Of a stretch of DNA of 64,000 nt, positions 1 to 64,000 are shown piece by piece. Origin of the DNA: Phytoactinopolyspora limicola (GTDB lineage: Bacteria; Actinomycetota; Actinomycetes; Jiangellales; Jiangellaceae); assembly GCF_011320225.1 (NCBI RefSeq), contig NZ_JAAOEN010000009.1, positions 1 to 64,000 on the forward strand. Direction: 5' to 3'. The stretch's first letter is position 1. Every line of letters begins with the position of its first letter. The position numbers were made by a program, and so were the translations under genes. The notes beneath the pieces were generated by a model that saw only the letters and a program-made list of their open reading frames with translations, searched no databases and was not told where the DNA came from.

Positions 1-644
1 CCGGTGCCGCTGGCGCCAAGCACGCTGTCGGCCTCCCAATGACCGAACTCGGCTCGGTCCTCGATCACCGCGGGGCGCTGGTGGATCGGGATCCGGTAGC
101 GGATCTGGGGTGCTCGGCGGACCTTGCGGGCGGGTCCTCGCTTGCGACGTTTGCGCTGTCCACGTGCCAGGTATTGCCACAGGGCCAGCCCACGTTGGAC
201 TGGTGAGTAGATCCACGCATAGAGGGTTTCGTGGCTGACCCTCATGACCGGATCATCGGGAAACGCCAGTGGTAGTCGCCCGGCGATCTCCTCGGGCGTC
301 CAGCCTCGACGCAGGTGGTCGTGGACGTAGTCGACGAGCCGGTCATGGCGCATCCGTCGAGCCTGATGGGACCGCCGCGCAGCCCGGTCAGCATGACCTT
401 GGGCGATCGTGGCCCGGTACTGACGCTTGGTCTGCTCACCAGCGCGCAGCGATGCCTGCCGGTAGGGCGTATAGGCCGCTGAGGTGTTCGAGGGACGCCA
501 TGACCGCCGCTTGACCTCCCGGCTGATCGTTGACCGAGACCGCCCCAGCCGACGCGCGATCTCAGCCTGGCTCCGGCCCAGATCGAGCAACTTCTCAATC
601 TCTACCCGCTCCGCCAACGACACATGCTTGTACTGTTTGGACAA
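1..644 (-). CDS. IS30-family transposase, 3' part cut by the window edge
   Basis: DDE transposase of an insertion sequence. Reading the minus strand from a TTG at 644 gives an open frame of 214 codons to the window edge. The N-terminus has the IS30 helix-turn-helix signature (LAERVEIEKLLDLGRS, then QAEIARRLGRSRSTISREV). A central basic region and the motif GHWEADSV follow, the latter carrying the first catalytic Asp. There is no ATG or GTG at the right place. TTG is chosen because GAAGGAG lies about 10 nt upstream and the HTH begins immediately afterwards. The remaining catalytic residues would lie outside the window, so completeness cannot be judged. Family assignment is confident; the start is inferred. 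Confidence 0.85.
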   Translation of the reverse strand, partial: MSKQYKHVSLAERVEIEKLLDLGRSQAEIARRLGRSRSTISREVKRRSWRPSNTSAAYTPYRQASLRAGEQTKRQYRATIAQGHADRAARRSHQARRMRHDRLVDYVHDHLRRGWTPEEIAGRLPLAFPDDPVMRVSHETLYAWIYSPVQRGLALWQYLARGQRKRRKRGPARKVRRAPQIRYRIPIHQRPAVIEDRAEFGHWEADSVLGASGT

Positions 645-713
645 GGAAGCGCAGCTCCTTCTTCTCGGCGTGAACTAGACATCCACACCGTAAAGACCGG
701 TGGCTGCGCTTCC
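645..713. repeat. 11-bp inverted repeat just upstream of the IS30 transposase
   Basis: GGAAGCGCAGC at 645-655 is exactly complemented by GCTGCGCTTCC at 703-713, with a 47-bp gap. The left arm sits directly before the TTG start of the transposase. It may be a terminal or subterminal repeat of the insertion sequence, or a hairpin limiting transposase translation. The other end of the IS is outside the window, so this cannot be resolved. Confidence 0.5.
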
Positions 714-869
714 GCGCATCTAACGGGCTACGTGTTGCGCTTCAGATTTGAACCCGGGTAGTGGTTGCTGGTCCGGCCGAAGTGTTAAACTCAATGATGC
801 CAAGGGCAATAGCCCGTGGAAGTGGACCCCGCAGCCAGCCGGACGACTGGTGAGCGGGGTTTCGCGCAT

Positions 870-1394
870 CTAGAGGGCCGTCTCGCGCGTGTATGCGCTC
901 ACCTGATCGCGCCAACGTCCGCCCTTTGCCCAACACCAGGCGACCGCGTCAGGTACCCCTAGCAACAGGTCTTCATGAGCTTTGAGATGCACGTACTCCA
1001 ACTGTTGCGTGTGTGGGCGGATCAGACTTGCCAGAGTGCGTCGATCGAACTGGACCAGCGAATCGTCACGCTCGATAACGACCCTCCTTGCTCCCGTCGC
1101 GACCAGGTCTGGGACCATCTGAGTCAGACATGTTTCCCGCGCTTCTCGGCGATTCTTGGTGACGTACACGCTAGCGGCAAGGTCGAGCGTGGACATACTT
1201 GCCAGCACCTGAAGTTTCCGTTCGCTTCGCTCGTCGTTGAAGTGGATCCGGCGTTGACGCGGCCTGAGTATGCCCCGAAGTGCCGAGCGCGCGGGATTGA
1301 CCTCGTTCGCTGGCACGAGGACGACAGCCAGGATGTAAGCGTCGGCGAACGACTCATCGACGAATGCGTGCTGCGGTCCACCTTGCCTCGCCAC
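870..1394 (-). CDS. DUF3800-like hypothetical protein
   Basis: A 174-aa protein with a GTG start at 1394. The N-terminus carries AFVDESFADAY, the Asp-Glu start typical of RNase-H-fold DUF3800-type proteins. Downstream come VIERDDSLVQFDRRTL and, near the end, DAVAWCWAKGG, which resemble the later acidic positions of that fold. No membrane segment or signal peptide is visible. Members of this group are often found near mobile elements and defence loci, and here it sits between an IS30 copy and the cas operon, divergent from cas3. The fold assignment is tentative and the function is unknown. Confidence 0.6.
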   Translation of the reverse strand: MARQGGPQHAFVDESFADAYILAVVLVPANEVNPARSALRGILRPRQRRIHFNDERSERKLQVLASMSTLDLAASVYVTKNRREARETCLTQMVPDLVATGARRVVIERDDSLVQFDRRTLASLIRPHTQQLEYVHLKAHEDLLLGVPDAVAWCWAKGGRWRDQVSAYTRETAL

Positions 1395-1432
1395 GCCGGC
1401 CCCTCTGTTCGTTCTCCGTCTTGTGCTTGTTT

Positions 1433-1462
1433 AGGGGTGGGGCAGCATCCTGCCCCACCCCT
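1433..1462. terminator. Perfect 13-bp hairpin between the DUF3800-like gene and cas3
   Basis: AGGGGTGGGGCAG (1433-1445), a 4-nt loop, and its exact complement (1450-1462) followed by TTT. It lies upstream of the minus-strand gene start, so it does not terminate that gene. It could insulate the cas operon from transcription entering from the left. Confidence 0.5.
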
Positions 1463-1463
1463 T

Positions 1464-1556
1464 TGCTGTCGCCCCGCCTGCGCGGGGATCACGAGAAACC
1501 TCTGAGTCGACGTGCGTGCGACTCTCGGGTCATCCCCGCCTGACATGCGGGGAGCG
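1464..1556. repeat. Two CRISPR-repeat-like palindromes upstream of cas3
   Basis: CCCCGCCTGCGCGGGG at 1472-1487 (plus strand) and a GC palindrome at 1534-1552 resemble the stem of the array repeat (CCCCGCGGACGCGGGG). Read on the minus strand, the second one is flanked by GCT on one side and ATGACC on the other, as in the array repeat. The two are in opposite orientation, about 46 bp apart. They may be degenerate or solo CRISPR repeats, or a generic dispersed GC palindrome; many genomes contain the latter. Confidence 0.4.
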
Positions 1557-1867
1557 CGCCGATCTTTAACGCTCGCGATGGTAGCATCTCTCAAGAGAGT
1601 TGCACGTAAGTTCACTCAAAACACTCTACTTGACTTGAACGAAATGAGCTTGGCATGAGTGCCACGAAGCACGCAAGAGACCAGCGTCCCTTCCCTGACA
1701 ACGTGATCATGGGCCAGGGTAGGGCGCCATCACGACCCGGATCGCGACGAACAGCGGGTTGTGTCCGGGGTGGGAGCTAGCTTTAGCACCGGGTCGTTTC
1801 GGGTGGGACCGAACGCGCGACCCGTGTGGGCCGCCAGAACGGCGGCTGGAGCGCGAGGAGGGGCAAC

Positions 1868-4732
1868 GTGGCCGGTCAGTTGAGTGACGCAGCACGGTCG
1901 GCGTGGGCGAAGTCGCCGAACGACGAGCGAGCATGGCTGCCGTTGTGGCAGCACATGGACGATTCGGCGGACGTCGCCGACATGTTGTTCGACCAGTGGC
2001 TTTCGCCGAACGTCGTCCGCCTGATCGCGGCCGAGTTCGGTGGTGACGTCCGGTCAGCCCATACGGCAGTCCAGTTACTGGCCGGGCTGCATGACATCGG
2101 CAAAGCTACCCCGGCGTTCGCCGTGCAGAACACGGAGCTGGGCCAGCGCATGAGTAATCTCGGGCTCTACACGCCGCCTCACAAGAACGACCTTCCGGAC
2201 CGCCAGAAGGCGCATCACACCATCACTGGCCACCACATATTCCAGCGCTGGCTGCTTTCGCAGGGGTGGGACCCCAAAGCGGTGAACGCGTGGGCGGTGG
2301 TGATCGGCGGTCACCATGGGGTGCCGCCGGATGCGATGATCCTGAGGGAGGTCACCCCGGACGGATACCCCGATCTCTACAGCTCGGCGCGCTGGGACGA
2401 CGTCCGGAATGAACTGCTGGAACGCCAGGCCGAGCGCACGGGTGCTAGGCCCTTCTTCGGCTCCTGGTCCAGCATCAAACTGTCCCAACCGGTTCAGGTC
2501 TTGCTGACGGCCGTGGTGATCGTCGCGGACTGGATCGCAAGCAACGACTGGCTTTTCCCGTTCCATGCTGCCGAACTACCTGAGGTCGCTGATGATGGTT
2601 CGCGGGTGCGGCGTGCGTGGAAGATGCTGCGACTGCCATCACCATGGCGGGCGCGGGCGGATGGTGCAGACGTCGCGTCGTACTTCAGCGCCCGATTCCA
2701 GTTCCCTGACGGCGCGGCACCGCGGCCGGTCCAGAGTGTGGCCGTAGACGTTGCGGCCAACACCTCCACGCCCGGGCTCATGATCGTCGAGGCGCCCATG
2801 GGGGAGGGAAAGACTGAAGCCGCCCTTGCCGCCGCCGAGATCCTCGCCAGCCGGTGGGGCATCGGGGGGTTGTGTGTCGCCCTGCCGACGCAGGCGACGA
2901 GCGACGCGATGTTCACGCGTGTCGTCCGCTGGCTGGACGCGATAGGCGACGACGGCCAGCAGGTCGGCGGCTCGATCACACTCATGCACGGCAAGAAGCA
3001 GCACAACCGGCTCTATCAGGGCATGATGCCCGACGGCCGACCGACCGGCGTAGATCCGGAGCACGACGATGGCCACCAGCACGCTGTACTGGCGCACTCC
3101 TGGATCAGCGGCCGGAAGAAGGCGTCGCTGGCCAACTTCATGATCAGCACCATCGACCAGTTGCTCTTCGCGGGCCTGAAGTCCCGCCATCTCATGCTGC
3201 GCCACCTTGGCCTGGCCAGCAAGGTCGTGGTGATAGACGAGGTACATGCCTACGACGCGTTCATGAACTCCTATCTGACCAGGGTGCTGACCTGGTTAGG
3301 CGCTTACGGGGTGCCGGTGATCGCGTTGTCCGCGACGCTACCGGCTGATCGTCGCCGGGAGCTCGTGGCGGCCTACCAGCGCGGGTGGGCAACGACACCA
3401 ACCGCCGGCGACGGGCACGACGACGGCGTAACAAGAGCTGACACAGCAGCCGACCTCGATGGAGACATCGGGTACCCGGTTCTGACCTGGACTGACGGCG
3501 GTCGCGTCCGTACCCGGGTGACTGAACCGTCAGGACGTGCGACGACGGTCCACCTTGACGCACTTGATGTGGACGAGAACGGCGACGACACCGACGCGTT
3601 AGTCAGCGTGCTACGCGATGCTCTCTCCGACGGTGGGACGGCGTTGGTAGTGCGTAACACGGTACGACGGGTCACCGAGACCGCGCAGCGGCTCGAGCAG
3701 GAGTTTCCCGGCGAGGTAACGGTCGCGCACTCGCAGTTCATTACCGCGGACCGGCTGCGCAAAGATCAGGAACTCTTGAACAGTTTCGGCCCGCCGGAGC
3801 GTGCGACGCGCCGCCCGCAGCGGCACGTCGTCGTCGCGTCGCAGGTGGTTGAGCAGTCGCTCGATGTCGACTTCGACGTCCTCGTCACCGACCTGGCGCC
3901 TGTCGACCTCGTGTTGCAGCGGATCGGCAGGCTGCACCGGCATCAGCGTGGCCCAAGTCAGGCAGAGCGCCCGTCCAACGTCAGAACCGCCCGTGCGTAC
4001 GTCGGCGGGGCGGATTTCACCCAGAATCCGCCCGGTCTTGAATCGGGGTCGGAGCGGATCTACAAACCGCACGTGCTGTTCCGGGCAGCTGCCGTGCTGC
4101 GTGACTACTTCGGCGGCGCAGTCGAGCTGCCGGTCGATATCGCGCCGCTGGTCCAGCGGGCGTACGGGGCCGACGCCGTTGGCCCGACCGACTGGCAGGA
4201 AGCCATGACGGCGGCCGAGGAAGCGTGGCTGAAGAAGGCCGACGAACGGCGCGCCAAGGCCGACGATTTCCAGATCCGGGACCCGGCCAAACCCGGAAAA
4301 GCGATTGTCGGCTGGGTCAACGCGAACGTGGGCGACGCCGACGATGAGGCCCAGGGGCAAGGGCAGGTGCGTGACGGGGCGCCGACGCTGGAAGCGATTC
4401 TCGTGCAGGCGGCACCGGACGGGCGCTGGCATACACCGTCGTGGCTAGCCGACGGCCAGCGCGATCTGAACATTCCGCGCGACGAGGCACCGTCCGACGA
4501 GCTAGCGCTGATCATGGCGGCGTGCGGGATCCGGTTGGGCTTGAGGTTCTCTACAGAGGCAGCCGAAGACGAACTATGGGCCGCGACTCCGCCGGCGTGG
4601 GAGTCGTCGTCACTGATTTACCGCCTGCCGGTGCTCGTCGTTGACGAGGACGGGTGGGGTGAACTGGACGGCCGCCGTGTCCGCTACACGGCACAGAGGG
4701 GGTTGGAGGTGTTCAACGTTGACCATCAGTGA
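1868..4732 (+). CDS. cas3: Cas3, type I-E HD nuclease-helicase
   Basis: Cas3 is recruited by target-bound Cascade, unwinds the DNA 3'-5' and degrades it with its HD domain. The frame is open from 1826, but the GTG at 1868 is preferred because GAGGAGG ends 6 nt before it; this gives 954 aa. HD domain residues are visible: LWQHMDD (His29), GLHDIGK (His75-Asp76), GHH near 121 and GGHHG near 148. Helicase motifs follow: Walker A EAPMGEGKTE (308-317), DEVH box (457-460), SAT (488-490), and motifs V/VI ending in QRIGRLHRH (684-692). All key residues are intact, so it should be active. It is the first gene of the cas operon and overlaps cas8e by 14 nt. Confidence 0.97.
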   Translation: MAGQLSDAARSAWAKSPNDERAWLPLWQHMDDSADVADMLFDQWLSPNVVRLIAAEFGGDVRSAHTAVQLLAGLHDIGKATPAFAVQNTELGQRMSNLGLYTPPHKNDLPDRQKAHHTITGHHIFQRWLLSQGWDPKAVNAWAVVIGGHHGVPPDAMILREVTPDGYPDLYSSARWDDVRNELLERQAERTGARPFFGSWSSIKLSQPVQVLLTAVVIVADWIASNDWLFPFHAAELPEVADDGSRVRRAWKMLRLPSPWRARADGADVASYFSARFQFPDGAAPRPVQSVAVDVAANTSTPGLMIVEAPMGEGKTEAALAAAEILASRWGIGGLCVALPTQATSDAMFTRVVRWLDAIGDDGQQVGGSITLMHGKKQHNRLYQGMMPDGRPTGVDPEHDDGHQHAVLAHSWISGRKKASLANFMISTIDQLLFAGLKSRHLMLRHLGLASKVVVIDEVHAYDAFMNSYLTRVLTWLGAYGVPVIALSATLPADRRRELVAAYQRGWATTPTAGDGHDDGVTRADTAADLDGDIGYPVLTWTDGGRVRTRVTEPSGRATTVHLDALDVDENGDDTDALVSVLRDALSDGGTALVVRNTVRRVTETAQRLEQEFPGEVTVAHSQFITADRLRKDQELLNSFGPPERATRRPQRHVVVASQVVEQSLDVDFDVLVTDLAPVDLVLQRIGRLHRHQRGPSQAERPSNVRTARAYVGGADFTQNPPGLESGSERIYKPHVLFRAAAVLRDYFGGAVELPVDIAPLVQRAYGADAVGPTDWQEAMTAAEEAWLKKADERRAKADDFQIRDPAKPGKAIVGWVNANVGDADDEAQGQGQVRDGAPTLEAILVQAAPDGRWHTPSWLADGQRDLNIPRDEAPSDELALIMAACGIRLGLRFSTEAAEDELWAATPPAWESSSLIYRLPVLVVDEDGWGELDGRRVRYTAQRGLEVFNVDHQ

Positions 4733-6401
4733 GGAGGATTTCAACCTGCTTGACGAGCCGTGGATCGTGGTGCTTACACCACACGGCGACGAGAAGCAGG
4801 TGTCCATCCTCGAACTATTCGAGAAAGCGCCGGACCTGGTGACCATCGGGGGAGAGGTCCCGACGCAAAGCTTCGCGATCACGAGATTGCTGCTGGCATT
4901 CCTGCACCGGGCGATCGACGGACCGGACGACGCCGAACAGTGGGCCGAGCTCTGGGAAGCCGACGCGCTGCCCATGGATCGAATCAACCGGTACGCCGAT
5001 GAGGTACGGCATCGGTTCGGCCTGTTCGACGCGGTGGCGCCGTTCTTCCAGGTCCCGGGCTTGCGCACAGCAAAAGGTGAGGTCAGCGGCCTGGAGAAGA
5101 TTGTCGCCGACGTGCCCAACGGTGCGCCATTCTTCACGACGCGTTCGGCGGCCAGTCTGGAACGGATCGACGTGGCTGAGGCCGCCCGCTGGCTGGTGCA
5201 CACGCATGCGTATGACGCGTCGGGTATCAAGTCGGGGGCAGTTGGAGATCCGAACGTGAAGGGAGGCAAGGGGTACCCGATCGGCACCGGGTGGAGCGGC
5301 CAGATCGGCGGGGTCTTGCCGGAAGGGCGAAACCTGCACGAGACCCTACTGCTCAACCTCATCGCACGGGATGCTGAGAACTACGTGCGCATCAATGGTG
5401 AACACGATGCGCCGCCATGGGAACGCGACGTCGACGGACCGAGGTGGGAGGAAGACCGTCCACTCACCGGCGCGATCGACCTATACACATGGCAGACCCG
5501 GCGGGTGCGCCTGGCCGGTGACCGCCACGGCGTCACGGGTGTCCTGCTCGCCAATGGCGACAAGATTCTGCCGCAGAACCGGCACGTCCACGAACCACAC
5601 ACGGCGTGGCGCTACAGCGAGCCGCAGACGAAGAAGTACGGCCGCGACGTCTACATGCCGCGGATGCACGACCCGTACCGGTCGGTGTGGCGTGGCCTGG
5701 AGGCCATGCTGCCGTCGATCTCCGGGCGTGGCCGTGGCGACAAGCAGCCGTTCCTGGCGCCGCGGGTATTCGAGTGGATCAGCTCCCTGGTCTTGGACGG
5801 CCATCTCCCTGATTACTACGTCGTGCGCACGAGAGTGATCGGCGCCGAGTACGGCCCGCAAAGTGCGACGTTCGCGGAGATCGTCGACGACCGGCTGGCG
5901 ATGGCGGCCGTCGTCATCAATGAGCAGAATGTGGCGCTCGGCAACACCGCCAAGGGAGCGGTTGACGACGCTGAACAGGCAGCCGGCGCGCTGTGGCGAT
6001 TCGCTGAGAACATCGCGCAGGCAGCTGGGGCGGAGCCGAAGTCCGGTGCCGGTGGCCAGGCCCGGGAAACGCTCTATGCGGCCCTGGACAAGCCCTACCG
6101 CGACTGGCTGTTCAGGCTGCGATCCACAACAGATACGGCTGCTGCGCGTGCCGAATGGCAGCGGCGGGTCCGAGTCGACTGCCGCCCGATCGTCGCCGAG
6201 TTGATCCAGGCTGCGAGCCCGGCGGCGTGGCGCGGCCGGGAGATCAACAACCGCCTGGTCAACGTCGCGGTGGCGGAGGCCTGGTTCAACGCGAGACTGC
6301 GTCAGGTGCTGCCCGCGGCGTTCAGCAACGGTGAGCAGGCGCCGGACAGCCCTGCCGGTACCGACGCGGTAACCACGGTGAATGCGGAGGGACAGTCATG
6401 A
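4719..6401 (+). CDS. cas8e: Cas8e (Cse1/CasA), large subunit of type I-E Cascade
   Basis: Cas8e recognises the PAM and recruits Cas3. A TTG at 4719 is chosen over the in-frame ATG at 4641. GGAGG lies 9 nt before the TTG, and the protein then begins with the family-typical FNLLDEPWIVVL. The product is 560 aa. Family features include the N-terminal W-containing start, a region around HAYDASGIKSGAVGDPNVKG with the glycine-rich stretch seen in Cse1 proteins, and a C-terminal helical bundle. It overlaps the end of cas3 by 14 nt and shares ATGA with cse2, suggesting coupled translation. Confidence 0.95.
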   Translation: MTISEEDFNLLDEPWIVVLTPHGDEKQVSILELFEKAPDLVTIGGEVPTQSFAITRLLLAFLHRAIDGPDDAEQWAELWEADALPMDRINRYADEVRHRFGLFDAVAPFFQVPGLRTAKGEVSGLEKIVADVPNGAPFFTTRSAASLERIDVAEAARWLVHTHAYDASGIKSGAVGDPNVKGGKGYPIGTGWSGQIGGVLPEGRNLHETLLLNLIARDAENYVRINGEHDAPPWERDVDGPRWEEDRPLTGAIDLYTWQTRRVRLAGDRHGVTGVLLANGDKILPQNRHVHEPHTAWRYSEPQTKKYGRDVYMPRMHDPYRSVWRGLEAMLPSISGRGRGDKQPFLAPRVFEWISSLVLDGHLPDYYVVRTRVIGAEYGPQSATFAEIVDDRLAMAAVVINEQNVALGNTAKGAVDDAEQAAGALWRFAENIAQAAGAEPKSGAGGQARETLYAALDKPYRDWLFRLRSTTDTAAARAEWQRRVRVDCRPIVAELIQAASPAAWRGREINNRLVNVAVAEAWFNARLRQVLPAAFSNGEQAPDSPAGTDAVTTVNAEGQS

Positions 6402-7066
6402 CAACCGAGACAACGCCCAAACCCGAACAGCGCAAGCGCCGCCTCGACCCGTTGGGCTTCGCGCTGGAGCGCAAGATCAAGAAACTTCAGGACGACTATC
6501 TGGCGAACAACTCCGCAGCCCGTGCGGACCTGGCCCGGCTGCGCCGCGGTCTGGGCAAGCCGGCCGGAAGTGTTCCGGAGATCTGGGAACGCACGGTTGG
6601 TGCCGTGCCCGCCTCCTTGAGCTGGGATCGCGACGATCCGAGCCCGGCCGAGCAGGCGGCGCACATCACGTTGACCCTGTACGCAGTGCACCAGCAGTCC
6701 CGGCCCGGCCCGATGCACGTCGCCGATGTGTCCTTCGGACAGGCGGTGCGGCGGCTGGCCCGGCGGACCGATGCCAGCGAGGACGCGGTGTCGCGGCGTT
6801 TCATGGCGGTGGCTACGGCGCAGACCGTCGACGAGATCCTCGTCCACGTCCGCGGATTGGTGACTCAGCTGAAGGCGAACCACATCAGCCTTGACTACGC
6901 GCAGTTCGCCGATGACGTGTTTGGCCTACTCACACCCGGCCGGGCGACGTCTGTCCGACTGCGGTGGGGCCGCGAGTTTTACCGCGTCGATTCATCATCC
7001 GACGACGTCGCGGCGGACGACGTCGCAGCAGACAACCACCCGTCCACGGACACCTCTGACGAGTAG
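6398..7066 (+). CDS. cse2: Cse2 (CasB), small subunit of type I-E Cascade
   Basis: A 222-aa protein that forms the dimeric belly of Cascade and stabilises the displaced DNA strand. The sequence shows the Cse2 pattern: an arginine-rich helical start (ARADLARLRRGLGKPAG), a middle helix before RPGPMHVADVSFGQAVRRLA, and a conserved DYAQFADDVFGLL segment. The last 20 or so residues are acidic (DSSSDDVAADDVAADN) and look like a disordered tail. The ATG overlaps the cas8e stop by 4 nt. Confidence 0.93.
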   Translation: MTTETTPKPEQRKRRLDPLGFALERKIKKLQDDYLANNSAARADLARLRRGLGKPAGSVPEIWERTVGAVPASLSWDRDDPSPAEQAAHITLTLYAVHQQSRPGPMHVADVSFGQAVRRLARRTDASEDAVSRRFMAVATAQTVDEILVHVRGLVTQLKANHISLDYAQFADDVFGLLTPGRATSVRLRWGREFYRVDSSSDDVAADDVAADNHPSTDTSDE

Positions 7067-7077
7067 GAGCATCCATC

Positions 7078-8196
7078 ATGAGCCGCACCATCATCGACGT
7101 TCACATCCTGCAGACCGTCCCGCCGTCCAACCTGAACCGGGACGACACCGGCAGCCCCAAGACCGCCGTCTACGGCGGCGTGCGCCGGGCCCGTGTTTCT
7201 AGCCAGGCCTGGAAGCGGGCAACTCGAGTCCACTTCCAGGACACACTTGATCCGTCCGAGCTGGGGGTGCGCACCCGCCGCGTCGTCGACCTGTTGGCCG
7301 AAGAGATCGGCAGGCAGGCGCCTGAGCTGGGTGAGCGTTCCAAAGAGCTGGCGGTTGCGACGTTCAAGGCGATCGGCATCGTCGTCAAACCGCCGAAGAA
7401 GGACGAAACCGAGGAATCCGGATATCTCGTCTTCCTGAGTCGACGCCAAATCGAGAGCCTGGCGGCCGCCGCCGTCGAAGCCGCCGAGGCGGACGACGTC
7501 GTGAAGGCGCTCAAGGACGCCGACGCCAAGGCGCTGGCCGACCGCGACCACGCGATCGCCATCTCGTTGTTCGGTCGGATGGTAGCTGACCAGGCCGATC
7601 TCAACGTCGACGCGTCCGCGCAGGTGGCGCACGCCATCAGCGTCCACCCGGTGGAGACGGAGTTCGACTACTTCACCGCCGTCGACGACACCAATCCGGA
7701 GGAAGACACCGGTGCCGGCATGATCGGCACGGTCGAGTTCAACTCGTCCACGCTGTACCGGTACGCGACCGTCGACGTGAATCGGCTCGCGGACAACCTC
7801 GGTGACGTGGCGGCGACGTCGCGGGCTGTGCGGACGTTCGTCGAGTCGTTCATCCGGTCGATGCCCACGGGCAAACAGAACACGTTCGCGAACCGGACGT
7901 TGCCGGAGGCCGTCGTCGTCATGATCCGTGATACCCAGCCGATCAACCTGGTCGGAGCGTTCGAGAATCCAGTTCGGGAGTCGGAGATCGACGGCCGGAT
8001 CAAGCGGGCGTCGGATGCGTTGCGCGACGAGGCAAAGGAGATCGAACGTGCGTACTCCGAGTCGCCGTTGACGGTCTGGGTGACGCGGGTGGGCGACGAC
8101 ACAGCCAGCCTTGACGACCTAGGCAGCAACGTCCCACTAGCGGACATGGTGGCAGGACTCGGCACACTGGTCGACTCCCGTCTCGGAGCGCAGTGA
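7078..8196 (+). CDS. cas7e: Cas7e (Cse4/CasC), crRNA backbone subunit of Cascade
   Basis: A 372-aa RAMP protein; six copies line the crRNA in Cascade. The start is supported by GGAG 8 nt upstream of the ATG. The N-terminus has the Cas7e hallmark IDVHILQTVPPSNLNRDDTG followed by VSSQAWKRATR. Further features are GMIGTVEFNSSTLYRYA and the C-terminal FANRTLPEAVVVMIRD, both typical. It lies 11 nt after cse2 in the operon. Confidence 0.96.
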   Translation: MSRTIIDVHILQTVPPSNLNRDDTGSPKTAVYGGVRRARVSSQAWKRATRVHFQDTLDPSELGVRTRRVVDLLAEEIGRQAPELGERSKELAVATFKAIGIVVKPPKKDETEESGYLVFLSRRQIESLAAAAVEAAEADDVVKALKDADAKALADRDHAIAISLFGRMVADQADLNVDASAQVAHAISVHPVETEFDYFTAVDDTNPEEDTGAGMIGTVEFNSSTLYRYATVDVNRLADNLGDVAATSRAVRTFVESFIRSMPTGKQNTFANRTLPEAVVVMIRDTQPINLVGAFENPVRESEIDGRIKRASDALRDEAKEIERAYSESPLTVWVTRVGDDTASLDDLGSNVPLADMVAGLGTLVDSRLGAQ

Positions 8197-8954
8197 TGGC
8201 CGTCGTCGCACTCAGGCTATCCGGGCCGCTGCAATCGTGGGGTTCGGGCAGCAAGTTCGTCCGACGAACCACCGAGACGGCGCCGACCAAGAGTGGCGTG
8301 CTTGGCCTTGTGGCGGCGGCCAAAGGGATCCGGCGTACCGAACCGCTCACCGAACTCCTCGGGTTGACGTTCGGAGTCCGGGTCGATCAACCGGGCCAAC
8401 TGGTCCGCGACTTCCAGACCGCGCAGCGGCAACGGAAGGAACGGGACGGTTCGACCACATGGCGATCTCTGCCGCTGTCTTACCGCTACTACATGAGCGA
8501 CGCTGCCTATGTAGCTGTGCTCGAAGGGGACCGGGCGTTACTCGACGGTATCGACGCCGCTGTGCGTAGCCCGGTGTTCCCGCTGTATCTGGGTCGGCGT
8601 TCGTGTCCGCCCGCCGGGCCGATCGCGCTCGGTGTCTTCGACTACGACGCGGCGACGGCGCTGGAGCAGCTGCCATGGCGGGCGAGCGTGCAGCACCAGC
8701 GTCGTCGGCGCGGTGAAGCCCAGGTGCCGTTGGAGACGGTCCGCGACGCGACGCCGGGGGAGCCGGAAGCAGAGACCATCCATGACGAACCGGTCAGCTT
8801 CGACCCCAACCGTCGCCAGTACGGGTGGCGGTCGGTAGTCCGGGGCACCGTCGTCGTCGACAATCCCCAGGCGGACGGTTCGGACCGGGCCGACGCGCCC
8901 GGGACCGGTGCGCCCGTCGAACACGATCCGATGTCAGTACTGCCGGGAGGCTGA
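8196..8954 (+). CDS. cas5e: Cas5e (CasD), crRNA 5'-handle-binding subunit of Cascade
   Basis: A 252-aa RAMP protein that caps the 5' handle of the crRNA. It begins with the Cas5 signature LRLSGPLQSWGSGSKF and TKSGVLGLVAAAKG, and contains LSYRYYMSDAAYV and VFPLYLGRRSCPPAGP, all conserved in Cas5e. The ATG at 8196 overlaps the cas7e stop by 1 nt; a GTG one codon upstream (8193) is the alternative start. The C-terminal 40 residues are low-complexity and acidic. Confidence 0.94.
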   Translation: MAVVALRLSGPLQSWGSGSKFVRRTTETAPTKSGVLGLVAAAKGIRRTEPLTELLGLTFGVRVDQPGQLVRDFQTAQRQRKERDGSTTWRSLPLSYRYYMSDAAYVAVLEGDRALLDGIDAAVRSPVFPLYLGRRSCPPAGPIALGVFDYDAATALEQLPWRASVQHQRRRRGEAQVPLETVRDATPGEPEAETIHDEPVSFDPNRRQYGWRSVVRGTVVVDNPQADGSDRADAPGTGAPVEHDPMSVLPGG

Positions 8955-8955
8955 C

Positions 8956-9636
8956 ATGTTCCTGACCAGAATGCCGATCAACCCGGCCCGTCGTGGCGCG
9001 CGTCGCCTCATGGCGTCGCCGCAGGCCATGCATGCGGCGGTGTTATCCGGCTTCGCCGACGACCCGAACCCGTCGGTGGGTCGAGTGCTGTGGCGGCTCG
9101 ACACCTACGCCCAGCGCCGCGTGTCGTTGTTCGTCGCAAGCCCTGACAAACCCGACTTCACTCACATCATCGAGCAAGCCGGTTGGCCGACGACTCAGAC
9201 GTGGGAGACCAGATCGTACGAACCTCTCCTCGACTCGCTCAAGCCCGGGCAGCGGTGGCAGTTCCGGCTGACCGCGAACCCGGTGCACTCAGGGCGCCGC
9301 GAGGACTGGGCCGACACGAAACCGCTGGGACACGTCACGGTGAAGCAGCAGGAGACATGGCTGCTCGACCGGGCAGACCGGTGGGGTTTCCAAGTGCGCC
9401 CGAGTCTGGTGGGCGACGACGAGCCGGATCTGGCCGTGGTCGACCGGTCGGTCCGTCGGTTCGACCGCAAGGGCGCCCAAGTGACGCTGGCGGTAGCGAC
9501 GTTCCAGGGCCAGCTGGAAGTGCGAGACGCTGATGCGTTGCGGCACACGTTGACGCACGGAGTAGGCCGGGCGAAGGCTTACGGCTGTGGGCTGTTGACT
9601 CTTGCGCGGCCCCCGTCGAGTCCGTCGTCGTCGTGA
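8956..9636 (+). CDS. cas6e: Cas6e (CasE), pre-crRNA endoribonuclease
   Basis: Cleaves the repeat stem-loop of the CRISPR transcript and stays bound to the 3' handle. The ATG at 8956 follows GGGAGG and lies 1 nt after the cas5e stop, giving 226 aa; an upstream in-frame ATG at 8908 lies inside cas5e. The start FLTRMPINPARRGARRLM is typical. His in QAMHAAVL is at the position of the catalytic histidine of Cas6e. The C-terminal glycine-rich loop GVGRAKAYGCGLLTL is the RAMP signature. Confidence 0.95.
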   Translation: MFLTRMPINPARRGARRLMASPQAMHAAVLSGFADDPNPSVGRVLWRLDTYAQRRVSLFVASPDKPDFTHIIEQAGWPTTQTWETRSYEPLLDSLKPGQRWQFRLTANPVHSGRREDWADTKPLGHVTVKQQETWLLDRADRWGFQVRPSLVGDDEPDLAVVDRSVRRFDRKGAQVTLAVATFQGQLEVRDADALRHTLTHGVGRAKAYGCGLLTLARPPSSPSSS

Positions 9637-10586
9637 ACACCATCGGCTACCGGCCCACTGGGCCACGTGAGCTGGTCCGCGCCGTCGACCGGGTGTCGTT
9701 CATCTACCTGGAGCGGACCGTCGTCAACCGGGACAGCAACGCGATCACCGCGACCGACGAACGCGGCACCGTACACATCCCAGCCGCGTCAGTAGGTGCG
9801 TTGCTCCTCGGACCAGGGACGACGATCACCCATCAGGCGATCACGCTCATGGCCGACAGCGGATCCACCGTCGTCTGGGTGGGGGAGCGAGGCGTGCGGT
9901 ACTACGCACACGGCTCATCTCTCGCCCGGTCGGCGCGGATGCTGGAGGCACAGGCGACAGCGGTAACGAACCGTCAAGCCCGGCTGCGCGTAGCGCGGGC
10001 AATGTACGCGATGCGATTCCCGGGCGAGGACGTGTCGCGAATGGCGATGCAGCAGCTCCGCGGTCGTGAGGGAGCCCGAGTACGGCGGGTATACCGCGAC
10101 CACGCCGAGCGCACCGGCCTGGAGTGGACTCGACGGAACTACAATCCGGAAGACTGGGACGCTGGTGACCCGGTCAACCAGGCGCTGTCAGCGGCGAACT
10201 CAGCTTTGTACGGCGCGGTCCATGCCGTGATCGTGGCCCTAGGGTGCTCGCCCGCACTGGGATTCATCCACACCGGGCATTCGCGGTCGTTCGTCTACGA
10301 CGTCGCCGACCTATACAAAGCCGAACTCACCATCCCGATCGCCTTCGACGTCGCGGCGGAGCAGGAAGGCGACATCGGCCCATTGACGCGGCGAGCTGTC
10401 CGGGACGCGCTGCACGACGGGAAGCTGCTGGAGCGATGCGCGCGAGACATCCGGACGCTGCTCTTGCCCGACGAGGATCCGTCGACCGACGAGATCACCA
10501 GCGGCCAGGATTTCGACGACGTGGCGCTGTGGGACGAGTACGTCGTGACCGTACGTGGAGGAGTGGCATATGGAGACGCATCATGA
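9633..10586 (+). CDS. cas1: Cas1e, CRISPR adaptation integrase
   Basis: With Cas2 it captures prespacers and inserts them at the leader end. The protein is 317 aa, with a GTG start sharing GTGA with the cas6e stop. The I-E form is recognisable from VDRVSFIYLERTVVNRDSNA and from the metal site: Glu in LRGREGARVRRVY, His in GFIHTGHSRSF and Asp in FVYDVADLYK. All catalytic positions are present, so acquisition is probably functional. Confidence 0.97.
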   Translation: MNTIGYRPTGPRELVRAVDRVSFIYLERTVVNRDSNAITATDERGTVHIPAASVGALLLGPGTTITHQAITLMADSGSTVVWVGERGVRYYAHGSSLARSARMLEAQATAVTNRQARLRVARAMYAMRFPGEDVSRMAMQQLRGREGARVRRVYRDHAERTGLEWTRRNYNPEDWDAGDPVNQALSAANSALYGAVHAVIVALGCSPALGFIHTGHSRSFVYDVADLYKAELTIPIAFDVAAEQEGDIGPLTRRAVRDALHDGKLLERCARDIRTLLLPDEDPSTDEITSGQDFDDVALWDEYVVTVRGGVAYGDAS

Positions 10587-10993
10587 CGGTCGTCATCCTC
10601 ACCGCAGTACCGCCGGGACTGCGTGGCCATCTGACACGGTGGCTACTTGAGATCAGCCCAGGAGTGTTCGTCGGGTACATCTCGGCCAGGGTGCGCGAAC
10701 ATATGTGGGAACGCGTCGTCGAATTCGTGTCCGGCGGACGAGCACTGATGGTGCATTCGGTCCGTGGCGAACAGCGGTTAGCTTTTGAAGTGCACGGACA
10801 CGACTGGGAACCAATCGACTACGACGGCATCACCCTGATGCGGCGCAGCACCGTGCCCGACTACGTACCTGCGCCGACCGCTCCCATCCGGAAGACCGGG
10901 GCGGGTGCGCCGTCGGAGGACGTGGTGTGGCGGCGACGCAACGCGCGAAAGAAGTTCCGGAAGAAGGAGGAAAAGCGGGGCGATGGTGGGTGA
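10583..10993 (+). CDS. cas2: Cas2e, CRISPR adaptation protein with a basic C-terminal tail
   Basis: Structural partner of Cas1. The true start is the ATG at 10583, sharing ATGA with cas1, because MTVVILTAVPPGLRGHLTRW is the Cas2e N-terminus. The longer frame from 10244 is an overlap with cas1. At 136 aa it is longer than the roughly 95-residue E. coli protein. The conserved core ends near residue 95 and is followed by a proline-rich linker and a highly basic end (RRRNARKKFRKKEEKRG). The tail might touch DNA or Cas1, but that is inference. Confidence 0.95.
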   Translation: MTVVILTAVPPGLRGHLTRWLLEISPGVFVGYISARVREHMWERVVEFVSGGRALMVHSVRGEQRLAFEVHGHDWEPIDYDGITLMRRSTVPDYVPAPTAPIRKTGAGAPSEDVVWRRRNARKKFRKKEEKRGDGG

Positions 10994-11070
10994 TGGCGAT
11001 TCTCGTTAGCGTCTTTGGAGAAGTGAACAAGATTCGCGGATCACCGAGGTAACTGCACTGGTCAACAAGC
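10994..11070 (+). promoter_or_regulatory. CRISPR leader
   Basis: A 77-bp non-coding gap between the cas2 stop and the first perfect repeat. The far end of the array has the degenerate repeat, so this cas2-proximal side is the leader where new spacers enter and where array transcription should start. It is less GC-rich than its surroundings (for example GAAGTGAACAAGATTCG). No promoter boxes can be assigned with confidence. Confidence 0.7.
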
Positions 11071-13721
11071 GTGCTCCCCGCGGACGCGGGGATGATCCTT
11101 AGTTGAATTAGCTGCTGACTACTATCAAGACGTGCTCCCCGCGGACGCGGGGATGATCCGCTCGCGAAGATCCTCGAAGACTCGAAGGTGTCGTGCTCCC
11201 CGCGGACGCGGGGATGATCCCAACCAAGGGGCAACGCGAAGCCTCTGGGCCTCGTGCTCCCCGCGGACGCGGGGATGATCCTTTTCTTCGGCATTTTATC
11301 GGGTGTGTTTTGGCGTGCTCCCCGCGGACGCGGGGATGATCCCCTCTCCCGCTCGACCCCAGAAACGAACACGCCGTGCTCCCCGCGGACGCGGGGATGA
11401 TCCTGGATCGCTGGCCCGACGTCCAGGTGGACAGCCGTGCTCCCCGCGGACGCGGGGATGATCCGGTCACGGCGATGAACATCGTCCGCGCCACCCAGTG
11501 CTCCCCGCGGACGCGGGGATGATCCGACCGCGCGGTGCTGCGCAACCTCTACAAGGTCGTGCTCCCCGCGGACGCGGGGATGATCCGGAGACGCGCCGTG
11601 ACTGACATCCAACTCTTCAGTGCTCCCCGCGGACGCGGGGATGATCCCACGTCACCACAATGAGCCCATGCTATCTGACAGTGCTCCCCGCGGACGCGGG
11701 GATGATCCGTGGGACCTGCCGTTCCGCGAGGCGGTCGCGACGTGCTCCCCGCGGACGCGGGGATGATCCCGACACTGCACCGTCGACCAACGCCGCCATC
11801 TCGTGCTCCCCGCGGACGCGGGGATGATCCTGTGTTTGTGCCGAGTCCGTTTTGCGGCTTCATGTGCTCCCCGCGGACGCGGGGATGATCCGCGGTGCAG
11901 CGAGTTCTTGTCGGCCGCCGTGGCGTGCTCCCCGCGGACGCGGGGATGATCCGGAGGGCCCGATGGCGGAGTGGATCACGGTCTACGTGCTCCCCGCGGA
12001 CGCGGGGATGATCCCGTACCCAATCCCCGTACAACAGGTCGGGGTCGGTGCTCCCCGCGGACGCGGGGATGATCCCCGGGCATTGTGCGCCACGCGCTTG
12101 CCGAAGCAGTGCTCCCCGCGGACGCGGGGATGATCCGCGGCGGCGAGTGAGACACGGAATTTGAACTGAGTGCTCCCCGCGGACGCGGGGATGATCCTTC
12201 GGCACACCGCCAGAAGCGTTGACTCCTACCGTGCTCCCCGCGGACGCGGGGATGATCCCTCGCGGCACAGCTTCACGGCGAAGTTGAGAACGTGCTCCCC
12301 GCGGACGCGGGGATGATCCGTCGCCATGAATACAGAAGGGTTGTTTGAATAAGTGCTCCCCGCGGACGCGGGGATGATCCGCACATAGCCCGGTGGAACC
12401 CTGCCCGTGGTGCGTGCTCCCCGCGGACGCGGGGATGATCCTAGTCCCCTCCAGGGGGTTGTGGAGCCTGGCCAGTGCTCCCCGCGGACGCGGGGATGAT
12501 CCGAATATGTCGAGCGGCTCGATCCGCTCGGAAGCGTGCTCCCCGCGGACGCGGGGATGATCCACGCCGCCCATCACCAACGAGCAGGCCGAGGCTGTGC
12601 TCCCCGCGGACGCGGGGATGATCCTAGCCACTGAGATGGAGGCCAGCATTAACGCCCGTGCTCCCCGCGGACGCGGGGATGATCCATCTGGACTCTGGCC
12701 GTCGCTGGGCACAGGTGAGTGCTCCCCGCGGACGCGGGGATGATCCCTCGGATTACAGTTTCTGATGACGAAGCCTCCGGTGCTCCCCGCGGACGCGGGG
12801 ATGATCCGGTTAACAAGATCAACGCCATTCCATCTAATGAGTGCTCCCCGCGGACGCGGGGATGATCCCTTCTCGAACACGCCGGGGACGGTCTCGATGC
12901 CGTGCTCCCCGCGGACGCGGGGATGATCCTCAACCAACCGAAAGGGAGAGCACCATGACCATGTGCTCCCCACGGACGCGGGGATGATCCGGTCCGCGAT
13001 CGCGTGATCGTCATTACCGGATGGTGCTCCCCGCGGACGCGGGGATGATCCGATCCGTGAGTGGACCTACGCCGCCATGGCGGCGTGCTCCCCGCGGACG
13101 CGGGGATGATCCCCACCACGCCCTGGTCATGCGGAACAACTCGAGCGTGCTCCCCGCGGACGCGGGGATGATCCCTCCTCCACCCACACGTCCCGGCCGA
13201 AAACGGGGTGCTCCCCGCGGACGCGGGGATGATCCCTCCTCCACCCACACGTCCCGGCCGAAAACGGGGTGCTCCCCGCGGACGCGGGGATGATCCTAAC
13301 GATATCCGCTGCCGCATTTCCCCATGGCTGTGCTCCCCGCGGACGCGGGGATGATCCGACACACCCCCGCACTGCCGCCACCGCTCGCGGGTGCTCCCCG
13401 CGGACGCGGGGATGATCCCAGCGTCCGGGCGGATCCGTCAGGCAGCTCCACGTGCTCCCCGCGGACGCGCGGATGATCCTGTAAGCCAGAGCTTACATAT
13501 GGTGCTACTGGTGCTCCCCGCGGACGCGGGGATGATCCTGCAGGTGCGGGCCAGTTGAGTTCCCGGTCGAAGTGCTCCCCGCGGACGCGGGGATGATCCC
13601 CTAGGCCGCGTCTCCCTCTACCTCTATGCGGTGTGCTCCCCGCGGACGCGGGGATGATCCGGGCAACGACACTAACAAGTTGTGGCATTAACAGTTCTCC
13701 CCGCGGACACGGGGATAACCC
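11071..13721 (+). CRISPR. Type I-E CRISPR array, 44 repeats and 43 spacers
   Basis: A 28-nt repeat begins GTGCTCCCCG, has the palindromic core CCCCGCGGACGCGGGG and ends ATGATCC. It recurs at a 61-nt period from 11071 to 13694. Most spacers are 33 nt; those after 11925 and 13085 are 34 nt and that after 13452 is 31 nt. Repeat variants: a G-to-A change at 12963-12990, a G-to-C change in the repeat at 13452, and a clearly degenerate last repeat (13694-13721, beginning GTTCTCC and ending ATAACCC). This fixes the polarity with the leader at the cas2 side. The spacers at 13175-13207 and 13236-13268 are identical. Confidence 0.99.
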
Positions 13722-13837
13722 ATATCGGCTGCCGTCATCTTGAACGGCGACGACTGTTACTTGCTCAGGCGAGTCGAGGCGGGTTCCGTCGGGCACGTGC
13801 TCGGGGTTCGATCGTCGGCTGTGAAGGACCATCCGCG

Positions 13838-14280
13838 CCGCCGACGGCCAACTGGTCGGTGGATCAGGGTGCTTGCTGGCTTGAAGTTGCGGATGTGGTG
13901 GGTTTGGGGGTGGTGGTGCGCAATTTGAGGCCAGGAAGTGGTGAGTGGGGTCGTTGTTCGGGTGGGTTCGCCGGTGGAGGTTGCGTGGGCCGTGCATGTT
14001 CGCGCCGTAGGCGGGTTCCGTTGGGTGTGGGCGGGGGTGTGGCGGGTCAGGTGCTTGCTGGCTTGAAGTTGCGGATGTGGTGGGTTTGGGGGTGGTGGTG
14101 CGCAATTTGAGGCCAGGAAGTGGTGGGTCGGGGCCGTTGTTCCGGTGGGTTGGCCCGTGGAGGCCGCCCGCGCCGCCGACGGCCAACTGCTAGGTGGATC
14201 AGGGTGCTTGCTGGCTTGAAGTTGCGGATGTGGTGGGTTTGGGGGTGGTGATGCGCAACTTGAGGCCAGGAGGTGGTGAG
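13838..14280. repeat. Three direct copies of a 74-bp hairpin-forming repeat
   Basis: Copies begin at 13870, 14052 and 14205. Each has a left arm CTGGCTTGAAGTTGCG, a G/T-rich loop of about 27 nt, and a right arm of the type CGCAATTTGAGGCCAG that pairs with the left arm through Watson-Crick and G-U pairs. Arms are at 13876-13891/13919-13934, 14058-14073/14101-14116 and 14211-14226/14254-14269. In copy 3 the right arm reads CGCAACTTG, turning a G-U pair into G-C, which hints at conserved structure. Copies 1 and 3 also share an upstream segment around CGCCGCCGACGGCCAACTG. The 13722-14349 stretch has no credible gene. Confidence 0.8.
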
Positions 14281-14349
14281 TCGGGCTGTTGTCCCGGCGA
14301 AGTTCGCCCATGAAGGCTGGCTGCGCCGCGTCACACGTATGTCGGCGCG

Positions 14350-15132
14350 TCAAATGGGCGCGGTGGTGTCGAGGGTCAGGCCGAGTTCGGCGTGTCGGCC
14401 TCGGTACACCGCCGTACGCAGCTCGACGGCATATTCAGCCAGCGCGGGCATGCCGAGCGACGTCGCCGCTGACACCTCGGCTTCGATGTCGTACGGCACT
14501 CGGACGAATTGCACCCCGAACGGGTCGGATAGCGTACCTCCGCGAACACCCTCCATGATCACGTATGACGCGGTCGGCTCGTCCAGTGGGTTTCCGACGC
14601 TGCCGACGTTGAACAGGGTCTTGCCGTCGGACACTTCGAGGTAGGCGTGGTGGATGTCGCCGTATCCGACGACGGACGGGGCCGGGCCGTCGCCGGTGAA
14701 CTCCGTCGTCGCGAACATGCCGGCGAACTGATCCTCGGTGTGGCGGAAGAACACCCGGGTGTAGACGCTCTCCGCGGAGGCGTGAAAGAGCCGGATGTGT
14801 CGTCCGCTCAGCGTGAGGTCGTGCACCAGCGGTAGGTCCCGCAGCCATTCCAGATCGTTGCTGGTCAGCTCACGGCGCCACCATCGGACCGCCTCGTCGT
14901 CGGGCGCGGCGTTCTCGTTGGGTAGGAAGTCGTCCCAGTTGCCGAGGACGGTGACCGCGCAGCGCTCACGGGAGAGCCGCACACACTCCGAACCACGCGG
15001 CCCCTTCCCGGCGACGTCTCCGAGGTTGACGATCGTGTCGATTCCGCGGGCGTCGATATCGGCCAGGACCTGGTGGAATGCGGTCGCGTTGCCGTGGACG
15101 TCGGAAACGATCGCCAGCCGTTCGGTACTCAC
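14350..15132 (-). CDS. Metallophosphoesterase family protein
   Basis: A 260-aa calcineurin-like phosphoesterase, probably cytoplasmic, acting on a phosphoester of unknown identity. Metal-binding motifs run in order from the N-terminus: AIVSDVHGNATAF (DxH), NLGDVAGKGP (GD), VLGNWDDF (GN-D, where GNHD is usual) and, later, GYGDIHHAYL (GxxH-like) with NVGSVGNPLDEP. A GTG start at 15132 is used because the DxH motif begins within ten residues. The longer frame from 15471 overlaps the divergent NUDIX gene. Its start region faces the NUDIX gene across a 160-bp gap. Confidence 0.85.
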   Translation of the reverse strand: MSTERLAIVSDVHGNATAFHQVLADIDARGIDTIVNLGDVAGKGPRGSECVRLSRERCAVTVLGNWDDFLPNENAAPDDEAVRWWRRELTSNDLEWLRDLPLVHDLTLSGRHIRLFHASAESVYTRVFFRHTEDQFAGMFATTEFTGDGPAPSVVGYGDIHHAYLEVSDGKTLFNVGSVGNPLDEPTASYVIMEGVRGGTLSDPFGVQFVRVPYDIEAEVSAATSLGMPALAEYAVELRTAVYRGRHAELGLTLDTTAPI

Positions 15133-15292
15133 CGGCTCACCCCGCCCTCGTGCCACCCGCTCCGGCCGGCGCGCACCTCGTCGAACGTCTACCCTCCAAG
15201 AACTATCACGTGCAGGTGGCCCAACCACTGGCGGCGGGTGCGGCCGGCTGCCGGGCGGTGTGCGTGACCCCGCGGCGCATACAGTGTGGGGC

Positions 15293-15928
15293 GTGAGTGA
15301 TGCGATCGCCGACCGCCGGGAGCAATGGCCCGTAGACACGTCCAAGACCATGTTCGAGGGAAAGGTGGTCGCGCTGCGGCAGGACATCGTCCGTTCGCCG
15401 GTCGACGGTGCGACGTTCGCCCGCGACGTCGTCGTACATCCGGGCGCCGTCGCCATCGTCGCGTTGGACAAGCAGGATCAGGTTTTGGTCGTGTCGCAGT
15501 ACCGGCACCCCGTCGGGCATCGCCTCACCGAGCTTCCCGCAGGGCTGCGGGACGTCGAGGGGGAGCCCCCGTTGCTGGCCGCCCAGCGTGAGCTGTACGA
15601 AGAAGGGCATATCCGGGCCGCGGACTGGCGGGTTCTCGTCGACGTCTTCAGCTCGCCTGGTATGACCGACGAGGCGGTCCGGGTCTACCTGGCCCGCGGC
15701 ATCACCCACGTACCCGACGACGAGCGGCATCAAGGGGAGCACGAAGAAGCGGACATGCCGACGTCGTGGGTGCCGCTCGCGGAGCTGGTGCGGGCCGTGC
15801 TGTCGGGGAAGGTGCAGAACGCCTTGTTGAGCGTCGGCGTGCTGGCGGCCTGGTCGGCCCATCACGACGGCGGCTACGACGCGTTGCGGGGGCCGGATGC
15901 GGCTTGGTCGGCCGTCGAGCCTTCCTGA
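15293..15928 (+). CDS. NUDIX hydrolase, ADP-ribose pyrophosphatase type
   Basis: Hydrolyses nucleoside diphosphates linked to another moiety, most likely ADP-ribose. The NUDIX box is ELPAGLRDVEGEPP followed by AAQRELYEEGHI. The REL-EE core is intact and the leading Gly is displaced by one residue, a variant I associate with actinobacterial homologues. A GTG start at 15293 gives 211 aa; in-frame codons upstream lie opposite the divergent phosphoesterase gene. It precedes ald and xerD, a familiar actinobacterial neighbourhood. Confidence 0.88.
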   Translation: MSDAIADRREQWPVDTSKTMFEGKVVALRQDIVRSPVDGATFARDVVVHPGAVAIVALDKQDQVLVVSQYRHPVGHRLTELPAGLRDVEGEPPLLAAQRELYEEGHIRAADWRVLVDVFSSPGMTDEAVRVYLARGITHVPDDERHQGEHEEADMPTSWVPLAELVRAVLSGKVQNALLSVGVLAAWSAHHDGGYDALRGPDAAWSAVEPS

Positions 15929-16254
15929 AGTTCGACGGCACCGATGCGCCACAAGCGGTGGTGGCGCCTCGCCGCACCACATGCTCTGAACTGTGCGTCA
16001 GCACTGGATAACGCTGGGTGATGGGCGGCCACGACGCACCACCCGGCCGGGCGGTTGACGGTGTTCGAGACGGGTGGGAGGGCGTATCGTTGATGATCAT
16101 GAACGTGGGGGTTCGTCCCGTTATCCGCGGCCGGCTGCCTGTGCCCGCCGCTCGGCCCGGCACGTCCTGTCAGCATGCTGTTCTAGACTTCGGCGCGAGG
16201 GCCTCCAGACAGTCGCGCGGCAGCGTCGCCGGGCGGGACAGTAAGGGGACATAA
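15929..16254. other. 326-bp intergenic region upstream of ald
   Basis: No gene is supported. It must hold the ald promoter: TAAGGGGA lies just upstream of the ald GTG as ribosome binding site, and a possible -10 (TAGACT, near 16185) sits about 70 nt upstream of the start. No clear operator palindrome was seen. Confidence 0.4.
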
Positions 16255-17370
16255 GTGCTGGTCGGCATTCCCACCGAGATCAAGAACAACGAGTATCGCG
16301 TGGCGATCACCCCCGCCGGGGTGCATGAGTTGGTCCGGCACGGCCACGAGGTGGTGGTCCAGGCGGGGGCCGGCCTGGGGTCGTCCATTCGGGACGACGA
16401 ATATCGGTCGGCGGGGGCGCGTATCGCCGACTCAGCTGACGACGTCTGGGCCGACGCGGAGCTGATCTGCAAGGTCAAAGAGCCGGTGGCCGACGAGTAC
16501 CACCGGATGCGACGCGGCCAGGTGTTGTTCACCTACCTGCACTTGGCGGCCTCGCGGGAGTGCACCAACGCGCTGCTGGAGCGGGGTGTCACCGCCGTCG
16601 CCTATGAAACAGTGCAGACACCCGACGGCCACCTTCCGCTGCTGGCGCCGATGAGCGAGGTCGCTGGCCGGATGGCCACCCAGGTCGGCGCACACGTGCT
16701 GGAGCGTGGCCAGGGCGGACGCGGTGTTTTGCTCGGCGGGGTACCGGGTACGCAGTCGGCTAAGGTGGTGGTCATCGGCGCCGGGGTAGCCGGCATGAAC
16801 GCCGCGGTGATCGCCATGGGCATGCTGGCCGACGTGTGGGTGCTGGACAAGAACGTCGCCCGGTTGCGTGAGGTCGAGGCGATGTACGGCGGGCGCGTGC
16901 AGACCATCTCGTCGAACCTGTTCGAGGTCGAGAGCGCCGTGCGGGACGCCGATCTGGTCATCGGTGCCGTGCTGGTGCCGGGGGCGAAGGCGCCGACGCT
17001 GGTGTCGGATGATCTCGTGGCCCGGATGCGTCCAGGTAGCGTGCTCGTCGACATCGCCATCGACCAAGGCGGCTGCTTCGAGAGTTCGCGGCCCACCACC
17101 CACGACAACCCGACCTTCAAGGTCCACGAGTCGATCTTCTACTGCGTCACCAACATGCCCGGCGCTGTCCCGCACACGTCGACGTACGCACTGACCAACG
17201 TCACCCTGCCGTATGTCATCGAGCTGGCCAGCCGGGGCTGGCGGGACGCCATGCGAGCCGACGCGGCGTTGGCCAAAGGCCTGAACACGTACGACGGGCA
17301 GGTGGTGTATGCCCCCGTCGCCGACACCCACGAGTTGAGCGCGGTCGACCTGGACGAGGTGCTGAGCTGA
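16255..17370 (+). CDS. ald: Alanine dehydrogenase
   Basis: NAD-dependent oxidative deamination of L-alanine to pyruvate and ammonia. The protein is 371 aa, the usual length. It starts [21 protein letters not shown] and carries the NAD-binding Rossmann loop [16 protein letters not shown] at about residue 173. Other conserved parts are [20 protein letters not shown] with the catalytic His region, and the C-terminal [16 protein letters not shown]. The GTG start is supported by a purine-rich RBS (AAGGGGA) 5 nt upstream. It is followed directly by xerD. Confidence 0.97.
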
Positions 17371-17423
17371 GCGGAGACACAGGGCTGGAGAAAACGGCAC
17401 GGGCCTACCTGGACCACCTCGCC

Positions 17424-18299
17424 GTGGAACGTGGGCTGGCGGCCAACACGTTGGCGTCTTACCGGCGAGACCTGCGTCGATACATGGGATTCTTGGTCCA
17501 GCGGGGACGGGTGGAGCCCACCGACATCGTCGAGTCGGACGTGACGGCGTTCCTGCGCAGCCTCCGTGAAGGCGACGACGAGTTCCCCGCGCTTAGCCCC
17601 AGCTCCGCGGCGCGCACGGTCGTGGCGGTCCGTGGACTCCACCGGTTCTTGTGCCGCGAGGGCATCACCGACGTCGATCCGGCCGGCGCGGTCCGACCAC
17701 CCACTCCGCCGCGGCGATTACCGAAGGCGATCCCGGTGGATCAGGTGGAGCGGCTACTGTCGGCCGCTTCCGTGGGTGACGGGCCGCGGGTACTGCGTGA
17801 TCGTGCGCTGCTGGAGTTGCTGTACGGGTGTGGGGCACGGATCTCCGAAGCGGTCGGTCTCGACCGTGACGACATCGATCTCGAGTCCGGGACGGTAGTG
17901 CTGCGCGGCAAGGGCGGCAAGACCCGCATCGTCCCGATCGGCACGTACGCCTGTGCCGCGGTCCAGGCGTATACGGTGCGTGGCCGGCCGGCCCTGGTGG
18001 CGGCTGGCGCCGGGACGCCGGCGTTGTTCCTCAACGCCCGCGGCGGCCGTCTATCGCGGCAGAGCGCGTGGACGGTCCTGCGCACGGCGGCCGAACGGGC
18101 CGGGTTGGGAGCGACGGTATCACCGCACACGTTGCGGCATTCTTTCGCCACACATCTGTTGGACGGCGGCGCGGACGTCCGGGTGGTGCAGGAGCTGCTC
18201 GGCCACGCGTCGGTCACCACTACGCAGGTGTACACGTTAGTGACGGTGGACCATTTGCGTGAGGTCTACGCCGCCGCCCATCCGCGGGCCCGCGGCTGA
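17424..18299 (+). CDS. xerD: Site-specific tyrosine recombinase XerD
   Basis: Resolves chromosome dimers with XerC at dif. The C-terminal catalytic set is complete: Arg in [12 protein letters not shown], Lys in KGGKTR, the [12 protein letters not shown] box, [14 protein letters not shown] with the second His and the nucleophile Tyr. The standard start is the GTG at 17424. However, the codons before it read [18 protein letters not shown], a normal XerD N-terminus. The real start may therefore be a CTG at 17388 or 17367, the latter overlapping the ald stop. The ald-xerD gap is otherwise only 53 nt. Confidence 0.93.
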
Positions 18300-18300
18300 G

Positions 18301-18335
18301 CTTGCCGAGTTGTCCGACGTGACAGGTCGGCAAAG
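18301..18335. terminator. Hairpin between convergent xerD and the SRPBCC-like gene
   Basis: CTTGCCGA at 18301-18308 pairs with TCGGCAAAG at 18327-18335, directly after the xerD stop and before the stop of the convergent gene. The position suits a bidirectional terminator. No long T-run follows. Confidence 0.5.
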
Positions 18336-18692
18336 TTATTGGCCGTAGGAGAAGCGGAGGTCGGCGAAGAGCAGGACGTTGAGCCGTCGCCGCAGATGGC
18401 CGGTCTGGCTCTCGTCGGGGTACTCAGCAGCGGTCCGCAGGGTGAAGCGCAGCAGCGTCTCGTCGGCGACGGACTCGAGTTCGAGCAGTATCTCGTCGTC
18501 CGGGCGGTGCGGCCACAACGAGGACCACAACACCCGGGTGGGCTCTTGCGCCTCGAGCACACGTGGTGCGACCTCGTCGTCGAGCAGGTTGAGCCATGGC
18601 CGGGTTCCCGGGGCGTCCGGATGTACCAGTGACGCCCAGACGATATGTGGCGGAGCAGGTAGTTTGCGGGCTCGGGAACCAATCACGTTCAC
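18336..18692 (-). CDS. Hypothetical protein, SRPBCC/polyketide-cyclase-like
   Basis: A 118-aa protein from the GTG at 18692. The alternatives are the GTG at 18686 (VIGSRARKL) or a longer GTG start at 18731. The sequence SRARKLPAPPHIVWASLVHPD followed by PWLNLLDDE resembles the start of actinobacterial SRPBCC-fold proteins, and LLRFTLRT with LRRRLNVLLFADLRFSYGQ the end. No catalytic motif is visible. The fold is a tentative recognition and no function is proposed. Confidence 0.6.
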   Translation of the reverse strand: MNVIGSRARKLPAPPHIVWASLVHPDAPGTRPWLNLLDDEVAPRVLEAQEPTRVLWSSLWPHRPDDEILLELESVADETLLRFTLRTAAEYPDESQTGHLRRRLNVLLFADLRFSYGQ

Positions 18693-18761
18693 ACCGTGAA
18701 CTGTAGCGACAGCCGCACAGGGAGCACCCACGAATTATGTGGGGTTCCGCATCACGAGGTC

Positions 18762-19502
18762 TCAGTGCCGTGCGCGGTGGTCGGGGCGAGCCGGCGGGGC
18801 GACGGTGATCGCGTCGTAAATACGTTCGGCGACGACGGACGGTGGTGCCGCTGCGTCGATCCGGCGCACCACGGTCCGGTCCAGGCGTCGAGGCGGGTTG
18901 GCCAGCACATACTCGTACCGTCGGAGAAATGCCGTCAGTGCCGCCCTGTTCTCTTCCGGGCCGACGTCGCCCCGAGTCTCGACCCGGCGGATGGCCTCAG
19001 CGACTGGGACGTCGAGAAGAATCACCAGGTCGGGTGCATGTCTGGGTTCGACGAGGTCAAGGAACCACTCTGGCACGCGGCCGATGTGGCTGGCGTAACC
19101 GGTCAGGACCGACCGGTCCGACAGCAGAATGTCCGCCCTACGGTTGCGCCCGAGCAGGTTGGCCCTGGCGTTGACGGCAAAGACGATCGTCTGCAACGGG
19201 CGCCACCGCCGCAGCAGCGCCGACCACCAGCTCGGGGCGTGTTCGGGCTGGTAGAGCCGCCGGATGACAACACCCGAGAGCCCGGCGGGCGCCGTGTAGT
19301 TGACCGTGGTGACCGTCTGACCCGTTGCCCGAAGGGCCGCGGCCACCAGTGGTACGAGGGTGCTCTTGCCGCTACCGTCGATTCCTTCGAGGGCGATGTG
19401 CTGCGAGTTTCGCCCGACCAGCCGCAGCCTGGTTCGACGGAACTGAGCTGGCGGCGGGCATCGCCGGTCCGGAGCTGGCGGCAGGCGTCGAGGGTCTGTC
19501 AT
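18762..19502 (-). CDS. Thymidylate kinase-like P-loop protein
   Basis: A 246-aa protein. After a 35-residue proline/arginine-rich leader it has the TMK-type Walker A HIALEGIDGSGKST (about 35-48). Later comes a DRS segment (LLSDRSVLTGY) and a LID-like RVETRGDVGPEEN stretch. True dTMP kinases have the DRY/DRF motif at this DRS position. Substrate specificity is therefore uncertain; it may be a nucleoside or sugar-nucleotide kinase in a dTMP kinase-like family. It stands alone, divergent from the PPOX gene. Confidence 0.75.
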   Translation of the reverse strand: MTDPRRLPPAPDRRCPPPAQFRRTRLRLVGRNSQHIALEGIDGSGKSTLVPLVAAALRATGQTVTTVNYTAPAGLSGVVIRRLYQPEHAPSWWSALLRRWRPLQTIVFAVNARANLLGRNRRADILLSDRSVLTGYASHIGRVPEWFLDLVEPRHAPDLVILLDVPVAEAIRRVETRGDVGPEENRAALTAFLRRYEYVLANPPRRLDRTVVRRIDAAAPPSVVAERIYDAITVAPPARPDHRARH

Positions 19503-19588
19503 GTGGTCTCGCGGGTTCGGGCGATGAGTTTAGCCGCGCCGCCGGGTCTACACCGGTGACTGACGGATGAGAGCGAAAGGACACCCTG

Positions 19589-20104
19589 ATGGGCACTGTT
19601 GCACCGGCGACGACGTTGGACGAGCGTTTCAGCGACCCGGACGCCCAACCGGTGACTTGGTCGGAGGCGCTGCGGGCGGTGGCCACCGCCGAGCTGTCGT
19701 GGATCTCCACAGTGCGTTCCGACGGCCGCCCGCATGTCACGCCGCTGCTGACCGTCTGGCATGAGGGTGGGCTGCATTTCTGTACCGGACCGGGCGAGCA
19801 GAAAGCGATGAACCTGCGCAAGAACGCCGCCGTCACGTTGACGACGGGTACCAACACCCTGCATGGAGGTCTCGACGTGGTGGTGGAGGGCACCGCGGTA
19901 CGTATCACCGATCGGGCAACCCTGTCGGTGCTGGCGGAGGAGTGGGTCACCAAATACGGCGAGGAGTGGCGATTCGAGGCGGATGACGCCGGGTTCCGGC
20001 ATCCGGCCGGCCCGGCGTGGGTGTACGTGGTGCACCCGGTGACGGCTTTCGGCTTTGCCAAGCAGCCGTACGGTCAGACTCGATGGCGGTTCGGCAGCCG
20101 CTGA
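19589..20104 (+). CDS. Pyridoxamine 5'-phosphate oxidase-fold (PPOX) protein
   Basis: A 171-aa protein of the split-barrel flavin/F420-binding family. The N-terminal half reads ELSWISTVRSDGRPHVTPLLTVW, then LHFCTGPGEQKAMNLRKNAAV, the standard PPOX cofactor-binding face. The C-terminus contains AWVYVVHPVTAFGFAK. RBS GAAAGGA lies about 8 nt before the ATG. Whether it uses FMN or F420 cannot be told. Confidence 0.85.
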   Translation: MGTVAPATTLDERFSDPDAQPVTWSEALRAVATAELSWISTVRSDGRPHVTPLLTVWHEGGLHFCTGPGEQKAMNLRKNAAVTLTTGTNTLHGGLDVVVEGTAVRITDRATLSVLAEEWVTKYGEEWRFEADDAGFRHPAGPAWVYVVHPVTAFGFAKQPYGQTRWRFGSR

Positions 20105-20128
20105 CCAGCGTCGTTCATGAAGGTCAGC
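20100..20128. terminator. Short hairpin between convergent PPOX and GNAT genes
   Basis: GCTGACC (20100-20106) and GGTCAGC (20122-20128) form a 7-bp stem across the 19-bp gap between the two convergent stops. It is a plausible bidirectional terminator of modest strength. Confidence 0.4.
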
Positions 20129-20663
20129 GGGATGGGGCGGATCGTTGATGTTCCATCTCCAGCTCGGTATAGCGGGGATCGGGTGGGTACGACATGGTGC
20201 CTCCGGTAGGGGTGAACCCCATGCGCCGGTAGAAGGCCAACGCTCGGGTGTTGTCTTCCAGGACGAACAGCCTCACGCGATCGGCCCCGGCGTCGGAATA
20301 GGCCCACTCGACGGTACGGGTCATCAACTTCTCCGCGACCTGCCCGCCCCGGGCCGACGGAGAGACGTAGACGCCGATGACGTGGGCCACCACTGGGTCG
20401 GTGGCGTCGGTGTCGATGAAGCAGCTGGTTTTCCCGACGAACGTGTTCGCCGCACCTTCGCCGTCGAGCACGGCGGCGAAGGTGCTGAACAACGGATCCT
20501 GGGCGCCCCGCCGCACCCGGTCCTGCCAGAAGCGGTCGGGTTGGGCGAGGGCGTCGTCGTACTGCTCGACGAACGCCAGCGGTGAATCCTTCAGCGCTTC
20601 GAGCCGTAAGGCCCGATATTCGCGCCATTCGTCGTCGCGCACCCGGCGCACCTGGACCTGCAT
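20124..20663 (-). CDS. GNAT family N-acetyltransferase
   Basis: A 179-aa acetyl-CoA-dependent acyltransferase. Motif A is HVIGVYVSPSARGGQVAEKLM, where the pantetheine-binding Q/RxxGxG/A is recognisable though altered to RGGQVA. Motif B is RVRLFVLEDNTRALAFYRRMGFTPTG, and both are typical. The ATG at 20663 is preferred because MQVQVRRVRDDEW is a normal GNAT start. A GTG at 20693 would add ten residues. The substrate is unknown. Confidence 0.85.
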   Translation of the reverse strand: MQVQVRRVRDDEWREYRALRLEALKDSPLAFVEQYDDALAQPDRFWQDRVRRGAQDPLFSTFAAVLDGEGAANTFVGKTSCFIDTDATDPVVAHVIGVYVSPSARGGQVAEKLMTRTVEWAYSDAGADRVRLFVLEDNTRALAFYRRMGFTPTGGTMSYPPDPRYTELEMEHQRSAPSR

Positions 20664-20707
20664 GACGACTATCTTGCGCGAGACGACCGACAAGAGCCAG
20701 TGATTAC

Positions 20708-22300
20708 TTACCGATCCTCGGGGCTAGAGGGGCTGCTGGCGCTGGTCACAGGTGGGGCGTCCAGGGTGGTGCGTCGAGGCGCGGTGCGTCGAGGGGGCGC
20801 GCCGCCTCCGACGGCGTGCCGGGGAGCCGGTCGGCCCGGTGGATGCCGCCTGGTCGTCGTCGCGGACGGCATGGCCACTCTGGGACGACGCAGCCGGGCC
20901 GGCCGGATTCGGGCCGCCCACCACGCGGCGGGTGCGCGATGCCGGCGGGCGTAGCGGGTGCGCGGCACGATGTACACGAAGCCACGCCCGGGCCGGTCGC
21001 GGAGGATGACCCGAGGCCGCAGGCGCCCTCGCCGCGCCAGCGCGATGCCGATCACCAGGGCACCGAGCAGCGGGCCGATGCCGCAGGCCGCCATCGCCAC
21101 CTGGGGGCTGAAGGTGGACGCGATCCAGCCGATCAGCACTCCGGAGAGCGCTTGTGCGCCGAGTAGGACCACGATGTATAGCGCCATCACCCGCCCGCGC
21201 ATGGTCGGCGCGGACGTCGACTGCACCAAGGCGTTGCTCGACGTCAGATACATCAGGATGGCCATACCCACCGCGACGAGGACCATCGAGAAGGCGACTT
21301 TGTGGCCCATCGTCGCGGCCATGATCTCCAAGACGCCGATGACGGCCGCGCCGAAGACGAGCTGGCGGAGCCGGGCGTGCCGCTGGGTGGTGGCCAGCGA
21401 GCCCGCGATGGCGCCCACCGCGACCATGGCGCTGAGCATGCCGTAGCCGCCCGCGCCGGACTCGAAGACCTCGTCGGCGTACGCGGTGAGCACGGTGGCC
21501 AGGTTGATGCCGCTGATCGCGACGAACCCGACCAGCACGGTCGGCCAGAGCAGCCGCGGATGCCGTCGTACTCCGGCCAGGCCCTCCCGGAGCTGCCCGC
21601 GGGAACGTGAGACCGCTGGTGGTGGGTTGAGTTCCCGTCTGCGCATGACAACGAGGAGCACGACGGCGAGCATGCAGGCACCGGAGTTGGCGACGAACGC
21701 GAAGCCTTCACCGACCAGCTCGATCGAGACGGCCGCGAGCATGGGCCCGACGAGAGCGCCGAGCTGGAACACCGACGCGTTGAGGGAGATGGCCGCCCGG
21801 AGGTGGTTCAGCCCCACCAATTCAGGGACGAACGACTGCCGCGCGGGGTTGTCGACGACGGTGGTGACACCCAGCAGCGCGGCCATGGCCAGCACGTGCC
21901 ACGGCGCGACCACCCCGGTCAGGGTGAGCAGCCCAAGCGTCAGCGCCACCACACCCATGATCGACTGCGTGATCATGAGAATGCGGCGTTTGTCGTACCG
22001 GTCGGCGATGACCCCGCCGAACAGCCCGAAGGCCAAGATCGGGGAGAACTGGAGGGCGACGGTGAGGCCGACCATGGCGACGTCGCCGGTCAGGGTGAGC
22101 ATCAACCAGTCCTGCGCGATGCGCTGCATCCAGCCGCAGGTGTTGGTCAGGATTTGCGAGGAGACGTACAGGCGGTAGTTGCGGATCCGGAACGCGCCGA
22201 AGGTGGCCCGGAGTCCGGAGCGTTGTGAGGGGGCCGGCGATGGTGGGTTGGCGGAGGGTTGGTCGGGGACAGGGCTGGGCTCGGCGTTGGCCGTGGTCAC
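20708..22300 (-). CDS. MFS transporter (MFS_3/EntS-like) with a long basic C-terminal tail
   Basis: A 530-aa membrane protein with a GTG start at 22300 preceded by AGGAA. After a proline/serine-rich N-terminus it has the family start FRIRNYRLYVSSQILTNTC and WMQRIAQDWLML. The loop 2-3 motif FGGVIADRYDKRR is the MFS signature, and PARQSFVPELVG follows. About 12 hydrophobic segments can be traced up to residue 425. The last 100 residues are Arg/Pro/Thr-rich and unlike the family. They may be a real cytoplasmic tail or the result of a lost stop codon. It is divergent from a LysR gene that probably regulates it. Confidence 0.88.
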   Translation of the reverse strand: MTTANAEPSPVPDQPSANPPSPAPSQRSGLRATFGAFRIRNYRLYVSSQILTNTCGWMQRIAQDWLMLTLTGDVAMVGLTVALQFSPILAFGLFGGVIADRYDKRRILMITQSIMGVVALTLGLLTLTGVVAPWHVLAMAALLGVTTVVDNPARQSFVPELVGLNHLRAAISLNASVFQLGALVGPMLAAVSIELVGEGFAFVANSGACMLAVVLLVVMRRRELNPPPAVSRSRGQLREGLAGVRRHPRLLWPTVLVGFVAISGINLATVLTAYADEVFESGAGGYGMLSAMVAVGAIAGSLATTQRHARLRQLVFGAAVIGVLEIMAATMGHKVAFSMVLVAVGMAILMYLTSSNALVQSTSAPTMRGRVMALYIVVLLGAQALSGVLIGWIASTFSPQVAMAACGIGPLLGALVIGIALARRGRLRPRVILRDRPGRGFVYIVPRTRYARRHRAPAAWWAARIRPARLRRPRVAMPSATTTRRHPPGRPAPRHAVGGGAPPRRTAPRRTTLDAPPVTSASSPSSPEDR

Positions 22301-22360
22301 AGTGGTTCCTGGTCAGCATCGTGGCGAGTGTTTCCCCTTTACGCTAATGACGGTGATTGG

Positions 22361-22375
22361 ATTCACAAAACGAAT
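22361..22375. promoter_or_regulatory. Putative LysR box (T-N11-A) in the MFS/LysR divergent promoter
   Basis: ATTCACAAAACGAAT is an interrupted palindrome (ATTC-N7-GAAT) matching the T-N11-A consensus of LysR-type operators. It lies in an unusually AT-rich part of the 148-bp gap between the divergent MFS and LysR genes. Function is inferred from position and form. Confidence 0.5.
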
Positions 22376-22448
22376 TCCTGCTATTAATGTCATTGCAAAG
22401 CTCAATAAGAGGGTCTGACGTGCGACGAGTCCGGATTGGTGATGCCTG

Positions 22449-23312
22449 ATGTTCGAGCCGTTGCATCTACGTACGTTCCTCGCCGTAGCGCGCACGCTCA
22501 GCTTCACCCGCGCCGCCGCGGAACTCGGCATCAGCCAGCCAACCGTCAGCCAGCACATCCGCCGGCTCGAAGAGAGCGCCGGTCGACAACTGCTCAGCCG
22601 CGACACGCGAACCGTCGCCCTCACTGACAACGGCCAGGCCATGGCCGGCTTCGCCCGCACCATCCTGGCCGCCCATGACGAAGCGGTCAGCTACTTCACC
22701 GGCTCGGCTATGCAGGGCCGGTTGCGTTTCGGCGCGGCGGACGACCTTGCCATCGCGCAGCTGCCACGTGTCCTGCGCGACTTCCGTCAGCTGCATCCGC
22801 GGCTCAACCTGGAGCTCACCGTCACTCAGACCGCGACGCTGCAACGGCGCCTGCTCGCCAACCAGCTGGACCTGGTGTTCATCAAGGAGCCACCCGGCCA
22901 GACCGAGGGCCTGGTGGTGCGCCGCGACCGGCTGGTGTGGATCGGCTTGCCGGGCACCCAGCTCGCCCCCGACGAGCCGATCCCACTGATCACCTACGCC
23001 ACCCAGAGTCTCAGCCGCGCCACCGCCGTGCGGGTGCTAGCCGACGCCGGCCGGAGCTGGCGGGTGACCTGTAAGACCCGTCAGGTCAACGGGGTGTTGG
23101 CGGCCGTTCGGGCCGGCATTGGCATCGCCGTGTTCCCGGCCAGCCTGATCCCCACCGACATCGAGGCGCTGCCCGCGTCGCTGGAGCTACCGGAGTTGGG
23201 CGATATAGACATCACCCTCGTGTCCAACCCGCAAGCGCCGCGGGCTCCGGTGCAGGCCCTGATCGAGGCTATCGTTGGTGGTGCAGCCGTCGCCCGTCCG
23301 AGCACCTCATGA
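22449..23312 (+). CDS. LysR family transcriptional regulator
   Basis: A 287-aa regulator. The N-terminal winged HTH is complete: LHLRTFLAVARTLSFTRAAA, then ISQPTVSQHIRRLEES. The effector-binding domain follows, with RLRFGAADDLAIAQLPRVL and LDLVFIKEPPGQTEG. It is transcribed divergently from the MFS exporter, the usual arrangement for a regulator of an efflux gene. The inducer is unknown. The start is the ATG at 22449 with only a weak RBS. Confidence 0.92.
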   Translation: MFEPLHLRTFLAVARTLSFTRAAAELGISQPTVSQHIRRLEESAGRQLLSRDTRTVALTDNGQAMAGFARTILAAHDEAVSYFTGSAMQGRLRFGAADDLAIAQLPRVLRDFRQLHPRLNLELTVTQTATLQRRLLANQLDLVFIKEPPGQTEGLVVRRDRLVWIGLPGTQLAPDEPIPLITYATQSLSRATAVRVLADAGRSWRVTCKTRQVNGVLAAVRAGIGIAVFPASLIPTDIEALPASLELPELGDIDITLVSNPQAPRAPVQALIEAIVGGAAVARPSTS

Positions 23313-23513
23313 TCCAGCCGCGGTCGCCTCTCACCCAGTGATCGTCAGCAACATCCTGCTGCTATGGCGACACGATCCCGGCGACGATCACCGGTGGTGC
23401 AGGTTGGATCGTGGACGGGCCAGCGGCTATATGTTGCGGCGGTGCCGATGAGTCCGGTGTTGTTTCCCGGTCAACACCGATGACAGCGCACGATCGAACC
23501 GGGAGTCATGATC

Positions 23514-24329
23514 ATGCTTCTTGCGGGCAAGACAGCCATCGTCTACGGCGCGGCAGGTTTCGTCGGCGGCGCGGTTGCGCGCGCATTCGCCGGTGAAGGC
23601 GCGACGGCCTATCTGGCCGGACGGACGAAACGAACGCTGGACCAGGTGGCCGAGGCGATCCGGAGCGCCGGCGGCGCCGCCGAGGTCGCCCAGGTGGACG
23701 TCCTCGACGAAGCCGCCGTCGATCAACATGCCGCCGACGTCGTCGCGGCCAGCGGCGGCATCGACATCGCGTTCAATGCCGTGACCTTCGGCGACGTTCA
23801 AGGGGCTGCACTCGTCGACATGCCGTTGACGCACGCCACCCAGCCGGTGATCAACGCATTGCGCGGCCAATCCATCACGACGAGGGCGGTGGCGCGTTCG
23901 ATGGTGGAGCGCGGCCAGGGCGTCATGATGACGTGCACCGGTTATGGCACGCCGAGCCCTGATCTTGGCAGCACCATGGTGGCGTGGACCGTCGTCGAGG
24001 GTCTCTACCGGCAGCTGGCCTGCGACCTCGGTCCGAAAGGGGTGCGGGTGGCATGGCTGCGCACAGGTGGCTTCCGCGAGTCCATTCTGGGCGCAACCGA
24101 ATACGACTCGCTGCACTACTACTCCGACGGAGACATCACCGCGGTGGGCGACGCGGAGACGGACGAGTCGGTCCGGGAGACATTGGGCCTGCTTGAAGAT
24201 GGCACCATGCTCAAGCGGTTGCCGACTCTCGCCGAGGCCGGCGCGGCAGCCGTGTACCTCGCCTCTGACCACGCCGGGGGCGTAACCGCGACGGCCATCA
24301 ACTTGACGGCCGGCGCGACCGTCGATTGA
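23514..24329 (+). CDS. Short-chain dehydrogenase/reductase (SDR)
   Basis: An NAD(P)-dependent oxidoreductase, about 271 aa. ATG 23514 fits GGGAG with 8-nt spacing, whereas ATG 23508 is too close. The N-terminus LLAGKTAIVYGAAGFVGGAVARAFAG is the cofactor loop, with GAAGFVGG in place of the classical TGxxxGxG. The usual YxxxK active site is not evident: the region after MVERGQGVMMTCTGYGTPSP has TMVAWTVVEGLYRQLACDLG without Tyr-x3-Lys. It may be an atypical or catalytically altered SDR. Confidence 0.85.
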   Translation: MLLAGKTAIVYGAAGFVGGAVARAFAGEGATAYLAGRTKRTLDQVAEAIRSAGGAAEVAQVDVLDEAAVDQHAADVVAASGGIDIAFNAVTFGDVQGAALVDMPLTHATQPVINALRGQSITTRAVARSMVERGQGVMMTCTGYGTPSPDLGSTMVAWTVVEGLYRQLACDLGPKGVRVAWLRTGGFRESILGATEYDSLHYYSDGDITAVGDAETDESVRETLGLLEDGTMLKRLPTLAEAGAAAVYLASDHAGGVTATAINLTAGATVD

Positions 24330-24334
24330 GCCCG

Positions 24335-26245
24335 CTACCGGGGTGCGGCCGGGTAGCCGGCCTTCCGCAGGGATCCGGAGATCTCATCGAGGATGGCGGG
24401 ATCGTCGATGGTGGGGGGAGTGGTGTACTCCCGGCCGTCGGCGATCTTCCGCATCGTCGCCCGCAGGATCTTCCCGGAACGGGTTTTCGGCAGCCGGGCG
24501 ACCACGGCGGCGGTCTTGAACGCGGCCACCGCGCCGATACGATCGCGCACCAGCTGGACGGCCTCGGCGACGATCTCCTGGTCCGGACGGTCGACGCCGG
24601 CCTTCAGGACCATCAGCCCCACCGGTAGCTGACCTTTGAGGTCGTCCGCCGCCCCGATCACGGCACATTCGGCGACGTCCGGGTGCTGGGCGAGGACCTC
24701 CTCGATGGCGCCGGTGGACAGCCGGTGACCAGCGACGTTGATGATGTCGTCGGTGCGGGCCATCACGAACACGTATCCGTCGTCGTCGACGTATCCGGCA
24801 TCGGCGGTCTGGTAGTAGCCGGGGAACGCTGACAGGTACGTCTCGCGGAAGCGTTCGTCGGCGTTCCAGAGTGTCGGCGCCGCCCCCGGAGGCATCGGTA
24901 GCCGGACCACCAACGCGCCGGTCTGGCCGGCGGGGAGGTCGGCGCCTCGGTCGTCGAGAACCCGGACGTCCCAGCCGGGGACAGGCCGGCCGGGGGAGCC
25001 CGGCACCACAGGGGTGTGCTCGATGCCTAGGCAGGTAGCGACGATGGCCCAGCCGGTCTCCGTCTGCCACCAGTGGTCGATCACCGGGACGGCGAGTTTC
25101 TCCTCGGCCCAGCGCAGCGTCTCCGGATCGCAACGTTCACCGGCCAGGAACAGAGCCCGCAGGGTCGACGGGTTGTGCCGGGTGATGTGGGTGCCGTCGG
25201 GGTCCTGTTGGCGGATGGCCCGGAACGCCGTGGGTGCGGTGAACATCACCCGGACCCCGTGCTCGGCGATCACCCGCCAGAACGCCCCCGCGTCGGGAGT
25301 GCCGACCGGTTTGCCCTCGTAGAGCACGGTGGTGCACCCGGCCAGCAACGGCGCGTACACGATGTAGGAATGCCCCACCACCCAGCCGACGTCCGAGGCG
25401 GTCCAGAACACCTCGCCGGGTTCCACCCCGTACACGTGCCGCATGGACCAGTGCAGCGCGACCGCGTGGCCGCCGTTGTCTCGCACGATCCCTTTCGGCT
25501 GGCCGGTGGTGCCCGACGTGTACAGGATGTAGAGGGGGTCGGTGGCCTCGACGGGGACGCAGTCTGCCGGCGGCACCCCGGCGATCGCGTCGAGCCAGGA
25601 GATGTCGCGTGGCTGGTGCAACTCGGCGGTCAGTTGCGGGCGTTGCAGAATGATGCACCGACGAGGTTTCACCTCCACCTGCTCGATGGCGGCGTCGAGC
25701 AGGGGTTTGTATTCCACGATCCGGTTCGGTTCGATCCCACACGACGCGGAGACCACGACGACGGGCCGGGCGTCGGCGATCCGCTTGGCCAGCTCGCTCG
25801 CGGCGAACCCGCCGAAGACGACCGAGTGGACGGCACCGATCCGGGCGCAGGCGAGCATCGCGATCGCGGCCTCCGGCACCATGGGCAGGTAGATGACGAC
25901 GCGGTCCCCACGCCGCACCCCTTGGGCGTGCAGGGCCCCGGCGAACGTGGCGACGGCGTCGCGCAGCTCCCGGTAGGTATAGGCCGCCGACGTTCCGGCG
26001 ACGGGGGAGTCGTAGATCAGCGCGGTCTGGTCCGCGCGCCCGGCGTCTACGTGCCGGTCCAGCGCGTTGTAGCAGGTGTTCATCTGGCCCCCGGCGAACC
26101 ACCGGTAGAACGGCGCGCTGGTTCTGTCCAGGACGTCGTCCCAGGGGCGATCCCAGTGGATGCCCGTAGCGGCCGCGGCCCAGAAACCCTCCGGGTCGTG
26201 GAGCGAACGCCGATAGACGTCGTCGTACTCCGTGCCGGTCGCCAT
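24335..26245 (-). CDS. prpE: Propionyl-CoA synthetase (acyl-CoA synthetase)
   Basis: ATP-dependent activation of propionate (or acetate) to the CoA thioester. The protein is 636 aa from the ATG at 26245, chosen because GAGG precedes it by 5 nt; an ATG at 26281 lies upstream. The N-terminus EGFWAAAATGIHWDRPWDDVLD followed by WFAGGQMNTCYNALDRH is PrpE-like. The AMP-binding motif is LYTSGTTGQPKGIVRD, and the core motif is WWQTETGWAI. The C-terminal KTRSGKILRATMRKIADG carries the acylation-target Lys. The neighbours do not form a methylcitrate operon, so the exact substrate is inferred. Confidence 0.9.
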   Translation of the reverse strand: MATGTEYDDVYRRSLHDPEGFWAAAATGIHWDRPWDDVLDRTSAPFYRWFAGGQMNTCYNALDRHVDAGRADQTALIYDSPVAGTSAAYTYRELRDAVATFAGALHAQGVRRGDRVVIYLPMVPEAAIAMLACARIGAVHSVVFGGFAASELAKRIADARPVVVVSASCGIEPNRIVEYKPLLDAAIEQVEVKPRRCIILQRPQLTAELHQPRDISWLDAIAGVPPADCVPVEATDPLYILYTSGTTGQPKGIVRDNGGHAVALHWSMRHVYGVEPGEVFWTASDVGWVVGHSYIVYAPLLAGCTTVLYEGKPVGTPDAGAFWRVIAEHGVRVMFTAPTAFRAIRQQDPDGTHITRHNPSTLRALFLAGERCDPETLRWAEEKLAVPVIDHWWQTETGWAIVATCLGIEHTPVVPGSPGRPVPGWDVRVLDDRGADLPAGQTGALVVRLPMPPGAAPTLWNADERFRETYLSAFPGYYQTADAGYVDDDGYVFVMARTDDIINVAGHRLSTGAIEEVLAQHPDVAECAVIGAADDLKGQLPVGLMVLKAGVDRPDQEIVAEAVQLVRDRIGAVAAFKTAAVVARLPKTRSGKILRATMRKIADGREYTTPPTIDDPAILDEISGSLRKAGYPAAPR

Positions 26246-26367
26246 AGGCGCCTCACCCTCCCCATCGTCGTTGATGGTCATGGTCTATCGGCCCACCGTA
26301 AACGGACCTGGCGGCGGAGGGAACGCCGAACGGTCCACCGAAACGTGGTTGTTTCTCCGACGCCGCG

Positions 26368-26946
26368 ATGGCTACCGTTCGGTCCGTGGAAATCCGCGAG
26401 TTCACCGACCCTGATTGGTCGCAGGTATGGCCGATCATCCGCGACGTCGTACAAGAGCAGGAGACCTATCCGTACGACCCCGCGATGACAGCCGACGACG
26501 CCCGCACCACCTGGATCGAACCGGCGCCCGGGCGCACCGTCGTCGCCGTCGACGGAGACCGCGTTCTGGGCACCGGAAAGATGGGCACCAACCGGCCGGG
26601 TCCGGGCTCGCATGTGTCCACCGCCAGCTTCATGGTGGCAAGCACTGCCCGCGGCCGCGGTGTAGGAACGGCGTTGTGCCGGTACGCGTTGGCCTGGGCC
26701 CGCGGCCAGGGTTATGCCGGCATGCAGTTCAACGCGGTAGTGGAGACGAACCGATCCGCCATCGCGCTGTATGAGCGGCTGGGGTTCCGGGTCGTGGGGA
26801 CGGTGCCGGGCGCGTTCGAGCATCCGGCGCAGGGCCGGGTCGGACTCCACGTGATGTACCACGAGTTCGCCGGCGCACGAGCGGCCCCAGCACGCGCGGA
26901 GGCGGATCACACACGCGACCGTCATGGCGACGAAACACCCAGGTGA
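26368..26946 (+). CDS. GNAT family N-acetyltransferase (first of a pair)
   Basis: A 192-aa acetyltransferase. MVASTARGRGVGTALCRYALAWA is motif A with the R-G-x-G-x-G/A acetyl-CoA loop, and NAVVETNRSAIALYERLGFRVVG is motif B. It resembles the actinobacterial GNAT proteins that start EIREFTDPDWSQVWPII. The last 25 residues are hydrophilic and variable. The stop shares GTGA with the next GNAT gene, so the two are probably translated together. Confidence 0.9.
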   Translation: MATVRSVEIREFTDPDWSQVWPIIRDVVQEQETYPYDPAMTADDARTTWIEPAPGRTVVAVDGDRVLGTGKMGTNRPGPGSHVSTASFMVASTARGRGVGTALCRYALAWARGQGYAGMQFNAVVETNRSAIALYERLGFRVVGTVPGAFEHPAQGRVGLHVMYHEFAGARAAPARAEADHTRDRHGDETPR

Positions 26947-27443
26947 CATCAGCCTGGCATCGTGCCGTCATGCCGGTCACCATCGCCACGGAAACACCGC
27001 TGCAAGATGACGTACGTCTGCTCATTGCCCAGTTGAACGAGTACCTGCGGCCGCTGTCGCCGCCCGAGTTCCAGCACCAGATGACCGTCGAAGAGATGGC
27101 CGGGCCGGATACGACGGTGTTCGTCGCACGAGCCGACGACGGTATGGCCGTCGGTTGCGGAGCGTTGAGGGTGCACGACGACGGGCTAGGCGAGGTCAAA
27201 CGGATGTTCACGGTGCCCGAGTCACGTGGTCTTCGGGTCGGATCGCTACTACTCGACGCGATCATCGAGCGGGCCAACGCGGAAGGTCTGGGCTGGTTGA
27301 TGCTGGAGACCGGGGTAGGCCCGGGGTTCGCCCCGGCGTGGCGGTTGTACCGCAGCAAGGGATTCCGGCCGCGCGGACGTTTTCTGGACTATCCCGCCAG
27401 CGACTGGTCGACGTTCTTCGAGCTGAAGCTGTCAACAACCTGA
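26943..27443 (+). CDS. GNAT family N-acetyltransferase (second of a pair)
   Basis: A 166-aa protein. The core reads VGCGALRVHDDGLGEVKRMF and VPESRGLRVGSLLLDAIIERA, motif A with the divergent loop RGLRVG. LMLETGVGPGFAPAWRLYRSKGF is motif B. The GTG at 26943 overlaps the preceding stop; the ATG at 26970 (MPVTIATETP) is an alternative start. The gene ends exactly at the left arm of a 70-bp palindrome. Confidence 0.88.
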   Translation: MTSAWHRAVMPVTIATETPLQDDVRLLIAQLNEYLRPLSPPEFQHQMTVEEMAGPDTTVFVARADDGMAVGCGALRVHDDGLGEVKRMFTVPESRGLRVGSLLLDAIIERANAEGLGWLMLETGVGPGFAPAWRLYRSKGFRPRGRFLDYPASDWSTFFELKLSTT

Positions 27444-27511
27444 CTTCGCTACCGCCAGATGGTGCTCAGGCCCTTGTAAGGCGCCGAACACCATCTGACG
27501 GTAGCGAAGTC
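27442..27511. terminator. 70-bp palindromic element (family A, copy 1)
   Basis: GACTTCGCTACCG at 27442-27454 is the exact complement of CGGTAGCGAAGTC at 27499-27511. The interior continues to pair imperfectly (CAGATGGTG with CACCATCTG). It lies between convergent genes and so can serve as a bidirectional terminator. A near-identical copy occurs at 29138-29209. Confidence 0.75.
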
Positions 27512-27527
27512 GAGGGTGAATGAGGGG

Positions 27528-29045
27528 TCATCCGTCGCCGTCGACGGTTCGCAGCATCGACACGAAACCTTCGATCGCTTCGATGTCGCCGGCTGGCAAA
27601 GTGTCCTGCGAGAAATGCATGAGTTCGTTCCGGATCTTGCGGACCCTATTGACCAGATCGAGAAAGGTCTGATGGTCGAGCGGCCACTCGAGTTGTGCGA
27701 AGAGTTCGGAATCCTCGAGGAGCTTGCCATACTGGCCAAACGTCGGTACCCCGTTGCTCCATCGATGGGTGATCTTCTCGACTCTGTCTGCCGGCAACGA
27801 CCGGATGACATGCCGCCGCAGCCGCAGCTCCGCCTCTTCGACCAGGGAGAACGGCCTGGCCAAGACACCGAACTGGCGAGCGAGGTCATGGGCGGTGACG
27901 ATGCCTACCAGCGACCGTCGGTCTTCCCCGCGGACCAGGACGTAGCCGCGACGTGAGATCTCATCGATCTGGGCGAAGAGGTCGTCGTCGTAGTCGACCA
28001 CTCGAACCTGGACCGTGGCATCGGCGAGAGTGGCGTCGGGATTGGACAGCCGGGCGCGGCCGATCGACTCCCACGTCACGGCACCTTGGTAGTAGCCATG
28101 CTCATCGACGACGGCTAGCTGCGAGTAGTTCGTCGCCAGCATCCGAGTGACGGCCACGGACAATGGACTGCCGATGACCACCGACTCCACCGTCCGGTCG
28201 GCCGCGAGCACGGCACTGACCCGCCATTTCACTGGAATCTCGTCGGGATCCGGGGTGCTGTCTATAGCGGGAGAACCGGTCGCTGCCTCGGACGCGGTGT
28301 CGGGCTCAGCGATAGGCACCAACTCGACGACGGAGTCCAACCGGACGGTGGACAGCGATGGCTGAACGGCGATGCCGTCATCGGCCAGCTCGGACTGGAT
28401 GACCGCTAGGGACGTCGCGGTCCGACGGCTGAAACCCCACATCGCCAACAGGCCGCGGGCTGTCAGGCGGACAGGTTCCTGACCGTCTGAGACGGCCTCG
28501 AGGAGATCGGTCCTGGTGGCGTCGGGCTCGAGACTGGCCGAACTGTGACTCCAGCCCGGATCGGGCTCGTGTCGGGCAATCTGTTCGATCCGGGCAGGTG
28601 CGTCGTGCCGGGTGAGTTGGCAGACCGTGAGCAGCGAGCCCATGCTGGCGCGCAGGTCAGGTTTAACTTCGCTCCGGCTGATGTCGGTTCGCAGCCACTT
28701 CACCGGGCGGACGTGGCGGAAGCCGGGCGGGGCTTCGGCGCGGAACTGGTACGTGCCGGTGACCTCACCGATGGCGAGTCGGGGTGGGTTCTTCAGGGGC
28801 ATGACAACGAGGTCGCCCACAGCGATCTGACGGGTGAATCGCCAGAGCTGACCGGTCCAGTTGCCGATGAGATATGCCGATTTATCCGGATAGACGCTGG
28901 CGAGTTCCTGGCGCAGCGCTGCCCTGGTCTCATGCTGCCCGATGTCTGGGACGTTCTCCCAGCCGGCGATGATAAGCCCCTCGTCGAGTGCGACGTCCTG
29001 GCGTTCGCCGTGGCGTCCGGCCCGTACTTGCCATGCAGATCTCAT
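27528..29045 (-). CDS. Mrr-N-like / CBS-pair / HEPN-like multidomain protein
   Basis: A 505-aa protein; the ATG at 29045 follows a G-rich RBS. Residues about 5-165 match the reader domain found at the N-terminus of Mrr-type restriction enzymes: WQVRAGRHGE, GNWTGQLWRF, VGDLVVMPLK, AIGEVTGTYQF, HVRPVKWLRTD and SMGSLLTVCQL. Residues about 190-250 form a small domain around LLAMWGFSRRTATSL. Two CBS motifs follow at about 275-400 (LATNYSQLAVVDEHGYYQGAV and SRRGYVLVRGEDRRSLVGIVT). The last 105 residues are helical and contain RNELMH (Arg472-His477), the HEPN RNase motif. No Mrr catalytic domain is present. A ligand-gated RNase is inferred. Confidence 0.75.
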   Translation of the reverse strand: MRSAWQVRAGRHGERQDVALDEGLIIAGWENVPDIGQHETRAALRQELASVYPDKSAYLIGNWTGQLWRFTRQIAVGDLVVMPLKNPPRLAIGEVTGTYQFRAEAPPGFRHVRPVKWLRTDISRSEVKPDLRASMGSLLTVCQLTRHDAPARIEQIARHEPDPGWSHSSASLEPDATRTDLLEAVSDGQEPVRLTARGLLAMWGFSRRTATSLAVIQSELADDGIAVQPSLSTVRLDSVVELVPIAEPDTASEAATGSPAIDSTPDPDEIPVKWRVSAVLAADRTVESVVIGSPLSVAVTRMLATNYSQLAVVDEHGYYQGAVTWESIGRARLSNPDATLADATVQVRVVDYDDDLFAQIDEISRRGYVLVRGEDRRSLVGIVTAHDLARQFGVLARPFSLVEEAELRLRRHVIRSLPADRVEKITHRWSNGVPTFGQYGKLLEDSELFAQLEWPLDHQTFLDLVNRVRKIRNELMHFSQDTLPAGDIEAIEGFVSMLRTVDGDG

Positions 29046-29137
29046 CCATCCACCCCTGGCGCTGGCAATCCGTGGCCCAGAGGCTAGATCAAGATCGCCT
29101 TCTTGGCTAGGACCAACGTTCCGAACGGGGGTTTTCC

Positions 29138-29209
29138 CGACTGCGCTACCGCCAGATGGTGTTCGGGCCCTCGCAAGGCGCCGAACACCATCTGGCGGTA
29201 GCGAGGTCG
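29138..29209. repeat. 72-bp palindromic element (family A, copy 2)
   Basis: CGACTGCGCTACCGCCAG ... CTGGCGGTAGCGAGGTCG, with a GTGTTCGG / CCGAACAC inner stem. It is closely similar to the copy at 27442-27511. Here it lies upstream of the HEPN-like gene and upstream of the plus-strand membrane protein, so it does not follow any gene end. This argues that the family is a dispersed repeat, not only a terminator. Confidence 0.75.
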
Positions 29210-29308
29210 AGAAAAGCCGCGCTAGGCTGGATTTGAGCGAGTGCTCAAACCTGCTGGCGGTGGACGAGAGGTCCACGGGTGGCGGGCGACGGAACGGTGG
29301 TGGCGACG

Positions 29309-30880
29309 ATGCCGGACTGGACATATCACCCGCTCCGGGGGATGGCCTCGAGACTTCTGGGAACTCGTCGTTCACAACGTCTGGCGCTGCGGACCATGGC
29401 CACCGTTGGGTCGCTACCTGGTGGCGGCTGGCTGATCGCACGCGCGTTCGGGCATCGTCATCCGCCGTCGCACCTGGCCGGTGTCGTCGCCGGTGTGCCG
29501 GTGCGGACCCGGCTCGGCGCCGTGGTGCCACCCCATGTGGCGGCGGCTGCCATCCGGGCGTTTCCACTGCTCGGCGCCGGGTTCGTCGAGGTGTCGCCGG
29601 CGGGGTTGGCGGACGTCGAGCAGATCCGGGCGGCCAGTGCGCGACGCCGCGTCCCGATCATCGTCCACCCGGGTGGCGCCGACGCTTCGGCGGTGGCGGA
29701 CACCTTGAAGGATCACGTCGATGCCGTACGCGTCGGCGACGACCCCGCCCTCGTCTACACGCCGGACGGCGACGTACCCGAGACCGCACGTATTCTGTCC
29801 GCGGATCGCGCGGCCACGGTGCTCGCCACTCCGGCCGTGCTGATCAGGGAGGGCCCGGGCTGGTTCGCGCGGGTGACGGAGGCGGCTACCACCACCTACC
29901 CAGCGCCGACGCTGAGATCGGTGGGCCGCCACCCGCGTAGCTGGCCGCCCTGGTTCTGGGGACTACTCGTCGGCCTCGGAATGATCGGCGCCGGGATCGG
30001 TGCGGCCGCGATCACCCTCGGGCCGGTCCTGCTCTGGTATGACCGAGACTTCCTCGGCCTCGACGTCGACCAACTGCATCACATCAACCACCACCTGGTG
30101 CATTTCCTGCAACACGACCGGATCACCATGGCCGGCACCATGGTCGCCATCGGAGTGCTCTATGTCGGCCTCGCCCACGGCGGCATCCGACGAGGCTGGC
30201 CGTGGGCGCGCGACGTGTACCTCATCTCGGGGCTGGTCGGCTTCCCGAGCCTGCTCTACTTCCTTGGGTTCGGATTCGTCGAGCCGTTGCACACCGCCGT
30301 CACCGTCGTCCTCTTCCCGATGTTGCTGCTCGCTACCTGGCGCCGTCCCGGTCAGCCGCGATGGACACTGCTCGGCACCGGGCCAGTTCGGCAGTGGCAT
30401 CGGGCGCTGGTCGGACAGCTGTTGATGATCTGCACCGGTGTCGGCCTGTTCATCGGCGGTGTTGTTGTCTCGGTGGTCGGCCTCACCGGGGTGTTCGTGC
30501 CGAGCGACCTGGCGTTCTTGGGGGCCGGGGCGGCCGAGCTCGACGCGGCGAACAGCCGACTCCTCGACTTCGTCGCCCATGACCGGGCCGGCTTCGGTGG
30601 TGCGCTGATGGCGGCGGCCACCGCGATCGTCCTGCTTAGTGCGTGGGGCTGGCGACGCGGCGAGGCGTGGGTGTGGTGGTCGTTGCTGCTGGCCGCGGCG
30701 GCTGGTTTCCTGCCGGCGGTCGTCGTCCACGGCGCGATCAGCTACACCGATCTTCTTCACCTCGCACCGGTGTACTTCGGCATGCTGTTGACCGCCGTCG
30801 CGCTCGCGCTGGCCCGGCCGTACCTGTGTGCCCACCGCGAACCGGCCCGTCAACCACAGCACGTACGGTCGTCGTTATGA
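29309..30880 (+). CDS. Fusion: dihydroorotate-dehydrogenase-like N-terminus plus polytopic membrane domain
   Basis: A protein of 523 aa from ATG 29309; a GTG at 29279 is the alternative. Residues about 1-215 resemble the class-2 dihydroorotate dehydrogenase barrel start: WTYHPLRGMASRLLG, FGHRHPPSHLAGVVAGVPVR, then LLGAGFVEVSPAGLADVEQI. The flavin-binding end of the barrel is not evident. From about 220 on there are roughly 8 hydrophobic segments with His-rich loops (QLHHINHHLVHFLQHD). It shares ATGA with the downstream TetR gene, so that regulator probably controls it. Function unknown; the flavin/quinone link is inferred. Confidence 0.6.
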   Translation: MPDWTYHPLRGMASRLLGTRRSQRLALRTMATVGSLPGGGWLIARAFGHRHPPSHLAGVVAGVPVRTRLGAVVPPHVAAAAIRAFPLLGAGFVEVSPAGLADVEQIRAASARRRVPIIVHPGGADASAVADTLKDHVDAVRVGDDPALVYTPDGDVPETARILSADRAATVLATPAVLIREGPGWFARVTEAATTTYPAPTLRSVGRHPRSWPPWFWGLLVGLGMIGAGIGAAAITLGPVLLWYDRDFLGLDVDQLHHINHHLVHFLQHDRITMAGTMVAIGVLYVGLAHGGIRRGWPWARDVYLISGLVGFPSLLYFLGFGFVEPLHTAVTVVLFPMLLLATWRRPGQPRWTLLGTGPVRQWHRALVGQLLMICTGVGLFIGGVVVSVVGLTGVFVPSDLAFLGAGAAELDAANSRLLDFVAHDRAGFGGALMAAATAIVLLSAWGWRRGEAWVWWSLLLAAAAGFLPAVVVHGAISYTDLLHLAPVYFGMLLTAVALALARPYLCAHREPARQPQHVRSSL

Positions 30881-31512
30881 CTGACACCCGTCAGCGTTTG
30901 ATCGATGGCGCGATCCAGACCATCCGCGACCATGGCGTGGCGGGGGCGTCGGCCAGGACCATCGCGGCGGCCGCGGGAGTGAACCAGGCGCTGGTCTTTT
31001 ACCACTTCGGCAGCGTGCATGAGCTGCTGGAGCAGGCTTGCCTGGTCGCCACCGAAGCGAGAGTGGCGCCATTCGTGGCCGAGTTGGAAGAGGTCCGCGG
31101 GCTCCGGCAGCTGCTGGACCTGGGCCGCCGCATGCACGCCGAGGAACGGTCGTTGGGCAACGTCACGGTCCTGGCGCAGATGCTGGCCGCCGCGCAATCC
31201 GATCGCCGCCTGGCCGGCCCGACCGCGACCGCCCTGCACTTGTGGATCGCCCCGATCCAGCGGACTCTCGACCGCGTTCTCATCGGCTCACCGCTGGCCG
31301 AGCTGGTGGACACGGCCGGTCTGGCCCGCGCGGTGAGCGCGGGGTTCATCGGCCTGGAGTTGTTCGAGGGGGTCGATCCGGCCGGTGCGGACGCCGCGAT
31401 GACGGAACTGGAACGGCTAGCCGTGATCGTGGAGGCGCTGGACGATCTCGGACCGGTCACCCGGCGGTTGCTGCGCAGCAGGTTGCGTCCGCTGACCACC
31501 CAGGGGAACTGA
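30877..31512 (+). CDS. TetR/AcrR family transcriptional regulator
   Basis: A 211-aa repressor-type protein. The N-terminal HTH is DTRQRLIDGAIQTIRDHG, then ASARTIAAAAGVNQALVFYHFGS, the full TetR signature. The C-terminal ligand-binding domain is helical, without recognisable ligand. It overlaps the stop of the membrane-fusion gene by 4 nt, so it is co-transcribed and likely autoregulates that pair. Confidence 0.92.
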   Translation: MTDTRQRLIDGAIQTIRDHGVAGASARTIAAAAGVNQALVFYHFGSVHELLEQACLVATEARVAPFVAELEEVRGLRQLLDLGRRMHAEERSLGNVTVLAQMLAAAQSDRRLAGPTATALHLWIAPIQRTLDRVLIGSPLAELVDTAGLARAVSAGFIGLELFEGVDPAGADAAMTELERLAVIVEALDDLGPVTRRLLRSRLRPLTTQGN

Positions 31513-31683
31513 CCGGCACCGCCTCGCCCGGTTGAACGCCCGCGGCCATCTGGCGGGGCGCAATACAACCGTTACCGGTGTCTCCCGATATTTCGTGACG
31601 GCCGGGAGGTCCCTGTCGATTTCAGACCCGGCCGTTCGTGTAGGGGGTGAAACCAACCGTCAATCGAAGAAGGATGGCTGTCG

Positions 31684-32292
31684 ATGGGGAACGTCGTCGT
31701 ATTCAACAACCTCACGTTAGATGGCGTCATGCAGGCGCCGGGCAGGCCAGATGAAGATCGCCGGGGCGGATTCGCGCACGGCGGCTGGTCGCCGCCGTAT
31801 GGAGACGAGGTGATGGGCCGCGTCATGGCCGAAGGCATGGCCGAGGGGGGACCTATCTTGCTCGGGCGTCGGACCTATGAGGACTTCTTCTCCTACTGGC
31901 CGAAACAGCAAGACAACCAGATCAGCGACGTGCTCACCAAAACACCCAAATACGTTGCGTCACGGACGCTGACCGAGCGGTTGCCGTGGGAGAACTCCAC
32001 GCTGGTTGCCGATGCCGTCGCCACCGTGCCGCGGCTCAAGGCTCAGGAGAGCAAGGACATCACCGTGCTGGGCAGCGGGAACCTGCTGACGTCGTTGATG
32101 CGGCACAACCTGGTGGATCGGTACATACTGCTGATCCATCCCCTCGTGCTGGGGTCCGGGCAGCGCATGTTCGGTGAGGGTGACCTGGCGCGGCTGCGAT
32201 TGGTGGATTCGGTGTCGACAACCACCGGCGTCATGATCGCCACCTATGAACCCGTGAGCGGGACCGGCGGTGCCCGTGCGGTTCGTCATTGA
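31684..32292 (+). CDS. Dihydrofolate reductase family protein (RibD C-terminal-like)
   Basis: A 202-aa NADPH-dependent reductase of the RibD-C/DHFR-like fold. Hallmarks are VVVFNNLTLDGVMQAPGRPDED, GRRTYEDFFSYWP and ITVLGSGNLLTSLMRHNLVD, where the GSG is the cofactor loop. LLIHPLVLGSGQRMF follows. RBS GAAGGA lies 9 nt before the ATG. These stand-alone proteins have unknown physiological substrates. The gene precedes a DGPF protein and an ECF sigma factor, a common actinobacterial grouping. Confidence 0.9.
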   Translation: MGNVVVFNNLTLDGVMQAPGRPDEDRRGGFAHGGWSPPYGDEVMGRVMAEGMAEGGPILLGRRTYEDFFSYWPKQQDNQISDVLTKTPKYVASRTLTERLPWENSTLVADAVATVPRLKAQESKDITVLGSGNLLTSLMRHNLVDRYILLIHPLVLGSGQRMFGEGDLARLRLVDSVSTTTGVMIATYEPVSGTGGARAVRH

Positions 32293-32384
32293 GCCACGTG
32301 TGGCCCGGAAGGTCCGGTATCTGTTCAGGCAGTGAGAACGGCGCCGCAACGGTAACGTCGCGGTGCACAACAAAGGAGTTCGTT

Positions 32385-32732
32385 ATGGCCCAGTACCTGC
32401 TGAGTGTTTACCAACCCGACGGCCCGGTGCCGCCGCCGGAGATGCTCGAGCCCATCATGCGGGAGTTGGACACCCTCAACCAGGAGATGAAAGACGCAGG
32501 TGTGTGGGTGTTCGCCCGGCCTCTGCATCCACCGAGCACCGCGACCGTCCTCCGGGCGCAGGGCGACGACATCGTCACCACCGATGGTCCGTTCATCGAG
32601 AGCAAGGAGCACCTTGGTGGGTTCACCATCGTCGAGGCGCCGGACTTGGACGCCGCCTTGGTGTGGGGGGCCAAGCTGGCCCGGGTCACCACGCTGCCGA
32701 TCGAGGTCCGCCCATTTGTTGGCGACGAATGA
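32385..32732 (+). CDS. YCII-related DGPF-domain protein
   Basis: A 115-aa protein from the ATG at 32385 with a good RBS (AAAGGAG, 6-nt gap). It contains the defining TTDGPFIESKEHLGGF segment plus MAQYLLSVYQP at the start and the C-terminal VEVRPF-type strand (LPIEVRPF). Families with DGPF are encoded beside ECF42-type sigma factors, as here with the gene starting 33 nt downstream. A role as a cognate factor is inferred from that linkage. Confidence 0.9.
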   Translation: MAQYLLSVYQPDGPVPPPEMLEPIMRELDTLNQEMKDAGVWVFARPLHPPSTATVLRAQGDDIVTTDGPFIESKEHLGGFTIVEAPDLDAALVWGAKLARVTTLPIEVRPFVGDE

Positions 32733-32765
32733 CAACGGCCAGCTCTCAGGGGAATGATCGGCGGC

Positions 32766-33986
32766 ATGGCGGTCATTCCCACTGAGGAGATAGCCCGCGT
32801 CTTCCGCGAGGAGTACGGCCGGGCGGTGGCTGTCCTGACCCGCCACTTCGGTGACATCGGCATAGCGGAGGAAGCGGTCCAAGACGCTTTCGCCACGGCG
32901 GTGCAGCGGTGGCCGGAGGCCGGACTGCCGCCGAGCCCGGCCGGCTGGATCATCACCACTGCCCGCAATCGAGCCATCGATCATCTGCGACGTGAGGCAA
33001 CCCGCGACCAGCGGCATGCCCAGGCGGCAGTGCTGCATGCAGGCGACGAACCAGCGGAGGAGGGGCCCGTGCGGGACGACCAGCTCCGGCTGATCTTCAC
33101 CTGCTGCCACCCGGCGTTGGCCACCACCGCCCAGGTGGCGCTGACGCTGCGCTTGCTTGGCGGGCTGACAACCCCGGAGATCGCCCGGGCGTTCCTCGTT
33201 CCGGAACCGACGATGGCGCAGCGGCTGGTGCGGGCCAAGGGGAAGATCCGGGACGCTCGGATCCCGTACCGAGTGCCGGGTGATGCCGACCTACCTGATC
33301 GGCTGCCGCCGGTGCTCGCCGTCGTCTATCTCATCTTCAACGAGGGGTACACCGCCAGCGGCGGAGACGGCTTGGTCCGCGCCGACCTGTGTACCGAGGC
33401 GATCCGGTTGGGGCGGCTGCTGGCCGAGCTGATGCCCGACGAGCCTGAGGCGATCGGGCTGCTGGCGCTGATGCTGCTGTCCGAGTCCCGGCGGGCGGCT
33501 CGGACGTCGGCCGACGGTGGGCTGATGCTGTTGGCCGAGCAAGACCGCACCCTCTGGGACCAGGATTTGATCGCGGAAGGGCAGCACCTCGTCCGGCAGT
33601 GCCTGCGGCGTGGTCAGCCTGGGCCGTACCAGATCCAAGCCGCGATAAACGCTGTGCACAGCGACGCGCCGAGTATCGACACCACCGACTGGGGCCAGGT
33701 GCTCACTCTGTACGACCAGCTCATGGAGATTGCGCCGACGCCCGTGGTGGCGCTGAACCGGGCGGTGGCCGTCGCCGAGGTAGACGGTGCGGAGGCAGCG
33801 TTGCGCCTGGTCGACGAGCTGGCCCTCGACCGGTACCACGTGTTCCACGCCGTACGCGCCGACCTCCTACGTCGGTTGGGCCGGGCGTCTGAGGCGATCG
33901 AAGCGTACGACGCGGGTATCGCCCGCACCAACAACGCCGCGGAACGCCGCTTCTTGGCGGCCGTGCGCGCCGAACTCGCGACGTGA
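32766..33986 (+). CDS. ECF sigma factor with long C-terminal extension (ECF42-like)
   Basis: A 406-aa sigma factor. Region 2 is [36 protein letters not shown] and [20 protein letters not shown]. Region 4 is [31 protein letters not shown]. About 200 further residues follow, beginning [20 protein letters not shown] and ending in TPR-like helices, as in the ECF42 group, where the extension is needed for activity. The ATG at 32766 is preferred because the RBS AGGGGA directly abuts the upstream ATG at 32754. It is paired with the DGPF gene. Confidence 0.92.
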
Positions 33987-33993
33987 GCGCCCC

Positions 33994-34040
33994 TTGCGTC
34001 CTGCAAGGTGTGCGCTGGGGCGCTCGGGGCGCAGGACGTT
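33994..34040. repeat. 47-bp hairpin repeat (family B, copy 1)
   Basis: Begins TTGCGTCCTGC, contains TGCGCTGGGGCGCTCGGGG and ends GCAGGACGTT. CGTCCTGC and GCAGGACG form the stem. It lies just after the sigma factor stop and downstream of the convergent LigD-type gene, a terminator-like position. A nearly identical copy lies exactly 1080 bp to the right. Confidence 0.7.
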
Positions 34041-34064
34041 GCGGGTAGCGCTGGGGGCGGCGGG

Positions 34065-35021
34065 CTACCCGCCCTGCTGGCGTCGCTCGCGGGCGCGGCG
34101 TTTACCCTCGTGCATCGCCTGGACCCGAGCAACCGGGATGTCGTGTCCCTCCGCGACCAGATCGGCTGGCAAGTCCTGGGGCTGGGGCATCCGCTCCGTC
34201 CACGGGTCGGCGGCACCCAGCAATTCGAGCGCGTTTCTGATGTGGAAGTCCGCTGGTGTGATGTCGTCGAGCTGGTCCCATGCGACGGGGAAGGACACCG
34301 GCGTGCCCGGCCGGGCCCGCGGGCTGTAGGCGGCGATGACCGTGGCACCGCCGGACCGGGTCGAGTCGAGAAACACCTTCCCCTGTCGATCGTCGCGGAT
34401 GTACGCGGTGGTCGCGAGATCCGGATCGAGGCGTTCGGCCCGGGCGGCGAGCGCGCGGGTAGCGGCGGCGACGTCGTCGTGCGACGCGGGGGTGACGGGG
34501 ATGAAGATGTGCATACCTTTCGCACCGCTGGTTTTGACCGCACCGCCGAGCCCGGCGTCGTCGAGTGCCCGGTGGACGAGCCGGGCCGCGCCGACCACGA
34601 CGGCGAAGTCCCGGCCCTCCGGCGGGTCGATGTCGATGATCATGTGTGTGACGTGGTCGAACTGGCCAGCTCGCACGAGGGTGGGGTGGTATTCGATCGC
34701 GCGCTGATTGGCGAACCACAGCAGGGTGCGACGGTTGTTGCAGAGCGCGTAGGACACCTCGCGCTTCGAGGCTTCGGCCCACACGGGCACGGTTTCGATC
34801 CAGTCCGGAGCGTACTTCGGCAGGTTCTTCTGCATGAAGGGCTTCTGACCGCGCAGCATCCGGATCACCGACAACGGACGATCGTTAAGTTCTGGCAGCA
34901 GACGGTGTCGGACGGCGTCCAGGTAGTCGACGAGATCTCGCTTGGTGGCGTCGGCGTCGGGGGACAGCGGCTGGTCCAGGTTGGTGAGCGACACCCCGTC
35001 CCGCTCCTCGTCCGCACTCAT
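34065..35021 (-). CDS. LigD-type polymerase/primase domain protein (NHEJ polymerase)
   Basis: A stand-alone 318-aa archaeo-eukaryotic-primase-type polymerase related to LigD-Pol. It would fill in or add nucleotides at double-strand-break ends with Ku and a ligase. The catalytic Asp pair is in HMIIDIDPPEG (Asp130, Asp132). Other family parts are FMQKNLPKYAPDWIETVPVW, ICN-like ALCNNRRTLLWFANQRAIEYHP, KTSGAKGMHIFIPV and GKVFLDSTRS. No ligase or nuclease domain and no ku gene is nearby. ATG 35021 is used; a GTG at 35069 would add 16 residues. Confidence 0.9.
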   Translation of the reverse strand: MSADEERDGVSLTNLDQPLSPDADATKRDLVDYLDAVRHRLLPELNDRPLSVIRMLRGQKPFMQKNLPKYAPDWIETVPVWAEASKREVSYALCNNRRTLLWFANQRAIEYHPTLVRAGQFDHVTHMIIDIDPPEGRDFAVVVGAARLVHRALDDAGLGGAVKTSGAKGMHIFIPVTPASHDDVAAATRALAARAERLDPDLATTAYIRDDRQGKVFLDSTRSGGATVIAAYSPRARPGTPVSFPVAWDQLDDITPADFHIRNALELLGAADPWTERMPQPQDLPADLVAEGHDIPVARVQAMHEGKRRARERRQQGG

Positions 35022-35073
35022 GATGTCACCCTGGCCGAGGGGTAGAGGGAAGTCAACGGCGCCAGCCACCTCG

Positions 35074-35120
35074 TTGCGTCCTGCGGGGTGTGCGCTGGGG
35101 CGCTCGGGGTGCAGGACGTT
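35074..35120. repeat. 47-bp hairpin repeat (family B, copy 2)
   Basis: Differs from copy 1 at only a few positions (CTGCGGGGTG for CTGCAAGGTG; GGGGTGCAGG for GGGGCGCAGG). Same orientation. The two copies bracket the LigD-type gene on both sides. This one falls in the gap between that gene's start and the end of the upstream acyltransferase gene, so it can act as a terminator for the latter. Confidence 0.7.
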
Positions 35121-35124
35121 CCGG

Positions 35125-36369
35125 TCAGGTGGGGCGCATGCCGAACAGGAAGCGGGAAAGCCGGAAGCGTCGTACGAAGAGTTCGTAGCCGGCGACGGTG
35201 ATGACGAACGACGCGCCGACGATGATCACGAACTTGACCGCCATCGGCAACTCCCACTTCACCACCTCGAAGGCCACGGCGACCACCACTGGCTGATGCA
35301 GGACGTACAGCGGCAGCACGGCTGGTCCGATGTAGGAGTACCACCGGCGCGCCCATCCATAGCGTGAGGGCACCGTTGACGCGCTGGAAGTCTCGGATAT
35401 GCCCGACGTAGGCGTCGGCTGACGCCGCATCCGGCGTTGGTCGAGCAACCCCAGAATCGCCACCAGCCAGCACCAGCCCGCCGCGCCATACGCCACCCGG
35501 GTGGCGAGGGCCAGCGGCGTCATGTCGGTGAACGGGTCGTCGGCGAGCAGGATCCCAGGCAGCACCGCCAGGAACAGGGTCGCGCCGATCACCGCGGCCA
35601 GCTTGGCGTCGCGAAACATCGCGGCCCGGAATCGTCCGTCGGTGGCCAAGAGCAGCCCGTAGAGGAAGAACAGCAAGTAGGCCCAGCGATGCCAGGCCGC
35701 GAAGTCGGTCTCCATCCCGAGACCAGCGGTAACGGCGGCCACCGGTACCGCCGGCAGCAGGATCACTCCGCGGTGCCGCACGGCGGCGGCCATCCGGTCG
35801 TGGGCGCTGGCCAAAGCGCGTGACGGCAGCCAACGCGCCGCACCGGCCACCAGCAGCGAGAACACCAGCAGCAGGACGACGAACCACAAGTGCCCGGACT
35901 CGAAATAAGAACCTCGCAGTACGAACGGGAAGTTCTCCGGTGCGAATCGGACGTTGAAGAACCGCGGCCAGAACTCGAGGTACGACTCCTCATACGTGGG
36001 ATCGGCGCGCTGCCGGTACCACTGGGGGAGCGGAAGTAGTGCGACGGTGGCAAACAGGAGCGGCACGCCGAGTCGGCGCAGGCGTTCGGTGGCCAGCCCC
36101 GCCGGCCCGCGCCGACGCAGTGAGTGCCAGGAGCCGAGACCACCGATGAGGAAGAGCATCGGCATCGCCCAGATCACCGCGAAACCGCCCAAGATCAGGA
36201 TCGCGTCAGTCGTCTCGTCGTTCTTCACGTAGAAGTCGTCGTCGGTGGCGAATACCAGCGCCGAGTGGAAGACGAACAAGCCCAGCACTACCAGCGCTCG
36301 GATGGCGTCCAGCTCTGGACGCCGCCCGGCGGGGACCACGCTTGGGTTGCCCCGCTGACTGGCGGTCAT
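35125..36369 (-). CDS. Acyltransferase 3 family membrane protein
   Basis: A 414-aa polytopic membrane acyltransferase that would transfer acyl groups to a surface sugar or lipid. ATG 36369 follows GGAGG by 5 nt. The family start RRPELDAIRALVVLGLFVFHSALVF contains the conserved His. About ten hydrophobic segments follow, including HLWFVVLLLVFSLLVAGA and the last helices near LYVLHQPVVVAVAF, where His is again at a conserved place. Substrate unknown. It is convergent to nothing close and lies on the strand opposite to parA. Confidence 0.88.
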   Translation of the reverse strand: MTASQRGNPSVVPAGRRPELDAIRALVVLGLFVFHSALVFATDDDFYVKNDETTDAILILGGFAVIWAMPMLFLIGGLGSWHSLRRRGPAGLATERLRRLGVPLLFATVALLPLPQWYRQRADPTYEESYLEFWPRFFNVRFAPENFPFVLRGSYFESGHLWFVVLLLVFSLLVAGAARWLPSRALASAHDRMAAAVRHRGVILLPAVPVAAVTAGLGMETDFAAWHRWAYLLFFLYGLLLATDGRFRAAMFRDAKLAAVIGATLFLAVLPGILLADDPFTDMTPLALATRVAYGAAGWCWLVAILGLLDQRRMRRQPTPTSGISETSSASTVPSRYGWARRWYSYIGPAVLPLYVLHQPVVVAVAFEVVKWELPMAVKFVIIVGASFVITVAGYELFVRRFRLSRFLFGMRPT

Positions 36370-36547
36370 GGCGCCTCCGCCCCTCGGATGCCGGCTGGTG
36401 TAGTCCGCCCAGTCGGTCAGGTACACACGATCATGGACATTGCCGGTGCGGCTACCATAGCCCCCACCCTGGAGCGAGTAGGCTCGCTTGAGGATTGGTA
36501 CGCCGCCGAGGTCGAACGACCTCCGACACCGAGGAGCTCTGAAACCC

Positions 36548-37480
36548 GTGCCACCGTCGAGTCAAGACGCCGCGGCCGGTGTGTTGCCGCTCGAAGGCGT
36601 CGGTGCGGCGCCGCCCACCGGGACCGCGTCCGACGATGCCGAGCACGACCTCGGCCCCACCCAGCGCCCTCGAGTCGACTTTCCGAAGCCGGTGCCGGTC
36701 GACCGCCACGGGCCCGCGCGGATCGTGGCGATGTGCAACCAGAAGGGTGGTGTCGGCAAAACCACCAGCACCATCAATCTGGGCGCCGCGCTGGCCGACT
36801 ATGGCCGCCGCGTGCTCCTGGTCGACTTCGACCCTCAGGGCGCGTTGTCGGTCGGGCTCGGCCTCAACCCGAACGACTTCGAGCTGTCGATCTACAACGT
36901 CTTGATGGACAACCAGCTCAACGCCGGCGACATCCTCCAGAAAACGCCCATCGACGGCATGGACCTGCTGCCGGCCAACATCGATCTCTCCGCCGCGGAG
37001 ATCCAGCTGGTCACCGAGGTGGGCCGGGAGCAGGCGCTCAGCCGTACCCTGCACCCGCTCGTACCGCATTACGACATCATCCTGATCGACTGCCAGCCGT
37101 CCCTGGGCCTGCTTACCGTCAACGCGTTGACCGCCTCCGACGGTGTGATCGTGCCGCTGGAATGTGAGTACTTCGCGCTGCGCGGGGTGGCCCTGCTCCA
37201 GGAGACCATCGAGAAGGTCCGCGACCGGCTCAACCCGCGGCTGGAGATCGAAGGCCTGCTGGCCACCATGTACGACTCCCGCACGGTGCACGGACGTGAG
37301 GTGCTGGCCCGGCTGATCGAGGCGTTCGGGGACCGCGTGTTCCACACCGTCGTCGGACGCACCGTCCGGTTCCCGGAGACGACGGTGGCCGGCATGCCGA
37401 TCACCTCGTTCGCGCCGTCGTCGCCGGGCGCCAAGGCGTACAAGCAGCTGGCCCGCGAGGTCCTGGCGAGGTGGACGTGA
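36548..37480 (+). CDS. parA: ParA family chromosome/plasmid partitioning ATPase
   Basis: A 310-aa deviant-Walker ATPase. After a variable 60-residue N-terminus comes RIVAMCNQKGGVGKTTSTINL (deviant Walker A with the signature Lys), LLVDFDPQGALSVGLGL, and IILIDCQPSLGLLTVNAL. It ends TVAGMPITSFAPSSPGAKAYKQLAREV. The GTG at 36548 has GAGGAG 11 nt upstream; a TTG at 36488 is the alternative. It precedes scpA with a 4-nt overlap. Linkage to scpAB (not parB) indicates the orphan ParA of the condensin operon, a typical actinobacterial arrangement. Confidence 0.93.
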   Translation: MPPSSQDAAAGVLPLEGVGAAPPTGTASDDAEHDLGPTQRPRVDFPKPVPVDRHGPARIVAMCNQKGGVGKTTSTINLGAALADYGRRVLLVDFDPQGALSVGLGLNPNDFELSIYNVLMDNQLNAGDILQKTPIDGMDLLPANIDLSAAEIQLVTEVGREQALSRTLHPLVPHYDIILIDCQPSLGLLTVNALTASDGVIVPLECEYFALRGVALLQETIEKVRDRLNPRLEIEGLLATMYDSRTVHGREVLARLIEAFGDRVFHTVVGRTVRFPETTVAGMPITSFAPSSPGAKAYKQLAREVLARWT

Positions 37481-38358
37481 CCACCAGCGACACCGAGCCG
37501 TCGCTGCTGTTCGACGTCGAGCTCGACGAGCCGGCCGGCGACGACGAGTCCAGCTCCGGGTTCGAGGTTCATCTGGTCAACTTCGAGGGCCCGTTCGACC
37601 TCCTGCTCACCCTGATCGCCAAACACAAACTCGACGTCACCGAGCTGGCGTTGCACCAGGTCACCGACGAGTTCATCGCCTACATCAAGGACGTCGACTG
37701 GGACCTCGACGAAGCCAGCCAGTTCCTGTTGGTGGCCGCCACCCTGCTGGACCTGAAGGCGGCGCGGCTGCTGCCCAGCGGCGAGGTGGAGGACGAGGAC
37801 GACCTCGCCCTGCTGGAAGCGCGGGATCTACTGTTCGCCCGGCTGCTGCAATACAAGGCGTACAAGGAGATCACCGCGGTGTTCTCGGCCCGGCTGGCCG
37901 AGGAGTCGCTGCGGTACCCCCGCGCGGTGGGGCTCGACGAGCGTTACGCGAGTTTGTTGCCGGAGGTCGTGGTGGGTCTGGGCCCACACGAGCTGGCGCA
38001 GCTGGCGGCCAAGGTGCTCACGCCCCGGCCGGAACCCACGGTGGGGTTGACCCATCTGCACGAACCGCGAGTGAGCGTGCGCGAGCAGGCGGTCGTCGTG
38101 GTCGACCGGCTGCGTGCGTCGAGGCAGCTGACGTTCCGGGCGTTGGCTGCCGACTGCCCGTCCACCACGTATGTCATCGCCCGCTTCCTGGCGCTGCTGG
38201 AGCTGTACCGTGAGCGGGTCATCGCCTTCGAGCAGCTGACCCCGCTGGGTGACCTCACCATCCGGTGGACCGGCGACGACGATGACGACGCGCCGATCGG
38301 CGTCAGCGACGAATTCGACACACCCAATTTGGCCGCGGGGGAGACCACGGATGACTGA
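37477..38358 (+). CDS. scpA: Segregation and condensation protein A
   Basis: The kleisin that bridges the SMC dimer with ScpB. The 293-aa protein has the N-terminal kleisin motif EVHLVNFEGPFDLLLTLIAKHKLDVTELAL and the C-terminal winged helix with TYVIARFLALLELYRERVIAF. The GTG at 37477 (GTGA overlap with parA, GAGG 5 nt before) is preferred to the GTG at 37471. The C-terminal 25 residues are acidic. Confidence 0.94.
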   Translation: MTTSDTEPSLLFDVELDEPAGDDESSSGFEVHLVNFEGPFDLLLTLIAKHKLDVTELALHQVTDEFIAYIKDVDWDLDEASQFLLVAATLLDLKAARLLPSGEVEDEDDLALLEARDLLFARLLQYKAYKEITAVFSARLAEESLRYPRAVGLDERYASLLPEVVVGLGPHELAQLAAKVLTPRPEPTVGLTHLHEPRVSVREQAVVVVDRLRASRQLTFRALAADCPSTTYVIARFLALLELYRERVIAFEQLTPLGDLTIRWTGDDDDDAPIGVSDEFDTPNLAAGETTDD

Positions 38359-39112
38359 GCACCTGACCCAGGCCGCTCATACCGGTGAGCAGACTGGCCC
38401 TGGGCCCGGCGAGCCAACGCTGTCGGCATCGATCGAGTCGATCCTGCTGGTGGTGGACGAACCCATCGACGAGGTCACGCTGGCCCAAGTGCTGGAGACA
38501 CCCCGGGAGGACGTCGCGGCGACGCTGCGCCAGCTATCGGCCGAATACACCGAGGCCGGGCGCGGGTTCGACCTTCGCAACGTGGCCGGCGGCTGGCGGT
38601 TGTACACCCGCCCGGAATGTGCCGCCGTCGTGGAGCGGTTCGTGCTCGACGGCCAGCAGGCCAAACTCACCCAGGCGGCGCTGGAGACGTTGGCGGTCGT
38701 GGCGTATCGCCAGCCGGTGAGCCGGGCCCGGGTGTCCGCGGTGCGCGGCGTGAACTGCGACGGCGTCGTCCGTACGCTCACTACCCGTGGGCTGATCGAG
38801 GAGGCCGGCGTCGACACCGAGTCTGGCGCGACGTTGTACCGCACGTCGTCGTACTTCCTCGAACGCCTGGGAATGACATCCTTGGCAGAGCTGCCACCAT
38901 TGGCGCAATACCTGCCCGATGTCGACGAGATCGACGCTGAACCGGAGCCGGTGGACCGGCGGGCCCGGCAGCAGGTTGAGCTGACCGCGGACGACGCCAC
39001 TGACACCGACGCGGACGACGCCACTGATGACGACGCCGGCGAACCTGGTGGCGCCGATGACGGCGGCACCGAGGTATCCGGTGTGACCCCGGTGGCGACA
39101 CCGGATGAGTGA
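38351..39112 (+). CDS. scpB: Segregation and condensation protein B
   Basis: A 253-aa protein, the second non-SMC condensin subunit, with tandem winged helices. ESILLVVDEPIDEVTLAQVL begins the first domain, LTQAALETLAVVAYRQPVSRARV the second, and TLYRTSSYFLERLGM follows. The ATG at 38351 overlaps scpA by 8 nt. The last 60 residues are a long Asp/Thr-rich disordered tail (repeated ADDATD), longer than in most homologues. Confidence 0.94.
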   Translation: MTEHLTQAAHTGEQTGPGPGEPTLSASIESILLVVDEPIDEVTLAQVLETPREDVAATLRQLSAEYTEAGRGFDLRNVAGGWRLYTRPECAAVVERFVLDGQQAKLTQAALETLAVVAYRQPVSRARVSAVRGVNCDGVVRTLTTRGLIEEAGVDTESGATLYRTSSYFLERLGMTSLAELPPLAQYLPDVDEIDAEPEPVDRRARQQVELTADDATDTDADDATDDDAGEPGGADDGGTEVSGVTPVATPDE

Positions 39113-39845
39113 CGCGGACGACGGTGTCCGGCTGCAGAAGGTACTCGCCGGGGCCGGCGTAGGCAGCCGGCGAGCGTGTGAGGTGCTGATCGCCGCTGGC
39201 CGGGTAGAGGTAGACGGCGAGATCGTGCGCACCATGGGTCTGCGGGTCGACCCCGCGGCGGCCGTCATCAAGGTCGACGGGATGCGGATCACCACGGCGG
39301 AGGCCGGTCTGGTGCATTTGGCGCTGAACAAACCCCGCGGCGTCGTCAGCACCATGAGCGACCCCGAAGGTCGGCCCAGTCTCGCCGATTACCTCGGTGG
39401 CCGGAAGGAGCGGCTGTTTCACGTCGGCCGGCTCGACGCCGACACCGAGGGGTTGATCCTGCTGACCAACGACGGCGAGCTCGCCCACAGGCTGGCCCAC
39501 CCGAGCTACGAGGTGTTCAAAACCTACGTCGCCGAGGTGCCGGGCCCGGTGGCGCCTGCGGTCGGCCGGCAGCTACGCGACGGCATCACCCTGGATGACG
39601 GGCCGGTACACGTGACGTCGTTCCGGGTGGTCGACCGCGTGGGCGCGCGGGTCATGGTGGAGGTCGTGTTGCACGAGGGGCGTAAGCACATTGTGCGGCG
39701 CCTACTCAAGGAGGTGGGCCATCCGGTCCATCGGCTGGTCCGGACCCACGTCGGGACCGTAGCGCTGGGTGACCTACGCCCGGGTAAGTCCCGGCCGTTG
39801 AATCGTGAAGAGATCGCCGGTCTGTATCGCGACGTCGGCCTCTGA
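39105..39845 (+). CDS. rluB: 23S rRNA pseudouridine synthase, RluB-type
   Basis: A 246-aa RsuA/RluB-family enzyme isomerising uridine in rRNA. The S4 domain is VRLQKVLAGAGVGSRRACEVLIAAG. The catalytic domain has the signature HVGRLDADTEGLILLTNDG with the nucleophilic Asp, and later EGRKHIVRRLLKEVGHPVHRL. The ATG overlaps scpB by 8 nt. Target position cannot be determined from the sequence. The operon continues after a repeat-rich 387-bp gap. Confidence 0.93.
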   Translation: MSDADDGVRLQKVLAGAGVGSRRACEVLIAAGRVEVDGEIVRTMGLRVDPAAAVIKVDGMRITTAEAGLVHLALNKPRGVVSTMSDPEGRPSLADYLGGRKERLFHVGRLDADTEGLILLTNDGELAHRLAHPSYEVFKTYVAEVPGPVAPAVGRQLRDGITLDDGPVHVTSFRVVDRVGARVMVEVVLHEGRKHIVRRLLKEVGHPVHRLVRTHVGTVALGDLRPGKSRPLNREEIAGLYRDVGL

Positions 39846-40232
39846 CCACGCGCCGGATCAGCCTGCCGGGTCCGGCAGCGGCTGCCACCCCGTTGCCGGC
39901 GGCTACCGGACCCTCACAGCTGGCAGCCACCATCCCGCAGCTGGCCATAAGGAGGCTTGTTGTCGCTATGGCGACAGTAAGGAAGCTTGTTAGGCGGCGG
40001 GGTGTGGCCGTAAGGAGGCTTGTTGTCGCTATGGCGACAGTAAGGAAGCTTGTTGCGCGGCGGGGTGTGGCCGTAAGGAGGCTTGTTGTCGCTCTGGCGA
40101 TCGCGCGGCGGTGGGCTAGGCCGTCGGCCGCACGGTCGATTCGGGCGGACAATAGGAGACCAGGTACGGTGCACTGTTGTAAACGTGCCGGGAAGCGAGT
40201 CATCGGATGATGTGCGCGGTGAGAACGGGGGA
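39846..40232. repeat. 387-bp gap with a 63-bp tandem repeat
   Basis: The unit starts TAAGGAGGCTTGTTGTCGCT and recurs at 39948, 40011 and 40074 (63-bp period). Inside each unit a second half-unit TAAGGAAGCTTGTT begins 30 bp later (39978, 40041), so the motif alternates at 30 and 33 bp. The middle contains the palindrome TGTCGCTATGGCGACA. The frame can be read as a 21-residue repeat on either strand, but codon pattern and context do not support a gene. No other gene is visible. The aroH promoter or RBS must lie at its right end. Confidence 0.8.
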
Positions 40233-40604
40233 ATGGTGACCATCAGGGCGGTGCGGGGCGCGACGCAGCTCGACGTCGACGAGGTCGAGCACCTGCTGGA
40301 GCGGACGGCCGAGCTGATGCAGGCTGTCCTCAAGCGCAACGACTTGACCTCGGACGATGTGATCAGCATCTTCCTCACCGGCACCCCGGACGTGCGCTCG
40401 GCGTTTCCCGCGGCGGCGGTGCGTGCTCTCGGGATCACCGACGTCCCGCTGATGTGCGCTCAGGAGCTCGACGTCGAGGGGGCGATGCCCCGCGTCGTGC
40501 GATTGATGGCCCACATCGAGACGGACCGGCGGCGAGACGAGATCCGGCACGTGTATCTGCATGGCACCACGGTGCTCCGTGACGACCTCGCTGAGGACGA
40601 TTGA
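40233..40604 (+). CDS. aroH: Chorismate mutase, AroH type
   Basis: Converts chorismate to prephenate for Phe/Tyr synthesis. The 123-aa monofunctional enzyme has the AroH pattern VRAVRGATQLDVDE (written here TIRAVRGATQLD), active-site Arg and Glu residues in that start, FLTGTPDVRSAFPAAAVR, VPLMCAQELDVEGAMPRVVRLMAHIE and RHVYLHGTTVLRDDL. The ATG at 40233 is preferred; the longer frame from 40083 runs through the repeats. Its stop overlaps tyrA by 1 nt. Confidence 0.93.
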   Translation: MVTIRAVRGATQLDVDEVEHLLERTAELMQAVLKRNDLTSDDVISIFLTGTPDVRSAFPAAAVRALGITDVPLMCAQELDVEGAMPRVVRLMAHIETDRRRDEIRHVYLHGTTVLRDDLAEDD

Positions 40605-41725
40605 TGACCGGCGCAGCGTCGCCCCCCGGAGGATCCACCGGCAACGGCTTGAGCGCCTTGGCGGGTGGGGTGCTGGTGGTTGGCACCGGCCTGCTCGGCA
40701 CGTCGGTGGGGTTGGCGCTGCGGCGGGCCGGCGTCGACGTCCGGCTGCGCGACACCAAAGCCGAGGTGTTGGGGGAGTCGGTGCGGATGGGGGCCGGCCG
40801 GGTCGAGGAGCCGGGGGAGGGCCCGGCGGCGCTGGCCGTGGTCGCGGTGCCGCCGGAGGCCGTCGGGCCGGTGGTAGCCGACGTCCTGGAACGTGGTGAT
40901 GCCGACTATGCCACCGACGTCGCCAGTGTGAAGAGACTCCCGGCCGAGCAGGTTCGGGCCCGGCTCGGAGATTCGGGCCGTTACGTCGGCGGGCATCCCA
41001 TGGCTGGGCGGGAGATCTCCGGGCCCAGCGGCGCGCTGGCCGACCTGTTCGACGGCCGGCCGTGGGTGTTGTGTCCCGGTGAGCACACCGATCAACAGGC
41101 GGTTACCCGGGCGTTGGCCGTGGCCCGACTGGTGGGTGCCGCACCGGTGACGATGACCGTCAACGACCATGACGACGCCGTCGCCCTCGTCTCCCACACC
41201 CCACACCTGGTGGCGGCGCTCATGGCAGCCAGGCTGGCGGATGCCCCTGCACACGAGGTGCGGCTGGCCGGCCCCGGTGTGGCCGACGTGACCCGGGTGG
41301 CGGCCGGCGATCCAGCGCTCTGGACGGAGATTCTCGCGGCCAACGCCACGGCCGTGCGGGCGGTGCTCACCGATCTGCGCGGTGACCTCGACCGGCTGCT
41401 GGACGCCCTGGAGGGCTCGGAGCCGGGGCGGTCGGACCTTTACCAGATCATGCGCAGCGGTGTCGACGGACGGGCCCGGCTGCCCGGCAAACACGGTGCC
41501 GCCCACACCGAGTTCGTCACGGTCGCGGTCATGGTGGACGATCGGCCAGGTCAGTTGGCGCAGCTGTTCGCTGACGTCGGTGCGGCTGGAGCCAACGTCG
41601 AGGATGTCCGTATCGACCACAGCCCGGGGCAGCCGGTGGGCCTGGTCGAGATCGACGTCCGCGCGGGTGCCGATCAGCCGTTGCGGACCGCCTTGGTGGA
41701 GCGCGGCTGGCACGTCCATGCCTAA
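40604..41725 (+). CDS. tyrA: Prephenate dehydrogenase
   Basis: NAD(P)-dependent oxidative decarboxylation of prephenate to 4-hydroxyphenylpyruvate. The 373-aa protein has the dinucleotide loop VLVVGTGLLGTSVGLALRRAG and the active-site GHPMAGREISGPSGA with the conserved His. SHTPHLVAALMAARL follows. The C-terminal 80 residues (VTVAVMVDDRPGQLAQLFADVG) form an ACT domain, so feedback by tyrosine is likely. The ATG at 40604 overlaps the aroH stop by 1 nt. Confidence 0.95.
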   Translation: MTGAASPPGGSTGNGLSALAGGVLVVGTGLLGTSVGLALRRAGVDVRLRDTKAEVLGESVRMGAGRVEEPGEGPAALAVVAVPPEAVGPVVADVLERGDADYATDVASVKRLPAEQVRARLGDSGRYVGGHPMAGREISGPSGALADLFDGRPWVLCPGEHTDQQAVTRALAVARLVGAAPVTMTVNDHDDAVALVSHTPHLVAALMAARLADAPAHEVRLAGPGVADVTRVAAGDPALWTEILAANATAVRAVLTDLRGDLDRLLDALEGSEPGRSDLYQIMRSGVDGRARLPGKHGAAHTEFVTVAVMVDDRPGQLAQLFADVGAAGANVEDVRIDHSPGQPVGLVEIDVRAGADQPLRTALVERGWHVHA

Positions 41726-41773
41726 GAGGCCGCGGTGGAGGGGCGAGGCACGCCGGAAGGCAGGGGCAGCTAC

Positions 41774-42508
41774 ATGATTGGCCCCGGACGGATTACCCTT
41801 CTCGACGTGCCCTCCGATTCGACCGATTCGTCGCCCAACCTTGTCGTGGCCATCGACGGCCCGTCCGGATCCGGCAAGTCCAGCGTGGCTCGCCGCGTCG
41901 CGGCCGCATTACATCTGCGCTACCTCGACACCGGGGCCATGTATCGCGCGGTCACGTGGTGGCTGCTCGAGCAGGGGGTTGATCTCACCGACACTCGACG
42001 TGTGGGGCAGTTGGCGCCGCAGGCGCCGGTGCGGGTGGGCTTGGACCCGGTGACGCCGACGGTTCACGTGGGCGACGTCGATGTCGCTGCTGCCATCCGG
42101 GAGAGCCGAATCTCGGCCGAGGTGAGCAAGGTCGCCACCAATCTGACCGCGCGTGCCGACCTCGTCGCCCGCCAGCAGCACGTCGCCGCGCAGGGCGGTG
42201 TCGTGATCGAGGGACGCGACATCACCACGGTGGTGGCTCCCGACGCTGCGGTGCGGGTGCTGCTGACGGCGAGCGAGGAGACCCGGCTCGCCCGTCGAGC
42301 GCAGGAGTTACATGGCACGGTCGACGCCGGCGCCCTCGACGCGACGCGTGACCAAGTGGCCCGCCGGGACGCCGACGATTCCACGGTGGCCCGGTTCCGT
42401 GAGGCAGCCGACGGCGTCGACGTCGTCGACTCGTCCCAGTTGACGTTGGATGAGACCGTGGGGGCAGTACTGGAGCTGGTGGAGAAACGGACCGGGATCA
42501 CACCATGA
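41774..42508 (+). CDS. cmk: Cytidylate kinase
   Basis: Phosphorylates CMP/dCMP. The 244-aa protein from ATG 41774 has P-loop AIDGPSGSGKSSVARRVAAAL, LDTGAMYRAVTWW and VIEGRDITTVVAPDA, then RRDADDSTVARFREA, all conserved CMP kinase motifs. Alternatives are a GTG at 41735 and a GTG at 41807. The stop shares ATGA with plsC. The cmk-plsC-der order is standard in actinobacteria. Confidence 0.95.
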   Translation: MIGPGRITLLDVPSDSTDSSPNLVVAIDGPSGSGKSSVARRVAAALHLRYLDTGAMYRAVTWWLLEQGVDLTDTRRVGQLAPQAPVRVGLDPVTPTVHVGDVDVAAAIRESRISAEVSKVATNLTARADLVARQQHVAAQGGVVIEGRDITTVVAPDAAVRVLLTASEETRLARRAQELHGTVDAGALDATRDQVARRDADDSTVARFREAADGVDVVDSSQLTLDETVGAVLELVEKRTGITP

Positions 42509-43170
42509 AACCAACGTCAGGCGTGCCCGGCAGACTGGGCGCCGCCTTCGGTCGCCGCCTGGCTGCGATCCTCGCCCGCCTGTTCTGGTCGGTGCGCCGG
42601 TATGGGACGGAGAACCTGCCGGAGTCTGGGCCGGTGATCTTGGCCCCGAACCACACCGGGTTTCTCGACGCGCCGTTGTTGATGGCGACGTGCCCCCGGC
42701 CGATCCACACCCTGACCAAACAGGAGCTATTCCGTGGCCCGATCGGCTGGGTGTTGCGCAGCGTCGGGCAGATCCCGCTGGACCGCGACGAACCCGGCCG
42801 CAACCTGCTCGAGGCTGGCCTGGGCGTGCTCGAGGACGACCGCGTGCTCGTCGTGTTCCCCGAGGGCACTCGCGGCGCCGGAGACTTCAGCCAGATGCGC
42901 ACCGGGCTGGTGTGGTTCGCTTTGCGTTCCGGCGCGCCCGTAGTGCCCGTCGTCATCGGCGGTACCGGGTCCCGTGGGCGTACCGTGGCCGGTCTGCCCC
43001 GGCCGAGGGCGAAGCTCGACGTCGTGTTCGGCGCCCCGATCACGTTGCCGGACGCGGCGGGGCGACGGACCAAGTCGGCTCTGGAGGCGATGACGACGCA
43101 GCTGCGCGATGTGATGCTCGCTCATCGCGAGTCGGCGTACACGCTGCTGCGGAACAATCGGAAGAAGTAA
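42505..43170 (+). CDS. plsC: 1-acyl-sn-glycerol-3-phosphate acyltransferase (PlsC-like)
   Basis: Membrane-associated enzyme acylating lysophosphatidic acid. The 221-aa protein has the acceptor motif NHTGFLDAPLLM (NHxxxxD in place of the usual HxxxxD) and VFPEGTRGAG (motif III, EGTR). VVPVVIGGTGSRG follows. The ATG overlaps the cmk stop by 4 nt. Confidence 0.93.
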   Translation: MKPTSGVPGRLGAAFGRRLAAILARLFWSVRRYGTENLPESGPVILAPNHTGFLDAPLLMATCPRPIHTLTKQELFRGPIGWVLRSVGQIPLDRDEPGRNLLEAGLGVLEDDRVLVVFPEGTRGAGDFSQMRTGLVWFALRSGAPVVPVVIGGTGSRGRTVAGLPRPRAKLDVVFGAPITLPDAAGRRTKSALEAMTTQLRDVMLAHRESAYTLLRNNRKK

Positions 43171-43194
43171 TGAGCCCTATGACGAGGAGACGCC

Positions 43195-44556
43195 GTGACT
43201 GAGCCCACCGAGGCGACCGACCACCTGGACACGTCCGGTCCGTTGCCGGTCGTGGCCGTGGTCGGCCGGCCCAACGTGGGAAAGTCGACGCTGGTCAACC
43301 GGATTCTTGGGCGGCGTGAAGCCGTCGTCGAGGATGTCCCCGGGGTCACCCGTGACCGGGTCGCTTACGAGGCGGCCTGGGCCGGTCGAGCGTTCACTCT
43401 CCTCGACACCGGCGGCTGGGATCCCGAGGGCGAAGGTATGGCCGCGCGGATCACCGCCCAGGCCGAGGTGGCGGTGGCCGCCGCCGACGTCGTCGTTTTC
43501 GTGGTGGACTCCGTCGTCGGCGCTACTGATGCCGACGAGGCCGTTGGCCGGGTGCTCCGACGGGCGGGTAAGCCGGTGATCCTCGCCGCGAACAAGGTCG
43601 ATGGTCCGTCCGGCGAGGCCGACGCCACGGCGCTGTGGAACCTTGGCCTGGGGGAGCCGCACGCGGTCTCGGCGCTGCACGGACGGGGCAGCGGCGACAT
43701 GCTCGACGCCGTCCTGGCCGCGATGCCCGACGCCCCGGCGGAGAGTTTCGACGTGGAGTCCGGACCCCGGCGGGTCGCGCTGGTGGGTAAACCCAACGTC
43801 GGCAAGTCCAGTCTGCTGAACAAGCTGGCGGGGGAGGACCGCGTCGTCGTCGACTCCGTGGCGGGGACCACCGTCGACCCCGTCGACGAGATGGTGGTCC
43901 TGGGCGATCGGGAGTGGCGGTTCATCGACACCGCCGGAATCCGCCGCCGGGTCCGGGAAGCGTCCGGCGCCGAATATTTCGCGTCGTTGCGCACGGCCAC
44001 CGCGCTGGAACGCGCCGAGGTCGCCGTCGTACTGGTCGATGCCAGCGAACCCCTCGCCGAGCAAGACCTGCGGATCATCTCCATGGTGGAAGAGGCCGGC
44101 CGGGCGCTGGTGCTCGCCTACAACAAGTGGGACCTGCTCGACGAAGAACGCCGCGAGACCCTGGAACGGGAGATCGACCGCCAGCTGGTGCGGGTCCGGT
44201 GGGCGCCGCGGGTGAACGTGTCCGCGCTGACCGGCTGGCACGTCGATCGGCTGGTCCGGGCGATGGACACGGCCCTGGAAGGATGGGGCACCCGGGTGCC
44301 GACGGCGCGGCTCAACTCGTTCCTCGGCGAGCTGGTGGCGGCCAATCCGCATCCGTTGCGGGGCGGCAAACAACCACGCATCCTGTTCGGCACCCAGGCC
44401 GACGTCCGCCCACCCCGGTTCGTGCTGTTCACCAGCGGGTTCCTCGAGGCGTCGTACCGCCGGTTCATCGAGCGGCGGCTGCGTGAGGAGTTCGGGTTCG
44501 CCGGCACCCCCATCGAGCTGTCGATGCGGGTGCGGGAGCGCCGGTCTCGCCGCTGA
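43195..44556 (+). CDS. der: Ribosome biogenesis GTPase Der (EngA)
   Basis: A double GTPase for 50S subunit assembly. The 453-aa protein carries two G domains: [13 protein letters not shown] (G1, about residue 22), DTGGW and NKVDG, then [13 protein letters not shown] (about residue 199), DTAGIRRR and NKWDL. A KH-like C-terminal domain with [27 protein letters not shown] follows. The GTG start has GAGGAG 5-6 nt upstream. Confidence 0.97.
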
Positions 44557-44602
44557 ATCACTGGCGCGGGGCCGTCGGACTGGTGGGGAGGAGAGGCGCG
44601 CG

Positions 44603-45916
44603 GTGTTCGGCAAACGGTCGAAGAGGAGACAACAGCAGAGTCGGCAGGCGCTCGAGGCCGGAACGGAGGCGTTGTCGCGTGGCGATATCGGCGGTGCCAT
44701 CCACCATCACCGCGTAGCCGCGGATGCGGTACGCGAACGGATGGCTGCTGAGCCGGCCGACGCCCACCATCCGTTGGAGCTGGGGAGCGTTCTCTCCATG
44801 CTCGGTGAGCTGTTGATGGAGGCCGGCGCATGGGGCGACGCGGTGGACGCGCTCGACGAGGCGCATGAACACCTGGTGGCGGCCGACGCGGATCAGCCAC
44901 AGGTGGCGGATGTGCGGATGCGGCGTGCCCGGGCGCACACCCAGCTGGGTCATCGCGCGTCCGCCCTGGTCGACGCCCAAGCGGCGGTGGTCGTCTACCA
45001 GGAGCACTGCACCGAGGACGACGTCGATCCGTTGGCGCTCGACCTCGCGCGGGTGCTGGCACAGTGCTCATTGGTGACGCTGACTTATGGCGACCCAGAC
45101 GCGGCGGCGGCCGCGGCGGACCACTCGATCCGGATCTACCTGGAGCGTTCGGACGAGGCCAACGCCGATGCGTCCACGCGTGCCCTGCACGGGGCGATGT
45201 TCCGCCTGGCCGCAGAGGTGTCTGAGTCGATCCACCACGCGTACGGGCGGACGGAGATCGCCGAGGCCGCAGGTGGCCTGGCGGCTCAGGTCAGGGAGGC
45301 GAGCACGGCGGCCGCCCGCGCGTCCGGCGATCCGGCGGCGACGGCAGAACGGCTGAACTTGCCCGGCCCGGACCACATCCGGGCCAACCTGACGTTGGCG
45401 GAGGCCCTCGACCGAGTCGGTGAACACCAACTTCGGGGGCTGTTGACCAAGCCGGCGCAGGACGGTGCGATCGTCACGGCCGCCGACCGGATCTCGATCG
45501 AGCTCGCGCCCGGCATCGGTGCCCATCTGGCCGAGATCGTGGACCGGGTCATCGACCACGACGAGTGGACGGCGATGCGGATCGCGTTGGAGGCGCACGC
45601 GTTGCTCGCGTTGGCCTCGGAGGAGGGCGTCTCGCAGCTGCGCCTCCAGCTCGCCGAGTTTGGTGTGCCGTGGGCACGGATGCTGATGCGGTGCTCGCGC
45701 GCGACGGAGATCGCCGGGTTTCGAGGCTGTGCGCTGGACTTCGCCGGCTGGATGGCGGCCGTCGTGAGTGGGCTCATGCCACACGCGATGGTGGATCAGG
45801 ACGTGCGCCTGGAGGCGTTGCATTGTCTTAGCTGGCACGCCGAGCTGCTGACCAGCGCCGGCGACGTGGAGGGTGCGCAGCACGCCCAGGCTGCCGCGGC
45901 TCAGCTCTCCGTTTAG
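44603..45916 (+). CDS. Hypothetical helical-repeat (TPR-like) protein
   Basis: A 437-aa protein from the GTG at 44603, which follows GGAGGAGAGG. It is soluble and rich in Ala and helix. After a basic start (FGKRSKRRQQQSRQALEAG) comes a series of about 34-residue helical pairs, such as LSRGDIGGAIHHHRVAADAV, LEAGAWGDAVDALDEAHEHL and HRASALVDAQAAVVVYQEHC, typical of TPR units. No enzyme motif was seen. It follows der by 46 nt and may share its transcript. Protein-protein interaction is inferred only. Confidence 0.75.
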   Translation: MFGKRSKRRQQQSRQALEAGTEALSRGDIGGAIHHHRVAADAVRERMAAEPADAHHPLELGSVLSMLGELLMEAGAWGDAVDALDEAHEHLVAADADQPQVADVRMRRARAHTQLGHRASALVDAQAAVVVYQEHCTEDDVDPLALDLARVLAQCSLVTLTYGDPDAAAAAADHSIRIYLERSDEANADASTRALHGAMFRLAAEVSESIHHAYGRTEIAEAAGGLAAQVREASTAAARASGDPAATAERLNLPGPDHIRANLTLAEALDRVGEHQLRGLLTKPAQDGAIVTAADRISIELAPGIGAHLAEIVDRVIDHDEWTAMRIALEAHALLALASEEGVSQLRLQLAEFGVPWARMLMRCSRATEIAGFRGCALDFAGWMAAVVSGLMPHAMVDQDVRLEALHCLSWHAELLTSAGDVEGAQHAQAAAAQLSV

Positions 45917-46056
45917 TGCACCGCCCACTTAGCCTCCATCGTTAGCTAGTTCGTCCACGGCTGTTGAGGCCGTTCCAACGCCGACGTGTGGTCACTACGC
46001 GGCCGATCAGGCGACAACCGCGGCAGCGTTGCGTACTAGAGCCCCCTTGGTGCTAT

Positions 46057-46080
46057 GGTTCATTAGTCAAGTAATGAACC
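46057..46080. promoter_or_regulatory. 24-bp palindromic operator for the GntR/YtrA-type regulator
   Basis: GGTTCATTA-GTCAAG-TAATGAACC is a perfect 9-bp inverted repeat around a 6-nt centre, 43 nt before the regulator's ATG. It is AT-rich in an otherwise GC-rich gap and overlaps the place where -35/-10 boxes are expected. Binding by the adjacent YtrA-type protein, repressing the whole cluster, is inferred from form and position. Confidence 0.8.
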
Positions 46081-46123
46081 GAGTAACTAGCGGTTCGAGG
46101 CGAGCCTCGCAGAAGGGGGTGTC

Positions 46124-46540
46124 ATGTTCGACGATCGGAGCCCGATCTACTACCAGATCGCGGAGGCCATCAAGAACGACATCCTCAGCGGTGCGCTAGG
46201 AGCGGACGATCAAGTCATGTCCACCAACCAGTACGCGGCCTTCTACCGGATCAATCCGGCCACCGCGGCCAAGGGTTTCGCCCAATTGGTCGATGAGGGT
46301 GTGCTCTACAAGCGGCGGGGGATCGGCATGTTCGTCAGCCCGGACGCACGGCAGCGACTGCTGACCGAACGCCGGGAACGGTTCTTCGCCGAGGTCGTCG
46401 ACCCGATGGTCGACGAGGCGCGGGTCATCGGTATTCCGCTCGAGGAGATCGTCGACCGCATCCAGGCCGGCCCGCAGCACAACGGCGAGGAGACCACGGG
46501 CACCCAGGTGCCGGAGGACACACGGGGAGGAGCGCAGTGA
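46124..46540 (+). CDS. GntR family regulator, YtrA subfamily
   Basis: A 138-aa regulator with only the short C-terminal region typical of YtrA. HTH: SPIYYQIAEAIKNDILSGAL, then STNQYAAFYRINPATAAKGF, LVDEGVLYKRRGIGMFV. RBS AGAAGGGGG lies a few nt before the ATG. It heads a five-gene cluster with two ABC transporters and shares GTGA with the first ATPase. YtrA-type repressors usually control such transporters and answer to cell-wall-active compounds. Confidence 0.94.
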   Translation: MFDDRSPIYYQIAEAIKNDILSGALGADDQVMSTNQYAAFYRINPATAAKGFAQLVDEGVLYKRRGIGMFVSPDARQRLLTERRERFFAEVVDPMVDEARVIGIPLEEIVDRIQAGPQHNGEETTGTQVPEDTRGGAQ

Positions 46541-47418
46541 CGCATGGCATCGATGTCCGCAACCTGACCGCCAGGTTCGGCGACGTGGTCGCTCTCGACA
46601 ATCTGTCGTTCAGCCTCACCGGCGGCAAGATCTACGGCCTGCTCGGCCGCAACGGCTCGGGCAAGACGACCCTGCTGTCGATCATCGCGGCCTTTCGCGC
46701 GGCGGACGACGGGATTGTGCTGGTTGACGGTCGGGAGCCGTTCGAGAACGGCCGGGTCACCGAGCAGGTCTGTTTGATCCGCGAGGCCGGGAACGTCGTG
46801 GACGGGGCAAAGGTGCAAGACGTGCTGAAGATGTCGTCGAACTTCCGGCCGCATTGGGATGCCGAGTATGCCGAGCGCCTCGCCGACATGTTCGAACTGC
46901 CGATGAAGAAGAAGGTCAGCTCGTTGTCGCGGGGACAGCAGTCCGCGGTCGGGATCACCGTTGGGATGGCCACCAGGGCACCGGTGACCATGTTCGACGA
47001 GTCCTACCTCGGCCTGGATGCGCCGTCGCGCTACGCCTTCTACGACGAGCTGCTGCGGGACTACATGGAGCAGCCGCGGACCATCATCATGTCCACCCAC
47101 CTGATCGAAGAGGTGTCGAGGCTGTTCGAGGAAGTCCTGATTCTCGATCAAGGCCGGCTGGTGGCCCACGATGAGACGGACACGCTGCTCCGGCGTGGCA
47201 TGAGCGTCACAGGCCCGGCATCCAGCGTCGACGAGTTCACCTCGGGCCTGACCGTCCTGAACCACCAGCAGCTGGGTGGGACGAAATCGACCACGGTGTT
47301 CGGTCAGATCGACGAAGACAAGCGAGCCAAGGCGCGCGCCGCCGGGGTCGAACTGGGTCCCGTCGGACTACAGGACCTCTTCATCCACCTGACCAACGGC
47401 GGAGGAGAGCAGCGATGA
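46537..47418 (+). CDS. ABC transporter ATP-binding protein (YtrB-like)
   Basis: A 293-aa ATPase. Walker A is LLGRNGSGKTTLLSI. The signature motif LSRGQQSAVGI replaces the classical LSGGQ, and Walker B is VTMFDESYLGLDAPSR with Ser-Tyr after the catalytic Glu, a YtrB-type variation. The His-switch is STHLIEEVSRLFEEV. A C-terminal 70-residue domain follows. It is flanked by the regulator and permease with 4-nt overlaps on both sides. Confidence 0.93.
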   Translation: MTHGIDVRNLTARFGDVVALDNLSFSLTGGKIYGLLGRNGSGKTTLLSIIAAFRAADDGIVLVDGREPFENGRVTEQVCLIREAGNVVDGAKVQDVLKMSSNFRPHWDAEYAERLADMFELPMKKKVSSLSRGQQSAVGITVGMATRAPVTMFDESYLGLDAPSRYAFYDELLRDYMEQPRTIIMSTHLIEEVSRLFEEVLILDQGRLVAHDETDTLLRRGMSVTGPASSVDEFTSGLTVLNHQQLGGTKSTTVFGQIDEDKRAKARAAGVELGPVGLQDLFIHLTNGGGEQR

Positions 47419-48170
47419 TGACAACACTCGTGGCAACCCGCCGCCGCTACCGGCGTGAACTGCGGTGTGCGCGTGAACTCGGCCAGTTCATGACCTACGT
47501 GACGTTGGGGTTCCTGCTGGTCATCGTCTTGATCTTCATCGCCTTCGGTGTCTTCCAGGCCATTGTTGACGGCATGGGCGACGACGGCGCGTGGGCGAGC
47601 GTCTGGGAGTTCTCGGAGCAGCCGATGAGGTACTTCCCGATGTCTATCGGAGTCATGCTGGTGCCCGCGCTGCTACCTGCCTACGTGGCGAACGGCGTCA
47701 CCCGGCGAGAGTTCACCGTTGGCGCCGCTTTGATGATCACTGGTGCGACGTTAGGCCTGGCCGTCGTAGGGGCGATTGGTCTCGTCGTTGAGAAGTGGGC
47801 CTACAGCTGGGCCGGGCACGTACCCACCTATACCTTCCCGCACCTGTTCGACGGCCCGGAGAACGTCGTGGCGGTCGTCGGCGAGTTCGCCATCCTCATC
47901 TCGAGCCACATGGTGGCCGGATGGCTGATCGGCTACACCTATTACCGCTACGGCGGCTGGATCGGCACGTTCCTCCTGCCGCTCACCGTGCTCCCGGCCC
48001 TGGCCGTCGAGGCCCTGACGTCGGTCTCCTGGATCGGCGGCTTGCTGATGGACAACACCGGCTACGAACGGCTGCCGCTCCCATTCGTGATACCCGCTGT
48101 TCTGGCGATCATGGCCGGAGCGGTGTTCCTCATCTACTTCCTGACCCGGCGTCTGGCCATCAAACAATAA
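47415..48170 (+). CDS. ABC transporter permease (cluster gene 3)
   Basis: A 251-aa membrane protein with about six hydrophobic helices, such as YVTLGFLLVIVLIFIAFGVF, IGVMLVPALLPAYVANGV, MITGATLGLAVVGAIGLVV and VIPAVLAIMAGAVFLIYFL. No domain name can be assigned from sequence. It partners the preceding ATPase by position (ATGA overlap). Substrate unknown. Confidence 0.85.
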   Translation: MMTTLVATRRRYRRELRCARELGQFMTYVTLGFLLVIVLIFIAFGVFQAIVDGMGDDGAWASVWEFSEQPMRYFPMSIGVMLVPALLPAYVANGVTRREFTVGAALMITGATLGLAVVGAIGLVVEKWAYSWAGHVPTYTFPHLFDGPENVVAVVGEFAILISSHMVAGWLIGYTYYRYGGWIGTFLLPLTVLPALAVEALTSVSWIGGLLMDNTGYERLPLPFVIPAVLAIMAGAVFLIYFLTRRLAIKQ

Positions 48171-48227
48171 ACGGCCTCATGGCCTCTGAATACGACGAAG
48201 TAACTACGACGACGCAAGGGGATAACG

Positions 48228-49160
48228 ATGACCATCATCGAGGTCGAGAACCTGCACAAGCGCTATGGGGAACACGTCGCCGTCGACGACGTCTCGTTCT
48301 CCGTAGACAAGGGCGAGATATTCGGCATCCTTGGACCTAACGGAGCCGGCAAAACCACCTCCGTGGAATGTATCGAAGGACTACGCCAGCCTGACGGAGG
48401 CACGGTACGCGTGTTTGGCCTGGATCCGGCACGTGACCGAACAGCACTCACTCAGCGTCTCGGGGCGCAGCTGCAGGAGAGCGCTCTGCAGGAGAAACTC
48501 AAGGTCGCTGAGGCGATCGACCTTTATTCCTCGTTCTACGAGAACCCGGCAGACGGAGACGAACTGATAGAGCTCCTCGGGCTCGCAAGTAAACGCGACA
48601 CCCAATACCGGAAGCTCTCCGGTGGTCAGAAGCAGCGCCTGTCGATCGCGCTGGCGTTGGTCGGCAACCCGGAAATCGCCGTGCTCGACGAGCTGACAAC
48701 GGGCCTGGACCCGCAGGCACGCCGCGACACCTGGGCGCTGATCGAAAGCGTCCGTGACCGCGGGGTGAGCATCGTGCTGGTGACGCACTTCATGGACGAA
48801 GCGGAGCGGCTGTGCGATCGCCTGGCGCTGATCGACCGGGGCCGCGTCGTCGCAATAGACACGCCCGACGGTCTGGTTCAGCAGGTAGGCGGCGAGCAGA
48901 AGATCCGGTTCCGGCCATCGTCGCGTCTCGACGAATCCGTACTGGCCGCTGTACCCGGCGTCAGCAGTGTGACGTGGGACGGCGACTACCTTGTGGTCGC
49001 CGGCGCCGGCGACGTCGTGCCGCTGGTTGTCACCGCGTTGAACAACGCACAGGTGGCGCCGATCGACATGCGGGTGGACCAGGCCAATCTCGAAGATGCC
49101 TTCGTCGCGCTGACCGGGTGGCAATTCGACGCGGCAGACCAGCAGAAAGATCAGGGGTGA
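48228..49160 (+). CDS. ABC transporter ATP-binding protein, DrrA-like
   Basis: A 310-aa ATPase of the drug-exporter type. Walker A is ILGPNGAGKTTSVECIEGL. The signature is LSGGQKQRLSIALALVGNP, Walker B is IAVLDELTTGLDPQARR, and the switch is VTHFMDEAERLCDRLALIDRG. A C-terminal DrrA-like extension of about 90 residues is present. RBS AAGGGG precedes the ATG. It lies 57 nt after the first permease, so it may belong to the same transcript. Confidence 0.94.
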   Translation: MTIIEVENLHKRYGEHVAVDDVSFSVDKGEIFGILGPNGAGKTTSVECIEGLRQPDGGTVRVFGLDPARDRTALTQRLGAQLQESALQEKLKVAEAIDLYSSFYENPADGDELIELLGLASKRDTQYRKLSGGQKQRLSIALALVGNPEIAVLDELTTGLDPQARRDTWALIESVRDRGVSIVLVTHFMDEAERLCDRLALIDRGRVVAIDTPDGLVQQVGGEQKIRFRPSSRLDESVLAAVPGVSSVTWDGDYLVVAGAGDVVPLVVTALNNAQVAPIDMRVDQANLEDAFVALTGWQFDAADQQKDQG

Positions 49161-49165
49161 ACACG

Positions 49166-49957
49166 ATGTCCACGACCACAGCGCAACACACAGCGAGCAA
49201 GATCCGTTACCCGTCCATCCTCACCAAGGTCACAGCGGTTGAGTCGAAGCTCTTGCTGCGCGACCCGGCGACGATCTTTTTCGGGCTGATCTTTCCGACG
49301 CTGCTGCTCGTCGGTCTCGGTTCGCTCATGCCGGATTTCCGGGAGGCGGATCCCGATCTGGGCGGGTTGCGCCCGGTCGACGTGTATGCGCCAGTAGCTT
49401 TGACGCTGGCCATCGTCACCGTCGCCATAGCTATCCTTCCCGCCTACCTGGCCGCCTACCGGGCCGAAGGCGTGTTGCGACGGCTTGCGACCACCCCGGC
49501 GCCACCCTCTGTACTGCTGAACGCGCAGCTGATCGTGAACATGGTCATCCTGGTCATCGGCTCGGCAGTGGCCATCGCCGCAGCCCTGCTGGTCCTCGAT
49601 GTGGAACGGCCGGGGAACATCGGTGGCTCGCTCGTGGCCTTCGCCGCTGGAACCGTCGCGTGCTTTTCTGTGGGGTTGCTGATCAGCGCTCTCGCGAAGA
49701 ACGGCAAGGCCGCCAATGCCATCGGCATGAGCACGTACTTCCCGTTGCTGTTCTTCGCAGGTGTCTGGACGCCCGGCGACACGATGCCGTCGGGTGTGCG
49801 GGCCATCGCCGACTTCACGCCCACCGGCGCGGCCGTCGAGGCGTTGTCCGAAGCCTGGATTCATGGCGGTTGGCCGAGTGCGCTGCACCTGGCCGTGCTG
49901 GTCGCATGGGCCGTCGTCGTTGGCTTCATTGCCGCCCGTACCTTCCGCTGGGAGTGA
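49166..49957 (+). CDS. ABC-2 type permease, DrrB-like
   Basis: A 263-aa permease. The ATG at 49166 has AGGGG 9 nt upstream; a GTG at 49157 overlaps the preceding stop. The N-terminus (KVTAVESKLLLRDPATIFFGLIFPTLLLVG) and a late stretch (GMSTYFPLLFFAGVWTPGDTMP) are the ABC-2 drug/polyketide exporter pattern, with six hydrophobic helices. It forms an exporter with the preceding ATPase; no immunity or biosynthesis gene is nearby. Confidence 0.92.
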   Translation: MSTTTAQHTASKIRYPSILTKVTAVESKLLLRDPATIFFGLIFPTLLLVGLGSLMPDFREADPDLGGLRPVDVYAPVALTLAIVTVAIAILPAYLAAYRAEGVLRRLATTPAPPSVLLNAQLIVNMVILVIGSAVAIAAALLVLDVERPGNIGGSLVAFAAGTVACFSVGLLISALAKNGKAANAIGMSTYFPLLFFAGVWTPGDTMPSGVRAIADFTPTGAAVEALSEAWIHGGWPSALHLAVLVAWAVVVGFIAARTFRWE

Positions 49958-50015
49958 GGGGCCTCCTCACCACCTCACCCCGCCCCGCCGGTCCGCCATC
50001 ACTCGCCGCACCCGC

Positions 50016-50077
50016 GTTGATCATGGGCACGTGCCGCCTTTTCGGCGTCCAATAGGCGGCACATGCCCATGATCAAC
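50016..50077. terminator. 62-bp long inverted repeat after the ABC cluster
   Basis: GTTGATCATGGGCACGTGCC (50016-50035) pairs with GGCACATGCCCATGATCAAC (50058-50077) with one mismatch, loop around TTTTCGGCGTCCAAT. It lies 58 nt beyond the last permease stop, in a 206-bp gap before tRNA-Pro. It fits a strong terminator or a dispersed palindrome. Confidence 0.65.
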
Positions 50078-50163
50078 GGCAGGGCGGGGGCCGCGGCTCC
50101 GCTTCGCGGTGGCCGGCCGTGCTGGTGTAGAGTTCTCGATGGTCCCGGCGATACGTCGGGCCG

Positions 50164-50238
<75 letters not shown>

Positions 50239-50245
50239 GTTCTGA

Positions 50246-50279
50246 AATTGCCTCGCTGGCACAGGTCAGCGGGGCAATT
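50246..50279. terminator. Hairpin between tRNA-Pro and integrase stop
   Basis: AATTGCCTCGCTG (50246-50258) pairs with CAGCGGGGCAATT (50267-50279) with one T-G pair. It ends at the integrase stop codon, so it can serve both the tRNA and the convergent integrase. Confidence 0.7.
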
Positions 50280-51499
50280 CACATCTCTGGGGTCTCACTC
50301 TTGATCAGTCGCAGCCCTGGCTGTTGGGGACCAGATGGGGACCACCAAGTAGAGAACGCGTCGCCTGCAGCGGCTAGTGCTCGATGGTCGGGATGTAGAT
50401 AGCGCGATGTCACGGCAGGATCTCGGTGGCCAGCGACGCGTTGCAGGATATGGAGATCAATGCCCGCATCTGCCATCCAGGTCAGCGCCGTGTGCCGAAG
50501 GCCGTGACGTACGAGTGCCGGGTAGCCGAGTTCAGTGACCACGGTGTCCCAGTCGGTGGCGTCGCGCAGGGTTGCTGTGGTGATGGTGCCACCCCGAGGT
50601 CCGTGCACGAGGCGGTCTTCGGCGGTGCGGCCTCGTGTCAGCCGTTCGAGGGTCGGGACTAACGGCGTGATGATGGGTACTTGCCTTCGTCTGCGGCCTT
50701 TGGTCGGTTTGGTCACTAACCCACCACGGCCGGGATAGGTTTGGCGTTCAATGTTGATGAGCATTTGTTTCCAGTCGATATCGCCGACGCGTAGTCCCGC
50801 AATTTCGCTGATCCTTGCTGCGGTGGTGGCCAGCAAGGTCGCCGTGTCGCCCCAGCTTTGGTGGTGACCTTTTTCGATGAGGGCCGCGACAAGCCGGTCA
50901 AGATCGGTCGTGTCGCGCAGTGCGAGATCGCGTGGATTGGGCGGTTCACTGTCATGCTGCGCCGATCTGCCGACGTTCGTCCGTCGGGCCCGATCCTTGG
51001 CGGGGTTTCGATCGATCAGTCCGTCGCGTACTGCTTGATCGAGTACAAGCACGAGAGGGGCGATGGAGTTCTTCACTGTGGAGCGACCGTGTTGCTGTTC
51101 CCATTCATCGATGGCGCGATCAACGAGCCCGGCGGTGATCATGGCGACCGGCAGGTGTCCAAGCGTCGGCATCACACGCAGCCGCAAACCTGCCGAATAC
51201 GGGTCATAGGTTGACGTTGAGTCGATCCCACGTGCCCACCGGTCACCGATGCTCTCCACGTAATCTGAGAGGCTTTGACCCGGATCAATTCCCGTTGTTG
51301 CTGTACGGCGCATGCGCTCGATCCAAGCCGCGGCGTCGCCCCGTGTCTCGTGCACACGCTTCGTGCCGTCGCGTCTGCCGCTCACCGGATCAGTCCAACG
51401 CACCCTCGCTTTGAAGACCGTTCCCTCGACCCGCGTGACCTCTTCGACATCGACTGTAAGTCGCACCCCCAGCGGGGGCAGCTTTTCCGAACGTGCCAT
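50279..51499 (-). CDS. int: Tyrosine site-specific integrase
   Basis: A 406-aa phage/ICE-type integrase. ATG 51499 (MARSEKLPPLGV) is chosen because the frame upstream overlaps the excisionase-like ORF. The AP2-like start is KARVRWTDPVSGRRDGTKRVHETRG, and the SAM-like domain is LSDYVESIGDRWA. Catalytic residues: Arg in ATTAARISEIAGLRVG, Lys region TKPTKGRRRRQVPI, HGLRHTALTWMADAG, GHRDPAVTSRYLHPD with Tyr nucleophile. It sits beside attL as expected. Confidence 0.94.
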   Translation of the reverse strand: MARSEKLPPLGVRLTVDVEEVTRVEGTVFKARVRWTDPVSGRRDGTKRVHETRGDAAAWIERMRRTATTGIDPGQSLSDYVESIGDRWARGIDSTSTYDPYSAGLRLRVMPTLGHLPVAMITAGLVDRAIDEWEQQHGRSTVKNSIAPLVLVLDQAVRDGLIDRNPAKDRARRTNVGRSAQHDSEPPNPRDLALRDTTDLDRLVAALIEKGHHQSWGDTATLLATTAARISEIAGLRVGDIDWKQMLINIERQTYPGRGGLVTKPTKGRRRRQVPIITPLVPTLERLTRGRTAEDRLVHGPRGGTITTATLRDATDWDTVVTELGYPALVRHGLRHTALTWMADAGIDLHILQRVAGHRDPAVTSRYLHPDHRALAAAGDAFSTWWSPSGPQQPGLRLIKSETPEM

Positions 51500-51669
51500 C
51501 ACACCGCCCGACCCGACAGGTTCTCGGCGATCCACGTTTCGAGGCCATCGGCGGGGTAGCGGTAGACGCTGCCGATCTTGAGGTACCGCGGCCCGACACC
51601 GTCGAGCCGCCAACGCCTCATCGGACAGACCCAGCGACGGGATTGCACCGACGGAAAACAGATACTCAC
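51499..51669 (-). CDS. Excisionase-like small DNA-binding ORF, possibly N-terminally broken
   Basis: 56 aa from GTG 51669, or 40 aa from ATG 51621. The C-terminal part MRRWRLDGVGPRYLKIG followed by VYRYPADGLETWIAEN matches the end of MerR/AlpA-type excisionases. The N-terminal half of the HTH is not visible in this frame, while another frame has EALAARR, so a frameshift is possible. Its stop overlaps the integrase ATG by 1 nt, the usual xis-int coupling. Confidence 0.6.
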   Translation of the reverse strand: MSICFPSVQSRRWVCPMRRWRLDGVGPRYLKIGSVYRYPADGLETWIAENLSGRAV

Positions 51670-52235
51670 CCCCGACAGGGTCTGGTGTTGAAGCGTGGGC
51701 CCGGCCGTTTAACGCGGCGCCTGTGAGGCGACTGATGCGCTGATTTATGCTGTGCCGCGTAGACGCTGCCATGGATCAGCGAGATGATTTGCGCCAAGCA
51801 CCCCTGATCGGTGTGCACTGCTGTGCGTCCAGCCGATAGTGAGGTGGAGCAGCAAGGCGGTTAAGGAACCTCGCGGTATGATCGGGAACAGGTAGATTGG
51901 CTGTCTATCTCGCGTGCATCGGTAACTTCCGGTGCCTTTCCTGAGAGGTATTTGCGGGGCACGATGCAGCTAGTGGTAGTGCTGCACGTCGACGAAAAGC
52001 GCGTCTGGTGTGCCGGGTCGGACACAGCGGGAGCGGCCAATTCCAGGTCACGCAGCAATCCGAAGGCAATATTGAACGCGGTAACCGCCGTCTTGCTGAA
52101 TAACAGTCCGGACGCAACGTCTCCCCGATCGAAACTCGATCGGGGAGACGCTCCAACGACATCAGTCGTTGGCGAAGTGAACGATAAACCGCGATGCCCT
52201 GTTAGCCGGTCAGCGCGCCCGCAAGGAGTTGCTCA
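51670..52235. other. 566-bp intergenic region inside the element
   Basis: No gene can be supported. Short frames on both strands lack family resemblance and RBSs. It contains the perfect hairpin at 52118-52150. The rest may be decayed element genes between the integration module and cargo. Confidence 0.5.
52118..52150. terminator. Perfect 15-bp hairpin in the element
   Basis: CGTCTCCCCGATCGA, loop AAC, and the exact complement TCGATCGGGGAGACG. It is strong and lies 86 bp downstream of the minus-strand lipoprotein stop, so it can terminate the cargo transcript. No T-run follows on the minus strand. Confidence 0.6.
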
Positions 52236-52682
52236 TCAAGCGTGCCGGTCAACCGTACCAGCGAAGAAATAGTCCTCGGTCAAGCACTCATGGTCCGGGT
52301 ACTCTGCGTTGAGGTGCCCCGGCTCCATGTAGCCGCCGCCTAGCACGACTGACTCGCCAACCGTCAGCTTTAGACCGGCGACGTCCACGGTCCTGTTGCT
52401 CGAGTTCCAGGTTGCAGACGGGAAAACTACGGTCCAAGACTGGGCTCCTGCATCTGATGAGATGACTCGGAGACATCCATCTTCCAGAGCAAGAGTCCCG
52501 ATGAGTTCGGCCCCGAGCGAGTCGGTGCTGGAAGGTTTATAGGTGAGTAGTGGCCCGTCAGCCTCGACTTCAATCGTATCCTCGCCTGAATCTCGATCTG
52601 GCTCGCCTGTTGGTGCAGTGCCACTGCAGCCTGCAAGTAGAAGGAATAAGATTCCTGTCGAAACTGCGTAGCGGAGTTGCAT
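52236..52682 (-). CDS. Putative lipoprotein
   Basis: A 148-aa protein with a type II signal peptide: MQLRYAVSTGILFLLLAGCSG (lipobox LLAGC, acylated Cys19). The mature part is acidic, then a beta-rich sequence with Cys pairs (EDGCLRVIS ... PDHECLTED). It resembles small secreted actinobacterial proteins of unknown role. It follows the protease gene on the same strand, 37 nt away, so both are probably co-expressed cargo; an accessory or inhibitor role for the protease is only a guess. Confidence 0.75.
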   Translation of the reverse strand: MQLRYAVSTGILFLLLAGCSGTAPTGEPDRDSGEDTIEVEADGPLLTYKPSSTDSLGAELIGTLALEDGCLRVISSDAGAQSWTVVFPSATWNSSNRTVDVAGLKLTVGESVVLGGGYMEPGHLNAEYPDHECLTEDYFFAGTVDRHA

Positions 52683-52719
52683 GGATACTCACTAAAGGTA
52701 GTTGCGGTTTGTGCGCTAG

Positions 52720-53964
52720 TTACATCAGTAGGCTAATGCCCAAGTTGAATGCATACTGAATCGGCATGTGAAACATGAAGTTGCAGTTACTGGCTGAGGT
52801 TCCTGAGCTTGACTGTCCTTTGTATATGCCATAAGCCGAACCGCCTAGCGCTACGGGACCGCCGCTGTCGCCTCGATAACAGCGCAGTTGTGAGCCGGCT
52901 GTGCGAACATACGTGTTGCTGCATGGCCCGTTGCAAATATTATTTCCCGGCGCATAGCTTGTATGATTGACCGTGCCGCAGCTATATCGGGTGGCCTTGC
53001 CCCGGTGGCAAACGTATTTGCCACCTTGGTTGCCGCGCATTGTGTACCCTGTTAGTGAAGTCGGGGTGCTGGTGCTGCTCATAAAGAATGAAGGAAAGAC
53101 GGTCCTTCCGGATATCGAATGCCATTGCACGTCCGCATAGCCGTTGAATAGCTCCGAGCGAAACGTCGTGCTATGCCAGGTACTTGATCCGAAGAGTTGA
53201 TAGGATTGACTTCTCGAACAGTGTCCTGCTGTTAGGAAGCCGCGGGTTCCAGCAGGGTTTCGCACAGTAAATCCACTTGTGCAGGAGGTCAGGCTCAGCC
53301 CTCCACGGTTCCCGTTTTCCGTCGGATCTGCATAACTTTCTATGGCTGTGGGGAGGCCCGTCTTCCGTGAGATGTCGTTCACCGAGGATTCGTGATCAAG
53401 AGTTCGCGGGCCGCTGTACTCGAGTATTAGTGTCTCGATCGTCTCATCGTAGTATATTCCATCTAAGTCTGGATGGGATTCGAATATGTCTGGAAGCATT
53501 GTTGCGAGATCGCGATTCACGTCGTCAGCTCTTCGGTGGTACCCATGTACCGTTCCGATCTTAATCGGCGAATCAACGATGATTTCGTCTGGAACATCGA
53601 TTTCGTTGTTGCCGGTGAATCGAGCTACGAGTGCTATGTCGTCCTCGCTGTGCTCTAATCGAATGCTCACGAGCCTTTCTGGGGCCAGGGCCGCTAGTTT
53701 GTTCCACGTATCGTCTGCTGCCTCTTGTGCTTGGAGGCGGCGCAGGGCTTCGGTTACCGAAACATCATAGTCGGAAGCATACGATTCTGCGGCTGCGTGC
53801 AGGTCGTTATATTCATGTGTCGGCGCATGGGTGATTTCCGAATTGGGCACTTCATTTGTCTCGCCGTTTGCTGAAGTAAGAGCAACTGATGAGATGATTG
53901 TCGAACACAATACCGCAGAGACTGCGACAGTTTTTCCCACCATGTTTTGGTATCGCCCCTCCAT
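52720..53964 (-). CDS. Secreted S1-family (chymotrypsin-like) serine protease with prodomain
   Basis: A 414-aa protein; ATG 53964 has GAGG 6 nt upstream, ATG 53943 is the alternative. Signal peptide (MVGKTVAVSAVLCSTIISSVALTSA-type) from about 8 to 33. A prodomain about 45-215 resembles the pro-regions of bacterial S1 proteases (LATMLPDIFESHPDLDGIYYD, TLILEYSGPRTL). The catalytic triad is intact: His248 in FLTAGHCS, Asp278 in GYADVQWH, Ser367 in RGDSGGPVA. Four or more Cys suggest disulfides. Its base composition is distinctly lower in GC than neighbours, indicating transfer. Confidence 0.92.
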   Translation of the reverse strand: MEGRYQNMVGKTVAVSAVLCSTIISSVALTSANGETNEVPNSEITHAPTHEYNDLHAAAESYASDYDVSVTEALRRLQAQEAADDTWNKLAALAPERLVSIRLEHSEDDIALVARFTGNNEIDVPDEIIVDSPIKIGTVHGYHRRADDVNRDLATMLPDIFESHPDLDGIYYDETIETLILEYSGPRTLDHESSVNDISRKTGLPTAIESYADPTENGNRGGLSLTSCTSGFTVRNPAGTRGFLTAGHCSRSQSYQLFGSSTWHSTTFRSELFNGYADVQWHSISGRTVFPSFFMSSTSTPTSLTGYTMRGNQGGKYVCHRGKATRYSCGTVNHTSYAPGNNICNGPCSNTYVRTAGSQLRCYRGDSGGPVALGGSAYGIYKGQSSSGTSASNCNFMFHMPIQYAFNLGISLLM

Positions 53965-54075
53965 GTCGGACCTCGTGTCCGACCCCTATGGGGGATAGTA
54001 CGGTCTGTTAACAAATCTAGTCAAGTGATTTCGGAAGAATTTATCCCGTCTCGCAGCCTAGAACCGAGTGTTCGA

Positions 54076-55775
54076 CCTGAGTTCCACAACTTTAGTACCC
54101 GGGGTCGATGCCGAGGGCTGTGAGGATGTGCGTGGCGGTGTCGCTGGTCTGGGGTGTTGCGGTGATCTTGTGTCCGTTGATGTTGATGGTGACATCGCGT
54201 AGTGGTCGGAGCGTTTGTATGATCTTGTTCAGGCTCAGGCCGGTGGCTGATTGCATGTAGCGCGCGATGGCTAGTGCGGTGAACACGATGGTCAGGTGCG
54301 CTTCGATGGCGTCTCTGACGCGGTGAAAGATCGGCCGGGCGCGCAGGTCACTTTTCGACATTCTGAACGATTGTTCGACGTGCCAGAGCTGGTGGTAGGA
54401 GGAGACCACTTCGGCGGCGGGCATGATGCTGGCTTCAATGTTGGTGCAGTATCCCTTCCAGCCGACGAGTTCCATCGCCCGGTCGTAGGTGGCCTGGTCG
54501 AACTCCCTGTCTTTGTTCGTCTCCTTGACGAAGCGGGCCTTCTTCGGTTTGGTCTGCCCATCGATGATCGCGATCGCCCGGTTGCGTTGCTTGTTCAGCG
54601 TCGATTGATCCTTCAGGGCCCGTTTGCGGCGGTACTGCCACACCGCTCGCCATTGGTCCGGGTGCTCGTGCGGGTCCCAGACCGGCTCGGCCCGTGTCAT
54701 CGTCCGTTTCGCATCTGGGCGGCCGTGACGCATCGTGACCGTATCCACGGTCTGCCCGTCGTCGTGGTGGGTGCCGTGCCAGCGGAAATGCTTGGCCAAG
54801 TCCTGGGGTGCCTTGGTCGCCTTGGACCCGACGATGAACCGCATACCCGCGTCATCGAGAGCCTGAAGGTTGTCGGCCGAGAGCATCCCGGCATCAGCGA
54901 CGACGACCATGTCAGCAATGTTGTGGCGTTGCTGGAACTCCTTCACCACGGGCACGATCGTGTGGGTCTCGGCCGTATTGCCCTGGTAGGAATGGATCTC
55001 TAGCGGAAACCCCGACCGGTCCACCAGGAGCCCCACAATGATCTGCGGATCGACCCGGCGTTGCTTGGAGTAGCCCACCTTGCGGTACTCGTCCTCGTGC
55101 TCAGCCTCGAAATGCAACGAGGTGACGTCGTACAAGCACAACGCCAGGCCACTCGTAGCCGCACTATGGGCGAAGCAGGCCTTGGCCACCTGGCCCCGGT
55201 AGTCACGGTCCCTGGCACGTTTGAGCGCGTTGAGCAGCGTGTTGTGATGCGCAGCGTCCAACCCGAGCTCGTCCAGCACCCGGATGCTGTCGAGTTTCGA
55301 CGTCGGCTCCACCAGCCGAGCCAGCACCAGCTGGTAGAACACCTCATCACCGATCGCGTCAGTGAACCCGAGCCGGGCGTACGCGGTCCGGATCGTCTCG
55401 GTCAACATCCGGCTGGCCATCGACTCGACCACAGCAGACGCCGCGCCAGCGGTCACAGCCTCCAAGCCAAGATCCAAAGTGCCCTGACCAGGGTTGAGCC
55501 GAGCAAGCTCGTCATGGGCAACGAGGAGCAGCGCAGCTAGCTCTGCCTCGGTGTGAGCCGAACCGATGTGCTTGTGGATCTCGGTCCTGCCCCTCACCTT
55601 CTCCGCTATCTGCACCGCCGTCGCCCCGGACGCAGTCCTCACTCGACGGATATAGGGACGCACCAGCCCACCATAACCACCCCGATTAGTACCCCGTTCC
55701 CGGACGCCACAACTCCCTCACCAGCACAAACACCCGACACAACCCCCAACTAAACGATCAGTTGTGGAACTCAGG
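54076..55775. mobile_element. IS1634-family insertion sequence, complete
   Basis: Bounded by a 16-bp inverted repeat: CCTGAGTTCCACAACT (54076-54091) and its complement (55760-55775). It contains one transposase gene. No convincing target duplication could be seen. It inserted at the 5' side of the abiEii gene, removing that gene's start and probably the neighbouring antitoxin. Confidence 0.88.
54092..55663 (-). CDS. IS1634-family transposase
   Basis: A 523-aa DDE transposase, full length. It starts MRPYIRRVRTASGATAVQIA and has LCLYDVTSLHFEAE (first Asp), VGLLVDRSGFPLEIHSYQGNTAE, DMVVVADAGMLSADNLQAL (second Asp), and the late Y-x2-W-HVEQSFRMSK segment (Glu) typical of IS4-like families. The gene appears intact and so could be active. 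Confidence 0.95.
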   Translation of the reverse strand: MRPYIRRVRTASGATAVQIAEKVRGRTEIHKHIGSAHTEAELAALLLVAHDELARLNPGQGTLDLGLEAVTAGAASAVVESMASRMLTETIRTAYARLGFTDAIGDEVFYQLVLARLVEPTSKLDSIRVLDELGLDAAHHNTLLNALKRARDRDYRGQVAKACFAHSAATSGLALCLYDVTSLHFEAEHEDEYRKVGYSKQRRVDPQIIVGLLVDRSGFPLEIHSYQGNTAETHTIVPVVKEFQQRHNIADMVVVADAGMLSADNLQALDDAGMRFIVGSKATKAPQDLAKHFRWHGTHHDDGQTVDTVTMRHGRPDAKRTMTRAEPVWDPHEHPDQWRAVWQYRRKRALKDQSTLNKQRNRAIAIIDGQTKPKKARFVKETNKDREFDQATYDRAMELVGWKGYCTNIEASIMPAAEVVSSYHQLWHVEQSFRMSKSDLRARPIFHRVRDAIEAHLTIVFTALAIARYMQSATGLSLNKIIQTLRPLRDVTININGHKITATPQTSDTATHILTALGIDPGY

Positions 55776-56470
55776 GGCGTTCCGCCGTGCTCTGGAGGAT
55801 CGCCTGAAGGTCCGCGCTGGTGGGGACGGTGCGCGTGTCACGAGGGGCCGCAAGCGTGTGGTGTTCGACCGGTTCTTGGCTCGTCTTGTCGAGGTGGCGG
55901 CTGGGGAGTGGGTGCTCAAGGGAGGGCTCGCGCTCGATTTGCGACTGGCGGACCGTGCGCGCTCGACCAAGGATATCGATCTGGCGTGGCGGGGAGACGA
56001 GGACGAGTTGCTCGACGTTCTCATCGACGCAGCCGTCTACGATCAGGGTGACTTTTTCACGTTCGCCGTGGAGCGAACCGGCGATCCCGATCGCGGTGCA
56101 GGCGGCGGAGAAGCTGCACGCCTACAGCCGTACCTATGAGGGTGGGCGGGTCAGCAGCCGCGCCAAGGACCTTGTCGATCTCGCGCTGATCGCCCACTTG
56201 TTTACCCTCGATGCTGACCAGCTGCGGCGAGCGATCGAGGACGAGTTCGCCGCGCGTGCAACCCACAAAAAGCCACAGCACTTGCCGCCATCCCCTGAGC
56301 AATGGCGGGAGCCGTTTGGTCAACTGGCGGCGGCTGTCGGGCTCGATCGTGACCTCGATGTTGGCCGCGGTGCCGCAGCGGCGATGTTCGACCCGATCCT
56401 CAAGCATCAGATCCAGGCTGGCACATGGAGCCCAGAGACGCAGCAATGGACCAACATCACGACCAGCTGA
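55776..56470 (+). pseudogene. abiEii: abiEii-like nucleotidyltransferase toxin, disrupted
   Basis: A type IV toxin-antitoxin toxin-like gene in two frames. Frame 1 (to about 56075) has RKRVVFDRFLARLVEVAAG, WVLKGGLALDLRLADRARSTKDIDLAW, the GG-x-nucleotidyltransferase motif with DIDL. Frame 2 then continues at AIPIAVQAAEKLHAYSRTYEG, RAKDLVDLALIAHLF. The middle of the family (about 50-60 residues) is missing and the frame changes, and the N-terminus is cut by the IS. No abiEi antitoxin remains. Certainly inactive if the family length is right. Confidence 0.8.
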
Positions 56471-56845
56471 CGCTGCTTGTGCCAAATGCGGGCTCAAGTT
56501 GCCGCCAGTATCGAATGGGACGATGCATCGCCACAGGTCAGGTCACCGGTGTCGCGCATGCGGGGACAGCGCCCTGTCAAGGTGCTGGTTTGGAGCTCAT
56601 GGTGGCGGCGTGAAGCCGGACTGACAGGGGGATTGGCATCGGGGGGAGTGCCGACTCGTCAGCGTCGGAACGAGGGTGTGAACTCGCCCATCGTTTTCCC
56701 ATCGAATTCGACAGGAAACGATCCACAACGACCCGAAACGACCGGTTATCCTATTCATCATTGGAGTCAGCCGATTCCGATAAAACATGAGGTGACTCGT
56801 GGTTTTCCGAGACGACCGGAAATGTCGCCGCGCCGGCGGCGTACT
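56471..56845. other. 375-bp right arm of the element, no gene
   Basis: No supported gene on either strand. The part around 56690-56800 is lower in GC and includes AT-rich words such as GATAAAACATGAGG. It may hold the integrase arm-binding sites next to attR. Confidence 0.5.
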
Positions 56846-56881
56846 TCAAGGGGTCGCAGGTTCAAATCCTGTCAGCCCGAC
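56846..56881 (+). other. attR core (36-bp copy of tRNA-Pro 3' end)
   Basis: Identical to 50203-50238. Upstream bases do not restore a tRNA (no acceptor 5' half or D arm), so this is only the att repeat. Confidence 0.93.
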
Positions 56882-57299
56882 CGTGTGATGTCTCAGGACA
56901 TCGAGGACAGCCGGACCTACGATCTTGTAGGTCCGGTTTTCTGTGTTTTGGGTTGTGGGCCTGGGGGCGGCCGGTGCCCAGGACCTGCTCGACGACGGCG
57001 GCCGGGGTGGCGGCAGGTGAGGTCTTGGGGCGTCGGGAGCGGGGGGTGAACGCGGCCTCGCCGTCTGCTCGGTAGATCGCGACGCCGAACAGCAGGTTGT
57101 ACACGGCGATGTACTCACCAGAAGTGACATCCACGCGGGTAGTGGTGTCGAACAGTCCCCAGAGTCCCTCGAACATCCACGCGGCGGCATTCCCGACGGC
57201 GTTGGCCACCCATTCTAACGGTGCGCTGACCAGCGTCGCGGCGGCTTCGCCGGCGATGTTGCACACGGTCGAGATCACGGGAACGTCGCAGACCGCCAT
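56862..57299 (-). pseudogene. Truncated conjugal-transfer membrane protein
   Basis: ATG 57299 starts MAVCDVPVISTVCNIAGEAA followed by LWGLFDTTTRVDVTSGEYIAVYNLLFGVAI. This matches the N-terminus of the large transfer-associated membrane protein of actinobacterial conjugative elements. The expected hydrophobic helices after about residue 75 are absent; the frame instead runs on through unrelated Arg/Pro-rich sequence to a stop inside attR. So only about 57075-57299 is native. Confidence 0.65.
56911..56945 (+). terminator. Intrinsic terminator right of attR
   Basis: CCGGACCTAC, loop GATCTT, GTAGGTCCGG, then TTTTCTGTGTTTT: a textbook rho-independent terminator 30 bp beyond the tRNA-end repeat. 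It is presumably the original tRNA-Pro terminator, now 6.7 kb away from the functional tRNA because of the insertion. Confidence 0.85.
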
Positions 57300-57348
57300 G
57301 ACGGCTCCTCCAGGCATCAGGGTTTGGTAGGCACGGGCGACGTGTGGG

Positions 57349-57681
57349 CTACACGCTCTGGCCGACACCCCAGAAGAAGTTGATCAGCGCCACCGACGCG
57401 CCGCAGATGATCGCGGCGCCGCACGAGACGAGCACCCCAGTCTTTCCCCGTCCGGAGAGGTGGGGATTCGACGAGTTCGACCCGAAGCCCCATACGATCG
57501 CGCTGACGATGAGCGCCAGAACGGACAGGATCAACCCGATCGTCATGACCGCACCGACGATCCGCCGCAACGCCCGGATACCCGGCAGCCCGCGTTCATT
57601 CGGGGTGATGTTGATCTGGGTCGGCGTCGCGTCGGCGATGGAAGTGAGTACCTCGACTGCGGCGTTGAGGGGTTCCAACAT
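57349..57681 (-). CDS. DUF6112-family small membrane protein
   Basis: 110 aa from ATG 57681. Two hydrophobic helices, AVMTIGLILSVLALIVSAIVWGFGS and TGVLVSCGAAIICGASVALINFF, with a loop carrying SGRGKTG. This is the pattern of DUF6112 proteins in actinobacterial integrative conjugative elements, which lie just before the transfer membrane protein, as here. It is part of an element remnant. Confidence 0.75.
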   Translation of the reverse strand: MLEPLNAAVEVLTSIADATPTQINITPNERGLPGIRALRRIVGAVMTIGLILSVLALIVSAIVWGFGSNSSNPHLSGRGKTGVLVSCGAAIICGASVALINFFWGVGQSV

Positions 57682-57776
57682 GATCAATGACGTTCCTTCG
57701 CACCTAGGTGGAAGACGGACTCGTCGTACAGGTGCGCCCACGTTGCCCACCCAGCGGAGGGCGACGCTTGCCAGGA

Positions 57777-57912
57777 CTAGATCGTTGAGCCGAGGTCGAT
57801 CAGGAAGTTCGTCCACCCAACCGCGGCACCAGCCAAGACGGCAGCGCCAAGAGATACCCACACGCCCGCCCTCGCCCGGGCTACGGACTGAACCGCGTCG
57901 CCATCTTGGGGA
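57777..57912 (-). pseudogene. C-terminal fragment of a second DUF6112-like protein
   Basis: The frame ending at 57777 reads DAVQSVARARAGVWVSLGAA, then VLAGAAVGWTNFLIDLGSTI, equal to the second helix and C-terminus of DUF6112 proteins. The first helix is missing and an in-frame stop precedes it. Together with the next gene it gives the tandem DUF6112 arrangement of such elements. Confidence 0.6.
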
Positions 57913-57973
57913 GGTCATTCTCCCGTACGAGCCCGTAGGGCTCCGGCGGTAGAGGTGTACAAGTCTGCCTTGT

Positions 57974-58072
57974 TTGTCGGGCGAAGGTAACTCACGTTGT
58001 CGGGTAACACTGGATCGTGTTGTCGGGTCAAAAGGGCTCTCATTGTCGGGTAAGATCAGCTCATGTTGTCGG
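57974..58072 (+). repeat. Five TTGTCGG motifs at an exact 23-bp period (iteron-like)
   Basis: TTGTCGG starts at 57974, 57997, 58020, 58043 and 58066, spaced exactly 23 bp. Four of the five are followed by G or GT (TTGTCGGGT in three). The bases between are only weakly alike. Regular spacing near two helical turns suggests a protein binding series such as plasmid/ICE iterons or multiple terminal sites of an insertion sequence. Confidence 0.75.
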
Positions 58073-58099
58073 ATGGCCATGTTGATCGCCGCCTCCTGA

Positions 58100-58830
58100 C
58101 CGTGGTCTCTGGCACTGGAGGAGCAGCCGGCGGTTGCCGTGACGGGGCCGCGGACATCGGGGAAGAGCACTCTAGCCCGTAAGATCGTCGATGGTCTGGG
58201 TGGCACGTTGCTTGACCTAGATGATCCAGCGGTGCGCGCCCTAGCCGAGGATGACCCTTCTGCGTTGTGGGCGACCTCGCTGAGCTCGTCGTGGTTGAAG
58301 AGTTCCAGCGTGTGCCGCCGGTGCTGTCCGCAATCAAAGCCGAGCTGAACGTCGACCGTCGGCCGGGTCGGTACGTCCTAACAGGTTCGGCGCGACATCA
58401 AGTAGTGCCGGAGCTCGCCGACTACCTCACCGGGAGAATCGAGCTGCTGACCTTGTGGCCCTTCGCGATGGCAGAGCTCGAGCCTGGAGCAGCATCGATT
58501 GTCGACCGGCTGTTCGATGGATCATTGACCATGCAGCGTCGTGCCACTGCCATCGATCGCAAGGCTCTCGTCGATCTTGTCCTGCGTGGTGGTTGCCCGA
58601 TCGCTGTCACGCTGGGGCCGCCTGCGCGGGGACGGTGGTCGCGTAACCTGGTCGACCTTGTCGCCGAGGGCAGGAGTCGACGCCGGGTCGACTCTGCGCC
58701 CCGAGATCCTGCGGAACTTCCTGCAGCTCAGTGCTGCCAGAACCGCCCAGATACTCAACGTCGCCGAACTCGGTCGAGATGTGGGATTGGAGCGTGACCA
58801 GGCCGGCGAGATGCCGAGTTGTCGCATGGA
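58100..58830 (+). pseudogene. AAA-type ATPase (DUF4143-like), frameshifted
   Basis: Three frames carry consecutive parts of one protein: AVAVTGPRTSGKSTLARKIV with Walker A (58112-58270), then ELVVVEEFQRVPPVLSAIKAEL and YVLTGSARHQVVPELADYLTGR with WPFAMAELEPG (58270-58660), then LRPEILRNFLQLSAARTAQ, ILNVAELGRDVGLE (about 58690-58800). No single frame covers it and the C-terminal domain is absent, so it is a decayed gene. Confidence 0.75.
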
Positions 58831-58845
58831 ATCGCCGGTTTGGTG

Positions 58846-59100
58846 TCAGCCAAGCCATTGGATGAGCAGCAGGTGGACTTCTTGTTGTTCCTCATGGATG
58901 AGGTAGATGATCTGGCCGGCGTGGTCGGGGCCGAAGGGCCACCACCTCACTGCGCCGTCGGGGTTAGCGTCATGCTGGGGACGGCCGTTCCATGGTGTGA
59001 GCTGAAGGACGTCGAGGATCTCAGCGTAGGCAGCCAGTGCTTCGTTGGGGAGTTCGGCGAGTTGGTCGAGTACGGCTGCGTCCGGGATGAGGCGGTACAT
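58846..59100 (-). CDS. RelE-like toxin of a type II-like pair
   Basis: 84 aa: MYRLIPDAAVLDQLAELPNE at the start, a middle LQLTPWNGRPQHDANPDGAVRWW and an end GQIIYLIHEEQQEVHLLLIQWLG. The pattern of strands and basic/aromatic residues is that of small RelE-type actinobacterial proteins. Its ATG directly abuts the stop of the upstream partner (59101), as in TA operons where the antitoxin comes first. Activity not demonstrable. Confidence 0.65.
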   Translation of the reverse strand: MYRLIPDAAVLDQLAELPNEALAAYAEILDVLQLTPWNGRPQHDANPDGAVRWWPFGPDHAGQIIYLIHEEQQEVHLLLIQWLG

Positions 59101-59436
59101 CTAGGAACTCAAGCGTTGCCGGATGAGTTCGTGCATCTGCTCTGCGGGCACGGCATCGGGGTTGTGGCCGCTGTGGGTGATCTGTTCGGCCTTGGCCAGC
59201 ACACGGAAGTACGAGCCCGGATCTGTGGTCTCGGTGTAAGCGATGTGCTGCCACTTGCGGAGAAACTCATGCACGCCGGTGAGGTCTTTAGATTGCTTGG
59301 CCCGTTCCAGGACGATGTCCCATTCGGTGTCGAACTCGACGGCGACTCGCCAGCTTAGGCGTGCCCGGATAGCTACCGGGTCGGCGGCCGGTGGTGCTGG
59401 GTGATCGCCGCGGAGTGGCTCGGCTGGCGTGGTCAT
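59101..59436 (-). CDS. DUF6247-like putative antitoxin
   Basis: 111 aa. After a Pro-rich start, PVAIRARLSWRVAVEFDTEWDIVLERAKQS and LTGVHEFLRKWQHIAY match DUF6247 proteins, which precede small RelE-like genes. Its stop touches the next ATG without gap, indicating one transcript. The role as antitoxin is inferred from arrangement. Confidence 0.65.
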   Translation of the reverse strand: MTTPAEPLRGDHPAPPAADPVAIRARLSWRVAVEFDTEWDIVLERAKQSKDLTGVHEFLRKWQHIAYTETTDPGSYFRVLAKAEQITHSGHNPDAVPAEQMHELIRQRLSS

Positions 59437-59547
59437 ATTCCCACGATAGCCCAGCCGGACGTTCTTCTCGCTTGATCTGGGGGTGCTGCACGGATGGGTG
59501 ACATCTGATTTGGCTTGCCTGTGAGGGCGGTCTAGAAGGATGTCGTT

Positions 59548-59770
59548 GTGCCCAAGCCTTATCCGAGCGAGTTTCGTGACGACGTAGTGCGTGCTGCGCA
59601 GCCGCGAGCCTGGAGTGACGATCGGGCAGATCGCCCGTGACTTCGGTGTTCATCTGATGACGCTGGAGAAGGGGCTGTGGCTTGCCGGTGTCGAGCACGG
59701 CGTCAAGCCCGGCCAGACGCGCAGCGCAGATTGTGTGGTACGCATGCTAAGCCTGGTTCGGGAGCTGTGA
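59548..59770 (+). pseudogene. IS3-family OrfA remnant
   Basis: GTG 59548 begins PKPYPSEFRDDVVRAAQ (transposase HTH start). A one-base shift near 59600 leads to REPGVTIGQIARDFGVHLMTLEKGLW. The sequence then degenerates to a stop at 59770. No orfB follows. Frameshift and truncation mean it is inactive. Confidence 0.75.
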
Positions 59771-59779
59771 GGAGGCTCG

Positions 59780-60325
59780 TTGCAAAGAAGTAGCGGCTTC
59801 GTGGGCTGTTGGCTTGTTATCGCAGCGACAGCCTGTGGCTGCGGACTGTCGACCGGGCCGTCTGAAGGCGGTCCACTTCGGCTGGGTGAAGACTCTAGTC
59901 GCACCTGCATTCCGTCGGCGTCGGGGCAAATTGTGACCTTTGGCTACAACGTGCTGACCAATGAGTCGGATGCCGACATCGAGCTTCGAGCAGTGGAGAT
60001 CGACGATCCTGTCAATGTCGAGCTCGTCCACGCGCTCGTTACACCGACGGATATGGAGACGATTGGGGTGTGGGCGGAGTGGCCACCGCCGTACGGCGAG
60101 GACGACTTGATGTGGTCCGGGCGCGAAGAAGCTGCAGGCGCAACTATCGGGCCAGGCGAAGAACGAGGTTTGGTACTTGGCCTCGAGCCGACGACTGCGG
60201 ACGAGGTCGGCCGTTCATCGGCGATACGTGTAACCTACGTTGACGATCGAGGCCGCGAGTTCGTGGCTGTAGCAACGACCGGAATTCTCGTCGCGTCCGG
60301 GCGCGACACCTGTGCAGACCTCTGA
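59780..60325 (+). CDS. Putative secreted lipoprotein
   Basis: 181 aa from TTG 59780 (RBS GGAGG nearby). N-terminus SSGFVGCWLVIAATACGCGLS is a hydrophobic signal with a lipobox-like ATAC. The mature part is beta-rich, SGQIVTFGYNVLTNESDADIELRAVEI, with an end DTCADL that may pair with Cys in SRTCIPSA. It looks like a small immunoglobulin-like secreted protein. No known family can be named. Confidence 0.65.
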   Translation: MQRSSGFVGCWLVIAATACGCGLSTGPSEGGPLRLGEDSSRTCIPSASGQIVTFGYNVLTNESDADIELRAVEIDDPVNVELVHALVTPTDMETIGVWAEWPPPYGEDDLMWSGREEAAGATIGPGEERGLVLGLEPTTADEVGRSSAIRVTYVDDRGREFVAVATTGILVASGRDTCADL

Positions 60326-60436
60326 AGCACTGACCGGACTGTTCCGCAGTCGCCGAGGCCGAGTGTCGACGGCGCTTGTCCTTCGGTCCGGCCGGCCAGG
60401 CCTCGGGGATCGGCGGTATTCGGCTAGGGTTCGGTC

Positions 60437-61579
60437 GTGGCCTCGCCGTCGCCGAGCTTCGTCGGTATCGACTTGGCTTGGGGCCCCAGGGCACGGACAG
60501 GCATGGCCGTGGTGGACGATGCTGGCCGATTGGTTCATTCCGGTGCTGTCCGGACTAACGACGACATCGATGGGTGGCTGCGAACGTTCGCGAGCGGGGT
60601 CGTTGTCGCGGCGGTCGATGCGCCGTTGATCGTGCCGAACGAGACGGGACAGCGACGATGTGAGACGGAGATCTCTCGAGCGTTCTGGCGTTACAAGATC
60701 GGCGCGCACTCCTCCAATCGAAGCCGCGCCGAGTTCAATCCTCCGCGTGCGGCGACTCTCGCGGACCGATGTGGCTGGTTGGTGGACCCTGCCCAGCGTG
60801 GGAGTGTCAATGCGCCGGTGTGCATTGAGGTCTACCCGCATCCGGCGATGGTTGGACTGTTTGGTCTCGCCGAGCGGATCATCTACAAGTCGGGGCCCTC
60901 CCGGGCCGAAGGCTTCGCCCAGTTGGTGCGGCACTTCGCCTCGATCGGTGAGTTGTGTTTGAGTGAGCATCCACGATGGGCGGAACTGTCTCACATTGTC
61001 GCGGATCCGAAACCCGGCGACGTGACCCGCATTGAGGATGAGCTGGACGCTATCTTCTGCGCGCACTTGGCATGGCTCTGGCACCACCGCCCGGACAGCC
61101 TGCAGGTCTATGGCTCGCTCGAGGATGGCTACATCGTCGCGCCACCGCCACCGCTGACCATGCCGGAACCGCCGGCCGACGACGTTTCGGGGCAGGCGTC
61201 GCCCGTATCGACGGCCAAGACCGCCATTGCCGTTGATGTCGTTGGTCGGCCTACGGGTTTCGCGGCCGAAGACAATGAGCAGCGTTGGAAGGCTGCGGTG
61301 CGAACGGCGTGCGCGGGTAGGACCGTTTCGCGGTCGAGCCGGGGCGGTATCGATGTCGAGTATCGCCTTGATCCCAGCCAGGTCGGCGACAACGCACCAG
61401 ACCTCGACAATCTCCTCAAGGCGACGATCGACGCACTCGACGAGGTCCTCGGCCACCGGCCAGGGACGTTTGGCCGCCCGCAGGCCGATGACGATCGCGT
61501 CGATCGCATCGTGGCGTCCAAGCGAGTCGCCCGGCCAGGCGAGCCCCCGGGTGCCCGTCTGCTCATCTTTGAACTGTGA
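60437..61579 (+). CDS. DUF429 - RusA-like fusion protein
   Basis: 380 aa from GTG 60437. Residues about 8-240 are a DUF429 RNase-H-like domain: FVGIDLAWGPRARTGMAVVD (first Asp), VVAAVDAPLIVPNETGQRRCE, VCIEVYPHPAM, and TRIEDELDAIFCAHLAWLW. After a Pro-rich linker (about 240-260), residues 265-380 look like a RusA Holliday-junction resolvase: APDLDNLLKATIDALDEVLG (Asp322, Asp324, Lys328) and QADDDRVDRIVASKR (Asp351-353, Lys362). The RusA catalytic acidic residues and lysine are present. Role unknown; joined nuclease folds suggest nucleic-acid processing. Confidence 0.8.
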   Translation: MASPSPSFVGIDLAWGPRARTGMAVVDDAGRLVHSGAVRTNDDIDGWLRTFASGVVVAAVDAPLIVPNETGQRRCETEISRAFWRYKIGAHSSNRSRAEFNPPRAATLADRCGWLVDPAQRGSVNAPVCIEVYPHPAMVGLFGLAERIIYKSGPSRAEGFAQLVRHFASIGELCLSEHPRWAELSHIVADPKPGDVTRIEDELDAIFCAHLAWLWHHRPDSLQVYGSLEDGYIVAPPPPLTMPEPPADDVSGQASPVSTAKTAIAVDVVGRPTGFAAEDNEQRWKAAVRTACAGRTVSRSSRGGIDVEYRLDPSQVGDNAPDLDNLLKATIDALDEVLGHRPGTFGRPQADDDRVDRIVASKRVARPGEPPGARLLIFEL

Positions 61580-61613
61580 CGACGGCCGGCGGTCACCCGG
61601 ATCTGGATCGGCC

Positions 61614-63176
61614 TCACGGCTTCTCGAGTCCCCTGGGCACACCGATGAGATCGGTGCCGTCGGGCTGGCGGACAAACCGCAACGTGTGGACGCCGTGTCC
61701 ACTCAGCAGCAGGTCGTCGCCCTCGCGCCGGAGTGCTGCGGGACCGGCACGGAAGGTGTTGTCCGGGCCTGGTTCGAGCTGACCAGCGATCTCGAGGCCG
61801 AGGCGAAATCTCCCATCCGCGTGGATGATCGCGAGGATGCCGAGTTCAGCGTCGAGGTAGGTGCCAGTCGGTGCGGCGGCGGACGGATCCGGTGCTGCGC
61901 ACCGTTCGTACGTCATGTCGCGACCCGGCCTCATCCTGGTACTCACGCGCAGCAGGTCACCATCGAAGTGGAGCTGCAGGCCGTCGTCGGGGTCGTCGCC
62001 GTGCCAGCTGCCATCGGTCGCAAGCGTGAAGCGCCCCCTCTGGAGTCCAGACAGGGTCAGGGTTCCGTCGGCCTCGGCGGCGAGTTGCACCGAATGACCG
62101 GAATCGCGCATGATCCACCAGCCGTCAACGGCCTGCGCTGCTGTTGTGTCGTCGACACGGACGGGCGCGGGGGCGTCGGGGATCTCCGCGGCGATCCTGG
62201 CGACCTTCTGCGCGATCACGCCGGGATTCACGGCGGAGTTGTTCGAGAGGACGACGACGCCGAGATCGTGATCGGGGAAGTAGTAGAGCTGCGACCGGTA
62301 TCCGACGACTGCGCCAGCGTGGCCGATGACACGCTCGCTACCGAGGGCCGCATGATAGAGGCCATACGTGTACGGGCCGACGCTCCCGTCGGGGAACGTC
62401 GGATTGCCACCGAACAGGGCGTCACGGATGTCCTGGCCGAGAACGTCGCCGGTCCGCAGAAAGCGGAACCAAGGGCCCAGCTCGCTCACGCTGGTGGCGA
62501 GTCCGCCGTCACCGACCGCGCACTCCTCGCTGTCGGCTCTGCGGAAACCGTCGCCGACGCTCTCGTAGCCATATGCGAACTGTGGCAGTACCGCCCTGCT
62601 GTCCTCTCGGAACGCCGTGTGGCTCATCCCCAGCGGTGCGAAGATGCGCTCGGTGGCGAACTCGCCGAGAGTGCGTCCGGTGAGGCGATGTACCAGGGAG
62701 GCCACGAGCACGTAACCGGTGTTGGAGTAGCTGAATTCGGAGCCGGGAGCGAAGTTGAGGGTTTCCAGGCCCGAGATGAACGCGAGAGCCTGGTCCTGCG
62801 TGATCCTGGTGAGGGGTCGACCGGCGATCTCGGCCAGCGCTAGCCATTCCGGCAGCCCACCGGTGTGCAACAGGCACTGAGCGATGGTGACCGGCGTCGT
62901 CAGACGCAGCTCAGGCAGATGGGAGCGGATGTCGTCCCCGAGGTCGAGGAGCCCGTCGCGGGCGAGCAGCAGTACCGCGGTGGCGGTGAAGTGTTTGCTC
63001 GTCGACGCGATGTCGAAGCGCGTGTGCTCGTCGATCGGCACCCCGAATTCCACCGAGGCGAGCCCGGCAGCCGCGTGGCCGACCAGGGAGCCTCCTCGGT
63101 AGACGCCGACGGCGAGACCCGGACCGGTGGGGGCGGAGGAGCGAATGACGAGCTGAGCGATGGCGGTGCTGTCCAT
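61614..63176 (-). CDS. Serine hydrolase, beta-lactamase class C-type
   Basis: A 520-aa protein without a clear signal peptide. Active-site motifs: FDIASTSKHFTATAV (SxxK, Ser-x-x-Lys), EFSYSNTGYVLVA (YxN) and VIGHAGAVVGYRS (HAG in place of KTG, as in esterase/DD-peptidase-type members). The C-terminal 150 residues form a lipocalin-like beta domain (DGTLTLSGLQRGRFTLATDG). More likely an esterase or D-aminopeptidase than an antibiotic-resistance enzyme. Confidence 0.88.
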   Translation of the reverse strand: MDSTAIAQLVIRSSAPTGPGLAVGVYRGGSLVGHAAAGLASVEFGVPIDEHTRFDIASTSKHFTATAVLLLARDGLLDLGDDIRSHLPELRLTTPVTIAQCLLHTGGLPEWLALAEIAGRPLTRITQDQALAFISGLETLNFAPGSEFSYSNTGYVLVASLVHRLTGRTLGEFATERIFAPLGMSHTAFREDSRAVLPQFAYGYESVGDGFRRADSEECAVGDGGLATSVSELGPWFRFLRTGDVLGQDIRDALFGGNPTFPDGSVGPYTYGLYHAALGSERVIGHAGAVVGYRSQLYYFPDHDLGVVVLSNNSAVNPGVIAQKVARIAAEIPDAPAPVRVDDTTAAQAVDGWWIMRDSGHSVQLAAEADGTLTLSGLQRGRFTLATDGSWHGDDPDDGLQLHFDGDLLRVSTRMRPGRDMTYERCAAPDPSAAAPTGTYLDAELGILAIIHADGRFRLGLEIAGQLEPGPDNTFRAGPAALRREGDDLLLSGHGVHTLRFVRQPDGTDLIGVPRGLEKP

Positions 63177-63382
63177 GTCGGAAGTCTGCCGAACGGGAAC
63201 ACCTCCTGCCTCGTCGGGAGCGGCAAAGTGGGAGCGTCCGGTTTGGCCTCCGCGACACCTGGCGTCGGCCGCAGTGGTCGCTGAGCAAGGCGAGCCAGCC
63301 CCTTCAAGAGTGCTGATTCAGATGTCAGCCGGATGCTCCTGGCTGGTCGCTCGTACCCCGTTGCTCCCTCAGGACATCGTGA
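63177..63382. other. 206-bp gap between the serine hydrolase and the IS fragment
   Basis: No gene or clear terminator. Contains only short spurious frames. Confidence 0.5.
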
Positions 63383-64000
63383 TCACGGGCAGGTTTCGTG
63401 ACGCCGTGGGCTGCCGTCTGGGGTTGGCTGAGTGACGGTGGAGGGTTTTCGGTGTGACAGGGGAGGGTTCTCCTCGCTATAGAGCCTGTTGTTTTTTGGG
63501 AAGGGTGGCTGGTCGATGGTGTGGCGTTTGCCGTCGGCGATGAGCCGGTCGGGGCCCGCAGCGGTGAGGTTGTCATCGCAGTCGTAGCCGGCGTCGGCGA
63601 TGATGGTTCCCACCTGGCGCAGGTCCTCGCGGCCGGTGCGGTCGGCGAGGGCCTGAGCGGTGGCACTGACCTCGTTCATAGCCGGGATGAGCTGTTCGAC
63701 GTCGTTGGCGTCGGTGGTGGCGCGGACGGTGAAGATGGACCCGTCGTCGCTGTTGGTGATCTGGCAGTTGTAGCCCTGGATCCAGCCGTTGCGGGTCTTG
63801 AGCAGCCGCGAGTCGGGGTCGGTCAGGTTCGCCGTGTACCGCTCGCCGCTGGTGGTTTCGTCCGTGCTGGCGGCCTGGTTGTTGGTCGCTGCCGCGGCTT
63901 GGCCGGCCTCGTAGGCGGCGCGGGCTTTGCGCACGTGGCTGCGCTCATCCGGCGGGAGCGGGTCCGTGCCGGTGTAGGACCGTTGCGCGCGACGCGCCCG
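63383..64000 (-). CDS. IS1182-type transposase fragment, cut by the window and changed at its C-terminus
   Basis: The frame is open from the window edge to 63383. RYTANLTDPDSRLLKTRNGWIQGYNCQ and GYDCDDNLTAAGPDRLIADGKR (catalytic Asp) are IS1182-type transposase. After LIADGKR the usual C-terminus with the final Glu is missing and an unrelated Pro-rich end follows, so this copy is truncated. The N-terminal part is outside the window. Confidence 0.8.
   Translation of the reverse strand, partial: RARRAQRSYTGTDPLPPDERSHVRKARAAYEAGQAAAATNNQAASTDETTSGERYTANLTDPDSRLLKTRNGWIQGYNCQITNSDDGSIFTVRATTDANDVEQLIPAMNEVSATAQALADRTGREDLRQVGTIIADAGYDCDDNLTAAGPDRLIADGKRHTIDQPPFPKNNRLYSEENPPLSHRKPSTVTQPTPDGSPRRHETCP

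Follow-up and report, generated by a model that had tools for sequence, protein, structure and literature searches.

A predicted YTH/EVE-like reader fused to a DS-11-like CBS-HEPN core in Phytoactinopolyspora limicola: a putative single-gene anti-phage effector

The locus described here lies within a window of 64,000 nucleotides (the whole stretch of DNA that was analysed) and comprises one minus-strand gene at 27528–29045, whose 505-amino acid product combines a YTH/EVE-like reader, a small winged-helix-like (wH-like) domain, a CBS pair and a predicted HEPN domain. A preliminary description had placed the open reading frame at this position and on this strand, and the motifs that it named (VGDLVVMPLK, AIGEVTGTYQF, HVRPVKWLRTD and RNELMH) are all present. 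The longest mechanical open reading frame reaches 29567 and would encode 679 amino acids; the gene start was set at the ATG at 29045 because homologues begin there. The frame is intact with every conserved residue in place, and the fused gene is present as a single copy in its own genome. On the minus strand throughout, the reader occupies residues 1–160 (28566–29045; assigned from AlphaFold2, Foldseek, VIA-align, PADLOC and conservation, with W29, W63, Q66, Y99 and W117 invariant) and is followed by a helix-strand domain at residues 178–245 (28311–28514), seen in the secondary structure, putatively wH-like and also found in unfused DS-11 proteins. A low-confidence linker (residues 248–271; 28233–28304; pLDDT <50) leads into the CBS pair, or Bateman module, at residues 272–396 (27858–28232; Pfam CBS and structure match), which contains Y307, the counterpart of DS-11 Y157, as well as T384 and D387 within the sequence GIVTAHD. 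The C-terminal residues 397–503 (27537–27857) form the predicted HEPN domain, with R472-N-E-L-M-H477 (27615–27632) as its predicted catalytic motif. This domain content and order are well supported.

The fused gene lies precisely between two near-perfect palindromes of 76 nucleotides that share 89% identity and the same orientation, one directly downstream (27439–27514; fold −51.9 kcal/mol, z −9.6) and the other directly upstream (29136–29211; fold −63.2 kcal/mol, z −12.5). They are each other's nearest copies in the genome (identity 0.89; next 0.79), where about 45 such palindromes are dispersed; an exact-core search found none in four genus mates. Other pairs bracket a 362-amino acid open reading frame without Pfam match (L124; C8 64900/66187), a mycothiol-S-transferase-like open reading frame (L125; C15 26435/27158) and the gene of a TPR protein (L126; C24 29050/29721), and four pairs within 1.7 kb were observed where uniform placement would give 0.5 (P 0.002). 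Palindrome-bracketed single genes could be gene cassettes or local element duplications; an integron cassette was rejected since the palindromes are dispersed over the genome.

The neighbours of the gene in the window are metabolic and not defence genes (propionyl/acetyl-CoA synthetase, GNAT, membrane protein), and its GC3 of 0.77 is low against a window mean of 0.83. The surrounding region is a variable spot (27439–31690 in the window, 9400–13420 in L140) with flanks conserved in a sister species, where nitrilase-like, DUF222/HNH-type and nucleotidyltransferase-like open reading frames replace the fused gene. The protein is absent from the four genus mates, and in relatives the matches to the NCBIfam model DS11_antiphage (NF053863) are to generic CBS domains only. 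Because the sister species retains both flanks around other genes and the genus mates lack the protein, the gene is here a recent or repeatedly lost insertion.

The N-terminal region had been likened to the reader domain that precedes Mrr nucleases. This likeness holds in that residues 3–174 match positions 2–173 of the 346 in the PADLOC profile PDC-S02 (E 1.9e-55), of which the remaining half is an Mrr nuclease (L079: Mrr_cat E 8e-21); the equation with Pfam Mrr_N does not, and neither Mrr_N nor Mrr_cat was matched in the window protein at E up to 0.1. The Mrr catalytic domain is thus missing, as had been noticed from the sequence. When residues 1–168 were folded alone with 35 sequences, AlphaFold2 returned a model of high confidence (pLDDT 95.6, pTM 0.89), for which the best 22 Foldseek matches were all YTH or EVE domains (best E 8e-4). 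All 50 entries listed by VIA-align were PUA-superfamily proteins (Z 8.8–10.2 over 115–123 residues), mostly YTH m6A readers (YTHDF/YTHDC), together with archaeal EVE-like proteins and the EVE-HNH enzyme VcaM4I. According to this model, residues 1–168 adopt a YTH/EVE-like (PUA-superfamily) modified-base-reader fold, which was detected by folding alone and not by sequence profiles. Identity to solved YTH domains is about 5–14%, and the ligand is therefore not readable from the fold match. In the restriction systems where the ligand is known, prokaryotic YTH/EVE domains bind modified DNA (PMC7897488, PMC7641849): VcaM4I flips 5mC or 5hmC into a pocket formed by P24, W82 and Y130, and 6mA is bound by the YTH domain in Thermococcus gammatolerans McrB (PMC7897488). 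By analogy, the aromatic residues W29, W63, Y99 and W117, which are invariant in 31 homologues, may serve a pocket, W29 and Y99 being the candidates for holding a flipped base.

The C-terminal half of the protein is related to DS-11, a one-protein CBS and HEPN anti-phage system published in 2026 in the DefensePredictor study (PMC13092281). All 305 positions of NF053863 align with residues 197–498 (E 1.7e-64), beginning inside the small wH-like domain. This model is an equivalog with a curated cut-off of 260 bits, and we regard the window protein as DS-11-like and not as DS-11 because it scores 217.9 bits, whereas its close fused homologue L061 scores 263 bits. An E. coli homologue reaches 405 bits and occurs in 127 of the 5426 complete genomes of that species; the tyrosine of its DYSQLPV motif falls exactly at position 157 and aligns with Y307 in NYSQLAV of the window protein. 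DS-11 was shown to defend E. coli, with both CBS Y157 and the HEPN catalytic residues required, and its authors propose an unidentified adenine derivative as the ligand (PMC13092281). Fusions of CBS and HEPN domains had been noted as early as 2013 (PMC3710099). The proposal of an undescribed defence protein therefore stands for the reader fusion and not for the C-terminal 300 residues, which by sequence correspond to the core of DS-11.

The two CBS motifs recognised earlier are well founded: the repeats are matched by Pfam CBS (E 2.3e-9) as the sole Pfam domains reported at E up to 0.1, CBS pairs in the PDB align at Z of about 16 (3kpc/MJ0100: Z 16.5, rmsd 1.9, 121 residues aligned), and the ribose motif is present with T384 and D387. 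Whole-model Foldseek and VIA-align searches listed CBS proteins only and so bear on the CBS pair and not on the HEPN region; profiles of the reader and HEPN regions yielded no convincing chain in the PDB, and no Pfam HEPN model matched the window protein, so that the single sequence gives weak evidence of HEPN. The HEPN assignment is based on the relation to DS-11, a helical model, a motif invariant across architectures and weak Pfam matches in relatives: HEPN_Swt1 was weakly matched in 6 of 25 relatives (best E 0.0027, under the cut-off), and the other top weak matches of their C-terminal regions were mostly to the HEPN clan, Swt1-like first. These matches are consistent with a HEPN fold, which a profile search of the C-terminus might have contradicted.

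The reading of RNELMH as the R-x4-H motif of HEPN RNases (R-x4-6-H in the superfamily) is supported by conservation. R472, N473 and H477, like D387, W29 and Y99, are invariant in all 31 fused homologues, and the R, N and H residues are also invariant in a wider set of 25 that includes unfused and RAMA-fused relatives; on these alignments, the motif is far from a chance match. The fused homologues retain both R-N-x3-H and the CBS motif G-[IL]-x-[TS]-x-x-D, with T at position 384 in 30 and S in one. Position 307 is more variable: 13 of these homologues have Y, 17 have F and one has L.

Scans for close relatives with the single protein found nothing in genome contigs, viral contigs or phages, whereas an alignment query recovered 38 loci. 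Some 30 of these are full length and keep the domain order, in more than 15 actinomycete genera (Micromonospora, Nocardia, Streptosporangium, Nonomuraea, Actinomadura, Saccharopolyspora, Streptomyces, Cellulomonas and others). One fused gene lies on a Streptomyces plasmid. The gene is rare, occurring in 5 of 394 sampled genomes of the class, its own included. Two copies (L117, L120; ~8000–9560) are broken by frame changes, and in two other loci (L115, L116) mainly the reader half is retained. In a tree of the core, the 21 reader-fused rows are held together by a branch supported at 97/98.

Both halves of the protein have other partners. The YTH/EVE-like reader is joined to Mrr_cat in L079, to a McrB-like AAA ATPase in L084 and, in L085, occurs in a protein annotated as a restriction endonuclease (a fusion of the Mrr_cat type). 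It follows a RiboL-PSP-like HEPN domain, and hence stands in reversed order, in L077 (1100–2368, minus strand) and L078 (8797–10167, plus strand), an independent combination of reader and HEPN. The wH-CBS-HEPN core, for its part, is found unfused, fused to the YTH/EVE-like reader or fused to RAMA, a DNA-methylase-associated, R-M-linked domain. Proteins of this last kind were observed in L065 (9414–10823, minus strand; RAMA E 2e-23) and L066 (9144–10547, minus strand; RAMA E 2e-22), and the pair is placed away from the reader-fused rows in the tree. The DS-11 core thus carries modification-associated readers of two kinds, and readers have been joined to it at least twice. Literature searches found no paper combining RAMA, HEPN and CBS domains, and none joining YTH or EVE to CBS and HEPN.

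It had been asked whether homologues cluster with defence genes or share a housekeeping synteny. Their loci are not in uniform housekeeping synteny, and no neighbouring gene is conserved across most of them, which favours a stand-alone gene. In the window itself the neighbours are metabolic. Of the 37 fused loci, 10 have type I R-M genes (HsdM/R/S) no more than about 8 kb away, as against 0 of 20 random loci of the same class (Fisher p 0.008), the controls being few and drawn from fewer genomes than the fused loci. Because the PADLOC tally of neighbours was dominated by kinase models, it was replaced by Pfam searches and direct searches for R-M genes, with random loci as controls. Ser/Thr kinase domains are also common (8 of 130 when the two closest genes on either side are counted) and were not among the families common to at least two control genes. 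Type I R-M methylases place 6mA on host DNA. The R-M linkage therefore cuts both ways: it supports a role in defence, but hosts of this kind would themselves be struck if any 6mA acted as the trigger. Recognition must then hinge on sequence context or a different modification, or be confined to damaged or incoming DNA. In the genome of the window protein itself, HsdM, D12 and Eco57I adenine methylases were not found and N6_N4_Mtase had one partial match. Their absence, a condition that a toxin triggered by 6mA would require, is compatible with a reader of adenine methylation but is not proof of it.

The observed domain content and order, the reader fold, the conserved catalytic and CBS residues, the recurrence of the fusion in different genera and the excess of type I R-M genes nearby can be brought together in one explanation, in which the defence role of the window gene, the ligands of its reader and CBS pair, and the activity and target of its RNase are inferred. 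We consider it rather probable that the gene encodes a DS-11-like single-gene anti-phage effector with a built-in modified-base reader that gates a HEPN RNase. The reader would bind invading nucleic acid, most likely DNA with a modified base, which would be flipped into its aromatic pocket (W29 and Y99 being candidates). The CBS pair would dimerise the protein and bind an adenine nucleotide, and binding would release or align the C-terminal HEPN dimer, which would then cleave RNA via R472 and H477 and halt the infected cell. More specifically, modified invader DNA read by the YTH/EVE-like domain may switch on the nucleotide-gated RNase with no cut in the DNA, the readers being swappable inputs on a common output; to this fuller scheme we give somewhat less than an even chance. 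A DNA-cutting enzyme was rejected, as the protein has no DNase domain. The earlier proposal of a single-gene system in which DNA recognition or nucleotide levels gate RNA cleavage remains the best reading, with DNA presumed over RNA as the ligand.

The ligand could alternatively be RNA: the reader would bind modified or phage RNA (tRNA, rRNA or mRNA) and hand the same molecule to the HEPN domain for cleavage. Eukaryotic YTH domains, readers of m6A in RNA, make up most of the closest solved folds, a second combination of reader and HEPN exists (L077, L078), and CoCoNuT systems, with predicted RNA targeting, pair YTH-like domains with HEPN RNases (PMC11090510). We nevertheless regard RNA sensing as unlikely, because the same reader is also joined to Mrr DNA nucleases and McrB-like ATPases, its stand-in on the CBS-HEPN core is associated with DNA methylases, and the prokaryotic relatives of known ligand in restriction read modified DNA (see above).

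Less probable still is that the protein works as an ordinary DS-11: the real trigger would be the nucleotide that the CBS pair senses, and the reader would serve only as a tether to DNA or in autoregulation of the gene. Unfused DS-11 does defend without any reader domain (PMC13092281), and the CBS residues are conserved in the fused homologues; yet the reader is strongly constrained in all of these and shares its pocket-type residues with the restriction fusions, and the repeated joining of readers to the core also speaks against this reading. The metabolic neighbours, the four genus mates without the gene, the low GC3 and the broken relatives (L117, L120) would suit a non-defence regulator, a stress RNase or a gene decaying in its own genome. 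That reading we hold to be very improbable, given the intact frame with all conserved residues, a sporadic presence and R-M linkage of the kind expected of mobile defence genes, and a homologous core validated in phage defence (PMC13092281). The reading that we prefer is hence still that of a reader-gated RNase acting in defence.

Fusions of the DS-11 core to base readers offer a testable hint to what such actinomycete proteins sense. If the preferred reading is true, one chain would join modification-dependent restriction and abortive defence at the level of RNA: the destruction of RNA could be set off by marks that invading DNA or RNA carries, and a phage that evades restriction by modifying its DNA would face an RNase response and not a DNA nuclease. 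That one core bears two kinds of reader suggests a modular scheme of sensor and effector that can be mined in genomes.

Among known systems, CoCoNuT likewise features YTH-like domains and HEPN RNases, with Ser/Thr kinases and type I R-M genes nearby, but its members are multi-gene McrBC GTPase systems without a CBS-HEPN fusion of the present kind, and the text of the paper makes no mention of CBS (PMC11090510). The CoCoNuT mark, a McrB GTPase with a coiled coil, is absent from the window protein and the adjacent genes scanned. With the type IV restriction enzymes of the EVE-HNH and YTH-McrB kinds (VcaM4I; T. gammatolerans McrB) the protein shares an N-terminal PUA-superfamily modified-base reader, whereas their effector is a DNA nuclease and its own a predicted CBS-gated RNase. 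The PADLOC candidate PDC-S02 has the N-terminal 170 residues in common, its Mrr DNA nuclease being replaced here by CBS-HEPN. The RAMA-CBS-HEPN proteins (L065, L066) combine the same core with an R-M-associated N-terminal reader, but RAMA takes the place of the YTH/EVE-like domain and their position in the tree is separate. DS-11 itself (NF053863; PMC13092281) shares the order of wH-like domain, CBS pair and HEPN over its full length, the YSQ tyrosine of the first CBS repeat and R-N-x3-H; it is without a YTH/EVE-like domain, and the fused proteins form a separate group in the core tree. The parts are thus known and their combination is new: a reader-fused variant of a known anti-phage protein.

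Follow-up and report, generated by a model that had tools for sequence, protein, structure and literature searches.

The window analysed here, a 64,000-nucleotide stretch of a Phytoactinopolyspora limicola contig (NZ_JAAOEN010000009.1, positions 1 to 64,000), contains a gene that joins a DUF429 domain to a RusA-like domain. A reading-frame check of the window found the ORF uninterrupted from its GTG at 60437 to the stop codon at 61577-61579, and its parts could be delimited as follows:

60437..61579, + strand: DUF429-RusA fusion gene, 380 aa, GTG start; full-length homologues at loci L003-L010, L012, L013 and L026
60449..61156, + strand: N-terminal DUF429 (RNase-H/RuvC-like) domain, residues 5-240; PF04250 and RuvC 6s16_A matches
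61157..61222, + strand: Pro-rich linker, residues 241-262; predicted disordered, pLDDT <50 at 243-260
61223..61576, + strand: C-terminal RusA-like domain, residues 263-380; fold match 1q8r_B, PF05866/phrog_140 in 12/12 fusions
61400..61438, + strand: RusA motif 1, DLDNLLKATIDAL, residues 322-334; from profile alignment to 1q8r and conservation
61487..61522, + strand: RusA motif 2, DDDRVDRIVASK, residues 351-362; D351, D352 and K362 invariant in 12/12 fusions

An AlphaFold2 model of the fusion, built on a 12-row alignment, had a mean pLDDT of 87.7 and a pTM of 0.65 and displayed two folded domains separated by a linker disordered at 243-260, as anticipated by a preliminary description of this DNA, which had proposed a Pro-rich linker between separately folding parts. 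A PDB search with the single fusion sequence returned 0 matches, and an NCBIfam search with the fusion protein returned 0 families. The surrounding region carries an integrated element and several associated genes:

50164-50238: tRNA-Pro(ggg), forming the element border
50203-56881: integrated element, ~6.7 kb; the 3' end of tRNA-Pro(ggg) is repeated exactly, over 36 bases, at 56846-56881
50279-51772: integrase (Phage_integrase, E 2.2e-21)
52720-53964: secreted trypsin-type protease-like gene (by reading), in a low-GC stretch (54%)
54092-55663: transposase-like ORF inside the tRNA-Pro element

This is the sole element in the region with mappable ends, and the fusion gene, which lies 3.6 kb beyond the repeat at 56846-56881, is not part of it. 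The region is as rich in mobile elements as first described, whilst the gene itself sits outside the only one that could be delimited. On the minus strand at 58846-59436, a pair of neighbouring short ORFs, 84 and 111 aa in length, looks toxin-antitoxin-like by eye.

The N-terminal domain was readily assigned: PF04250 (DUF429) matched residues 10-218 with an E value of 4.8e-18 (66.1 bits, cut-off 23). In a 106-row alignment of the domain (111 rows minus 5 taken for duplicates), D61 and E131 are present in 106/106 rows and D12, D201 and D204 in 105/106, the remaining row having a gap. The closest solved folds, as ranked by VIA, are Thermus thermophilus RuvC (6s16_A, Z 9.7), a poxvirus resolvase (6p7b, Z 9.7) and E. 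coli RuvC (1hjr, Z 9.6), followed by TEFM (Z 8.8). Identity to RuvC and the poxvirus resolvase is 7-18%, and a Z of 9.7 stands moderately above the aligner background; since a Z of 7-8 can be background with VIA, we treat the RuvC likeness as moderate evidence. Like RuvC and the poxvirus resolvase, the DUF429 domain has a D-x-x-D pair towards its end. The acids D12 and D61 are kept on strands 1 and 4, which together with the RuvC-type fold matches identifies an RNase-H-like fold, in agreement with Majorek et al., who place DUF429 in RNase-H-like clade D with resolvases and predict nuclease activity (PMC3985635). The "Asp-rich motif" first attributed to this domain is loose wording for spaced acidic residues of the RNase-H/RuvC fold, which are indeed present.

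Assignment of the C-terminal domain required more evidence. PF05866 matched the whole fusion protein at E 0.0064 (residues 306-338) and the excised C-terminal piece at E 6.5e-4; its 20.7 bits fall below the Pfam cut-off of 22.8, so that, judged strictly on this sequence alone, RusA could not be called. At a threshold of E <= 1, however, PF05866 was matched by all twelve fusion C-domains, the window's included (best E 3.1e-7), and the RusA-like profiles phrog_140 and phrog_34 were likewise matched by 12/12 (best E 5.6e-10), so the match in the window is not due to chance. Scored singly, five of 11 fusions exceeded the Pfam cut-off (L005, L007, L008, L010 and L012), the L013 domain having been scored within the 12-fusion tally only. 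A profile of the 12 C-domains found E. coli RusA in the PDB, weakly (E 0.014), and with the predicted structure as query E. coli RusA was the best Foldseek match (E 3.8e-4, prob 1.00); VIA aligned 102 residues to the 109 of 1q8r_B with a Z of 11.4 and an rmsd of 2.4.

The catalytic Asp triad of E. coli RusA is D70, D72 and D91. In the profile alignment to 1q8r, which covers motif 1 only, D322, D324 and K328 of the fusion align with the DLDNL-K--DAL stretch of E. coli RusA. Six residues (D322, D324, N325, D332, D351 and D352) are invariant in 12/12 fusions, and K328 is kept in 11/12, being Thr in L004; the catalytic-type Asp and Lys pattern of RusA resolvases is thus present. A role for E. coli RusA Lys76 is indicated by the title of a work cited in PMC3485210. 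The C-terminal motifs originally quoted, PDLDNLLKATIDALDEVLG and ADDDRVDRIVASKR, are found in the translation. Of the two outcomes named at the outset as grounds for rejecting the assignment, absence of a significant RusA match and disappearance of the Asp/Lys pattern among close relatives, neither occurred, the one departure being that single Lys. RusA proteins are almost always ~120 residues long, according to PMC3485210, which fits the initial characterisation of RusA as a small stand-alone phage protein and in which SPP1 G44P is a longer exception. Because the protein studied here has 380 aa and is fused, we refer to a RusA-like domain rather than to a RusA protein. Sequence and model together establish two folds with conserved putative active sites; as the N-domain resembles RuvC (Z 9.7) and the C-domain matches RusA, two unrelated resolvase folds seem to be joined in one modelled chain.

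Both domains of the fusion are under purifying selection. Across six homologue pairs, dN/dS ranged from 0.14 to 0.42 in the N-domain; in the C-domain the range was 0.10-0.42, with four of the six pairs at 0.10-0.16. The window-L007 comparison gave 0.22 (N) and 0.15 (C), with synonymous sites near saturation.

A search of 84,980 species genomes yielded 132 relatives, and the 80 best were carried forward. The search for the same fusion in other genomes, proposed as a check in the preliminary description, was successful: 11 of these best 80 of 132 carry the whole fusion, making 12 with the window. They fall into five genera:

Nocardioides: L003, L004, L006, L009
Geodermatophilus: L005
Georgenia: L010
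Serinicoccus: L007, L012, L013
Kineococcus: L008, L026

Two of these, L004 and L009, are paralogous fusions ~15 kb apart on contig_6 of Nocardioides sp. Root140. Near L009 are an ADP-ribosylglycohydrolase and a SIR2-like gene fragment (SIR2 by eye), neither matched by PADLOC. The host genome of the window has one match to the fusion protein, and its one RusA match is the fusion gene itself. It also has a normal RuvC gene, which rules out a role for the fusion as a RuvC substitute. Four further genomes from the same genus have no match to the RusA part. Other DUF429 proteins are present in 11 further genomes of the window's 22-genome family, none of which matches the fusion's subfamily profile at E 0.01; one genome of this family (G013), which has no DUF429 match, retains only a piece of 38 residues with 68% identity to the C-terminus of the window's fusion. 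In a class-wide sample, 7/393 genomes match the RusA part (E <= 0.001), and in two of these the match is strong. In a family inferred to be Nocardioidaceae, as the G515 fusion resembles L003, the fusion profile was matched in 82/197 genomes, mostly through the DUF429 part, and the RusA part in 4/197. From these sparse matches in genus, family and class samples, we conclude that the gene is a rare accessory that has probably moved horizontally. Carriage on plasmids was considered and rejected: among plasmid records, one matched the fusion protein, by its DUF429 part only, and one matched window DNA 57000-64000, over 3% of its length. A phage source of the C-domain was considered and set aside, the matches listed being all weak and none close: two records from Gordonia phages (E of 7e-3 and 8e-3) and at least six viral contigs (best E 5e-8).

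Combining the 80 relatives with the window's copy and 30 loci from the one-family search gave 111 DUF429 subfamily loci, some duplicates included, of which 66 have no long tail, 22 a RelA/SpoT tail, 13 a RusA tail and 10 others. By reading, the tail of L024 appears DinB-like and that of L031 P-loop phosphotransferase-like, and further tails occur in L062 and L016/L018. An N-domain tree was built from 95 sequences, leaving out 12 distant loci, 5 duplicates and, in one further selection, others by locus number. A single branch (SH-aLRT 99) separates the RelA/SpoT-type DUF429 domains from the rest, including the clade with the RusA fusions. On this tree the RusA label requires at least 8 changes, with gain and loss not separable by the tree. 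Occurrence of the RusA fusion is rare and patchy, with repeated gain or loss.

The window's nearest N-domain, that of L001 (Haloechinothrix), is 85% identical over 234 columns; here DUF429 is intact and the RusA domain absent, which argues that the RusA part is dispensable. An out-of-frame piece resembling the final 17 residues of the RusA domain is kept in L001 (E 0.023), and pieces resembling its first 16-23 residues are kept in L016 (E 3.5e-4) and L018 (E 0.015). These candidate scars are suggestive, because it is solely their position and place on the tree that raise them above the reverse-strand background (8.9e-4). The tails of Aeromicrobium L017 and L028 were also examined as dead RusA domains, aligning in register with the Asp absent (tblastn E 0.012 and 0.002); this reading was undone by the same reverse-strand background and an hhalign probability of 0.4%, and the tail model (pLDDT 62.5, low confidence) has IF3, not RusA, among its best, weak matches.

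Taking up to three genes per side at the 11 homologous loci (63 neighbours, the window's own left out), we found no conserved operon partner widely common between genera. Shared neighbours occur mostly within the close pairs L003-L004 and L012-L013, and those shared more broadly belong to individual families, GntR-type regulators for example. Where Pfam matched a neighbour, the family is mostly metabolic or regulatory, among the 25 listed of 56 families. Integrases account for 2/63 neighbours and a PADLOC model match for 1/63, this being PDC-M45B, itself a candidate, and a count without a baseline from DUF429-only loci. Adjoining element scars, pointed out in the preliminary description, are therefore a feature of the window and not of the fusion in general. 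The gene caller was crude: it called the window, L005 and L012 fusions too short and overlooked the DUF429 genes at L001 and L009.

The DUF429 domain of the fusion matches the PADLOC candidate PDC-S44 (E 4.9e-73), PDC standing for phage defence candidate (PMC11514479); the label extends equally to RelZ-type proteins and to DUF429 proteins that stand alone. The C-domain has three stand-alone relatives in the 197 genomes (G081, G492 and G455). The gene preceding the stand-alone one encodes a NucS-like PDC-S11 protein in G081 and an Mrr-type nuclease in G492, and two stand-alone genes adjoin restriction operons:

L113, 9325-9759: stand-alone RusA-like gene directly before hsdR, in a type I restriction-modification operon within 5858-13426
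L115, about 9092-9460: stand-alone RusA-like gene directly before hsdR, in a type I restriction-modification operon within 5611-12994

Both operons carry hsdM, and some kilobases off is a gene read as smpB. The third stand-alone relative lies, by eye, near a putative relaxase and an integrase. In a small, poorly resolved C-domain tree, two stand-alone relatives fall among the fused ones.

The system most comparable to the fusion is RelZ (MSMEG_5849, MS_RHII-RSD) of M. smegmatis, for which RNase HII activity, hydrolysis of RNA:DNA hybrids and R-loops, and UV induction are reported (PMC7591505, PMC4429107). Its discoverers' review describes the separate domains as inactive (PMC7591505). In both cases a single actinobacterial gene encodes a DUF429 N-domain, a linker that varies and another enzyme behind it; the RelZ partner is a (p)ppGpp synthetase, whereas that of the fusion is a predicted RusA-like DNA nuclease. 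As the fusion's tail is RusA-like and not RelA/SpoT, the protein is not RelZ-type and the analogy is one of working only; RelZ-type DUF429 forms its own tree group, the comparison being made through RelA/SpoT-fused homologues and the properties of RelZ itself taken from papers. On the C-terminal side, E. coli RusA (1q8r, 2h8c), the Holliday junction resolvase of the Rac prophage, shares the fold and the DLDN-K / DD motifs of the C-domain, but is a stand-alone protein of ~120 aa, with ~22% identity, and not tethered to an RNase-H-like domain. A further comparison is phage SPP1 G44P, a larger protein that ends in a RusA-like domain and cleaves junctions and D-loops (PMC3485210). As DUF429 partners, Majorek et al. 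name NUDIX and RelA/SpoT only (PMC3985635), to which an RSH survey adds phosphomethylpyrimidine kinase (PMC3153485). Within the open-access papers searched, subscription papers being outside our scope, we found no report of a DUF429-RusA fusion.

By analogy with RelZ for the N-domain and with the RusA-like G44P for the C-domain, we posit that the fusion may be a bifunctional structure-specific nuclease for R-loops and branched DNA, to which we assign a probability of roughly 0.5. The DUF429 domain would recognise R-loops or RNA:DNA hybrids and cut their RNA strand, as reported for RelZ, and the RusA-like domain, held on a flexible linker and probably dimeric, would cut four-way junctions, D-loops or regressed forks. 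Such branched substrates would arise at transcription-replication collisions, where R-loops and stalled forks coincide, and the protein would work as a lone gene without an operon partner, an optional accessory moving between actinobacteria. The RusA fold and motifs, the RuvC-like N-domain, purifying selection on both domains and the lack of a widely conserved neighbour count in favour of this proposal; the host's own RuvC, the sub-cut-off Pfam score, the Lys missing in L004 and the dispensable RusA part count against it. Activity also need not carry over to another partner, given that the isolated RNase domain of RelZ is reported to be inactive alone (PMC7591505). That the RuvC-like and RusA sites might act jointly on composite structures, for instance R-loop-blocked or regressed forks, is a tentative extension that we would lean against.

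The same architecture could instead serve as an anti-phage or anti-plasmid nuclease, attacking replication or recombination intermediates of the invader and travelling as a lone defence gene. The PDC-S44 match, the two stand-alone relatives directly before hsdR in two genomes, a horizontal spread in which the nearest N-domains are those of Haloechinothrix and Nocardioides, and the failure of every other DUF429 protein found in the window's 22-genome family to match the subfamily profile would all suit such a role. PDC-S44 is, however, a candidate label applied equally to RelZ-type and stand-alone DUF429 proteins, and the single PADLOC match among 63 mostly metabolic or regulatory neighbours (where Pfam-matched) is again to a candidate, and we regard this explanation as a live but rather unlikely alternative. 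Alternatively, the protein may be a DUF429 RNase whose RusA-like tail provides targeting or oligomerisation, by DNA binding or as a dimer, and is not a second active nuclease. A tail so patchy on the tree, the substitution in L004 of the Lys aligning to RusA Lys76, and the variety of tails taken by DUF429 in the 111 loci are consistent with this, but the invariant DxD and DD acids and the low C-domain dN/dS in four of six pairs suggest a kept active site, making a purely structural tail distinctly improbable. An artefact, be it read-through, mis-assembly or a spurious RusA-like motif, might be suspected from the GTG start, the RusA score below the Pfam cut-off and the lack of a detectable sigma-70-like promoter; set against the RusA fold match, codon constraint and the same fusion at 11 other loci, this is scarcely credible, the homologous fusions having already refuted it. 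Taken together, this analysis confirms the observation made in the preliminary description and partly supports its interpretation: the fusion, the identity of both domains and their separate folding are supported, whilst the suggested roles in processing recombination intermediates or in defence are inferred.

If the two sites did act jointly, RNA removal and branch cleavage would be combined in a self-contained enzyme for transcription-replication conflicts, or for attack on phage forks, and DUF429 would serve generally as an R-loop sensor whose effectors (an alarmone synthetase, RusA or others) can be swapped. DUF429 is widespread, and as far as we found activity has been reported for RelZ alone. 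A second recurring partner, likely a branched-DNA nuclease, suggests that DUF429 is a platform that recognises RNA:DNA or junction structures and to which different effectors can be attached; its action on R-loops, on junctions or on both can now be tested directly, and the defence candidate PDC-S44 gains a concrete biochemical hypothesis.

A scan for sigma-70-like promoters upstream of the fusion found nothing. By eye, a TAGGGT/TAGAGT hexamer lies 6-7 bases before the start codon in the window (60425-60439) and upstream of L003, a spacing that would suit a leaderless transcript with a -10 box.
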